Source: a virus
Length of the DNA stretch: 33,524 bases
IMG/VR virus record: IMGVR_UViG_3300042887_002682
Span: 1 to 33,524 of that record
Reading direction: 5' to 3' (one strand)
Shown here: positions 1 to 33,524 of the stretch, one piece after another
Position numbering within the stretch: position 1 is the first letter of the stretch
Layout of the letters: every line of letters begins with the position of its first letter
Notes under the pieces: generated by a model
The model's database searches: none
What the model was told of the DNA's origin: nothing
What the model saw: only the letters and a program-made list of their open reading frames with translations
Position numbers and translations under genes: made by a program

Positions 1-333
1 ACTTGGTTTAAGGCGGGAACAGAAGTATTTGATGATGATGAATATGGCAAACGAATTACGCTTGAGTCATACAATAAATGGCTTAAATCAGGCAGTATCT
101 TAGTTAGAGGTATGCGTGTGTGTGAATATTACTATGAGACAGCACTTGGATATAAACTAGGCGAAGAACGAGAAGATGGTGAATTGTGTGGTATTGATGA
201 ATTTGATATGACTATTGTGGATGATGAAAAAGATATTCCTTGGCCTAAGCCATTAGATCCTCCAACTACTACTGCCGAGGCAGAAGCCAGACGAAGAAAG
301 TTTGAAGATAATATCAGGTATATTCAAGGTTGA
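1..333 (+). CDS. Hypothetical protein, 5'-truncated by the window edge
   Basis: The reading frame is open from base 1 to the TGA at 331-333, so the true start lies outside the window; ATG 112 is probably internal because the residues before it (WFKAGTEVF..., LESYNKWLKSG) look protein-like. The C-terminal part is acidic (EEREDGE, DDEKD) and ends in a charged helix (AEAEARRRKFEDN). I recognise no family. It is the first of a run of closely packed + strand small genes typical of a phage accessory region. Confidence 0.7.
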   Translation, partial: TWFKAGTEVFDDDEYGKRITLESYNKWLKSGSILVRGMRVCEYYYETALGYKLGEEREDGELCGIDEFDMTIVDDEKDIPWPKPLDPPTTTAEAEARRRKFEDNIRYIQG

Positions 334-340
334 CATCCAA

Positions 341-520
341 ATGAAAAATACTTGTAAACATAAAATCCGTGTGCAAGTAAGAAATAGAAAGACTGGCATC
401 GAATCTTCTGAGTGGAGATCTACTTGTGTACATATAGGTGCTATAAATATATGCAAATTGTGCGGCGAAATTAATTATTATTCTAGTGCCACTATAAATA
501 AAGATAGCAAATATGACTGA
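341..520 (+). CDS. Small zinc-ribbon-like protein
   Basis: A 59-residue protein. The ATG at 341 is preferred to the upstream ATG at 302, because 302 lies inside the preceding gene. Two cysteine groups are visible: an N-terminal C-K-H-K and a C-terminal CKLC in the context NICKLCGEIN, compatible with one zinc ribbon. The 3' end overlaps the next gene by 8 bases. The TATAAATA just upstream of the next ATG lies inside this gene. Function unknown. Confidence 0.6.
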   Translation: MKNTCKHKIRVQVRNRKTGIESSEWRSTCVHIGAINICKLCGEINYYSSATINKDSKYD

Positions 521-860
521 TACCCGCACATATTATTATGACATCTATGGTAAGATGGAGCCAGACTATGAAAGTATGGTTGCTTATTTATTAGATGAAG
601 GTGTATTGTTTGTAACCACGGCAATTGATAGATGCACTCAAAAAGAGTGTTTGGGATTGTATATTTTAATCAATGATTACTTTGTTCCCGCTTCAGATGC
701 TGAGTCTGTTACTTATGATGAATTGCCAAAACTATTTGAAATGTTTAAAGAAAAACGATGGGATGGCGTGTCTCAATTTGTAGCAGATAAACGAGGCATT
801 CCAGATCTTCATTGGCGAGATAAAAATAGCGCATTTCAGAAAAAAGTTGACTTGTTATAA
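513..860 (+). CDS. Hypothetical protein (115 aa)
   Basis: ATG 513 overlaps the previous stop by 8 bases, a usual arrangement here. A TATAAATA sequence at about 486-493 ends roughly 20 bases before this ATG and could be a T4-like late promoter, though it lies in coding sequence. The protein is soluble, with a hydrophobic strand around residues 27-36 (EGVLFVTTAI) and an aromatic, charged C-terminal half. I recognise no family. Confidence 0.65.
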   Translation: MTDTRTYYYDIYGKMEPDYESMVAYLLDEGVLFVTTAIDRCTQKECLGLYILINDYFVPASDAESVTYDELPKLFEMFKEKRWDGVSQFVADKRGIPDLHWRDKNSAFQKKVDLL

Positions 861-886
861 AGTGTGTGGTAAAGTATAAAACTAAT

Positions 887-1066
887 ATGTTCAAACTACT
901 TTCATCTAGTTATCACGATTTAAGTAATAATTATTACATAACGATTCGTTGTTATATATTTAATAAATTAATTTTTACATGTAAAAGAAAGCGCAAATCT
1001 AAGCCTGAAGATTGGCAATCACAAAACAATTGGACTTGCATTAAGGAGCTATTATATTTAAACTAA
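887..1066 (+). CDS. Possible small basic protein (59 aa)
   Basis: ATG 887 has the TAATATG context seen at other starts of this region; an alternative GTG at 866 gives 66 residues. The middle is hydrophobic and aromatic and is followed by a very basic stretch (KRKRKSK). It fills the gap between two real genes and ends two bases before the next ATG, which supports coding, but composition alone does not prove it. Confidence 0.4.
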   Translation: MFKLLSSSYHDLSNNYYITIRCYIFNKLIFTCKRKRKSKPEDWQSQNNWTCIKELLYLN

Positions 1067-1067
1067 T

Positions 1068-1439
1068 ATGAACAGACCAATTAAATTTAGAGTGTGGGAT
1101 AAAAGAGAAACCAAAGGAATGTCTACTAAGAATATGTTATATGATGCTCAATTACATCATTTCTGGCAAGACTTTGTAGATTATCCCGGTTATGAATTGA
1201 TGCAATATACCGGCTTAACTGATAAAAATGACAAGGAAATATTTGAAGGTGACATCATCATAGACACTCAAAAACAAAAATATGAAATCATATTTGATGA
1301 AAACTATGCCAGATACGACATAAAAGTATGTGGCGAAAATAAATTAAGGGGACAAACTAGTTATTTTACTCAAATATATGAAAAAAAACATATTGAAGTA
1401 ATTGGTAATATTTTTGAACATAGTGAACTATTAAAATAA
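1068..1439 (+). CDS. YopX-family protein, copy 1
   Basis: 123 residues. Diagnostic YopX signatures are present: the N-terminal IKFRVWDK, the central QYTGLTDKNDKEIFEGDII, and the C-terminal EVIGNIFEH. YopX proteins are small phage and prophage proteins of unknown biochemical role. The next gene is a clear paralog sharing all three motifs, so this is a tandem duplication. Spacing to it is one base (TAA-T-ATG). No Shine-Dalgarno is visible; the start context is TAATATG. Family call firm, function unknown. Confidence 0.88.
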   Translation: MNRPIKFRVWDKRETKGMSTKNMLYDAQLHHFWQDFVDYPGYELMQYTGLTDKNDKEIFEGDIIIDTQKQKYEIIFDENYARYDIKVCGENKLRGQTSYFTQIYEKKHIEVIGNIFEHSELLK

Positions 1440-1440
1440 T

Positions 1441-1857
1441 ATGAATAACCGCTTTAAATTTAGAGTGTGGGATAAGATCACAAACCAATATCTTCAAGAA
1501 CTAGGCATCTATTATTGGCATATTCCTTATAGTTTAGATGGTGAGGAGATAACCGGGGAGGCTAATTTGGTTGGTTTGTCTGAGCTATTGAAACACGATA
1601 ATTTTGTCACTCAACAATATACTGGCTTAACTGATAGCAATGATGACCCTATTTACGAGGGTGATATCTTAAAAAATCATTATGATGTAAGTAATAATAT
1701 AATTGGACAAGTATTATATGAATCTGACTACGGCGGTTTTATCTTTCAGTGGAAACGGCGAGGCCAAGATTATAAAATCACAAATCTAAATTGTGATGTA
1801 GCATTTGAATCCGTCATTATTGGCAATATTTTTGAGGGTCCACAACTATTAAAATGA
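1441..1857 (+). CDS. YopX-family protein, copy 2
   Basis: 138 residues. It repeats the YopX motifs of its neighbour: FKFRVWDKITNQ at the N-terminus, QYTGLTDSNDDPIYEGDIL in the middle and IIGNIFEGPQLLK at the end. The region between them differs, so the duplication is old. The last codons overlap the ATG of the next gene (ATGA at 1854-1857), suggesting translational coupling. Confidence 0.88.
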   Translation: MNNRFKFRVWDKITNQYLQELGIYYWHIPYSLDGEEITGEANLVGLSELLKHDNFVTQQYTGLTDSNDDPIYEGDILKNHYDVSNNIIGQVLYESDYGGFIFQWKRRGQDYKITNLNCDVAFESVIIGNIFEGPQLLK

Positions 1858-2027
1858 TTGTTCTAATCACTTATCTTGATGAAGAAACAAATACCAAAAT
1901 GGTGAGTCACGGATACAATGTAACTACTGATGAACTTGTTGTTTTACCATCTGTACCATTGTTTTATTTCAATGATGCCAAATTTGATTCTGAAGTGGGT
2001 GAATATATTCTAACTAAATATGAGTGA
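1854..2027 (+). CDS. Hypothetical protein (57 aa)
   Basis: A 58-codon frame that starts with ATGA overlapping the stop of the upstream YopX gene and runs 8 bases into the next ATG. It fills the gap exactly with the same overlap style as its neighbours. The protein starts MIVLITYLDEETNTKMV and is rich in beta-strand residues, with an acidic C-terminal end. No family recognised. Confidence 0.65.
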   Translation: MIVLITYLDEETNTKMVSHGYNVTTDELVVLPSVPLFYFNDAKFDSEVGEYILTKYE

Positions 2028-2226
2028 CATTATCAATCAATTTCCATCTTATAAACGAGTATTATCAAGCCACGAAAGAACTATTATGGCTAAAATTGGA
2101 TACGCATTCATTTATAGTTCTAATTTAGAAGAGATTAAGGCATTTGATGAATCATTTAATCATAAAGCGTGTGATGAAAAAGGAATACCGAGAATAGTTG
2201 ATCAACCAGTGAATTTTTCTATATGA
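2020..2226 (+). CDS. Hypothetical protein (68 aa)
   Basis: Small soluble protein. The ATG lies 8 bases inside the previous gene, and the TGA overlaps the ATG of the next small frame (ATGA at 2223-2226). A central helix-like segment (HERTIMAKIGYAFIYSSNLEEIKAF) is visible. No motif or family recognised. Confidence 0.6.
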   Translation: MSDIINQFPSYKRVLSSHERTIMAKIGYAFIYSSNLEEIKAFDESFNHKACDEKGIPRIVDQPVNFSI

Positions 2227-2321
2227 ATACTAATATTAGCACAGAAAAACCAAATACTAGATACTTTTTAACCAACTCGAAAACAAAGGTAGCTAAAGTA
2301 AGAATTATTATATTGAAGTAA
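2223..2321 (+). CDS. Possible very small protein (32 aa)
   Basis: A 33-codon frame coupled by ATGA to the upstream gene and ending one base before the next ATG (TAATATG). The peptide is basic with a hydrophobic C-terminal strand (VRIIILK). Support is only positional: it fills an otherwise empty 96 bases in a region with almost no non-coding DNA. Confidence 0.4.
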   Translation: MNTNISTEKPNTRYFLTNSKTKVAKVRIIILK

Positions 2322-2322
2322 T

Positions 2323-2769
2323 ATGAGTAACAATATTAAAACCTGCCCAAATTGTGACGCATATGAAGTAAAAGGTGAATATCATTCTCTTTTTGCATGC
2401 GGATCTTACTACTCTGATATGCGAGGTGGAACGCCTACGATTATAGAGAAGCGGGAGGGTTATAAATTTCACGAAACACTACAGTGCGCTCATAACAGAA
2501 TCGCAGTCTTAAATAGCAGATTGCTTAAAGTTGAAGAATATGTTAAAAAGCAAACAGAAGTTCCAAAAAAGAATTTGAAATCTTTGGAGGAGCATAATAA
2601 ACAAGCGTATATTAATTTTGCCGCAGTCAATAACCTAAACTCTAACTTTGCTTGCCCAAAGTGTGGAGAAGAATTGTATTATTCTAATCCCAATGTTATG
2701 TTGACAACATATCCTCCTAAACGAGGTGTGCAATGTAACAAGTGCAATCATACAGATTATGTCTATTAA
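2323..2769 (+). CDS. Zinc-finger protein with two cysteine ribbons
   Basis: 148 residues. An N-terminal CPNC (residues 8-11) and a further cysteine in FACGSYY form a first possible site. A C-terminal pair, CPKCGEE and CNKCNHTD about 28 residues apart, forms a typical zinc ribbon. Between them is a helical linker (NRIAVLNSRLLKVEEYV). Proteins with this layout in phages are usually uncharacterised. Start context TAATATG. Confidence 0.75.
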   Translation: MSNNIKTCPNCDAYEVKGEYHSLFACGSYYSDMRGGTPTIIEKREGYKFHETLQCAHNRIAVLNSRLLKVEEYVKKQTEVPKKNLKSLEEHNKQAYINFAAVNNLNSNFACPKCGEELYYSNPNVMLTTYPPKRGVQCNKCNHTDYVY

Positions 2770-2771
2770 AT

Positions 2772-2969
2772 ATGAACATCCACGTTCCTGAAGAAATAAA
2801 AAAGAAATACCCTCAATATGAATTTCGTGGCAAGCAACGCGAAATTAACGATAGAATTGTAATTGAAGCATACAATCCTGTTACTGAGCAGACTTTTTAT
2901 TATTCTTTTGAAGAGGATTTTTTTTGGATGGCTGGGCAAATACCTGATTATAAACTGCAAAAGCCTTGA
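2772..2969 (+). CDS. Hypothetical protein (65 aa)
   Basis: ATG 2772 is chosen over the upstream start at 2742 because 2742 lies inside the zinc-finger gene. The protein has a basic N-terminal half (EIKKKYPQYEFRGKQREI) and an aromatic acidic C-terminal half (YYSFEEDFFWMAG). Its stop overlaps a TTG-initiated frame that follows. No family recognised. Confidence 0.6.
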   Translation: MNIHVPEEIKKKYPQYEFRGKQREINDRIVIEAYNPVTEQTFYYSFEEDFFWMAGQIPDYKLQKP

Positions 2970-3118
2970 AAAATAAGCTCGCAACCCTGCAAGATCGCCT
3001 TGACAACGCCCTGAAAGACGATCATACTGCCCTTCGACAGTTAGAAAAGACTCTTCCATTATCCGAAATCGCAAAAAAAAAACTTAAAAATGACAAACAC
3101 CCAAGAAACCGTAAATAG
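2966..3118 (+). CDS. Possible small helical protein, TTG start (50 aa)
   Basis: An open frame from TTG 2966, overlapping the previous TGA by three bases, to TAG 3116-3118. The product is strongly helical (LATLQDRLDNALKDDHTALR) and ends in a basic tail. It overlaps the next gene by 29 bases. There is no ATG, so the call depends on a TTG start; codon use looks protein-like. Confidence 0.45.
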   Translation: MKNKLATLQDRLDNALKDDHTALRQLEKTLPLSEIAKKKLKNDKHPRNRK

Positions 3119-3515
3119 TATTCTTATTGATGTCCTCAAAGGAGTCAAGGATGCTGGATCTGAAATGTATGCAACAAGTAAAGTTGGCTTGGCAAAAGCC
3201 GTTGACTTTGCTATGGAGCAAGCCCCGATTGTTGTCCAAGAGTTTCTATCTTGGAAGATGGGAGACGCGATATTTAATTGTATTTTTTATAGTATTGGGG
3301 TTATTATCCTTTTGGGCGCAATTATTTGGCTCAAGAAAAAGCTCGAAAAGCTAGAATCTTATGAACCTGAAGTTGTAATTTATTCACTTACTCTTGTACT
3401 TTGTATCGGTTTAGCAGTCGCCTCAATGATACCTATCAAAGATAACATCGAAACAATCATTAAGATCAAACTCGCTCCCCGAGTTTATATCCTTGAATAT
3501 GTAACTAAGAAGTAA
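3090..3515 (+). CDS. Membrane protein with two transmembrane segments, holin-like
   Basis: 141 residues. An amphipathic N-terminal region of about 60 residues is followed by TM1 (around 64-82, FYSIGVIILLGAIIWL) with a basic KKKLEKLE end, and TM2 (around 95-114, VIYSLTLVLCIGLAVASM). The C-terminus KLAPRVYILEYV resembles the tail of small phage membrane proteins. The two-TM topology fits a class II-like holin, but no endolysin is adjacent, so holin is an inference. Confidence 0.65.
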   Translation: MTNTQETVNSILIDVLKGVKDAGSEMYATSKVGLAKAVDFAMEQAPIVVQEFLSWKMGDAIFNCIFYSIGVIILLGAIIWLKKKLEKLESYEPEVVIYSLTLVLCIGLAVASMIPIKDNIETIIKIKLAPRVYILEYVTKK

Positions 3516-3516
3516 T

Positions 3517-3876
3517 ATGAATATACCTCCCGAAGTCATTGCAGCAATTAAAAGTTCTTTTGAAAATGCAAAATACCCTAAAACTGTAAAAACTCGCCCA
3601 TGTCGAATTAAATTCAATGGCGAATTTATTGCTACAAGTAGCAAAAAAACAGTTTGGCGCAATAAAGCATTCGCTAAGTCTGCTCTTTTGCTTCATTTTC
3701 ATGGTAAAATTATTACTGAGTCTATCTATAAGCATCTTTTAAATGCTAGTAATAGACATCCTTATTTTTATGTTCCGTCTGATGAAATTAAAAAGCTGAG
3801 AGATGAACTTGAAAAACTTGGCATTATAGAATACGTTGAAGTTGATATGGAAAACTTCGCCGTGCAAAAAAAATAA
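3517..3876 (+). CDS. Hypothetical basic protein (119 aa)
   Basis: Follows the membrane protein by one base (TAATATG). The N-terminal two thirds is basic (KYPKTVKTRPCRIKFNG, SSKKTVWRNKAFAKSA) and the C-terminal third is a charged helix (DEIKKLRDELEKLG). The basic N-terminus would suit nucleic-acid binding, but no named domain is recognised. Confidence 0.65.
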   Translation: MNIPPEVIAAIKSSFENAKYPKTVKTRPCRIKFNGEFIATSSKKTVWRNKAFAKSALLLHFHGKIITESIYKHLLNASNRHPYFYVPSDEIKKLRDELEKLGIIEYVEVDMENFAVQKK

Positions 3877-3883
3877 AAACAAT

Positions 3884-4216
3884 ATGTTCTTCAATAAAAA
3901 AAGCCCAAAAATTGCAGCCATGCCTGTCCCTGCTTATGCAGTAACAAAAAATAAACAAATTAGTTTAGATATTTCTTATCTTCAAAACGGTAAAGCTTAT
4001 ACTAGCTATTATCGTTACGAAGTTAAAGCTAATAGTGACGAAGAGATGAATAAGAATTCAAAAAAGATCAAAGAAGATCTGCAATTGATAGTGGATGATA
4101 TTTACAAACAATTGAATGATAAAAGTAGCGAATATATTTATATCAAAGACCAGACGTTTATCTTAAATAAAAAAGATTTCTTGAATTGCGGAGTAACAAC
4201 CAAAGATATCACTTGA
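3884..4216 (+). CDS. Hypothetical protein (110 aa)
   Basis: The start at 3884 (AATATG) is preferred over 3836, which lies in the upstream gene. It begins with a basic segment (MFFNKKSPKIAAMPVP), then strands (ISLDISYLQNGKAYTSYYRYEV) and a charged helix. Its stop overlaps the -35 box of the promoter for the next gene, so it appears to end a transcription unit. No family recognised. Confidence 0.65.
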   Translation: MFFNKKSPKIAAMPVPAYAVTKNKQISLDISYLQNGKAYTSYYRYEVKANSDEEMNKNSKKIKEDLQLIVDDIYKQLNDKSSEYIYIKDQTFILNKKDFLNCGVTTKDIT

Positions 4217-4240
4217 CGACTCGCAAATTTCTGCCATACT
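4213..4240 (+). promoter_or_regulatory. Predicted sigma70-like promoter, leaderless
   Basis: TTGACG (4213-4218), a 16-base spacer and CATACT (4235-4240), followed by only six bases to the ATG at 4247. The transcript would begin at or next to the start codon. Confidence 0.55.
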
Positions 4241-4246
4241 GCCCAC

Positions 4247-4654
4247 ATGAGAGCATACTTAGAGTTCAGTTTGATGGACGATGAAGTGGACCACCTCACC
4301 AAAATTGGTTTCGGCGCAAAAATTCTTGACGCTTACGAAATGGAGAATGGCTTTGTTGCTGTTGTCGTTGATTGGAATAGTAAAACAGGTAGCCATAAAC
4401 TCAAATACGCTTCGCAAGGCTGCGTTACTTACAGCAGCGATAAAATCGTGGGCGTAGAACTAGAGTTCAGAGATTATCCATATCAAATCGACGATTGCCA
4501 AATGAATCCTCGTATTTCAGTTAAGTTGGATTACGATGATTTTAATAAGAAAATGGATTATGTTTGTTTTCAGAATCTGAAATATCAAGCAGTAGTTTAT
4601 TTTGCACCTGACTCATGGAATTGCAGCAGAAACTCAAAGAAGATTAAATTTTAA
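4247..4654 (+). CDS. Hypothetical protein (135 aa)
   Basis: Begins a new transcription unit directly downstream of a near-consensus promoter. The protein is rich in beta strands (FVAVVVDWNS, KIVGVELEFRDYP, RISVKLDYDDF) with no motif I can name. The few upstream bases leave no room for a ribosome-binding site. Confidence 0.7.
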   Translation: MRAYLEFSLMDDEVDHLTKIGFGAKILDAYEMENGFVAVVVDWNSKTGSHKLKYASQGCVTYSSDKIVGVELEFRDYPYQIDDCQMNPRISVKLDYDDFNKKMDYVCFQNLKYQAVVYFAPDSWNCSRNSKKIKF

Positions 4655-4658
4655 AAAT

Positions 4659-5237
4659 ATGCCTAGTGGATATACATCAGATATATATAATGGTAAAGAA
4701 GTAACATTCAAGGACTTCGCTCTAGGTTGCGCTAGAGCGTTTGGTGCTTGTGTAATGCAACGCGATGATCCTGCTGACGTAAAGCCAAAGATCATGCCAG
4801 AAGAGTCTTATCATACAGAGAAGCTGAAGAATCTTGGCGAATTCAAAAAGCCTACTAAAGCTCAATTTGAATCTTATGTTAAGGAAACAATAGCTGACTA
4901 CGAAAAAAGCATAAAAGAAAAAAACGAACTAAAAAAGCGTTACTCTGATATTCTTGAAAATGCTAAGAACTGGCAACCGCCTACCAAAGAACATGAGCGA
5001 CTAAAAGCTTTTATGATTGAACAGTTGACTGATTCAAGGAGTTTTGATTGTGGTGGACTTGATTATTACGAGCATGAGATCAAAGTTGTTTCCGCTATGA
5101 CTTACAAAGATTATGTAACAAAGAAGCTTACAGAACACAATAGATCTATCGAACGTCATAAAGAATACGAAGCTAGAGATATTAATAATATCAAGCAGCG
5201 CAATAAGTGGATAAAAGATTTATACGATAGCCTATGA
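4659..5237 (+). CDS. Conserved phage protein of unknown function (192 aa)
   Basis: ATG 4659 (AAATATG) starts MPSGYTSDIYNGKEVTF; the upstream frame to 4602 lies in the preceding gene. The N-terminal block SGYTxxIYxGKxVTFxxFALxCARAFGACVxxRDDP resembles a protein often seen in phage genomes but without assigned function. The rest is a long helical, charged region (about residues 70-110 and 165-192), likely coiled coil. Confidence 0.75.
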   Translation: MPSGYTSDIYNGKEVTFKDFALGCARAFGACVMQRDDPADVKPKIMPEESYHTEKLKNLGEFKKPTKAQFESYVKETIADYEKSIKEKNELKKRYSDILENAKNWQPPTKEHERLKAFMIEQLTDSRSFDCGGLDYYEHEIKVVSAMTYKDYVTKKLTEHNRSIERHKEYEARDINNIKQRNKWIKDLYDSL

Positions 5238-5425
5238 AAATAATATTAAGGGCTATACTGATAGAAATATTAGTTAATGTTATTTCTATAATATGTATTT
5301 ACTATTTATGGAATTGGCTAATGCCAGAATTAATAATGGCTAAAAAAATTGGTCTCCTCCAAGCTTGGGGGATACGCACATTGGTGCAATTTTGTGTGTG
5401 GTTTAGGAGTCCTGATAAAAAATGA
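5234..5425 (+). CDS. Small membrane protein (63 aa)
   Basis: The start overlaps the previous stop by four bases (ATGA). An N-terminal hydrophobic segment (ILRAILIEILVNVISIICIY, residues 4-23) forms one clear transmembrane helix; a second weaker amphipathic segment follows. Basic C-terminus (RSPDKK). Coupled to the next gene by ATGA. Function unknown. Confidence 0.65.
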   Translation: MKIILRAILIEILVNVISIICIYYLWNWLMPELIMAKKIGLLQAWGIRTLVQFCVWFRSPDKK

Positions 5426-5751
5426 AAGCGACATTCGATTCAGACGGTTATCCAACAGATGAAACGCTGGCTTTAATCAGTTATTGGTATAGAAATAATA
5501 ACTGGGAGCCTGAATCATTCTTGGCCTTTGCTGAGACTGCTTTTAATAAACATTATGGAAGATGGGAGATTATTAATGATTATAATAAACTCTCGGCTTT
5601 CAAAGACAAAGAATTCAAAGCGTTAGAAATTGCTACTGGCGGCTGGAGCGGCAATGAACAAGTGATTAATGCTATGGAAAAGACTCCCTTCTGGAGCGTA
5701 TTTTGGAGAGCATCTTTTTCTGGAGGTTTGTATGTCTTAAAAGTACAATAA
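5422..5751 (+). CDS. Conserved phage protein of unknown function (109 aa)
   Basis: Starts MKATFDSDGYPTDETL and carries the block TGGWSGNEQVINAM, followed by an aromatic C-terminal segment (FWSVFWRASFSGGLYV). This layout is typical of an uncharacterised protein found in many phages. It overlaps the upstream membrane-protein gene by four bases. Confidence 0.75.
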   Translation: MKATFDSDGYPTDETLALISYWYRNNNWEPESFLAFAETAFNKHYGRWEIINDYNKLSAFKDKEFKALEIATGGWSGNEQVINAMEKTPFWSVFWRASFSGGLYVLKVQ

Positions 5752-5754
5752 TGT

Positions 5755-5940
5755 ATGAATATCTCAGAGTTTGAAAGAGGCAAGCCAGTCCTAACAATGC
5801 ACAAAATAAATGATCTCATTAAAAGAATTGAAGATGAGAAATACAAGACAGAAAGTCTTTATAAAGACAGAGTTAGATCTTTAGATACTATACATGAGCT
5901 TCTCCTAAGTGTCAAAGACAGCTTTAAAAAGGGAGAATAA
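5755..5940 (+). CDS. Small helical protein (61 aa)
   Basis: Three bases after the previous stop. The sequence is largely one charged helix (INDLIKRIEDEKYKTESLYK, then DRVRSLDTIHELLLSVKDSF), so a short coiled coil is likely. It ends just before a strong promoter. No family recognised. Confidence 0.65.
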   Translation: MNISEFERGKPVLTMHKINDLIKRIEDEKYKTESLYKDRVRSLDTIHELLLSVKDSFKKGE

Positions 5941-5941
5941 A

Positions 5942-5970
5942 TTTACATTCTGCCCGTTGGAGGTTATAAT
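5942..5970 (+). promoter_or_regulatory. Strong predicted sigma70 promoter, leaderless
   Basis: TTTACA (5942-5947), exactly 17 bases, then a perfect TATAAT (5965-5970). The ATG of the next gene is at 5976, only five bases downstream, so transcription should start at about the start codon. It is the best consensus promoter I found in the window. Confidence 0.75.
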
Positions 5971-5975
5971 TTTTT

Positions 5976-6173
5976 ATGACTTACCAACAGGCAATGTATG
6001 TTAAGCAACTCATTAAAGATAGAAACCCACTGCATAAAGTGGCGGAGCTATTTGTTAATAGATTTGGGGCTACTGACGAGATCTCTGTTAAAGGGACTCG
6101 TCATAAGTTTTCTAATCTTGACGGTAATGATTTGAAAATGTCTGCGGAGTCCACTCTCAAAGAGAAACTATAA
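5976..6173 (+). CDS. Hypothetical protein (65 aa)
   Basis: First gene of a unit driven by the promoter at 5942-5970. It is helical at the N-terminus (YQQAMYVKQLIKDRNP) with a basic middle (VKGTRHKFSNLDG). The stop overlaps the ATG of the next gene by one base (TAATG). The GGAGG upstream lies inside the promoter spacer and would not be transcribed, so it is not a ribosome-binding site. Confidence 0.65.
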   Translation: MTYQQAMYVKQLIKDRNPLHKVAELFVNRFGATDEISVKGTRHKFSNLDGNDLKMSAESTLKEKL

Positions 6174-6400
6174 TGGAAAAAGAATTATATCTCAAAGATA
6201 AATATCCTGTTGTATCGGATGATTTGAAGTTTGATGGTAAGAATATTATCATGCCTTCTTACTATGCTGGTCTTATTTGTGATTATCTGAGCCATGTAGA
6301 TACTAAAGGCATGAACGATGCAGATAGAAATGATTATTTTGCCTTTGCTAAATTCTTTGAAGATGTCATGGATTACAAAACCGAGAAAAGAGGACACTGA
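6173..6400 (+). CDS. Hypothetical protein (75 aa)
   Basis: Coupled to the upstream gene by TAATG. Acidic and aromatic, with helices DADRNDYFAFAKFFEDVMD near the end. No motif or family recognised. Its TGA lies directly before the next ATG. Confidence 0.6.
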   Translation: MEKELYLKDKYPVVSDDLKFDGKNIIMPSYYAGLICDYLSHVDTKGMNDADRNDYFAFAKFFEDVMDYKTEKRGH

Positions 6401-6401
6401 G

Positions 6402-6989
6402 ATGGGAATGTACGATAGCATAGATTGCCAATATACACTGCCAATGCCAGAAGACCCCAAAGGGTACACTGGTTCATACGGTTTTCAAACTAAAGACTTT
6501 GAGTGCGCTTTAGATATTTACATTATCGATAAAGATGGTCAACTATCCGTTGAGCGTCGAGAGACAGAATGGATAGAAGGAGATCCAAATGGCAAGACCT
6601 TTTTAGAGAAAACGGGATATGGAAAGACTGTCAAGACTTGGCTTGAGCCTTTAAATAATACTTGCACTATTCAATTTTATGATTACCGTCACTCTAATAA
6701 TACTGATTATGATTATTGGATTCAGTACGTTGCTACCTTTGTCGGCGGCAAGTTAACTGATATCAAATTGCTTAATTTTGAAGCCACTTCCAATACTGAA
6801 AGAAAGAAGAGCGACAAAGAATTCTTCCTTAGACTAGAAGAAAGGCGTGACTTCATCCAAACTTGGCGTTATAAATACATCTATGGACCTTATAATACTG
6901 TAGTAAGAGCAGTAGTAAGAGGGTCTACTAAATGCCTAACAAAGCTAAACAGCCTAATCCAAAAGCTAGAATCAAAGATAAAGATTTAA
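6402..6989 (+). CDS. Conserved phage protein of unknown function (195 aa)
   Basis: Starts MGMYDSIDCQYTLPMPEDP, with the block YGFQTKDFECALDIYIIDKDGQL, a signature I associate with an uncharacterised phage protein family. A second ATG two codons later (6408) is also possible. The N-terminal part is beta-rich with an EWIEGD acidic loop; the C-terminal 45 residues are basic. It overlaps the following zinc-ribbon gene by 58 bases, which may mean the true end region is shared or that the next start lies later. Confidence 0.72.
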   Translation: MGMYDSIDCQYTLPMPEDPKGYTGSYGFQTKDFECALDIYIIDKDGQLSVERRETEWIEGDPNGKTFLEKTGYGKTVKTWLEPLNNTCTIQFYDYRHSNNTDYDYWIQYVATFVGGKLTDIKLLNFEATSNTERKKSDKEFFLRLEERRDFIQTWRYKYIYGPYNTVVRAVVRGSTKCLTKLNSLIQKLESKIKI

Positions 6990-7111
6990 ATAGTAATTAT
7001 AATTGCAAAGACTGCAATCAAATAGTTAACTATAAGTATACTACCTGCCCGAGGTGCGGTCATTTTCATCAAACTAATGAAGCTAGAAATCCAAATCCTA
7101 TAATTAAATAA
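6932..7111 (+). CDS. Small zinc-ribbon protein (59 aa)
   Basis: A 60-codon frame in which CKDC and CPRCGHFH, 14 residues apart, form a textbook zinc ribbon. Its N-terminus is basic (MPNKAKQPNPKARIKDK). It ends two bases before the next gene, and that gene is also a cysteine protein. The 58-base overlap with the upstream gene is large but the CxxC pattern makes coding likely. Confidence 0.65.
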   Translation: MPNKAKQPNPKARIKDKDLNSNYNCKDCNQIVNYKYTTCPRCGHFHQTNEARNPNPIIK

Positions 7112-7113
7112 AT

Positions 7114-7317
7114 ATGATAATAGAGTGCTGCGGTTGCAACAAGAAAGAAACATTCAAAGACACTAAAGAAGCGTGGATGAAAGGTTGGGACTTTGTTAAT
7201 GATAAATTTAATAAGTCTCAGGTAATTTGTGACACTTGTATACCTTCTGAAGCTCTTCAAGTGGTATATAATAAAGCTCGCGGGGGAGATTTATTTAATA
7301 TAGTTTTAAAGGATTAA
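7114..7317 (+). CDS. Small zinc-binding protein (67 aa)
   Basis: Has CCGC (residues 5-8) and CDTC (around 39-42) separated by about 30 residues with a tryptophan-rich helix (KEAWMKGWDFVNDKF), consistent with one zinc site. Start context AAATATG. It is the last gene before the long non-coding region. Confidence 0.65.
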   Translation: MIIECCGCNKKETFKDTKEAWMKGWDFVNDKFNKSQVICDTCIPSEALQVVYNKARGGDLFNIVLKD

Positions 7318-7474
7318 ACGCCTTTGTTAAGATAAGAGAGAAGTAGTCTATTATAGGTAGTAATAAGTTAAATAAAGTAGAGAATAGTAGAGCAAAGAGT
7401 GGTTGAAGAATAGACTGTATTTTACTGATGAAAACAGTAGTAAAATCAATCACTTTTCCTCTCTGAAAACAAGG

Positions 7475-7512
7475 CAAAAACTCTGGTTTTACTGGGGTTT
7501 TTGTCTTTTTTA
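7475..7512 (+). terminator. Predicted intrinsic terminator
   Basis: CAAAAACTC pairs with GGGGTTTTTG across a short T-rich loop, followed by TCTTTTTT. It would end the transcripts of the left-hand gene block. Confidence 0.55.
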
Positions 7513-7779
7513 TTGAGTTTCAATAGATAAAGGAATAAGATAGGTAAGATATATATAGAGAGTAATAGAATAATAGAGTAATATAAGAGAATATTGTATA
7601 GGATTGTATGATATGGGGTTATAATGATGGGTTTGCCAAAAATATAATTACTAAATAATACTAATTCCCCCCGAAAATCACAAAAAAACGCACTTTAATA
7701 GCAATTTTGTCAGATTCTTCGCGCAATAATCATTAAATTTCATTCTAATCCCTGCTAAATAACAATAAATTTGTATTTA

Positions 7780-7985
7780 CCCCTAGGCAAAAGTTCATTT
7801 TTATATAAACCCCTAGGGAAAAGTAAACAAAACTCCCCATCAAATCAGAAAACACCGGAAAACCCCAGTAAAATCGCACTTTCCGAAATAATGATTATTA
7901 TTTGGGATAGTTTTTGGCGAATTAAATTGTATTTTACCCTAGGGAAAAGTAAATAATAACTCATAAGGTTATATAAACCCCTAGG
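7780..7985. repeat. Four CCCTAGG palindromic repeats
   Basis: CCCTAGG cores at 7780-7787, 7810-7817, 7937-7943 and 7978-7985. Three are followed by G-AAAAGT and two are preceded by ATATAAAC. The spacing is uneven (30, 127, 41 bases). They look like repeated binding sites. Confidence 0.6.
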
Positions 7986-8000
7986 AAATAATAAACAATT

Positions 8001-8069
8001 TTGCCCGATTTGAGACTAAATAACTAAATGATAGCGGATTTTGCGCGATTTCAGACTAAATAATTAAAT
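8001..8069 (+). repeat. Direct repeat, two 29-bp copies 40 bp apart
   Basis: Copies at 8001-8029 and 8041-8069 share TTGC-CGATTT-AGACTAAATAA-TAAAT with three differences. The second copy ends three bases before the ATG at 8073, so the pair probably controls that gene. Confidence 0.65.
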
Positions 8070-8072
8070 CAA

Positions 8073-8279
8073 ATGAAGCCAAATAATGCCACCGACAACG
8101 TAAATAATACTCTTGAGTTCGTTTATTGCAATAAAAATCTTACTAAGTGGAGAATAATTAATGCCATCAAAGAAGATAACGAGTACATCTATGGGTTTGA
8201 TTTGGAGAATGATAATGATTACAAAGCTTTCAAGAAAAGCAAAATACTTGGCGGAAAAATTTTCTCTTTTCGCGGTTGA
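8073..8279 (+). CDS. Small WYL-like or SH3-like phage protein (68 aa)
   Basis: The C-terminal half (YIYGFDLENDNDYKAFKKSK) is similar in layout to the short WYL-type module in which a strand with aromatic residues is followed by D-Y-K-A-F-K-K-S-K-I. Such modules bind small ligands or nucleic acid in larger regulators; here the rest of the regulator is absent. The assignment is tentative. It lies between the repeat region and the tRNA genes, and the promoter of tRNA-Asn overlaps its last codons. Confidence 0.6.
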   Translation: MKPNNATDNVNNTLEFVYCNKNLTKWRIINAIKEDNEYIYGFDLENDNDYKAFKKSKILGGKIFSFRG

Positions 8280-8304
8280 CGGGGTATGATGTATGGTGTA
8301 GGGT
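8276..8304 (+). promoter_or_regulatory. Predicted promoter of tRNA-Asn
   Basis: TTGACG (8276-8281), 17 bases, TAGGGT (8299-8304), ending eight bases before the tRNA. The same TTGACG box precedes tRNA-Lys. Confidence 0.45.
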
Positions 8305-8312
8305 GCCTGTGT

Positions 8313-8387
8313 TCTAGGGTGGCGCAATGGTAGCGCAGCGCACTGTTAATGCGTTGGTTGGGGGTTCGAGTCCCTCCCCTAGAGCCA
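8313..8387 (+). tRNA. tRNA-Asn (GTT)
   Basis: Acceptor TCTAGGG pairs with CCCTAGA; discriminator G and an encoded CCA follow. The anticodon loop CTGTTAA gives GTT. The D arm is GCGC-AATGGTA-GCGC and the T loop TTCGAGT. All arms close, with minor wobble in the T stem. Confidence 0.9.
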
Positions 8388-8407
8388 AAAAAACTTTCGA
8401 AAAAGGG

Positions 8408-8435
8408 TTGACGAAAGTGTAGGGCAGTGTAAATT
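8408..8435 (+). promoter_or_regulatory. Predicted promoter of tRNA-Lys
   Basis: TTGACG (8408-8413), a 16-base spacer and TAAATT (8430-8435), seventeen bases upstream of the mature tRNA. Confidence 0.45.
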
Positions 8436-8452
8436 GTCCCTGTTCTTTAGAT

Positions 8453-8527
8453 GCGTTCGTAGCTCAACGGTAGAGCATCGGCCTTTTAAGCCGGTGGTTG
8501 TGGATTCGAATTCCACCGGACGCACCA
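8453..8527 (+). tRNA. tRNA-Lys (TTT)
   Basis: Acceptor GCGTTCG pairs with CGGACGC, then A and CCA. The anticodon loop is CTTTTAA (anticodon TTT), closed by TCGGC/GCCGG. T loop TTCGAAT. All arms fold normally. Confidence 0.92.
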
Positions 8528-8618
8528 TTTTCGTTCTTTATCATTTTGAGCGGCGGAGTCAGTTAGGTCTAATGTGTGTTAGATTTAATTAAGGAAATAG
8601 TTTCCTTCCCGCTCATTC

Positions 8619-8695
8619 GGGCCAATAGCTCAATTGGTTAGAGCAGGGAACTCATAATTCCTTGGTTATCGGTTCAAGTCCGGTTTGGCCCACCA
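8619..8695 (+). tRNA. tRNA with CAT anticodon (Ile2 or elongator Met)
   Basis: Acceptor GGGCCAA pairs with TTGGCCC, then A and CCA. Anticodon loop CTCATAA. The region from the D arm through the T loop (AGAGCAGG, ACTCATAAT, CTTGGT, GGTTCAAGTCC) is more like bacterial tRNA-Ile2, whose C34 is modified to lysidine to read AUA, than like elongator Met. Identity cannot be settled without checking determinants for TilS. Confidence 0.85.
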
Positions 8696-8718
8696 GCTTT
8701 TGTTCTTTTAAATTTGAT

Positions 8719-8794
8719 GGTCTCGTAGCTCAGTGGTTAGAGCAGTCTGTTTATAACGGTCAGGTCGTGGGTTCAAGTCCCACCGAGACTACCA
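8719..8794 (+). tRNA. tRNA-Ile (TAT)
   Basis: Acceptor GGTCTCG pairs with CGAGACT (first pair G-T), then A and CCA. The anticodon loop TTTATAA gives TAT, reading AUA. The anticodon stem GTCTG/CGGTC has a T-T mismatch at its second pair. T loop TTCAAGT. Confidence 0.8.
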
Positions 8795-8799
8795 AATAC

Positions 8800-8887
8800 G
8801 CCACGGTGGTGAAATGGCAGACACAAGAGACTTAAAATCTCTAGATCCTAACAGGTCGTGCCGGTTCAAGTCCGGCCCGTGGCACCA
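8800..8887 (+). tRNA. tRNA-Leu (TAA)
   Basis: Acceptor GCCACGG pairs with CCGTGGC, then A and CCA. The anticodon loop CTTAAAA gives TAA and is closed by AGAGA/TCTCT. A long variable arm places it in class II, as expected for Leu. T loop TTCAAGT. Confidence 0.92.
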
Positions 8888-8889
8888 AA

Positions 8890-9031
8890 TTTGCAGCAAT
8901 GAGGACAGTCGTTCAAGCGAGACGTAGCTTGGGGTGCTGGAAGTTTCCGGTATATCAAGCAAACTGAGAGACCTGATCTGCAAACAAACAGTGCGCCCAA
9001 GGGATAATGTTTCAAGTCCCCTTACACTGCG
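8890..9031 (+). ncRNA. Candidate structured RNA A, between tRNA-Leu and tRNA-Arg
   Basis: TTTGCAG (8890-8896) pairs with CTGCAAA (about 8980-8986) and encloses two hairpins, CAAGC/GCTTG and CTGGAA/TTCCGG. A further hairpin follows, closed by CAGTG/CACTG with an AAGGG/CCCTT inner stem. No ORF or tRNA fits. I do not recognise a family. Confidence 0.4.
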
Positions 9032-9069
9032 ACAACAATGGGCCGAAATTTTAGTTCTTTTATAATTTT

Positions 9070-9217
9070 ATTCGATGTCAGCAAGCTCATGATGCTGAAG
9101 AAAGAGTTGATAATTGCAAGTATCAATGTCGTGGAGAGTGAGTGGGTTGATCTACGCAAGATATCGTGTTGTAGATTATAAAAATACTGAAGATTTTCCC
9201 GTAAACCAACATCGAAT
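9070..9217 (+). ncRNA. Candidate structured RNA B, four-way junction
   Basis: A nine-base closing stem, ATTCGATGT (9070-9078) with ACATCGAAT (9209-9217), encloses three consecutive six-base hairpins: TCAGCA/TGCTGA (9078-9098), TTGATA/TATCAA (9107-9126) and ATCTAC/GTAGAT (9150-9176). The T-rich GTTCTTTTA spacer seen between tRNAs lies just upstream. Not a tRNA; not a known RNA that I recognise. Confidence 0.5.
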
Positions 9218-9252
9218 ATTTTCCTTGCTAGAAGATTCTAGTGAGATTTAAC

Positions 9253-9329
9253 GTCCTCGTAGCTCAGTTGGATAGAGCATCCGCCTTCTAAGCGGATGGT
9301 CGCAGGTTCAAATCCTGCCGAGGACGCCA
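9253..9329 (+). tRNA. tRNA-Arg (TCT)
   Basis: Acceptor GTCCTCG pairs with CGAGGAC, then G and CCA. The anticodon loop CTTCTAA gives TCT, reading AGA, and is closed by CCGC/GCGG. T loop TTCAAAT. Confidence 0.92.
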
Positions 9330-9352
9330 ACTTTAACAAACACTTAGTAAAT

Positions 9353-9517
9353 ATGCAAAAAGAGCAGGTATTCATTGTGCAGGAGTTTATTAATCGCCAT
9401 GCTACTAAAAACTTGTGGAATATTAGTGACAAACTTTATGATCTAATCGGCGAAATAATTGAAATCGAAAAGAAATCAAATGCAACTCTACCCGCCGCAC
9501 AGCATGATTCTCATTAA
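9353..9517 (+). CDS. Hypothetical helical protein (54 aa)
   Basis: The start at 9353 (AAATATG) avoids overlap with tRNA-Arg that the upstream ATG 9296 would cause. The protein is mostly helical (VFIVQEFINRHATKNLW, ISDKLYDLIGEIIEIEKKS). It overlaps the next small gene by 14 bases. Confidence 0.6.
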   Translation: MQKEQVFIVQEFINRHATKNLWNISDKLYDLIGEIIEIEKKSNATLPAAQHDSH

Positions 9518-9635
9518 GAAAGAGGGGGAAGAATATTCCCTGTCGTATTTCCGATATGAGGAGCTTGACATAGAGCAATTCGTCAAGTATGGTTTGGAGA
9601 GTTGGGAGATAGCCCAGCTATTCGGTGGTAATTAA
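9504..9635 (+). CDS. Small protein (43 aa)
   Basis: A 44-codon frame beginning MILIKKEGEEYSLSYFRYEE and ending WEIAQLFGGN. The amino acid composition is soluble and protein-like, and it fills the gap to the next gene, which starts eight bases after the stop. The C-terminal YGLESWEIAQLF resembles the first helices of a helix-turn-helix, but it is too short to assign. Confidence 0.6.
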   Translation: MILIKKEGEEYSLSYFRYEELDIEQFVKYGLESWEIAQLFGGN

Positions 9636-9643
9636 ATAAATAT

Positions 9644-9940
9644 ATGACAATCACTACACTAACAACTCGCGGACAAAAGATCTCAAATCAGATCGTTTCT
9701 GCGGATGTAATTGAAATCAATCAGGGGCCATTTAGTTTCACTGCGCTCACTGAGACTATCCTCACGGAGGAAGATAAGATTGTAATTCGTTACGAAGTTG
9801 ATGACGAATACTGCAAGCACGAAATCACCAATGATATGCTAAATAATGCACACGTTGAAGATGGACACATTGTATTTGCATGGGGAACTCAACTGAGTAT
9901 TTCTCTATATAAGCTCGCCGCCATCAACGCGGTCGAATAA
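9644..9940 (+). CDS. Hypothetical protein, tandem paralog 1 (98 aa)
   Basis: Shares with the next gene the N-terminal pattern T-T-x-x-Q-x-I-x-N-Q-I-x-SAD-x-I and the C-terminal LSISLYKLAAI, so the two arose by duplication. The middle is beta-rich and acidic (EEDKIVIRYEVDDEY). No domain name known. Confidence 0.72.
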   Translation: MTITTLTTRGQKISNQIVSADVIEINQGPFSFTALTETILTEEDKIVIRYEVDDEYCKHEITNDMLNNAHVEDGHIVFAWGTQLSISLYKLAAINAVE

Positions 9941-9955
9941 TTAAATAATAAATAT

Positions 9956-10264
9956 ATGAAAGTAGTTAAGCTAACTAAGAAGGCGCAAGACATTGTTAAT
10001 CAGATTATGTCTGCGGACGCAATTGACTTTGAACATAGCCCATTTGTTGAAAGGGTTACATACGGCAATATGAACCTAGAACAAGATAAGCTGGTTCTGT
10101 CTGTCGATGGCGACTTTGATGAAATAGACATCAAAAACGAGACTCTTAATGAGGCTGTTATTACAAATGGCATTATTCAAATTGCCGCAGAACATATTAA
10201 AAACAATGAGTATGGCGATATGACCATTACTCTATATAAGCTCAGTAAGATCGCCGCACTTTAA
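9956..10264 (+). CDS. Hypothetical protein, tandem paralog 2 (102 aa)
   Basis: Paralog of the preceding gene: KKAQDIVNQIMSADAIDFEH at the start, EQDKLVLSVDGDFDEIDIKN in the middle and ITLYKLSKIAAL at the end. The 15-base gap (AATAATAAATAT) has no Shine-Dalgarno. Function unknown. Confidence 0.72.
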   Translation: MKVVKLTKKAQDIVNQIMSADAIDFEHSPFVERVTYGNMNLEQDKLVLSVDGDFDEIDIKNETLNEAVITNGIIQIAAEHIKNNEYGDMTITLYKLSKIAAL

Positions 10265-10280
10265 TATAAATTTTTAAATG

Positions 10281-10405
10281 AGTAGAAGTAAAATAAGGGT
10301 AATGAGTATATTCTTGATTGTCTGCTTGAATAGGTCTTGTTGTTGTTATTCATACTGATACCTGCGCCGTAACTCATAAAATCGGGGCCTTCTACTTATT
10401 TTTTC
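10281..10405 (+). ncRNA. Candidate small structured RNA
   Basis: Nested stems AGTAGAAG/CTTCTACT (10281-10288 with 10389-10396) and ATGAGT/ACTCAT (10302-10307 with 10372-10377) enclose a hairpin TATTC/GAATA (10309-10332). A TTTTTT tract follows the outer stem, as in an intrinsic terminator. A 26-codon frame from 10278 overlaps and is the alternative reading. Confidence 0.35.
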
Positions 10406-10413
10406 TTTCTTAT

Positions 10414-10554
10414 ATGCAAATCGAAACTGAGCAGTCTTATTCTTTTATCTTGCTATTATTCTTATTTGGATTGATGATGATTAAGATTCCCGCAGGTTTT
10501 GCATTGATTGGAATTTCTTTATTTTTTTTGTATAAAAAGATCTCCGGTGACTAG
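10414..10554 (+). CDS. Small membrane protein, two hydrophobic segments (46 aa)
   Basis: Begins MQIETEQSYSF, then two hydrophobic stretches (ILLLFLFGLMMI and GFALIGISLFFLY) joined by a short KIPAG turn, and ends in basic YKKISGD. The hairpin topology resembles small phage holins or accessory membrane peptides. Start in TATATG context. Confidence 0.6.
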   Translation: MQIETEQSYSFILLLFLFGLMMIKIPAGFALIGISLFFLYKKISGD

Positions 10555-10564
10555 TATGTAGTGT

Positions 10565-10780
10565 ATGTCATTAACTGATACACTAAATAATACTGCCGGT
10601 CGTTTCACTACCCTAGTCGTTGGTTCTAAGAAGGAGAACACCACGTTCTGCGCTCAGATCCTATCTGCATCTAATAAGACTGTTTCTTTTTATGATGTGA
10701 ATGCTGATGCTGATCGTCGTGTTCCTGTCAGTAAGATCCTATCTGTTAAGTCTGGCAAGATTAAGTACGTTAAGGCGTAA
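10565..10780 (+). CDS. Small conserved phage protein (71 aa)
   Basis: Starts MSLTDTLNNTAGRFTTLVV and contains SFYDVNADADRRVPVSKIL, a layout I have seen in uncharacterised phage proteins. Beta-rich, basic at the end. It is followed 18 bases later by a strong terminator, so it ends a unit. Codon use here favours C and G more than in the left block. Confidence 0.7.
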   Translation: MSLTDTLNNTAGRFTTLVVGSKKENTTFCAQILSASNKTVSFYDVNADADRRVPVSKILSVKSGKIKYVKA

Positions 10781-10798
10781 TAATCAAAATAATAACAG

Positions 10799-10833
10799 CC
10801 CACTGGTTTAATATACTAGTGGGTTTTTCTTTT
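10799..10833 (+). terminator. Predicted intrinsic terminator
   Basis: CCCACTGG pairs with ACTAGTGGG, followed by TTTTTCTTTT. It separates the small gene from tRNA-Gln three bases later. Confidence 0.75.
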
Positions 10834-10835
10834 AC

Positions 10836-10909
10836 TGGGGATTTGCATAATGGTAGTGCAGGAGTCTTTGAAGCTCTTTGTGGTGGTTCGATTCCATCAT
10901 CCCCAACCA
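10836..10909 (+). tRNA. tRNA-Gln (TTG)
   Basis: Acceptor TGGGGAT pairs with ATCCCCA, then A and CCA. The anticodon loop CTTTGAA gives TTG, closed by GGAGT/GCTCT with wobble pairs. T loop TTCGATT. It lies 1.5 kb from the other tRNA genes. Confidence 0.9.
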
Positions 10910-10923
10910 AATAATAAAGATTA

Positions 10924-10949
10924 GCCTCCTAAATAAAGGGGGCTTTTTT
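10924..10949 (+). terminator. Predicted terminator after tRNA-Gln
   Basis: GCCTCC pairs with GGGGGC across a short A-rich loop, followed by TTTTTT. Confidence 0.7.
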
Positions 10950-10953
10950 ATTG

Positions 10954-10991
10954 CAAATATTAAAAACATTACCAGCAAATAAGCCAAATAA
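10954..10991 (+). repeat. A-rich flank repeat, copy before element 1
   Basis: Begins CAAATATTAAAAACATTA and continues AGCAAATAAGCCAAATAA. Close relatives occur at 12491-12526 (before element 3), 18145 (before element 10) and 20030 (before element 13). All lie on the left side of a 39-bp element. Confidence 0.6.
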
Positions 10992-11069
10992 TACCAGTTA
11001 TTGATTGAAATATATAAGGAGATAGATACTAGATGAGATAGTTTGTCAAGGATTATTTTTTTGATAATG

Positions 11070-11108
11070 ATAGTTTTTGGATTTGGGCACCCCGGCACAG
11101 GAAACTAT
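11070..11108. repeat. 39-bp element 1
   Basis: ATAGTTT and AAACTAT ends; centre GGGCACCCC, the reverse of the common GGGGTGCCC. It is the left border of the array and lies upstream of the DUF932 gene. Confidence 0.85.
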
Positions 11109-11146
11109 GGGTCCGAAAGATTCTGAAAAAAAAGTGCGAAAAGGAC

Positions 11147-11175
11147 TTGCGGCTGATTTGATTGCCGTCTAACCT
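11147..11175 (+). promoter_or_regulatory. Possible promoter of unit 1
   Basis: TTGCGG, 17 bases, TAACCT. The ATG is 39 bases further on, so this unit would have a short leader, unlike most others. Confidence 0.4.
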
Positions 11176-11214
11176 CTGGTCCGTCAGTTAACACTTAACA
11201 TCAACACTGCACTT

Positions 11215-12075
11215 ATGACCGAGATCAACGTCACCCCCGCCACTGCCACCACTCGCGCCGATAGCTTGCTCGACTACACGGTCGAGACTATCCCGCTTCT
11301 CACCCCTGACGGCGAAGCCACTGGTTGGCTCGGCAATCGCCGCACCGACACCAAGCAGATGCTTGGGGTTTGCACTGAACGCTACACCCTCGTTCAGAAC
11401 CGCTCCCTGATGGATACCGTCGAGAACGCCTTCGCCGACAACAAGTTGGGCGAGTTCACCCGCAAGGAGTACTCCATGCGCGACGGTGCGCGAGTCTACG
11501 TCCAGTATGACTTCAAGAACCAACTGGTGAAGCTGCCCAAGGTTGGGGATGAGCTTGGCTTGCGCCTGATCCTCAACAACTCGTTCGACCGCACCTGTCG
11601 CGTCTCTTTCGAGATGGGCATCCTTCGCCTCGTTTGCACCAACGGCCTGAAGACGCTTCAGGATGAGTTCAGCCTCACCCAGAAGCACTCCGACAAGCTC
11701 GACGTTTCCCGCCTTGTGGACGTTGTGGCTGGCGCGGTCGAGGGTTTCAAGGAAAGCACCAGCGTGTTTAGCCGCTTGGCTGACCGCTCCATCAAGCAGG
11801 ATCAGGGGCACACTATCCTCGACAAGCTCACCAAGGCCAAGGTGATCGCTGACCGCAACACGGACAAAATCAAAATCATCTGGAACGACCCCTCGCACCG
11901 CGAGGACAAGAACCGGAGTCTCTGGAGCCTGTACAACGCCGTCACCCAATTCACCTCGCATCAGGTCGAGCCTACCTCATACGAACTGGCGCAACGCATC
12001 AACCGGGGCACGTTGGTCGCCCTCAACAAGGCCAGCCTGATCGAAGCCGAGTTCAAGAAACTCGCCAGCAACTAA
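11215..12075 (+). CDS. DUF932 family protein
   Basis: 286 residues. Family features: N-terminal Y-T-V-E-T-I-P-L-L, the block KQMLGVCTERYTLVQN, a beta-rich middle (ARVYVQYDF, LGLRLILNNSFD) and IGILR-type FEMGILRLVCTNGL. DUF932 proteins occur in phages and plasmids and their activity is unknown; some resemble phage-encoded DNA-associated proteins. The gene is clearly GC-rich with G or C at most third positions, unlike its AT-rich neighbours, pointing to a different origin. It is alone in unit 1, with its own terminator. The minus-strand frame opposite it is a shadow. Confidence 0.85.
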   Translation: MTEINVTPATATTRADSLLDYTVETIPLLTPDGEATGWLGNRRTDTKQMLGVCTERYTLVQNRSLMDTVENAFADNKLGEFTRKEYSMRDGARVYVQYDFKNQLVKLPKVGDELGLRLILNNSFDRTCRVSFEMGILRLVCTNGLKTLQDEFSLTQKHSDKLDVSRLVDVVAGAVEGFKESTSVFSRLADRSIKQDQGHTILDKLTKAKVIADRNTDKIKIIWNDPSHREDKNRSLWSLYNAVTQFTSHQVEPTSYELAQRINRGTLVALNKASLIEAEFKKLASN

Positions 12076-12102
12076 CGCCAGATCGCCAAATAGAAGCAGC
12101 AC

Positions 12103-12128
12103 GGGGCATCCTACGGGGTGCCCCTTTT
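12103..12128 (+). terminator. Predicted terminator of unit 1
   Basis: GGGGCA pairs with TGCCCC, followed by TTTT, 12 bases before element 2. Confidence 0.65.
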
Positions 12129-12139
12129 CGCTGCCCACG

Positions 12140-12178
12140 ATAGTTTTCGGGTCTGGGGTGCCAGAATAAAAAAACTAT
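12140..12178. repeat. 39-bp element 2
   Basis: Inner arms TCTGG and CCAGA pair perfectly around a GGTG loop; the outer ATAGTTTT/AAAACTAT stem is also perfect. The stem is broken only between them. Confidence 0.85.
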
Positions 12179-12187
12179 GAAAAACCC

Positions 12188-12215
12188 TTGCAATCTCATG
12201 CCCATGAATTACTAT
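12188..12215 (+). promoter_or_regulatory. Leaderless promoter of unit 2
   Basis: TTGCAA, 16 bases, TACTAT; ATG follows after seven bases (TTCCCCG). Confidence 0.65.
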
Positions 12216-12222
12216 TTCCCCG

Positions 12223-12486
12223 ATGACAAAACGTAAAACGGTTAGCCTTGAATCAGTCAAACTGAAAGCCAATCACTTCTTTTGCACCAGCAAAAACGAA
12301 GCGATCATTCAACGCAGAACTCTCCAGTTCTTCGTGACGGACCTGCTGATGGAAGCAAAGCAATACAAGGGTTTCAATTATTTACATAAACATCATGTCG
12401 AAGAAGGTTTGACATACGGCATCGAATGGGACGAAGCTGGCAAAGAGAAAACTTTCAAAGACGAGTCAAGAATTTTCTTTCATTAA
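12223..12486 (+). CDS. Small conserved phage protein (87 aa)
   Basis: Only gene of unit 2. Starts MTKRKTVSLESVKLKANHFF and contains R-R-T-L-Q-F-F-V-T-D-L-L and YKGFNYL, a pattern I associate with uncharacterised phage proteins. Base composition is intermediate between the neighbours. Start set by a promoter seven bases upstream; no Shine-Dalgarno. Confidence 0.7.
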   Translation: MTKRKTVSLESVKLKANHFFCTSKNEAIIQRRTLQFFVTDLLMEAKQYKGFNYLHKHHVEEGLTYGIEWDEAGKEKTFKDESRIFFH

Positions 12487-12490
12487 GCTT

Positions 12491-12526
12491 CAAATATTAA
12501 AAACATTAACCGCAAATAAGTCAAAT
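12491..12526 (+). repeat. A-rich flank repeat, copy before element 3
   Basis: CAAATATTAAAAACATTA then CGCAAATAAGTCAAATAA, nearly identical to the copy before element 1 over 36 bases. Confidence 0.6.
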
Positions 12527-12556
12527 AAGCCTCGATTTGATAGATTGGGGTTTATT
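12527..12556 (+). terminator. Weak predicted terminator of unit 2
   Basis: AAGCCTC pairs with GGGGTTT (two wobble pairs), followed by ATTATTA. Confidence 0.4.
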
Positions 12557-12567
12557 ATTACATTTTG

Positions 12568-12606
12568 ATAGTTTTTGAAACTGGACACCCCGGCGCGAAA
12601 AACTAT
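12568..12606. repeat. 39-bp element 3
   Basis: Centre GGACACCCC, the reverse orientation like element 1. Outer ATAGTTTTT/AAAAACTAT pairs for nine bases. Confidence 0.85.
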
Positions 12607-12626
12607 TGAAAAACGCAACAAAAGTG

Positions 12627-12655
12627 TTGCGCTGGTTTGCCCTTTGCGTTAACCT
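12627..12655 (+). promoter_or_regulatory. Leaderless promoter of unit 3
   Basis: TTGCGC, 17 bases, TAACCT; seven bases then separate it from ATG 12663. Confidence 0.55.
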
Positions 12656-12662
12656 TTCCATG

Positions 12663-13295
12663 ATGAATCTTGACCTTGCCCTTGACCTCGTTGGTGGACT
12701 CTCTGCGCCCTCAAAAATGCCGTGCCGTTCCTATTCAATCCCGGCAAAGTATTGTAAAACGGGCGGAAAATTAGTGTCTATTAAGAATAGTGTTTGTTCT
12801 AAGTGTTATGCATTAAAAGGTTTCTATAACATGCCCAATGTCAGAAACGCTTTACAAAAACGATTTGACTCTATTAACAAACCCGAGTGGGTTGACGCTA
12901 TGACTATTGCTATTGCTGGAAAAGAAACTAGTGGCTATTTCCGGTGGCATGATAGTGGAGATATTCAATCTGTGGAGCATTTGAGAAAGATTTGTCAGAT
13001 TGCTATCAATCTTCCTAGTATTAAATTCTGGTTACCCACTAGGGAATATTCATTTGTTACTCAATACAAGAAACAATTTGGTGATATTCCTTCCAATCTC
13101 ACTATTCGCCTTTCTTCCCTAATGATAAATGGCAATGCGCCTACTGGTATTGCTAAGATATTAGGATTAACGACTTCTGGTGTGTCAAAAGATAAAACAT
13201 TCAATTGTCCTGCCTCCAATCAAGATAATAAATGTATCAATTGCCGCGCCTGTTGGGATAAATCAGTTAAAAACGTTAGTTACAAATTGCACTAA
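12663..13295 (+). CDS. GP88-like protein (phage gene product 88 family)
   Basis: 210 residues. Cysteine signatures: CSKCYALKGFY near residue 40 and, at the end, CPAS-N-Q followed by C-I-N-C-R-A-C-W. These are hallmarks of the phage GP88 family, whose activity is unknown; the cysteines could bind zinc or an iron-sulphur cluster. The middle (SGYFRWHDSGDIQSVEHLRK) is well ordered. ATG 12660 and 12663 are adjacent; 12663 fits the seven-base leaderless rule. The first codons are GC-rich and the rest AT-rich, a composition break inside the gene. Confidence 0.75.
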   Translation: MNLDLALDLVGGLSAPSKMPCRSYSIPAKYCKTGGKLVSIKNSVCSKCYALKGFYNMPNVRNALQKRFDSINKPEWVDAMTIAIAGKETSGYFRWHDSGDIQSVEHLRKICQIAINLPSIKFWLPTREYSFVTQYKKQFGDIPSNLTIRLSSLMINGNAPTGIAKILGLTTSGVSKDKTFNCPASNQDNKCINCRACWDKSVKNVSYKLH

Positions 13296-13363
13296 TGATT
13301 ATAGCAATACTTGTAATAATATTAGTTATAGGTATAATAACAGAAAACAATAAAAGAAAATGA
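13295..13363 (+). CDS. Possible membrane peptide (22 aa)
   Basis: ATG overlaps the GP88 stop and the TGA overlaps the next ATG (ATGA), so it would be translationally coupled on both sides. Sixteen of its first 18 residues are hydrophobic (MIIAILVIILVIGIIT), then NNKRK. Shape of a single-span membrane peptide; position is the main support. Confidence 0.4.
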   Translation: MIIAILVIILVIGIITENNKRK

Positions 13364-13554
13364 CACAAGAAAAGCAGATAACTAAGTTGCAAACTAAAAT
13401 CAATAACCTTAAGCAGATGAAAAAGTCTGCAAGGCTATTGTTAAACAGACGCGAAAAGATTCGCGCCGAATTAGCGAGTATTAGAAAAGACCTTAATAAT
13501 ATTCGTTTCAAAGTCTATAGGTGTATTGACAAGAGCCAAAATATTAAAGAATAA
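13360..13554 (+). CDS. Small coiled-coil protein (64 aa)
   Basis: Overlaps the upstream peptide by four bases. Nearly all of it is a charged helix (KLQTKINNLKQMKKSARLLL, REKIRAELASIRKDLNNIR) with heptad-like leucine and isoleucine spacing. The preceding single-span peptide could be its membrane anchor partner, an inference. Confidence 0.6.
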   Translation: MTQEKQITKLQTKINNLKQMKKSARLLLNRREKIRAELASIRKDLNNIRFKVYRCIDKSQNIKE

Positions 13555-13577
13555 AGCAACAAATAACAAATAAAGCA

Positions 13578-13607
13578 CCCTCTAGTGTTTAACACTAGGG
13601 GGTTTTT
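13578..13607 (+). terminator. Predicted terminator of unit 3
   Basis: CCCTCTAGTG pairs with CACTAGGGGG around TTTAA, followed by TTTTTC, and ends four bases before element 4. Confidence 0.85.
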
Positions 13608-13610
13608 CGC

Positions 13611-13649
13611 ATAGTTTTTGGATTCGGGGTGCCCGGATCTGGAAACTAT
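13611..13649. repeat. 39-bp element 4
   Basis: Best-paired copy: allowing G-U pairs, all 18 bases of one arm can pair with the other around a GTG loop (inner arms GATTCGGG and CCCGGATC). It lies between convergent units 3 and 4, with a terminator on each side. Confidence 0.9.
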
Positions 13650-13671
13650 AAAACCCCGCCCGAAGGCGGGG
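13650..13671 (-). terminator. Predicted terminator of unit 4
   Basis: CCCCGCC pairs with GGCGGGG around a CGAA loop, and its T tract on the minus strand merges with the end of element 4. Confidence 0.75.
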
Positions 13672-13687
13672 TGATGTTGCTATTGTA

Positions 13688-14563
13688 TTACCAAGCTTTC
13701 CACATAGTCATCCAAGCCTTACAAGCCGCAAGTGTGCCTGTACTAATATTGTGTTTGTTACAGATTTCACTATCACTAACACGTTCTTTCAAATCCGCAT
13801 AGACGGCACTCAATTCGCGTTTATTGAGAACCAATTTAGTCTTATTAAGATTGATCTTTTTGTCTTTCTTTTCGTGAGTAATGAAGTCTTTAACCTGCAA
13901 AGAGCGATTTGTAATAACATTCATGTCATTACTGACACAGATAGTCATCATGGGATTTTGATTTGACACATACTCAAAAGACCAAATCAGTGACAAACCT
14001 AAATCAATAGCCAATCGCAGCAAGTAGCATTGAATGGCATATCCTTTGTTGTATTGATTGGCAACTTCAAGAATCTCAGGGCTAAGATTACTGACAGAAC
14101 GCCAGTGTGTATTGAAAGTAAAAACAAAAGTAGCAGTCTTGCCCTTAGCGGTATTAATTAAATCAAGATTTTGTGTAGTAGGATTACCGCAGAAATCAAA
14201 CCATGCGAAAATGTTTTTGGATTTGAGTTTATTAACACTATCAGCGTTTATGTATTCATTACGATAAGTAATATTAGAACAAGAAAGCATGTATGCGCTA
14301 GTCTTGTTATGCGGAAAGATAGCAGCAACTGGGCGCAAGTTGCTCTGATACTCACTGCTGTCACATTCAAACAGTGACATTTCAAGACCATATCCGTTTG
14401 TAGTAAACGTATTAGAATAGTCTCTGTGATTAACAACGTATTTCTCAAACTCCCACGAAGAACCGGGGAGTGATATGACACTAATGTCTATTTTGTTTTG
14501 CGCGAAAGCGTCATAGGCTTTGCAAACGAGGTGGCGGATAGCGTTTTTAACTGTGTTATTCAT
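13688..14563 (-). CDS. Hypothetical protein with a C-terminal helix-turn-helix-like end (291 aa)
   Basis: Single gene of unit 4. ATG 14563 fits the promoter; an upstream TTG would overlap the -10. The central part has a hydrophobic strand followed by WFDFCGNPTTQNLDL and ATFVFTFNTHWR, suggesting an alpha/beta fold with a conserved glycine-cysteine site. The last 40 residues (RVSDSEICNKHNISTGTLAA) look like a helix-turn-helix. It is AT-rich. No named family; a methyltransferase-like or other nucleic-acid enzyme fold is possible but unproven. Confidence 0.7.
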   Translation of the reverse strand: MNNTVKNAIRHLVCKAYDAFAQNKIDISVISLPGSSWEFEKYVVNHRDYSNTFTTNGYGLEMSLFECDSSEYQSNLRPVAAIFPHNKTSAYMLSCSNITYRNEYINADSVNKLKSKNIFAWFDFCGNPTTQNLDLINTAKGKTATFVFTFNTHWRSVSNLSPEILEVANQYNKGYAIQCYLLRLAIDLGLSLIWSFEYVSNQNPMMTICVSNDMNVITNRSLQVKDFITHEKKDKKINLNKTKLVLNKRELSAVYADLKERVSDSEICNKHNISTGTLAACKAWMTMWKAW

Positions 14564-14571
14564 ACGCCCCA

Positions 14572-14600
14572 ACAGTAGCCCTTGAAAGGGAAAGCGTCAA
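14572..14600 (-). promoter_or_regulatory. Leaderless promoter of unit 4
   Basis: On the minus strand TTGACG, 17 bases, TACTGT, then eight bases to ATG 14563. Confidence 0.65.
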
Positions 14601-14627
14601 TGGAAATGATCACTTTTCTTGCAAGGG

Positions 14628-14666
14628 ATAGTTTTTTCCTTCGGGGTGCCCGATTCCAGAAACTAT
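14628..14666. repeat. 39-bp element 5
   Basis: Right half is the same as that of element 10 except one base, while the left half (TTTTTTCCTTCGGG) differs. Centre GGGGTGCCC. Confidence 0.85.
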
Positions 14667-14667
14667 G

Positions 14668-14688
14668 AAAAACCCCGCCGAAGCGGGG
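14668..14688 (-). terminator. Predicted terminator of unit 5
   Basis: CCCCGC pairs with GCGGGG around CGAA, with an A tract (T tract on the minus strand) touching element 5. Confidence 0.75.
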
Positions 14689-14695
14689 TTGTGAT

Positions 14696-14884
14696 TTAAT
14701 CTCTTTGTATAATAGTTTTAAGGGCTTGTTTCCCTTTTTCTATTGAATCAATATCTAAATGATACAATTTATGCCAGTCTTCATGTTTTAATGACATTAG
14801 CTCTTTGATACGGCGTTCTGCGTTATTTAGTGCTACACGGAGTTCTACTACTTCTTGTATTGTTATTTTTAATTCTGCACTCAT
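14696..14884 (-). CDS. Small coiled-coil protein (62 aa)
   Basis: Last of the unit 5 genes. Mostly helical (ITIQEVVELRVALNNAERRI) with heptad-like spacing. It overlaps the preceding gene by four bases (ATGA), so the two are coupled. No family recognised. Confidence 0.65.
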   Translation of the reverse strand: MSAELKITIQEVVELRVALNNAERRIKELMSLKHEDWHKLYHLDIDSIEKGKQALKTIIQRD

Positions 14885-15162
14885 GCTGTTCTTAGGTTAT
14901 TATTGAATCTATAGTAATTGCCAACGCTTTTGAGATAGTAATCGAAGTCTTTAATCAACTTATAGTGAATAGAATATTTGTAATTCCTTTTCTTGGCTTC
15001 GTCAATGAAGATAGAAGCATCACAGTCTTCCTCTAAGTAAGCAAAGTCTCTTGTTCTATAACTATACTCTGATATTAAGATATCAATATTCCAGTCTTCA
15101 AGCAATTTATGAGGAACGCGAAGCCAACCGTGGCCGGGGTCAGAAAGAAAAGTGAGTTCCAT
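14881..15162 (-). CDS. Conserved phage protein of unknown function (93 aa)
   Basis: Starts MELTFLSDPGHGWLRVPHKL and contains YLEEDCDASIFIDEAK, a pattern I recognise from uncharacterised small phage proteins. The ATG at 15162 is chosen over an upstream start at 15213 that would overlap the membrane peptide. It follows a short single-span peptide gene and precedes a coiled-coil gene in the same unit. Confidence 0.75.
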   Translation of the reverse strand: MELTFLSDPGHGWLRVPHKLLEDWNIDILISEYSYRTRDFAYLEEDCDASIFIDEAKKRNYKYSIHYKLIKDFDYYLKSVGNYYRFNNNLRTA

Positions 15163-15166
15163 ATTA

Positions 15167-15268
15167 TTAAAAGATAATATTGTAAACCACAGTAACACTA
15201 ACAACAGTAGCAATGACGAGTAATGTAATTACAGTATTTATGATTCTATCAAAGGTTTTGTTGCTCAT
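15167..15268 (-). CDS. Single-span membrane peptide (33 aa)
   Basis: Begins MSNKTFDRIINT, then a hydrophobic stretch (VITLLVIATVVSVTVVY) and ends NIIF. It lies four bases after the lysozyme-like gene and four bases before the next start, the tight spacing of real genes here. A membrane peptide beside a cell-wall enzyme suggests a lysis accessory role, but this is inference. Confidence 0.55.
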   Translation of the reverse strand: MSNKTFDRIINTVITLLVIATVVSVTVVYNIIF

Positions 15269-15272
15269 ATTA

Positions 15273-15665
15273 TTACAAGTGTTTTTTGATTTTATTCCAG
15301 TATTTATCAGTATCTTTTTTGCGCCAATTAGGACCGCCATTATGCAAGCGAGCCAAAGTCTCTATGTCATTATTGGCAAAAGCTTTAGGCTCATATCGCA
15401 TAAAGTAACGCTCACAGACCTTACGGGCGACCGCAGGGTCATACACCTGACTATGCGCCCCCTTGACTCCAGCGTCAAGAAAATACATGGGGCGGATTTG
15501 GTAAATTCCAAGGGCAGTTTCCTTGGCGTTGATTGCCTTGGGATTGCCTGAAGATTCAACTTGGGCCATTGCGCGAAACAAGTCTTCCTTCGTGCCGTGG
15601 TTGCGGCGGGAAAACCCAAGGGTTACAAGGGCGACGACAAATAGAGACAAAGTGATTTTGTTCAT
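15273..15665 (-). CDS. Secreted lysozyme-like or transglycosylase-like protein
   Basis: 130 residues. Starts with a signal-peptide-like segment (MNKITLSLFVVALVTLGFS). The catalytic region reads FRAMAQVESSGNPKAIN, with Glu37 in the position of the catalytic acid of lytic transglycosylases, followed by ALGIYQIRPMYF and later ARLHNGGPN, both usual in the SLT/lysozyme fold. It would cut peptidoglycan outside the membrane, as endolysin or ejection enzyme. First gene of unit 5; a membrane peptide follows it. Its minus-strand promoter is seven bases upstream. Confidence 0.82.
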   Translation of the reverse strand: MNKITLSLFVVALVTLGFSRRNHGTKEDLFRAMAQVESSGNPKAINAKETALGIYQIRPMYFLDAGVKGAHSQVYDPAVARKVCERYFMRYEPKAFANNDIETLARLHNGGPNWRKKDTDKYWNKIKKHL

Positions 15666-15672
15666 GTGAGAG

Positions 15673-15700
15673 AAAATATCAGATTCTTGGAGAGTGTCAA
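15673..15700 (-). promoter_or_regulatory. Leaderless promoter of unit 5
   Basis: Minus strand TTGACA, 16 bases, TATTTT, then seven bases to ATG 15665. Confidence 0.7.
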
Positions 15701-15718
15701 AGATTTTTTTTCGATTTG

Positions 15719-15757
15719 ATAGTTTTTTGATTCGGGGAGGCCAATTTCGGAAACTAT
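15719..15757. repeat. 39-bp element 6
   Basis: Centre GGGGAGGCC, a variant core. Outer arms keep ATAGTTT/AAACTAT. Inner arms pair poorly except GG/CC and scattered bases. Confidence 0.85.
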
Positions 15758-15759
15758 GA

Positions 15760-15778
15760 AAGCCCCGCCGGGGCGGGG
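15760..15778 (-). terminator. Predicted terminator of unit 6
   Basis: CCCCGCC pairs with GGCGGGG with a two-base gap, next to element 6. Confidence 0.65.
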
Positions 15779-15785
15779 TTACTAT

Positions 15786-15980
15786 TTATTTGAAGTTTAC
15801 AATACTACGTCCACTCTGTAGTAGTATAATGCAAATCGGCGGAACAGTTGCGCCTGTATCTAAAAGAGCCTTTATGTAAGTACGTTCTGCAAGTTTTCCG
15901 CTTCTGGTATCGGGCTTTATACTATCACCCATCCATTCTTTTAAGTTAGCTTGTATCTGTTGAAGTGTGAGAGCTTTCAT
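15786..15980 (-). CDS. Hypothetical protein (64 aa)
   Basis: Third gene of unit 6, overlapping the previous stop by four bases. N-terminal helix (LQQIQANLKEWMGDSI), then a threonine and glycine turn (ALLDTGATVPPI). AT-rich. No family recognised. Confidence 0.6.
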   Translation of the reverse strand: MKALTLQQIQANLKEWMGDSIKPDTRSGKLAERTYIKALLDTGATVPPICIILLQSGRSIVNFK

Positions 15981-16159
15981 TTGCTTTTAAGGATTTCTTT
16001 TAGTGTTACAATTCTTATATGACTATAGTGTGCGTTTTTAGGGAAAGGATTTGGGTGTTTAATCTTCCAAAGGTTTTGTAAGTAATTGATTTCTGATTGG
16101 ATTTCTTCTTTTGATTTATCAGTAGCCCAACACTCGGCAGCATAGACAGATTCTCTCAT
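15977..16159 (-). CDS. Hypothetical protein (60 aa)
   Basis: Second gene of unit 6, two bases after the DUF2958 gene. Starts MRESVYAAECWATDKSKEEI; helical, then H and P rich (KHPNPFPKNAHYSH), with a helical end. AT-rich, unlike the GC-rich DUF2958 gene that precedes it in the same unit, so the unit itself is a composite. Confidence 0.6.
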   Translation of the reverse strand: MRESVYAAECWATDKSKEEIQSEINYLQNLWKIKHPNPFPKNAHYSHIRIVTLKEILKSK

Positions 16160-16161
16160 AA

Positions 16162-16467
16162 TTAAACAGCCGCGAGGGTTTCAAGTTCAAAGTAATTCAC
16201 GCCTTCCTTGGGTTGCCAGTACAAGTCACGCTCAATGGTCATTCCAAGCGGTCCCTTGATTGCTTCCAATTCTTCCACGGAAGCGATCCCGCCCCATTCA
16301 ACGCAACCCATGCCCAAGTCAGCGAACCCGTAAAGGATGCCACCTTCGATCCCAGTGATCAACCAAGTAACGGCACCCCACGGGGTGAAAAGCTTACAAA
16401 TGGGGACCATGCCGTCAGAACCGGCCTTGTTGAGTTTTTCGGTAAGTTGTTTCGTCATCAATTTCAT
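16162..16467 (-). CDS. DUF2958 family protein
   Basis: 101 residues, the normal size. Family pattern: MKLMTKQLTEKL at the start, KLFTPWGAVTWLITG, LYGFADLGMGCVEWG, then VEELEAIKGPLGMTIERDLYW. DUF2958 proteins are found in phages and plasmids; activity unknown. ATG 16467 (not the more upstream 16593) matches a promoter at the seven-base distance. First gene of unit 6 and clearly GC-rich. Confidence 0.85.
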   Translation of the reverse strand: MKLMTKQLTEKLNKAGSDGMVPICKLFTPWGAVTWLITGIEGGILYGFADLGMGCVEWGGIASVEELEAIKGPLGMTIERDLYWQPKEGVNYFELETLAAV

Positions 16468-16474
16468 CGGGGAC

Positions 16475-16503
16475 AAGTTAATAGAATCGGCGTTGATTGT
16501 CAA
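16475..16503 (-). promoter_or_regulatory. Leaderless promoter of unit 6
   Basis: Minus strand TTGACA, 17 bases, TAACTT, then GTCCCCG and ATG 16467. Confidence 0.72.
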
Positions 16504-16521
16504 AAAGAAAAATCGTTTTTC

Positions 16522-16560
16522 ATAGTTTTTTTGTTGGGGGTGCCCATTGCCCGAAACTAT
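16522..16560. repeat. 39-bp element 7
   Basis: Inner arms TGGG and CCCA around GGTG; the outer arms are ATAGTTT/AAACTAT. The middle of the stem does not pair. Confidence 0.85.
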
Positions 16561-16623
16561 CGAAAGGATTCGCGTCTGTTTCATGAGGGTCAAAACCCAA
16601 AAGAGAACAAGTCTTATTCTCTT

Positions 16624-16655
16624 AGAAAAAACCCTGCCGCAGGATCTCCCTGCGT
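16624..16655 (-). terminator. Predicted terminator of unit 7
   Basis: On the minus strand CGCAGG pairs with CCTGCG and a TTTTTT tract follows. This hairpin is also the first copy of a repeated sequence. Confidence 0.55.
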
Positions 16656-16736
16656 ACCATTTGACGCGAACCCAATCTAAAAAGCGGTGTTTCTAAAGGT
16701 TCAACTAACCCGCCGCAGGGTCTCCCTGCGTACCAT
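16636..16736. repeat. Duplicated 25-bp hairpin sequence
   Basis: GCCGCAGG-TCTCCCTGCGTACCAT occurs at 16636-16660 and 16712-16736 with one difference; each copy folds (CGCAGGG with CCCTGCG). The 51 bases between are not repeated. The second copy lacks a T tract. Confidence 0.65.
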
Positions 16737-16759
16737 GCCGCTTGTGCCTTAACCCGCCC

Positions 16760-16960
16760 TCACTTCGACTTCGAAGGGGGCAAAATTTGTTTGAAATGAA
16801 TCAGACCACCGGAGAGGTCACGAATCAACTCGCGCTCCACACTAGTGATGGTTTTCTTTCCCGTCAAGCGGTAAATGATGTTTGCGTCACCTTCGTTGGC
16901 AACGTACTCGCGCAGGTTGCCGTAGACTTCGCGGTTGTAAAATTCAATCGTTTTGCTCAT
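16760..16960 (-). CDS. Small conserved phage protein (66 aa)
   Basis: Starts MSKTIEFYNREVYGNLREYV; NREVYGNxxxY, then LTGKKTITSVERELIRDL. I recognise this as an uncharacterised phage protein pattern. Single gene of unit 7, GC-rich. The start is set by a promoter nine bases upstream. Confidence 0.7.
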   Translation of the reverse strand: MSKTIEFYNREVYGNLREYVANEGDANIIYRLTGKKTITSVERELIRDLSGGLIHFKQILPPSKSK

Positions 16961-16969
16961 GACCCCTAC

Positions 16970-16997
16970 AGATTAAACTTTGGCCCGAAAGAGTCAA
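16970..16997 (-). promoter_or_regulatory. Leaderless promoter of unit 7
   Basis: Minus strand TTGACT, 16 bases, TAATCT, nine bases to ATG 16960. Confidence 0.6.
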
Positions 16998-17038
16998 ATA
17001 AAAAACCAAAAATCTTTTTCTTCGCGGGAGCGAAGGGG

Positions 17039-17077
17039 ATAGTTTTTGCGTCTGGGGTGCCCCGTTCTGGAAACTAT
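17039..17077. repeat. 39-bp element 8
   Basis: Centre GGGGTGCCCC. Right half ends CTGGAAACTAT as in element 4; left half (TTTTTGCGTCTGGG) differs. Confidence 0.85.
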
Positions 17078-17079
17078 GA

Positions 17080-17097
17080 AGCCCCGCCGAAGCGGGG
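17080..17097 (-). terminator. Predicted terminator of unit 8
   Basis: CCCCGC pairs with GCGGGG around CGAA, next to element 8. Confidence 0.65.
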
Positions 17098-17106
17098 TGA
17101 GTTTTT

Positions 17107-17385
17107 TCAGTAAATCATCTTGACTTTTCCCCAAGCCGAGTCTTCAAGGACTTGGTTCAACTTGTCAATGGTTTTCTTCTTCTCTTCTTCGCCGATGATG
17201 CCGTTCATGAAGTAGCGAACGTCGGAGCGATAGGCCATAAGCTGGACGCGCATTTCCAGAAAAATGTCTTGACTGACTTGCACTTGGGTTGTGGGGACTT
17301 CGGCGACGGGAGTTTCCTCCGTGGGCGCAATGGCGATGAGGTCGCGGAGGTCGCTGGCGGTGTCGATGTGTTGGTGTTGATTCAT
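17107..17385 (-). CDS. Hypothetical protein (92 aa)
   Basis: Single gene of unit 8, GC-rich. Acidic, proline and threonine rich linker (APTEETPVAEVPTTQ) after an N-terminal histidine-rich start, then a helical region (EEEKKKTIDKLNQVLED). No family recognised. The start is set by a promoter nine bases upstream. Confidence 0.65.
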   Translation of the reverse strand: MNQHQHIDTASDLRDLIAIAPTEETPVAEVPTTQVQVSQDIFLEMRVQLMAYRSDVRYFMNGIIGEEEKKKTIDKLNQVLEDSAWGKVKMIY

Positions 17386-17394
17386 GACGGGGAC

Positions 17395-17422
17395 AAGTTA
17401 TCAGATTGGCGGCAGTTGTCAA
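17395..17422 (-). promoter_or_regulatory. Leaderless promoter of unit 8
   Basis: Minus strand TTGACA, 16 bases, TAACTT, then GTCCCCGTC and ATG 17385. Nearly the same box and start as unit 6. Confidence 0.7.
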
Positions 17423-17494
17423 AAAATATTCCAATTTGACGCAAATAAAGTGCAAATAAAGAGCTTGACAAGGCTTGCCGCCTATGCTCTCGGC

Positions 17495-17533
17495 ATAGTT
17501 TTTGGATCTGGGCAGCCCAAAACGGGAAACTAT
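17495..17533. repeat. 39-bp element 9
   Basis: Left 18 bases are identical to those of element 10; the right half is different. Centre GGGCAGCCC pairs TGGG/CCCA. It lies between divergent units 8 and 9. Confidence 0.85.
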
Positions 17534-17628
17534 CGATTAGGTATCAAAATTGGTCAAAAATACCTGTTTACTCCTTCCGTGGGCGTGGTAAGCTTCAGTG
17601 TCGGACTGTTCTTATTTATAAACACAAC

Positions 17629-17826
17629 ATGAGTACTAATACAAAAACCACAATCAAGTTTAGTGATTTAGAGGAAGTGATTATCACTAACTCTGGAACC
17701 GCCAATGCGTATGTCGATTCCGCTTTTCATAAACAATTGAATCGCGATTTAACAGAAGCTGAGTGTGATAGTATCACTGATTTATACTTTCAGGAATTGT
17801 ACGAATTGCATCTCAGCCGCTTCTGA
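17629..17826 (+). CDS. Small phage protein (65 aa)
   Basis: First gene of unit 9. Starts MSTNTKTTIKFSDLEEVI; LNRDLTEAECDSITDLYFQ is a helical block with conserved acids seen in uncharacterised phage proteins. AT-rich. Upstream is TATTTATAAACACAAC, which resembles the TATAAATA-type sequence of unit 13. Confidence 0.65.
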   Translation: MSTNTKTTIKFSDLEEVIITNSGTANAYVDSAFHKQLNRDLTEAECDSITDLYFQELYELHLSRF

Positions 17827-17834
17827 TAAATCAT

Positions 17835-18092
17835 ATGCATCTCATTCCTATTGTAAACGGAACCCTTAAAAACAAAGGGAATCTCAGTGTTTGTAACTCC
17901 AAAATTAATGTGTTTGGTTCTGATATTGCTGTTGAAGTGATATTCGATTATGATCTCGAAACTCGCCAACAGTATGTCAGTATCGTTGCTTATGATAAAT
18001 CAGTGTTTGATGCTGATTCTATCACTGAGATTGACGAATACATTCTGACAAACGCTATTGACAAATGGAATCAATACATAAATGAACCATAA
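17835..18092 (+). CDS. Hypothetical protein (85 aa)
   Basis: Second gene of unit 9, eight bases after the first. Beta-rich and acidic (SDIAVEVIFDYDLETRQQYV). AT-rich. No motif recognised. Confidence 0.6.
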   Translation: MHLIPIVNGTLKNKGNLSVCNSKINVFGSDIAVEVIFDYDLETRQQYVSIVAYDKSVFDADSITEIDEYILTNAIDKWNQYINEP

Positions 18093-18110
18093 ATAGTAAT
18101 ACCACAAGAG

Positions 18111-18140
18111 ACCCGCTGTAGCAATACGGCGGGTTTTTTT
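18111..18140 (+). terminator. Predicted terminator of unit 9
   Basis: ACCCGC and GCGGGT with an outer T-rich tail (TTTTTTT). Confidence 0.8.
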
Positions 18141-18144
18141 GTGT

Positions 18145-18214
18145 CAAATATTAATCAAATGTTCTGCAAATAATAACCAAATATAAATAAAGAATAGTGA
18201 TTTATCACTGATTT
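18145..18214 (+). repeat. Left-flank repeat of element 10
   Basis: CAAATATTAA block, then AGTGATTTATCACTGATTT (18196-18214) just before element 10. The same two blocks occur at 20030 and 20080-20098, left of element 13. Confidence 0.6.
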
Positions 18215-18235
18215 ATCACTATTTCATAGTTTTTG

Positions 18236-18274
18236 GATCTGGGGTGCCCGATTTCAGAAACTATCCCGAAGCAA
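18236..18274. repeat. 39-bp element 10
   Basis: Shares its left half with element 9 and its right half (one mismatch) with element 5. Centre GGGGTGCCC. Confidence 0.9.
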
Positions 18275-18277
18275 ATC

Positions 18278-18329
18278 TCATACCAAAGCCAATTGTTAAA
18301 TTCTGGTGACAAATCACTTTTGCCCTTGA
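18278..18329 (+). repeat. Shared leader right of element 10
   Basis: Aligns without gaps to the sequence right of element 12 for over 50 bases (GAAGCAA, ATTGTTAAATTC, GTGACAAATCACTTT). A looser relative lies at about 21239-21300. Probably a promoter or leader region. Confidence 0.6.
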
Positions 18330-18383
18330 TTTGAGATGAAAAGTCAGTGACAATGTGCGCGACGGTAAAAACCATAAAAAACT

Positions 18384-18593
18384 ATGTATCAAACCACTGC
18401 CGCCCAAAGCAAAGCCGAAACCGCCCTTGGCAAGAAAGGGTTTCGTTTCTCGACTTGGCTTCCGTTTGAACCGGATGCCAACAATCAACCGGCGCAAGGC
18501 ACTGAACACCTTGGAACAATTGTAATGGTTAAACGTGTCACTCGGTTCTCCACTGAGTATCGCGAAATCGAACCCGATGGTTCTATAAACTAA
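18384..18593 (+). CDS. Small phage protein (69 aa)
   Basis: First gene of unit 10. Starts MYQTTAAQSKAETALGKKGF with later VKRVTRFSTEYREIEPDG. It belongs to a pattern I associate with uncharacterised phage proteins; GC content moderate. Leader of about 110 bases. Confidence 0.65.
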   Translation: MYQTTAAQSKAETALGKKGFRFSTWLPFEPDANNQPAQGTEHLGTIVMVKRVTRFSTEYREIEPDGSIN

Positions 18594-18612
18594 ATCACTA
18601 TCTAATAACAAT

Positions 18613-18816
18613 ATGGCTTGTGAAGATTATCCGTGTTGTGGGCACGAAGCTGGCGGTTGCCCCGTCATCGACGAAAACGGCGCAGAGCGTTTCCATTGCG
18701 CCCGTTGCAGCGTTTTGATGCCCCCGAAGGCACGGAGCGCGGTTTGCCAACCCTGCCATTCTGAGTGGCAGCGCGGGTGGGACGAAGACCCCACTGGGCA
18801 AGATTCTGATTGGTGA
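18613..18816 (+). CDS. Zinc-binding small protein (67 aa)
   Basis: Starts MACEDYPCCGHEAGGCP; further CARCSVLMPP and CQPC follow. The four cysteine pairs make one or two zinc sites likely. This resembles a small phage zinc protein family of unknown role. Second gene of unit 10, GC-rich compared with the flanking DNA. Confidence 0.75.
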   Translation: MACEDYPCCGHEAGGCPVIDENGAERFHCARCSVLMPPKARSAVCQPCHSEWQRGWDEDPTGQDSDW

Positions 18817-18835
18817 AATAGTGATAAATAAACAG

Positions 18836-18865
18836 CCCCGTTGTATTAGTACAGCGGGGTTTTTT
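18836..18865 (+). terminator. Predicted terminator of unit 10
   Basis: CCCCG-TGT pairs with ACA-CGGGG, followed by TTTTTT that runs straight into element 11. Confidence 0.8.
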
Positions 18866-18904
18866 ATAGTTTTCGCTTTTGGGCAGGTCAAAAAGAAAAA
18901 CTAT
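18866..18904. repeat. 39-bp element 11
   Basis: Inner arms TTTTG and CAAAA; centre GGGCAGGTC is the most divergent. Left half shares CTTTTGGG with element 12. Confidence 0.85.
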
Positions 18905-18913
18905 CAAATTGAT

Positions 18914-18941
18914 TTGCAATCTCATTCCCGTCAGCTACCCT
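18914..18941 (+). promoter_or_regulatory. Leaderless promoter of unit 11
   Basis: TTGCAA, 16 bases, TACCCT, nine bases to ATG 18951. Spacer TCTCAT-CCC matches that of unit 2. Confidence 0.6.
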
Positions 18942-18950
18942 TTGGGCACC

Positions 18951-19367
18951 ATGAGTTCCTCCTCCTGCCCCGCCACTACCGCCGCCACCCTCGCGCTCGC
19001 GCATGAGGTGAAGGCTGTCATTCAACAAATCAACGATTGCGCTAATAACATAACAAATGCTAATTTCCATTCTGCTAGTGATATTGCTTTGGAGCTTGAT
19101 AAGATCAATTGCAGACTAGCTTCTGTTTGTCACTCACTTGGATTGAAAGATCTTTCTGATAGTATTAAAGTGGGAGACAAGTTTTTGCATTTTGGTTTCT
19201 ATCGCCCCCGTACTTGTATAGTTAATTCTATACATGGATCTACTGTTTATTGGAAGACTAATGATAATCCTGAATTGACTAGGTGCGGAAGTTCTTGCAT
19301 TAGTTCTTTTGAATTGCGTGAAATGCGCCCCTTTATTGGTAAAGAATGGACATTGAAATGGGACTAA
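18951..19367 (+). CDS. Hypothetical protein (138 aa)
   Basis: Single gene of unit 11. N-terminal Ser/Cys/Ala-rich segment, GC-rich, then helical (ALAHEVKAVIQQINDCANNI) and AT-rich from about residue 25, so the gene is a composition hybrid. The C-terminal half (SIKVGDKFLHFGF and RTCIVNSIHGSTVYW) is beta-rich, like a small SH3-type barrel. Role unknown. Confidence 0.65.
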   Translation: MSSSSCPATTAATLALAHEVKAVIQQINDCANNITNANFHSASDIALELDKINCRLASVCHSLGLKDLSDSIKVGDKFLHFGFYRPRTCIVNSIHGSTVYWKTNDNPELTRCGSSCISSFELREMRPFIGKEWTLKWD

Positions 19368-19396
19368 CTTTGTTAAATAGATAACAAATAACATAA

Positions 19397-19425
19397 CTCC
19401 GTTATACTACTATAGCGGAGTTTTT
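19397..19425 (+). terminator. Predicted terminator of unit 11
   Basis: CTCCG-TAT pairs with ATA-CGGAG, followed by TTTTT, which abuts element 12. Confidence 0.8.
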
Positions 19426-19464
19426 ATAGTTTTTGCTTTTGGGGTGCCAAAATCGGAAAACTAT
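19426..19464. repeat. 39-bp element 12
   Basis: Inner arms TTTTGG and CCAAAA around GGTG, a perfect six-base inner stem. Outer arms ATAGTTTT/AAAACTAT. Confidence 0.9.
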
Positions 19465-19525
19465 GGTGAAGCAAGGACCATGCCAAGTGCGATTGTTAAA
19501 TTCCTGTGACAAATCACTTTCGCCC

Positions 19526-19553
19526 TTGTTTTCCCTTGTGCGGGTGTTATGGT
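19526..19553 (+). promoter_or_regulatory. Leaderless promoter of unit 12
   Basis: TTGTTT, 16 bases, TATGGT, seven bases to ATG 19561. Confidence 0.5.
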
Positions 19554-19560
19554 GTGGACG

Positions 19561-19977
19561 ATGAAAACAACAATGCAGTCGCTGATCGAAAAAATCGAAT
19601 CCCATCCTGACTTCAACGTGCCGCAAGGCGCGTGGGTCAGTGTGTATCGCCGAAGCCAGAACTACGGTGGACCGGAGGAGGGCGGATGGTGGTACGATAG
19701 GAATACGCTGGAGGGGTCAATTTACTTCCCCACCACGGAGGGGGCCGAGGCTTGGCTTGAAAAGGCCAAGGCGGAAGTGGAGCGCGAGAACCGCGAGGAA
19801 GCCCCTGCGCGGTATCGTGCGATGGCCGCGCTTCCGGGCGAGGAATGTGACACGGCGTACCACGATGAGGGCTACATCCCCACAGGATGGAACGATGGCG
19901 GCGAACTGTGGGTGACCATCGAACAGGTGCGGGGCGAGTGTGACAATAGCGCGGAGCCTCGCCCACATTATGAATAA
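19561..19977 (+). CDS. Hypothetical acidic protein (138 aa)
   Basis: Single gene of unit 12, clearly GC-rich. ATG 19561 (not 19549) fits the promoter. Helix MQSLIEKIESHPDF is followed by a glycine and tryptophan segment (NYGGPEEGGWWYDRNTLEGS) and a long acidic helix (EAWLEKAKAEVERENREEAP). No family recognised. Confidence 0.65.
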   Translation: MKTTMQSLIEKIESHPDFNVPQGAWVSVYRRSQNYGGPEEGGWWYDRNTLEGSIYFPTTEGAEAWLEKAKAEVERENREEAPARYRAMAALPGEECDTAYHDEGYIPTGWNDGGELWVTIEQVRGECDNSAEPRPHYE

Positions 19978-19996
19978 ACACTAAACAAATACAATA

Positions 19997-20026
19997 CCCC
20001 GCTGTGATAAACAGTGGGGTTTTTTT
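19997..20026 (+). terminator. Predicted terminator of unit 12
   Basis: CCCCGCTGT pairs with ACAGTGGGG, followed by TTTTTTT; it stands some 75 bases before element 13. Confidence 0.8.
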
Positions 20027-20029
20027 GTG

Positions 20030-20098
20030 CAAATATTAAATAAATATTAAACAAATAAAGGCCAAATAATAGTAGTACTAGTGATTTATCACTGATTT
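20030..20098 (+). repeat. Left-flank repeat of element 13
   Basis: Second copy of the left-flank blocks found at element 10, ending two bases before element 13. Confidence 0.6.
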
Positions 20099-20099
20099 C

Positions 20100-20138
20100 A
20101 TAGTTTCTGGATTCGGGGTGTCCAAAATCAAAAACTAT
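20100..20138. repeat. 39-bp element 13
   Basis: Left half resembles element 4 (one base differs); right half differs. Centre GGGGTGTCC uses a G-U pair. Between convergent units 12 and 13. Confidence 0.85.
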
Positions 20139-20166
20139 CGCTATTTATAAACAACTATTTATAAAC

Positions 20167-20194
20167 AAGAAACCCCCTGTATTACTACAGAGGG
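20167..20194 (-). terminator. Predicted terminator of unit 13
   Basis: Minus strand CCCTCTGT pairs with ACAGGGGG, followed by TTTC. Confidence 0.7.
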
Positions 20195-20252
20195 TTTGTC
20201 ACTAAGGCTTATCTAGTCATGCCTATTAACACGACAACAAGAAGTAGTATTA

Positions 20253-20450
20253 TCATAGCATGAAATCATAGTATTGCTTATTCAATTTAGCTAGACCTCT
20301 AGTAAGGCTATCTCTTTTATCAACAAAGATGTCCTTATTGTAATTACCTTTGTCACACTCTGCTATAAGCGTATTACATTTGTCTATCTCTGCTTGAATA
20401 GCAATTCGTATATCAATCATTTCCATAACACTTATTTTATTAGCATTCAT
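20253..20450 (-). CDS. Small helical protein (65 aa)
   Basis: Second gene of unit 13. Mostly helical (MIDIRIAIQAEIDKCNTLIA, then KRDSLTRGLAKLNKQYYDFM), with heptad-like spacing. AT-rich. Unknown. Confidence 0.65.
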   Translation of the reverse strand: MNANKISVMEMIDIRIAIQAEIDKCNTLIAECDKGNYNKDIFVDKRDSLTRGLAKLNKQYYDFML

Positions 20451-20504
20451 AGTGTTTTAGTATTAAATGCGCGTTTATAGTATTCGCGCCCCACTGTTTA
20501 TATA

Positions 20505-20933
20505 TTAGCCTTCTACGTTTACCACGTTATCAATAGACATAGTGAGAAACTTGGGTTTATCACTATCACTACGATATTGTTGAATAGCGTTGTACTCTTC
20601 TTCAGTAATAGGACGGCCATCAACAAACAAATCGAACTTGTTTTTGGGATTGTTGTGAGGAATCCCAGCCAAATACAATTGGCCGGTCTTTTTGTTTCTC
20701 ACTAAACCGTCTTTAACAAACTCAAACCAAGTAGGTTTACCAACAGCGTCAGGGAATATATTATTATAAGTATCTTCTCCCGCAAGCGATATAGTAAAAC
20801 GAAAGTCCCTAGTGACACGGCCTTTGTATATATTTAAGGGTATACCACTACGGCCACCAGTCTTCAATTCATATTCGCCTTGTAGTAGTATAGTTGCAAT
20901 GTGACCAGCCTTAATTGTATTTATATTGATCAT
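20505..20933 (-). CDS. Paralog of the unit 14 protein, AT-rich copy (142 aa)
   Basis: First gene of unit 13. Starts MINI-NTIKAGHIATILLQG; TGGRSGIPLN and GRVTRDFRF follow, and near the end FVDGRPITEEEYNAIQQYR. Each block has a match in the neighbouring unit 14 protein (KAGHIATIL/RAGHLATIL, GRVTRD, VDGRxxTxxE). This copy is AT-rich, the other GC-rich, so they were not duplicated recently. ATG 20933 has two TATATAAATACAAC copies upstream on its strand. Confidence 0.75.
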   Translation of the reverse strand: MININTIKAGHIATILLQGEYELKTGGRSGIPLNIYKGRVTRDFRFTISLAGEDTYNNIFPDAVGKPTWFEFVKDGLVRNKKTGQLYLAGIPHNNPKNKFDLFVDGRPITEEEYNAIQQYRSDSDKPKFLTMSIDNVVNVEG

Positions 20934-20937
20934 GATG

Positions 20938-20968
20938 TTGTATTTATATAGTGACGTTGTATTTATAT
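20938..20968 (-). promoter_or_regulatory. Duplicated TATAAATA-type motif upstream of unit 13
   Basis: On the minus strand TATATAAATACAAC occurs twice, the nearer copy directly before ATG 20933. TATAAATA is the T4 late-promoter core; that these are late promoters is inference. Confidence 0.45.
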
Positions 20969-21055
20969 AAGAACCAAACTGACTATGCCAATTTACTATA
21001 TACTTATATATATACAAGAACTAAATCTACTTTAATTTTCTACGTTAACGGGCAC

Positions 21056-21092
21056 TTGGCACGACTCTTGCTGGGGAGCAGGAACCATGCCA
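21056..21092. repeat. Nested hairpin repeat, copy 1
   Basis: TTGGCA...TGCCA outer arms around an inner TGCTGGGGAGCA hairpin. Two further copies lie at 21176-21213 and 21221-21257; a half copy follows this one. Confidence 0.6.
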
Positions 21093-21123
21093 GAGCAGGA
21101 AACGTGCCAACCTATGGGCAACC

Positions 21124-21162
21124 ATAGTTTTCGGAATTGGGGACCCCAGATTGGAAAACTAT
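21124..21162. repeat. 39-bp element 14
   Basis: Centre GGGGACCCC with TTGGG/CCCAG arms; the outer ATAGTTTTC/GAAAACTAT stem runs nine bases. It sits among the nested hairpin repeats, between divergent units 13 and 14. Confidence 0.85.
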
Positions 21163-21175
21163 CGTTTCCACGGAC

Positions 21176-21213
21176 TTGGCATAGGACTTGCTGGGGAGCA
21201 AAGAGTGTGCCAA
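21176..21213. repeat. Nested hairpin repeat, copy 2
   Basis: TTGGCA and GTGCCAA arms enclosing TGCTGGGGAGCA. Confidence 0.6.
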
Positions 21214-21220
21214 CCTAGAC

Positions 21221-21257
21221 TTGGCATGAAACGTGCTGGGAGCATGGACCGTGCCAA
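21221..21257. repeat. Nested hairpin repeat, copy 3
   Basis: TTGGCA and GTGCCAA arms, inner TGCTGGGAGCA with one G fewer. It is followed at once by the leader shared with units 10 and 12. Confidence 0.6.
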
Positions 21258-21296
21258 ACGCATTTGTTACTTTTGTGTGACAATCGCACTTTTCCG

Positions 21297-21324
21297 TTGC
21301 AATGTCCTTTGCCTTTAGTAACTT
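21297..21324 (+). promoter_or_regulatory. Predicted promoter of unit 14
   Basis: TTGCAA, 16 bases, TAACTT. ATG is 52 bases downstream, so here a leader is expected. Confidence 0.5.
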
Positions 21325-21376
21325 CAGGCCAAGCAAGCGAGACGCTTGTGATCACCAACTAAAAACGCAACACACT

Positions 21377-21844
21377 ATGGGAATCCAAATTGGACAGATT
21401 CGCGCCGGTCACCTCGCCACCATTCTGGTCACGGGCGCACATGAAATGGCAACGGGCGGACGCATGGGACGCCCCTTGAACCCGTTGACGGGCCGAGTCA
21501 CACGGGACCATCGAATTGTCGCCCGTGTGTCGGGCGTGGAAACGTACCGCCGACGCTTGGAGAAGCAGGGACGCACCCCGGCAGGTGCGCCGACTTATTG
21601 GCAATGGGTGCGCGACGACGAAGGCAACGTGATCGATGGATTGGCTGTTCACAAGACCGATGGGACGCTGTACCTCGTTTGCGATCCGACAACCGCGCAA
21701 CGTACCGTGCGGTATCTCGTTGACGGGCGTGAAGCGACCCCGAAGGAATTGCAAACCATTGAAGCCTACCGGAAGAAAAAAAACGCCACCCCGCCCGACA
21801 TCCTCCTTTTCAAGCTCGACACGGTGGCGAACCTAGAACCTTGA
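21377..21844 (+). CDS. Paralog of the unit 13 protein, GC-rich copy (155 aa)
   Basis: Starts MGIQIGQIRAGHLATILVTG with TGGRMGRPLNP, GRVTRDHRI and VDGREATPKELQTIEAYR. Same order of blocks as the unit 13 protein. Conserved G-R-V-T-R-D suggests a binding site, function unknown. It is GC-rich and has a strong terminator. The ATG at 21377 is chosen because the upstream frame covers the leader. Confidence 0.75.
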   Translation: MGIQIGQIRAGHLATILVTGAHEMATGGRMGRPLNPLTGRVTRDHRIVARVSGVETYRRRLEKQGRTPAGAPTYWQWVRDDEGNVIDGLAVHKTDGTLYLVCDPTTAQRTVRYLVDGREATPKELQTIEAYRKKKNATPPDILLFKLDTVANLEP

Positions 21845-21851
21845 ACGCCAA

Positions 21852-21876
21852 CCCCGCCCACACGGCGGGGTTTTTT
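21852..21876 (+). terminator. Predicted terminator of unit 14, right end of the array
   Basis: CCCCGCC pairs with GGCGGGG around CACAC, followed by TTTTTT. Confidence 0.85.
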
Positions 21877-22216
21877 GTGCCCTGATTCTGTCTTGACAAT
21901 CCCCCCTATTTTTCGAAATAATGCCCGACGTTTCTCAAATACAGGGGCGGGGGGGTCTAAAAATCATTCTGCCCCTAATTTACTAATATACCTTTTATTA
22001 ATATATCCCTCTACTATTCTGCCCTTAATCTTTTATTAATATACCTATTAAAAGAATACATATCTATCCTCTCCTATTAAATACCATATAAGATCCCCCC
22101 TATTTCTCAAAAAATAAAACAAAACGGAGAACCCAGAAACTTTGCAGGGTCAAAAAATCCCCGGAGCCTCCCCTGAAAAATACCTTTTTTAGATATAGCT
22201 TGTGTAGATATATCTA
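21877..22216. other. Repeat-rich non-coding border region
   Basis: No gene. It contains a TTGACA box at 21893, two related blocks ATCCCCCCTATTT (near 21898 and 22093), and between them two tandem ATTCTGCCC...TTTATTAATATA units (about 21965-22045). A hairpin AGATATA/TATATCT lies just before the next ATG. It separates the array from the core genes. Confidence 0.5.
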
Positions 22217-22732
22217 ATGTTAATCAAATGTTCTGTCTGCGGGGCTGACAAAGAAGATACAGATTTCAACAGAGTAAAAGGCAAATGTAACACCTGTTGC
22301 TACTCCCAAGAATACAATAAAATTAAAGAAAAGATGGGAAATACAGATGGCGGTGAGATAGTTTATCTCAAAAAAGTCATCTTAAGCAAAGCAAAAAAGC
22401 GTTCAAAAAAGAAAAATCTGGAATTCAACCTTACGCTGGGGGATTTAATAAACATTAAAAATAATACCTGCCCCATTTTAGGCCACGAAATCCTATACAA
22501 ATCAGGAATAGATAATAAAAGATCAGCATCGTTAGATAGGATAGATCCAAATAAGGGCTATGTGCCGGGGAATGTTAAGATTGTTTCTTATGAAGGCAAC
22601 TCCCTAAAAAATAGAAACAATTATCATTCCGCCGTTAAGATGCTGGAATATATAATACAAAACTCGCCGCCAGAAGATATGGCACCCGAAAAGCGAGATG
22701 AATTACTTAATCTTCTTAAATACTTTAATTAA
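22217..22732 (+). CDS. HNH-type or endonuclease VII-like homing endonuclease
   Basis: 171 residues. A zinc-ribbon start (CSVCGADKEDTDF, CNTCC) is followed by a basic linker, then CPILGHEI and the block SASLDRIDPNKGYVPGNVKI, which matches the active region of phage HNH/recombination-endonuclease VII-like proteins (D-R-I-D, G-Y, N-V). It is likely a freestanding homing endonuclease. It sits exactly at the junction between the array and the core genes, and its end overlaps the convergent gene by 30 bases. Confidence 0.75.
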   Translation: MLIKCSVCGADKEDTDFNRVKGKCNTCCYSQEYNKIKEKMGNTDGGEIVYLKKVILSKAKKRSKKKNLEFNLTLGDLINIKNNTCPILGHEILYKSGIDNKRSASLDRIDPNKGYVPGNVKIVSYEGNSLKNRNNYHSAVKMLEYIIQNSPPEDMAPEKRDELLNLLKYFN

Positions 22733-23044
22733 CTCTTTCTCAAATTCAGGGTCTTTACTGTATTCTATATTTATTTGTTTTGTATTTTCTGTTCCTTTTA
22801 TTATAATAGTTATATATGGTAAATCATATTTCGCACAAGTCATCGACGCGAGAGACACCAAACACGAATCGCAAATCTTCATTAATTTGCCATCTTCTGC
22901 AAGCATATTGAAATAAACTAATTTGCGTAACGTGAAGAATAATAAATAATCTTGTTTACTATATGCAAGTTCACAACCCTCACAACAGATTCTCTTTCTA
23001 CAAGATCTAGGGTTTACAACTGTAACTTGTAATTTGTTCTTCAC
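22703..23044 (-). CDS. Cysteine-rich hypothetical protein (113 aa)
   Basis: Minus strand, divergent from PhoH. No ATG exists at a plausible place; a GTG at 23044 is chosen, and a TTG at 23080 is possible. Cysteines occur as CCEGC and CDSC with a hydrophobic spacer, suggesting a zinc site. The C-terminal half has IIIKGTENTKQINIEYSK. No family recognised. Confidence 0.5.
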   Translation of the reverse strand: MKNKLQVTVVNPRSCRKRICCEGCELAYSKQDYLLFFTLRKLVYFNMLAEDGKLMKICDSCLVSLASMTCAKYDLPYITIIIKGTENTKQINIEYSKDPEFEKELIKVFKKIK

Positions 23045-23085
23045 TATATATAATACATTAAATAAAGAGTATAATAACAATCAAA

Positions 23086-23808
23086 ATGTCTAAAAAAGAT
23101 AATTCCCCTCATGTAGCTCAAAAGGAAAAGCTAAAAGATGAATTTGAAATTCGTAAACTAAAATGGACCCCGAAACAAGAAGAAATTATTGCTGCCGCTT
23201 TAGATAAAAGCACCAATATTATTATTCTTGATGGGCTTCCCGGCACAGCCAAGACGCTATTAAGCGTTTACTGTTCACTAGAATTACTAAAAGCTAAAAA
23301 AGTATCTGATATTGTATATATTCGATCCTTAATTCAAAGCACAGATGGTCAAACTGGCTTCTTGACTGGTGATTTGGATGAAAAGACCTTCTTTTATAAC
23401 GTACCACTATTTGATAAGCTGGAAGAATTACTAAATAAGTCTAGCATCGAATTACTAAATAAGCAAGAAAGGATTAAAACCTATCCTGTTTCTCTCCTTC
23501 GTGGTTATACTTTTAACGTTAATTCTGTAATTCTTGATGAGGGTCAGAACATGATGTTCGATTCTCTCGTTACTGCTGCTACTCGTATGGGTAAATTCAG
23601 TAAACTATTTATTTGCGGCGATACTATCATGCAAAATGACTTGGGCAAGAAATCTGGGTTTAAAGAGTTTTGTGATATCTTCCAAGATCAAGATAGTCGT
23701 GATAATGGTATTCAATACTTTAAACTTGGGCCAGAAGATATTATGAGAAGCGGCATTACACGCTTTATTGTTGATAAGATCACTAAATACAAATCAATTA
23801 TTCATTAA
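23086..23808 (+). CDS. phoH: PhoH-like ATPase
   Basis: 240 residues. Walker A GLPGTAKT at about residues 50-57; Walker B VILDEGQNM near 148-156, which has the E-G-Q-N of the PhoH family. RxxQxTDGQTG-like segment and a CGD/TRxG region also fit. PhoH is a common phage auxiliary protein, an ATPase of uncertain role, often linked to phosphate stress or RNA handling. It is the first core gene; its 3' end overlaps the convergent metallopeptidase gene by eleven bases. Confidence 0.88.
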   Translation: MSKKDNSPHVAQKEKLKDEFEIRKLKWTPKQEEIIAAALDKSTNIIILDGLPGTAKTLLSVYCSLELLKAKKVSDIVYIRSLIQSTDGQTGFLTGDLDEKTFFYNVPLFDKLEELLNKSSIELLNKQERIKTYPVSLLRGYTFNVNSVILDEGQNMMFDSLVTAATRMGKFSKLFICGDTIMQNDLGKKSGFKEFCDIFQDQDSRDNGIQYFKLGPEDIMRSGITRFIVDKITKYKSIIH

Positions 23809-24073
23809 ACTTTTGTTTCATCCTTTGATGAATAAGTCTTGATAAAGTATTAGCACATTTAGTTACTTTTGTTTCTGATTCTTGCCAGAAGAATGCGTGT
23901 AATACTTCATGTATTAGAATGTTGATCGTTTTTTGCTTGGTTAAGGCTGGATCAATTTTAATCTTTGGATTTTCCATCTCTGGAGAATCGCATATACCAT
24001 AGCACCCTTTGGGCGGTTTAACCCAATTGATAATGTATTCGACCTTTTCGTAATTTTTGAACGAATACTTCAT
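23798..24073 (-). CDS. Zinc metallopeptidase-like protein (HExxH)
   Basis: 91 residues. Motif HEVLH at residues 55-59 followed by FFW, giving the HExxH zinc site of small metallopeptidases (ImmA/IrrE- or SprT-like). The N-terminal half has an aromatic, Cys and Gly segment. The ATG at 24073 lies in an A/T context without Shine-Dalgarno. Minus strand in an otherwise + strand block. Family assignment is by motif only. Confidence 0.7.
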   Translation of the reverse strand: MKYSFKNYEKVEYIINWVKPPKGCYGICDSPEMENPKIKIDPALTKQKTINILIHEVLHAFFWQESETKVTKCANTLSRLIHQRMKQKFNE

Positions 24074-24130
24074 TCTATTACAATTACACTTACTTTTTAC
24101 TGTTATCAACCTATAATAAATTAATGAATT

Positions 24131-24532
24131 ATGCAAAAAGTTTACTGTTCTCAATGTGGAAATCCTAATTTATACACGCAAGCGAAACCAAAGTTCTGCT
24201 CTGCCTGTGGTACAGCATTCTATGGCGTTGTCGTAGAAAAGAAAGAAGATAAAAAGGCAAAAGTAAATAAAGTCCGCGCTCAAGAAGAGTATGATGAAGA
24301 AGATGATGATGAAGGTGAAGACGACCAAGAGTCAACTCCCATTCCTGAATTAAGGGGCGGACTAGATGTCGATATTGAATTTGATTCACCAAGAAAAGAA
24401 TCTCTTTCTAAAATCGCCGCTTCACTTCCTGATAATTTTTCCCGTTCAATAGATAGAAAACCACAAGGCTTCTCTGAAAAAGAGATATTAAAAATGATTA
24501 AGCAAGAAGCCGGTACATTAAGACAAAAATAA
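24131..24532 (+). CDS. Zinc-ribbon protein with an acidic central tract
   Basis: 133 residues. Cys6, Cys9, Cys23 and Cys26 (CSQC...CSAC) form a zinc ribbon, then a basic linker, an acidic tract (EEYDEEDDDEGEDD) and a C-terminal helix. Similar zinc-ribbon proteins are found near phage late genes. It lies two bases before the sigma-like gene and may act with it in late transcription (inference). Confidence 0.7.
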   Translation: MQKVYCSQCGNPNLYTQAKPKFCSACGTAFYGVVVEKKEDKKAKVNKVRAQEEYDEEDDDEGEDDQESTPIPELRGGLDVDIEFDSPRKESLSKIAASLPDNFSRSIDRKPQGFSEKEILKMIKQEAGTLRQK

Positions 24533-24533
24533 A

Positions 24534-25226
24534 ATGGCTCATAAAGTCCAAAAAGAATCATTTGAAAAGAACATTGCTATAATAGACGAAGAAATTCGCA
24601 AACGCAAGAACAAGTGGAACCTTGCTGCATTGTCTTGGATTGATTTCGAGGACGTTGAGCAGATATTAAGGATTCATATTTACAAAAAGTGGACTTTATA
24701 TGATCCAAAGAAACCTCTTGCCCCTTGGTTAAACATTATCATTTCTAATCAAATAAAGAACATCATAAGAAACAACTATGGCAATTATGCTAGACCTTGT
24801 TTGAAGTGTGCGGCGGCAGAATGGGATGATTCTTGTTCAATATATGGTGAGCAATGCAAGAAGTGCCCCTTGTATGCTCATTGGGAGAATAATAAAAAAG
24901 ACGCTTTCAATACAAAAGTAACTCTTCCTCTTGAAAATCACATTAAAGAAGTTCATGACATGACAAACGAAGGCTTTGATCTTTTGAGAAGCACACAAAG
25001 CTTATCGTCAGCACTAAAGAAAGTATTAAAGCCAGCAGAGTGGGTTGTGTATGAAATGCTTTGTCTAAGAAATCAAAAAGAAGAAGAAGTAGCTAAAGTA
25101 TTAGGATTTAAGACTACTGAAAAAAATCGTTCCCCCGGTTACAAGCAGATAAAGAACCTTAAGCGTTCTATTATTGTCAAAGCTAAGAAGTGCATTGTAA
25201 ATGGAGAAGTAGAAATTTATGTCTGA
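24534..25226 (+). CDS. RNA polymerase sigma-like factor
   Basis: 230 residues. The N-terminal part (DFEDVEQILRIHIYKKW and APWLNIIISNQIKNIIR) matches sigma region 2, with the -10 recognition helix. A cysteine-rich insert (CLKC..., CKKC) follows, and the C-terminal part (VVYEMLCLRN then KEEEVAKVLGF) resembles a region 4 helix-turn-helix. This is typical of phage late sigma factors (T4 gp55 type). It would direct host RNA polymerase to late promoters such as the TATAAATA box near 32322. Confidence 0.75.
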   Translation: MAHKVQKESFEKNIAIIDEEIRKRKNKWNLAALSWIDFEDVEQILRIHIYKKWTLYDPKKPLAPWLNIIISNQIKNIIRNNYGNYARPCLKCAAAEWDDSCSIYGEQCKKCPLYAHWENNKKDAFNTKVTLPLENHIKEVHDMTNEGFDLLRSTQSLSSALKKVLKPAEWVVYEMLCLRNQKEEEVAKVLGFKTTEKNRSPGYKQIKNLKRSIIVKAKKCIVNGEVEIYV

Positions 25227-26337
25227 AAATGGAAACCAGCCTCAAGAACTTAATGATCAACAAAGATTGGCAATTTTAAATGAGTGGAACAATCGTCCTA
25301 CTAATCCTCCTTCTTTGCTTGAACTTGTCAGGCTTGCTTTTCCTAACGTTGATGGCGCAGACGGTAGAAGTTGGCACGGTAAAAAGGTCAAAGAGTTCTT
25401 GTCAACAAGACAAATTAAAGCAAGAGCATCCTACGAATACTTAGCGAAAGATAAAATTGAACTATCTCCAGACCAGAGAGAATTTATTGCTAATAATGCC
25501 GGTTCAATGGGCGCACTTGAGATCACTAAGAGTATTTTTAATAACCAAAATCTTACTAGTCTCAGTCAAGAGACTCGTACAGTTATTGATTTCATTAAAA
25601 CTCTTGATCAGAAAGTAATTCAAGCAGGTCCAGTATCTCAAAGAGAAGTAGAGACTCTTGCTAACTCTGAATATATGCCGCCAAAGACATTTGAGCGGAT
25701 GTTGTTTCGCATAAATAAATATGTTCACGAAGGTATTGATAAAGACAAAGTAACTTCACGCCAGAAAGCTGCTATTAATGCTATCATTGGCTACATGCAC
25801 ACTTATCGTTTCTTGCATCAGATAAATAGTTATACTTCTAACATTGATCGTGAATTATTTGAAAGCTCATTTGTACGTTATACGTTTGACAAACCAGATC
25901 TCACTCAAGAAGAAGTAGACCAATACATTGTGTTGGCTACTGAAGTGGTAATTTCAGCTAATATTCAAGAAACAATTCAAACTCTGCAAGATCAGATTGA
26001 TGTAGAAGTAGATGGCGGCGGCAAAATTCCAATGGGTCTTATTGAAGCTATCAGTGGAGCAAGAGACGAGTATAACCAATCTACTATTCGCCAACAAAAG
26101 CTTCTCAATGACCTCAAAGTAAAGCGCAGTGATCGCCTTAGCAAGCAAATAAAAGAAAACGCCAGCATTCTTAATCTTGTTCAAATGTGGAAAGAAGAAG
26201 AATCCCGCGCTCAACTGCTAAAGCTTGCCGAAAGAAGAAAAGCAATGGTTAAAAATGAGATCGACAGGCTTTCTACAATGGATGAAATCAAATGTCGCAT
26301 CTTGGGAATTTCAGAAGATGAGGTGTTAAATGGCTGA
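25219..26337 (+). CDS. Hypothetical protein beside the terminase (372 aa)
   Basis: Overlaps the sigma-like gene by eight bases. The N-terminal part (RLAILNEWNNRPTNPPSLLE) looks like a helix-turn-helix DNA-binding domain, followed by a long helical region to the end. In this position (before nuclease, large terminase and portal) a small terminase or packaging protein is possible; I cannot show it. No named family. Confidence 0.6.
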   Translation: MSENGNQPQELNDQQRLAILNEWNNRPTNPPSLLELVRLAFPNVDGADGRSWHGKKVKEFLSTRQIKARASYEYLAKDKIELSPDQREFIANNAGSMGALEITKSIFNNQNLTSLSQETRTVIDFIKTLDQKVIQAGPVSQREVETLANSEYMPPKTFERMLFRINKYVHEGIDKDKVTSRQKAAINAIIGYMHTYRFLHQINSYTSNIDRELFESSFVRYTFDKPDLTQEEVDQYIVLATEVVISANIQETIQTLQDQIDVEVDGGGKIPMGLIEAISGARDEYNQSTIRQQKLLNDLKVKRSDRLSKQIKENASILNLVQMWKEEESRAQLLKLAERRKAMVKNEIDRLSTMDEIKCRILGISEDEVLNG

Positions 26338-27268
26338 GACCTGTAAAATATGTCAAAAAGTTTATGAAACTGATGTAGACTTTAATCGACATCTTAAAGC
26401 TCATAAAATAAGAGTAATTGAATATTATCAACAGCAATTGCCTCGCTATGATCTCTTCGATAATTCTATTATCAATTACAAAAATAAAGAACAGTATTTC
26501 TCTACTGATTTTAACAATAAAAACAATCTTAAAAACTGGCTCAAAGCTCAGTCCTTAGAGAAACAGCAAGAGTACTGTAGAAACTTTTTAGTTAAACGCA
26601 AAGAAAAGAAAAATCTAGAATATACTCCTTCTCAAGTTGAGTTAAGGAGCGTTCTAAGTCCAAGTGTTATTTATTTGCAAGAAATTTTTGGCGACTACTA
26701 TAAGCTTGCTGAAGAAATTGGATTTAAAAATAAATATGTATATCCAAAGAGCTTGGAAAACCTTCCCAAGCTACAAACTAAGGACTCAATAATTTATATT
26801 GATACCCGCGAACAGAAACCATTTATATTTAACATGGCTTCTGAAGTTCGCACTCTTAAATTTGGTGATTATGGATTTAGTCATCCAAGTTATGATGGCA
26901 AACTTTACTTTGAGAGAAAGTCTATCTCTGATTTTATAGGAACTTTGAGTGCTGGGTACGAAAGATTCTGTCGAGAGATTGAAAAAGCCAGCGAAGCAAA
27001 AGCTAACATGGTTATTATTGTTGAAGAAAGCTTGAGCAATACACTCTCATTTAACTATTTACCTCATGTGTATAAGAAAGCAACGAAGGTAAATCCAGAA
27101 TTTATTTTTCATAACGTTAGAGAGCTAATACAAAAATATCCACACGTTCAATTCTTGTTTGCAAAGGGGCGTAAGGAATCTGTTAGGATTATTGAGAAGA
27201 TGTTCTCAACTGATGAGAACTTTTTTAAATACGATCTACAACTTTGCTACGATCTAAAGATGTTATAA
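26330..27268 (+). CDS. ERCC4-type nuclease with an N-terminal C2H2 zinc finger
   Basis: 312 residues. A classical zinc finger (Cys5, Cys8, His21, His25) begins the protein. The nuclease part starts near residue 155: YIDTREQKPF, then KFGDYGF and YFERKSISDF, the G-D and E-R-K residues of the XPF/ERCC4 catalytic core, and ends SAGYERFCREIEKA. It likely cuts branched DNA in late replication or packaging. Overlaps the previous gene by eight bases and is one base from the terminase. Confidence 0.82.
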   Translation: MAETCKICQKVYETDVDFNRHLKAHKIRVIEYYQQQLPRYDLFDNSIINYKNKEQYFSTDFNNKNNLKNWLKAQSLEKQQEYCRNFLVKRKEKKNLEYTPSQVELRSVLSPSVIYLQEIFGDYYKLAEEIGFKNKYVYPKSLENLPKLQTKDSIIYIDTREQKPFIFNMASEVRTLKFGDYGFSHPSYDGKLYFERKSISDFIGTLSAGYERFCREIEKASEAKANMVIIVEESLSNTLSFNYLPHVYKKATKVNPEFIFHNVRELIQKYPHVQFLFAKGRKESVRIIEKMFSTDENFFKYDLQLCYDLKML

Positions 27269-27269
27269 T

Positions 27270-29111
27270 ATGTGGTATACCCCAGAAAAGTACAATAGAA
27301 TAATTCCTAACTTAAATGACGAATATTCTAAACTAAAAGATACTCTTGAAGATAAAGAAGCCAAAATAACTTTGGCTAAATTTTTGCGTTCAAATATAGG
27401 CATAACTACAGAGCTAATTTCTGGTATAAAATTATGGCCTTATCAAGAGATCGTAATCAAAGGAATGTTGAATCGCAATTTCTGCATGAACGTATGGGGT
27501 CGTGGTGCTTCCAAGTCTTTCTCTGCTGCGGTATTCTGTTTTTTGCAATGCATCTTTGAGCCTAAGAGCAAAATCCTAATTGCTGGTCCTACATTCAGAA
27601 CAGCAAGAAGTATTTTTAATTCAATAGAAAAGATTACTGAGTCTAAAGGCGCAGATTTATTGATGCAAGCGTTCGGCGCAAAATCAAAACGCAATGACGA
27701 ATATGATTGGTCAATAAACGAAGGCTCTATCAAAGCTATTCCTCTAAGCGGTGAAAAGATTCGTGGTTTCCGTGCTAATGTTCTTGTACTAGACGAGTTT
27801 TTATTATTGCCAGAAGATATTATTAAAAACGTATTGATGCCATTCTTGATTGTTCCTCAAGACATTAAAGAACGTATTAGTATTCGTGAACAAGAAGATG
27901 AATTAATTCGCCAAGGCGCAATGACAGAAGCTGATCGCATGGAATTTAAGAATACTTCCAAGATGATTGCTCTTTCCTCTGCTTCTTATACTTTTGAAAA
28001 CCTTTATAAAACTTATAAAGAATGGTGCGACAACATTTATTCCAAAGAACCAACAAGTGCAACTTACTTTGTATCACAATTAAGTTATGAAGCTTTGCCG
28101 CCAGAGATGATTGACTCTTCTATTACAGAAGAAGCTCAAAACGGTGGCTCTTCTCATGCTTCTTTCTTGAGAGAATACTGCGCTCAGTTTACTGACGGTA
28201 GCGATTCTTACTTCAGCATGAAGAAGATGGAAGAATGCACTCTTAAGTTTGAAGAAAGGCCACATTCTCAAATCAGAGGAGATTCTGGCAAGCAATATAT
28301 CTTAGCAATGGACCCTAACATGAGCGACAGTCCAAATGCTGACTATTTTGCAATGGCAATTTTAGAAATAGACCGAGAAAATAAGAATGATGTTCTTGTT
28401 CATGCATACGCAGGTCTTGGAAGCTTAAATAGTCATATTAAATATTTTCATTACTTAATGACTAGCTTTAATATTGTTTATATCATTTGCGATAATGCTG
28501 GTGCTGATATTTTCTTCAACACTTATAATGAATCTCAGTATGTAAACTCGGAATCTGAGAAGATAAAGTTTATTGACTTCGATTCTGATCTTGAGGGTAT
28601 TGAATATACGAAGATGGTTCAGAAGGCTAAGAGTCAATATAATCTTGAGAATAGGCAAATAGCAGTAACTCAGGTATTCACAACTACATTTATTCGAAGA
28701 GGTAACGAAAATCTGCAAGCAGCCATTGACTATAAGAAAATTTGGTTCGCATCTAAAACTGTAGCCAATGAATCTTTCTTTAATGAAGAAATAAACAAGA
28801 GAATACCTGAAGATCTTATATTCATAGAAGACATTAAAGATTGGAATAAGCTAGACCTTATAGAACATCAAGATTTATTGGTTTACAATACCAAAAAGCA
28901 ATGCTCGCTTGTAGAATTTACTACTAGCAGCCGTGGATCTGTTAATTTTGATTTACCTCAACACTTAAAACGCTCCAATTCCCCTAACAGAGCAAGAAAA
29001 GATAATTACACGGCTTTAATGTTAGCGAAATGGGGTTCCAAATGCTATAATGATATCATGACTACTGAAAATAAAATAGTAGCTGCGGGATTTACACCAA
29101 TTTTAATTTAA
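27270..29111 (+). CDS. terL: Large terminase subunit
   Basis: 613 residues. ATPase: Walker A-like WGRGASKS at residues 76-83 and Walker B VLVLDEF at about 170-176. Nuclease: AMDPNMSDS near 345 and ICDNAGAD near 406, the RuvC-like acidic positions. It is the packaging motor that drives DNA into the prohead and cuts the concatemer. Length and domain order are normal for T4-like terminases. The portal follows 24 bases later. Confidence 0.92.
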   Translation: MWYTPEKYNRIIPNLNDEYSKLKDTLEDKEAKITLAKFLRSNIGITTELISGIKLWPYQEIVIKGMLNRNFCMNVWGRGASKSFSAAVFCFLQCIFEPKSKILIAGPTFRTARSIFNSIEKITESKGADLLMQAFGAKSKRNDEYDWSINEGSIKAIPLSGEKIRGFRANVLVLDEFLLLPEDIIKNVLMPFLIVPQDIKERISIREQEDELIRQGAMTEADRMEFKNTSKMIALSSASYTFENLYKTYKEWCDNIYSKEPTSATYFVSQLSYEALPPEMIDSSITEEAQNGGSSHASFLREYCAQFTDGSDSYFSMKKMEECTLKFEERPHSQIRGDSGKQYILAMDPNMSDSPNADYFAMAILEIDRENKNDVLVHAYAGLGSLNSHIKYFHYLMTSFNIVYIICDNAGADIFFNTYNESQYVNSESEKIKFIDFDSDLEGIEYTKMVQKAKSQYNLENRQIAVTQVFTTTFIRRGNENLQAAIDYKKIWFASKTVANESFFNEEINKRIPEDLIFIEDIKDWNKLDLIEHQDLLVYNTKKQCSLVEFTTSSRGSVNFDLPQHLKRSNSPNRARKDNYTALMLAKWGSKCYNDIMTTENKIVAAGFTPILI

Positions 29112-29135
29112 AATGTGTAATTAATTATTAGGCTT

Positions 29136-31022
29136 ATGGCAAAGGTTAAAAAAGAAAAAATTGAGGAATCTTCTTTCGCTCCAATGATGGTAGAAGGCTC
29201 TACTCCTGCTCATGGCGGTGTAGCAAGCAGGGTTACCGAGACAAGAAGCCGTAGAAATGCCGCATCAACGATTGAGAGAACAGATCGTTTTCGCAATATC
29301 GATGATGGAATGGTGCCATTTAACTATGCCACTGGATATAATTACAATAAGTCTAATATTGACGTAAGAGATACTGTAATTCTATGCCAAAAAGCTTATT
29401 ATAATTTTGGTCTTTTTAGAAATACCATTGACCTAATGTCAGAATTGTCTTGTGGTAACATTCATCTTAAAGGTGGCAATAAAAGCGCAAGAGATTTCTT
29501 TCAAGCCTTATTTAACAAGATAAATATTACTGCTCTTCAAGATAAATTCTTTAGAGAGTATTATCGTTCTGGAAATGTTTTCATTTATAGATACGATACT
29601 ACCATAAGAGAAGAAGATGTGTCTAAAATTAGCCAAGTTTTCGGATCTGAAGCTTTGGCGGCAAAAGTTTCTCTTCCTGCTAGATACATAATTATTAATC
29701 CAGCAGATGTTCAAGTAAATGGTAACCTTTCTTTCAATAGAGGGCAGTACTATAAAGTATTGACTGATTATGAACTTGAGCAAATCAGACATCCAAGAAC
29801 AGAAGAAGACAAAGAAATATTAGACTCTCTTGATCCATTAGTAAAAGAGCAAGTTTTAAAAGGAAAAGCTACAGCAGTTCTCTTACATTTGGATACCAAG
29901 AAATTCTATGCTGTATTCTACAAAAAGCAAGACTATGAACCTTTTGCTGTGCCTATGGGTTTCCCAGTTCTTGAAGATATTAGCGCAAAAATCGAAATGC
30001 GCCGTATGGATATGGCTCTTACAAGAACAATCCAGCAAGTTATCTTGCTCGTAACAATGGGTGCTGAACCTGACAAGGGCGGCGTTAACCAAGAGAACTT
30101 AAAAACAATGCAAAATCTCTTTGCTAATCAATCAATTGGCAGAGTTTTGATTGCAGACTATACAACAAAAGCAGAGTTTGTTATCCCTCAAATTGCTGAC
30201 ATTCTTGATCCTAAAAAGTATGAAGTAATTGATAAGGACATTAATATTGGATTAAATAATATCTTAATAACAAACGAAAAATTTGCTAACACTAGCGCAA
30301 AGATTTCTTTATTGAGTCAAAAATTATTACAAGCTAGACAAGCTTTCGTAACTGACTTTCTGCTTCCTGAAGTAAAAAGAATTTCTAAAGAAATTGGATT
30401 TAAAGTATTTCCTACTCCTTTCTTTGAGGATATGGATCTCAAGACAGATCAAAATCTTAACAGAATTTATACTCGCCTTATTGAACTTGGAGTTCTCACT
30501 CCAGAAGAGGGTCTTAAGGCTATTGAAACGGGAGTCCTTCCAACTCCAGATGAGTCTGTTCAGTCTCAAACATCGTTTGTTGACTTGAAAGACAAAGGAT
30601 TTTATCAGCCCTTAATTGGTGGTCCTAAAGTAGAAGCGGGTAGACCCGGAGGAACCACAGGGATTAAACAAGCTACCAAAAATGTTAAGCCAATCGGCAC
30701 TTCTTCTAAAGCTAATTACAGTGTTATGAAATTAAAAAACATTGTAGAAGCTACAAGCAAATTAGGAGATGAAGTAGAAGCTTCTTTAAAGAAGAAACAT
30801 AAGCTTAAAAAGCTAAACGATAAACAAAAAGAAGTTGCCCTTGATATTACTAAGATTATTGTCGCTAATGAAGACAAATCTAATTGGACTTCTAAAATAA
30901 ATGAATATATTGAAACTCCTGTAGATAAAAATCCTCAAAGAATTGAAGAAATTCACGAAATAGCTTGCGAGCATCAAGTCGATTCTTACATGGCTAGTTT
31001 GCTGTACCATAGCAAAATATAA
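29136..31022 (+). CDS. Portal protein
   Basis: 628 residues, the size expected. The position after the large terminase supports it, as do the central core (KAYYNFGLFRNTIDLMSELS, then a wing region) and a helical segment around MALTRTIQQVILLVTMGAE. It forms the dodecameric ring at one capsid vertex and docks the terminase. The C-terminal 120 residues are charged and helical. The last base is shared with the next ATG (TAATG). Confidence 0.85.
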   Translation: MAKVKKEKIEESSFAPMMVEGSTPAHGGVASRVTETRSRRNAASTIERTDRFRNIDDGMVPFNYATGYNYNKSNIDVRDTVILCQKAYYNFGLFRNTIDLMSELSCGNIHLKGGNKSARDFFQALFNKINITALQDKFFREYYRSGNVFIYRYDTTIREEDVSKISQVFGSEALAAKVSLPARYIIINPADVQVNGNLSFNRGQYYKVLTDYELEQIRHPRTEEDKEILDSLDPLVKEQVLKGKATAVLLHLDTKKFYAVFYKKQDYEPFAVPMGFPVLEDISAKIEMRRMDMALTRTIQQVILLVTMGAEPDKGGVNQENLKTMQNLFANQSIGRVLIADYTTKAEFVIPQIADILDPKKYEVIDKDINIGLNNILITNEKFANTSAKISLLSQKLLQARQAFVTDFLLPEVKRISKEIGFKVFPTPFFEDMDLKTDQNLNRIYTRLIELGVLTPEEGLKAIETGVLPTPDESVQSQTSFVDLKDKGFYQPLIGGPKVEAGRPGGTTGIKQATKNVKPIGTSSKANYSVMKLKNIVEATSKLGDEVEASLKKKHKLKKLNDKQKEVALDITKIIVANEDKSNWTSKINEYIETPVDKNPQRIEEIHEIACEHQVDSYMASLLYHSKI

Positions 31023-32296
31023 TGGCTACAAATAGAGTAATATATAATAACGAATTGCTATTCGTTGGACCTGCTCCAGCGAGTGGTTACTTTTTTTCTG
31101 ATCCAAATGGTAACTTGTTTAATACTGGGGTTTACAATCTAATTCAACCTCTTAAAAGAATAAATCAATTCAGTTATCAAATCAATACTCAGCCATTAAG
31201 ATTCTCAGAGATTGGAAATGCTTCTGCAATTTATGATTATACATTAACCCCTCCTGATGTTAGTATTAGTTTTAATTATAACATAAAAGATTTGAGAAAT
31301 GAAGCTCGTATGGGCTTCTATGTTAACCTCGGGCCTCCAAACTTAGACCAATTTGATGGCGGTCAAGTTTATCCTAGTGGCAATATCCTTTCTGGATTTT
31401 CTTTTGGAGATCAAAGTTATGCTTTTAATACAGACCTAACTCAAGCCACCAATAACACCTTTAAATATCCATTCAAATACAGAGATCAGCGTAATTTATT
31501 CTTAACTATCACTCCAAATAATACAGACGCAATAGGAAATAATATTTCTGGCTTTCCAGTCTTAGCTTTTGGCAATTGCTACATAACTTCTTATGGAGTT
31601 CAGGCTCAAGTAAATGATTTTCCTAAAGCTACTGTTAATTATGCGGCTCATAATGTAATATACTATTCTTCTGGAATAAACGCAACATCTCCTTACCTAG
31701 ATCCAAAAAGTGGCTCACTAAATACTGGGGTTCGTTTCAACATTCCAAACTACAATTCATTAGTGGAAGAAACTGGAAATGCTATTTCTGTTTTGCTTCC
31801 CGGTGAGATTGTTATTGATATTTATGATGTAAATTCTACTTCTAAAACTAAGTCTAATAGAATAGTTCAAGATGCTGCAATACAAAGCTTCAACTTTAGC
31901 GTTCCTCTAGAGAGAGAGCCTTTAAAAACATTAGGCTATGTTTATCCCGTAGATAGACAAATAAACACTCCAATTACTGTTGAAGGGTCTTTTTCTACTA
32001 TTTATAGGAATTTAAACTATTCAGGAGATTTATTATCAGATATAAAGTCTAATTCTAAATACGATATTGTTATCAAGATGAATAAGAGTTCTGATACGAT
32101 TATTAGATACGATATCAGAGGCGCAAAATTCAAAGACTTGTCTTACGACTCTTCAATCGGTGCAAATGCTGTTTTAGATTTTAGTTTTTATTGTGATATG
32201 GATCTAAATTCTTATCCTCATTCTAATGGTTTGTTCATGAGCGGACTATTAAAAGGATTAAGTTACACGAATTTTAATACTAACGGTCCATTATAA
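31022..32296 (+). CDS. Virion structural protein, tail-tube-like
   Basis: 424 residues, overlapping the portal stop by one base. Beta-rich with many Asn, Tyr, Ser and Gly, and with a C-terminal domain (VIKMNKSSDTIIRYDIRGAK, DLSYDSSIGANAVLDFSF) like phage tail-tube or similar barrel proteins. No hydrophobic signal. Tail tube is the likeliest reading, other virion barrels are possible. Confidence 0.6.
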   Translation: MATNRVIYNNELLFVGPAPASGYFFSDPNGNLFNTGVYNLIQPLKRINQFSYQINTQPLRFSEIGNASAIYDYTLTPPDVSISFNYNIKDLRNEARMGFYVNLGPPNLDQFDGGQVYPSGNILSGFSFGDQSYAFNTDLTQATNNTFKYPFKYRDQRNLFLTITPNNTDAIGNNISGFPVLAFGNCYITSYGVQAQVNDFPKATVNYAAHNVIYYSSGINATSPYLDPKSGSLNTGVRFNIPNYNSLVEETGNAISVLLPGEIVIDIYDVNSTSKTKSNRIVQDAAIQSFNFSVPLEREPLKTLGYVYPVDRQINTPITVEGSFSTIYRNLNYSGDLLSDIKSNSKYDIVIKMNKSSDTIIRYDIRGAKFKDLSYDSSIGANAVLDFSFYCDMDLNSYPHSNGLFMSGLLKGLSYTNFNTNGPL

Positions 32297-32321
32297 TTTC
32301 CTTAATCGGTAAATTTTAGTG

Positions 32322-32329
32322 TATAAATA
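32322..32329 (+). promoter_or_regulatory. TATAAATA, T4-like late promoter core
   Basis: An exact TATAAATA in the 47-base gap after the tail-tube-like gene, 14 bases before ATG 32344. A phage sigma-like factor is encoded upstream in this window. Confidence 0.5.
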
Positions 32330-32343
32330 ATAAGCTACAAAAT

Positions 32344-32748
32344 ATGAATCTACAGGGTTTAGAAATTGAAATCTTAGAATCAAAGAGGTCTGGGCCTAAA
32401 AGCTCTGCTCAGACCCCTTCGAAACCCTCTGAAAGACGCAAAGGATCTGCGAAAAATCCTGCCGGTAGCGCAGGTACAAAAAGCGACAAAGCAATACAGT
32501 TTTCTGCTAAAGTAGTTGAAGCTTTAAAGTCTAAAGTTAGAGAGCATAACAGTAAATACTCTAAGAAAGTAAGCTTAAGTCAATTAAAGAAAGTATTTAG
32601 AAGAGGCGCAGGAGCATATAGTTCATCGCATCGACCCGGAGTTTCAAGAACAGCTTGGGCTTTAGCTCGCGTAAATGCATTTTTAAGACTTGTTAGAGGT
32701 GGCAAAGTAAAAGATAGTTATAGAAAAGCAGATAAGGATCTCCTATGA
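32344..32748 (+). CDS. DUF5824-like phage protein
   Basis: 134 residues. A short N-terminal MNLQGLEIEILE is followed by a Ser, Lys and Pro-rich linker, and the C-terminal half SRTAWALARVNAFLRLVRGG, preceded by RRGAGAYSSSHRPG, matches the conserved motif of DUF5824-type phage proteins, seen near head genes. Role unknown. Its start overlaps no gene and has a late-promoter-like box. Confidence 0.75.
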   Translation: MNLQGLEIEILESKRSGPKSSAQTPSKPSERRKGSAKNPAGSAGTKSDKAIQFSAKVVEALKSKVREHNSKYSKKVSLSQLKKVFRRGAGAYSSSHRPGVSRTAWALARVNAFLRLVRGGKVKDSYRKADKDLL

Positions 32749-33278
32749 ATAACAAATTATATAAAAGAGGAGACTTTTGCAATGTTAGACAAAAATATTT
32801 TTGGAGTTACATAAATAAAAATAGAGAGTACTGGATTTCTATAGAGAAATTTAATACTTATAAAAGCAAGCAAGCATCTATTGAGTATAGGCAAAAGAAG
32901 AAAAAGTGGGATTCTTCTTATCAAGAGATAGCTAATAGCAAAAGAAAAGAAAGATATAAACAAGATTTAAATTATAGAAATAATAGGCTTTCTCAATCTA
33001 AAATTAGTAGAGAAAAAAATAAAAAATCTCGCTCTTTATATCATTTGTCTAAACATGCAAATTCAGAAAGAGCTAGAAGAGAAAAAGTTAAAACACATTT
33101 AATTTTGCGCCGTTTTTGCGAAGTCTTTTATGATACAGCTAAGTCTTTAGAATCAATTACTGGTGAGAAATATCATGTAGATCATATTATCCCATTATCA
33201 AAAGGCGGTAGGCATGAACCTTGGAATTTACAAGTCTTAACGGCTAAAGAAAACTTAAAAAAATCTAATAAAATATGA
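32745..33278 (+). CDS. HNH endonuclease
   Basis: 177 residues. The C-terminal block YHVDHIIPLSKGGRHEPWNL, followed by QVLTAKENLKKSNKI, is the standard HNH motif (D-H, H, N). The first 120 residues are very basic and rich in Lys, Arg and Tyr. It starts four bases inside the DUF5824-like gene and ends four bases into the next, so it is inserted in the late operon, most likely as a homing endonuclease. Confidence 0.85.
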   Translation: MNNKLYKRGDFCNVRQKYFWSYINKNREYWISIEKFNTYKSKQASIEYRQKKKKWDSSYQEIANSKRKERYKQDLNYRNNRLSQSKISREKNKKSRSLYHLSKHANSERARREKVKTHLILRRFCEVFYDTAKSLESITGEKYHVDHIIPLSKGGRHEPWNLQVLTAKENLKKSNKI

Positions 33279-33442
33279 AAAATTTAGAAATAGATGTATT
33301 AGAAGATGTAAATCTTTTAGAAGAAGATTTTTCGCAAGCAGAAGCGGACATTAAAGAATTTCAATTAGATTATGATTTTCAAGATGTTGAAGATCTTTAT
33401 TTAAACGATGATGACTCAATCCAATTTTGGTACGAATTATGA
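33275..33442 (+). CDS. Small acidic protein (55 aa)
   Basis: Starts MKNLEIDVLEDVNLLEEDFS; very acidic throughout with a C-terminal WYEL. The ATG overlaps the HNH stop by four bases and the TGA overlaps the next ATG. Its N-terminal LEIDVLE resembles the starts of the DUF5824-like gene and of the next gene. Confidence 0.65.
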   Translation: MKNLEIDVLEDVNLLEEDFSQAEADIKEFQLDYDFQDVEDLYLNDDDSIQFWYEL

Positions 33443-33524
33443 AAACCAAAGAACTAGAAATCGATATCTCCTCTAATATTATCGCCGCAGACAAAGAAAA
33501 GAAAACATTAAATAAGCCATTCAG
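33439..33524 (+). CDS. Start of a late gene cut by the window edge
   Basis: ATGA overlap with the upstream gene. The visible 28 residues read MKTKELEIDISSNIIAADKE and on. It shares the LEI-acidic-hydrophobic N-terminal pattern. Function cannot be told from this fragment; a prohead or internal protein is possible by position. Confidence 0.6.
   Translation, partial: MKTKELEIDISSNIIAADKEKKTLNKPF

Follow-up and report, generated by a model that had tools for sequence, protein, structure and literature searches.

A 39-bp dyad marks the joints of a phage accessory-gene cassette array and may take part in cassette exchange

The question raised by this locus is whether a short element, repeated between the small genes of a phage, is a place at which these genes are exchanged. 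The window, by which we mean the whole stretch of 33,524 bases that was analysed, is an IMG/VR virus record and represents a fragment. It encodes a terminase, a PhoH-like protein, endonuclease VII-type proteins, an ERCC4-type nuclease and seven tRNAs. Fourteen 39-bp dyads are present, all within a single stretch (11070-21162), and they set apart thirteen cassettes of one to three genes each. Dinucleotide shuffles of the window contained a mean of 0.56 and a maximum of 3 dyads. The G+C content of the array is 34-54%, as compared with 31-36% in most other parts of the window outside the tRNA region. Cassette genes were identified from codon-position substitution patterns, and the directions of the cassettes, from left to right, are + + + - - - - - + + + + -, followed by a border gene in the + direction. 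There is one dyad at each cassette boundary, irrespective of whether the genes on either side are tandem, divergent or convergent, and each cassette is a self-contained transcription unit of co-oriented genes, usually with a terminator of its own. These features describe an array of accessory-gene cassettes in a large, freshwater-type phage, with the dyads as the joints. The individual features are listed below in order of position; the dyads have no strand assigned.

11070-11108, no strand, dyad element 1: left array end, ~160 bp past tRNA-Gln
11215-12075, + strand, cassette 1 gene: DUF932 protein (Pfam PF06067; codon-position substitution pattern)
12140-12178, no strand, dyad element 2: tandem junction + / +
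12223-12486, + strand, cassette 2 gene: 87 aa, without assigned function (codon-position substitution pattern)
12568-12606, no strand, dyad element 3: junction + / +
12606-13295, + strand, cassette 3 gene: GP88-family protein (Pfam PF17338; codon-position substitution pattern)
13611-13649, no strand, dyad element 4: convergent junction
13688-14572, - strand, cassette 4 gene: 294 aa, without assigned function (codon-position substitution pattern)
14628-14666, no strand, dyad element 5: junction - / -
14696-15665, - strand, cassette 5: three co-oriented genes, 14696-14884, 14881-15213 and 15273-15665 (codon-position substitution pattern)
15719-15757, no strand, dyad element 6: junction - / -
15786-16593, - strand, cassette 6: three co-oriented genes, the last encoding a DUF2958 protein (Pfam PF11171; codon-position substitution pattern)
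16522-16560, no strand, dyad element 7: junction - / -
16760-16960, - strand, cassette 7 gene: 66 aa (codon-position substitution pattern)
17039-17077, no strand, dyad element 8: junction - / -
17107-17385, - strand, cassette 8 gene: 92 aa (weak coding signal)
17495-17533, no strand, dyad element 9: divergent junction - / +
17629-18092, + strand, cassette 9: two genes, 17629-17826 and 17835-18092 (codon-position substitution pattern)
18099-18225, + strand, left module of element 10: terminator, A-rich CAAATATTAA stretch and AGTGATTTATCACT palindrome, common to element 13
18226-18264, no strand, dyad element 10: junction + / +, the element central to an earlier sequence-only reading
18268-18332, + strand, right module of element 10: conserved presumed promoter stretch, common to element 12
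18384-18816, + strand, cassette 10: two genes, 18384-18593 and 18613-18816 (codon-position substitution pattern)
18866-18904, no strand, dyad element 11: junction + / +
18879-19367, + strand, cassette 11 gene: weak coding signal; mechanical ORF start overlaps element 11
19426-19464, no strand, dyad element 12: junction + / +
19549-19977, + strand, cassette 12 gene: 142 aa (codon-position substitution pattern)
20100-20138, no strand, dyad element 13: convergent, flanked by opposed scanned terminators at 19996-20020 (+) and 20197-20170 (-)
20253-21017, - strand, cassette 13: two genes, the second (20505 to about 20935) a paralogue of the border gene
21124-21162, no strand, dyad element 14: right array end, divergent junction
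21377-21844, + strand, border gene, right of the array: ~155 aa, without Pfam match

At element 4, a scanned terminator of the - strand (13672-13653) lies on the right side, and the left side shows a terminator-like hairpin with a T-run that is absent from the list of the terminator scan. The listed ORF of the cassette 3 gene starts on the edge of element 3, and its real start is probably further downstream. The mechanical ORF start in cassette 6 runs past into element 7. Homologues of the border gene hold the same position in all contigs examined, whichever of the two dyad types described below they carry. A PADLOC search for defence genes in the cargo gave no match among 69 scanned proteins, a set that does not include the DUF932 and GP88 cassette genes.

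The sequence-only reading had proposed that flank similarity changes partner exactly at element 10, and that such breakpoints are direct traces of recombination or cassette insertion. Elements 10 (18226-18264), 12 (19426-19464) and 13 (20100-20138) indeed lie where it had placed them, and the similarities that it described are real. The left flanks of elements 10 and 13 are alike (local alignment score of 82, versus at most 32 in 100 shuffles), the match stopping short of element 10 by 11 bp and of element 13 by 1 bp. The right flanks of elements 10 and 12 align over 65 ungapped columns from the fourth base past the element (score of 65, versus at most 24 in shuffles). As also claimed, the right flank of element 13 and the left flank of element 12 have no significant match to the corresponding flank of element 10; the left flank of element 12 matches that of element 11. 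The block said to be shared by the left flanks of elements 1 and 3 exists (35/38 identical, score of 61 versus 25), but it stops 78 bp and 39 bp before these elements and so does not mark a breakpoint there. What resembles each other within the window are regulatory modules that recur in several cassettes, the left modules consisting of a terminator, an A-rich stretch and AGTGATTTATCACT, and the right ones of a conserved presumed promoter stretch. As such they prove less about exchange. Support for cassette exchange at the element comes from the comparison of sequences between phages (recombinant junctions, presence or absence of cassettes, and inversion) and not from the similarities inside the window. 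Some breakpoints lie away from the element, the ends of alignments being only about two-fold enriched within 5 bp of dyads.

The dyad has the layout ATAGTTT-N8-GGG N3 CCC-N8-AAACTAT, the core being given as GGGGTGCCC. Among 37 non-redundant elements of this type, here called A, 514 of 518 positions in the arms (14 arm positions per element) are conserved, while the N8 stretches are variable. The outer core positions are strongly conserved, the middle base is A or T at about equal frequency, and the core triplet varies (GTG, GAG, GAC, CAG and others). Both halves resemble a single half-site, roughly ATAGTTTYYGNATYYGGG, reading inward. Some dyads fold well as single strands and the outer arms pair. 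However, the N8 halves within an element form 3.32 Watson-Crick pairs, versus 3.70 after swapping halves between elements. The view that a hairpin or RNA is under selection was rejected on account of this half-swap test, in which no compensatory pairing was detectable. As swapped halves pair at least as well, the symmetry is more suggestive of a pair of protein half-sites on duplex DNA than of a hairpin under conservation. Solo half-dyads were found in neither A arrays nor arrays of the second type. The occurrence of dyads at convergent junctions argues against a promoter or operator role.

A pattern scan for the dyad covering 2.9 million viral contigs identified 22 stretches from 15 further phage contigs, holding 1 to 19 dyads each, so that A-dyad arrays are known on 16 contigs including the window. 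Among 84,980 species genomes of bacteria and archaea there were no arrays, just three single, scattered matches. The dyad system is thus seen only in phages within the sequences scanned. Clustering of the cassettes gave 26 families. When the arrays are compared with each other they show a common backbone order, within which cassettes are present or absent, replaced and reordered. The last cassette lies in opposite orientations in different phages (families 1 versus 18 and 20), and the same is true for families 8 versus 21; one inversion edge is exactly at a dyad and the other is not. The broadly conserved cassette order suggests that exchange is infrequent. In the comparison of the window with its nearest array relative, c42332, both length differences fall inside cassettes. 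A 173-kb contig reached via the left end of the window was considered as the other half of the genome and rejected, as it has just a few small genes in common with the window and no dyads.

Homology that reaches the dyad from the left, with unrelated sequence to its right, was seen in 36 junction pairs, and 18 pairs showed the reverse (flank score of at least 35/60). In a strict test, a junction was regarded as recombinant if its left 40 bp and right 40 bp matched, at 34/40 positions or more, a pair of distinct junctions on the same second contig. This applied to 7 of 113 junctions, and in these the partner switch lies inside the dyad or at its edge, which is the general feature expected of a site at which site-specific recombination takes place. 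The left N8 was identical to that of the left parent (8/8) in six of the seven, and in three of the seven the right N8 matched the right parent at just 4/8 positions; agreement at 8/8 positions between unrelated junctions occurs by chance in 1.6% of cases on the left and 0.5% on the right. The clearest recombinant, at position 5250 of c9183, joins cassettes 6 and 3 (6|3), and c35661 has the order 6-14-12-4-3. Both N8 stretches agree at 8/8 positions, both flanks at 39/40, and the dyad is an exact hybrid of the left half of one parent and the right half of the other, with the switch in columns 21-27. A second, weaker case is c27123 7005 as compared with c35661 (N8 8/8 and 8/8, left flank 59/60, right flank 60/60), which fails the strict filter solely because the left flanks of the parents resemble each other. 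At one junction, c28394 3413, the switch is at the outer left edge of the dyad. More generally, at low stringency 14% of alignment ends, versus 8%, are found no more than 5 bp from a dyad, and 40% versus 24% within 60 bp, but no enrichment of ends at dyads was observed for matches of at least 94%. The linkage of N8 halves to their own flank over all pairs was weak (left-only p-value of 0.07, right-only p-value of 0.89).

Relatives of which the terminase is 96-99% identical had seemed to be free of dyads. Instead, they have the same locus with a different dyad, AGAGTTGC-N7-core-N7-GCAACTCT, here called B; in four sister contigs the array is the same but every dyad is of type B. Altogether, about 170 dyads on 20 contigs fall into 16 purely A and 4 purely B arrays, with no mixed array and no A/B hybrid dyad among them. 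On a tree of a 6-kb backbone the type changed at least 3 times, all changes being forced by strongly supported branches. Cassette bodies are nevertheless shared between the types: cassette 3 of b32331 is 96.4% identical to an A cassette over 91%, and cassette 0 of b42868 is 95.7% identical to cassette 15 of c35661 over its full length. In such alignments near-identity extends as far as the dyad, and the dyad itself differs. At 45 A/B cassette ends, identity was 92% at more than 40 bp from the dyad but 50% over the final 5 bp, whereas the final 5 bp of same-type ends were 86% (A/A) and 91% (B/B) identical. This difference suggests that the dyad takes part in exchange within a type; between types, exchange of this kind was not seen. 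Given that no array is mixed, despite shared bodies of up to 96% identity and at least 3 switches, an array-wide, sequence-specific factor probably recognises the arms.

Near-invariant arms, two half-sites, uniform arrays and coordinated switching on several occasions lead one to expect a sequence-specific protein, and the presence of a dyad at every boundary whatever the gene direction, together with the recombinants at the dyad, suggests that this protein acts in the joining of cassettes. We therefore regard arm-specific cassette exchange at the dyads, by a phage-encoded site-specific system, as the best reading, and we rate its chances at slightly below even since no recombinase was found in records that are all fragmentary, with no complete genome among them. 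A phage-encoded protein would bind the two outer half-sites of 7-8 bp, the centres of which are 32 bp, or about three helical turns, apart. Most likely it would be a recombinase acting on the dyad as a dimer or tetramer and linking dyads of the same arm type in or beside the GGG-N3-CCC core, so that cassettes could drop out, be taken up or be turned over. Types A and B may represent two specificities of one exchange system, and cassettes would then pass between A and B phages solely through ordinary homologous recombination within the cassette body. The uniform arm type per array, the repeated switching on the backbone, the gain, loss and reordering of cassettes and the recombinants at the level of the dyad all support this reading. 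Several observations speak against it. The variable core triplet is unusual for a recombinase that requires identical crossover sequences, the closest relatives differ inside cassettes, the cassette order is broadly conserved, and N8-flank linkage is weak. Of the seven strict recombinants, one has its switch at the outer edge of the dyad, and the three with a right N8 agreeing at 4/8 positions fit their right parent poorly. Moreover, no tyrosine or serine recombinase domain was found in 48 related or possibly related phage records, all fragments, using Pfam, PHROGs and NCBIfam; the same is true for PF00589 in a search by sequence, and there is no recombinase among the families listed for the 69 scanned proteins. 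The border protein (145-155 aa) was considered as a recombinase and rejected, because it has no Pfam match, a low-confidence model and no significant fold match.

A serious but doubtful alternative is that the dyads are sites for a regulator or DNA-organising protein, one per transcription unit, and that homologous recombination shuffles the cassettes while selection matches the dyads to the regulator. This would account for the near-invariant arms, the uniform arm type per phage and the coordinated switching, as well as for the missing recombinase and the breakpoints within cassettes. The fading of A/B homology over the last 40 bp, from 92% to 50%, is also what homologous recombination with selection for own-type dyads would be expected to produce. 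A parallel exists in the cluster A mycobacteriophages, where the repressor and its stoperators differ among subclusters, the stoperator consensus changing coordinately among phage types along with the cognate protein (PMC6550527). As with our dyads, stoperators are present in many copies per phage with coordinated differences between types. However, stoperators are 13 bp long and mostly oriented with transcription (PMC6550527), whereas the dyads are symmetrical, 39 bp long, located at cassette boundaries and found with every gene orientation. A second parallel is the SPBRE of phage SPbeta, which also recurs between genes throughout the phage and is recognised by a single phage protein, the repressor MrpR, with a tyrosine-recombinase fold; this example indicates that a recombinase fold can serve sites of such a kind (PMC10516654). 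According to the same source, SPBRE is a 15-bp motif of promoter regions, while the dyad, at 39 bp, also occurs at convergent-terminator sites and its phages gave no PF00589 match by sequence. Dyads furthermore delimit a cassette array, and the passages of PMC10516654 consulted mention neither such an array nor exchange at SPBRE. The regulator view is thus weakened by the 13-15 bp length and the oriented or promoter-linked placement of the known sites, by the terminator-shielded dyads between convergent genes, and by recombinants at or inside the dyad, where the parents have just short matches in common.

Less probable, and in our opinion unlikely, is shuffling of the type described for PeSL, the promoter early stem-loops of T4-type phages (Arbiol 2010; Comeau 2014; both as described in PMC4503421), which are repeated intergenic phage elements around which small genes shuffle. 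Short repeats between genes, each with a hairpin and a promoter or terminator, would then provide patches of homology for general phage recombination, and no sequence-specific protein would be needed. This would fit the terminator and A-rich modules to the left and the promoter-like modules to the right of several dyads, the enrichment of alignment ends up to 60 bp from dyads, and the good single-strand folding of some of them. However, the half-swap controls indicate that the full hairpin is not selected, so that the conserved stem-loop, a feature of PeSL, is not shared by the dyad. The arms are near-invariant while adjacent bases drift, and all dyads switch arm type together, which homology patches would not require. 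About as many promoter-like matches occur in the region as chance would give (23 versus 20.2). The symmetrical dyad of two half-sites, in which no promoter was detected, the separate flanking terminators, the convergent junctions and the coordinated change of arm type are further differences from PeSL as that source presents them.

Integron arrays without an integrase (CALINs) have been reported in phages (Qi et al. 2023, PMC9892861), and the present arrays resemble integron attC arrays in being rows of mostly single-gene cassettes split by short imperfect dyads, in gaining and losing cassettes, and in having a dyad that is uniform within an array and differs between lineages. It is nonetheless very improbable that the array is a phage-carried CALIN, since the R'/R'' boxes (GTTRRRY) are missing from the dyad ends, the length is fixed at 39 bp, cassettes lie in both orientations and have their own terminators, and the dyad does not travel with the cassette, the same bodies recurring in the other array type but with the dyads left behind. 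All 93 distinct elements have A or B outer arms, with up to 3 mismatches, and GTTRRRY, as read off the sequence, is absent from these arms. A match to IntI (PF00589), which integrons carry and CALINs lack, was not found in the 48 fragmentary records. That the array is an assembly artefact or a set of chance repeats is equally hard to credit: although every sequence is a metagenomic contig, arrays recur across many independent metagenomes, 14 sites compare with 0.6 expected, and the match between the parent dyads of the recombinants is too short for assembler joins. Sites of the attC type, stoperators and SPBRE each differ from the dyad in at least one tested defining feature, and PeSL in the stem-loop, one of the two features compared. 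The literature searched, which did not cover most subscription journals and preprints, contained no description of the dyad element.

The gain, loss and reordering of small accessory genes in phages is usually ascribed to illegitimate recombination at random, with selection acting afterwards. In this array one can see the joints themselves: their arms hardly vary, there are two versions of them that are mutually incompatible, and the switch in a recombinant joint is resolved to within a few bases. Should the dyads be the target of an enzyme, phages would own a cassette platform outside the integron world. It is possible, though we are inclined to doubt it, that this is a phage-borne exchange system, integron-like yet unrelated to integrons, with a candidate phage recombinase that would join dyads through their arms and at least two arm specificities, swapped with the array from one phage lineage to another, in which the arms would serve as a compatibility code for the direct trade of cassettes. 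If there is no enzyme, nature has still set up an experiment here on how one DNA code stays the same across an array amid cassette movement. Lastly, a further relative, L232, has B-like arms around a longer GGGGGG...CCCCCC core, and two of its elements are half-dyads that are broken within this core.

At its left end, the array of 39-bp dyads is adjoined by a tRNA-Gln gene, which in the window is separated from element 1 by about 160 bp; in L033, a related phage record, tRNA-Gln likewise neighbours the left end of the array. tRNA genes are often found at insertion boundaries. At the right end, the border gene adjoining the last dyad encodes a member of a family of 142-155 aa proteins without Pfam match. 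Both in A-type arrays (the window's type) and in B-type arrays, which carry the other dyad arm version, the family occupies this border position and has another member in the last cassette.

Features at the array ends (window coordinates)
10836-10909, tRNA-Gln
20505-20935, family member in the last cassette
21056, 21176 and 21221 (starts), TTGGCAY...RTGCCAA dyads
21377-21844, plus strand, family member, border gene

The TTGGCAY...RTGCCAA dyads represent a further class of about 38 bp (TTGGCAY-N6-TGCTGGGGAGCA-N6-RTGCCAA), distinct from the 39-bp element. In A-type arrays they surround the last element, in B-type arrays they lie at the right end, and half copies occur repeatedly within the promoter stretches of cassettes.

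More distant relatives (L232 and L237) have dyads of 45-47 bp whose arms are B-like and whose core reads GGGGGG...CCCCCC. L232 also contains two half-dyads that break within the core, near 4175 and 5283.

Dyads of 45-47 bp with B-like arms
L232: 240, 1898, 5140
L237: 723

A 173-kb contig (L165/L167) has a few small genes in common with the window's left end (1-849 and 2509-2769, 78-93% identity) and does not share the array; it is a different phage. In other related or possibly related records (L156, L158, L159, L161, G004 and G013), ORFs of about 1700 to 4500 aa were observed downstream of the terminase, with lengths varying among close relatives; one scanned protein matched a sigma-70 factor family.

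Repeats based on CCCTAGGG, observed at 7801-7998 and in phage record L093 (1-165, in tandem with a 13-bp period), are unrelated to the 39-bp dyad. Lastly, YopX/TIGR01671 type genes at 1068-1857 are duplicated in tandem, together with their leader sequence.
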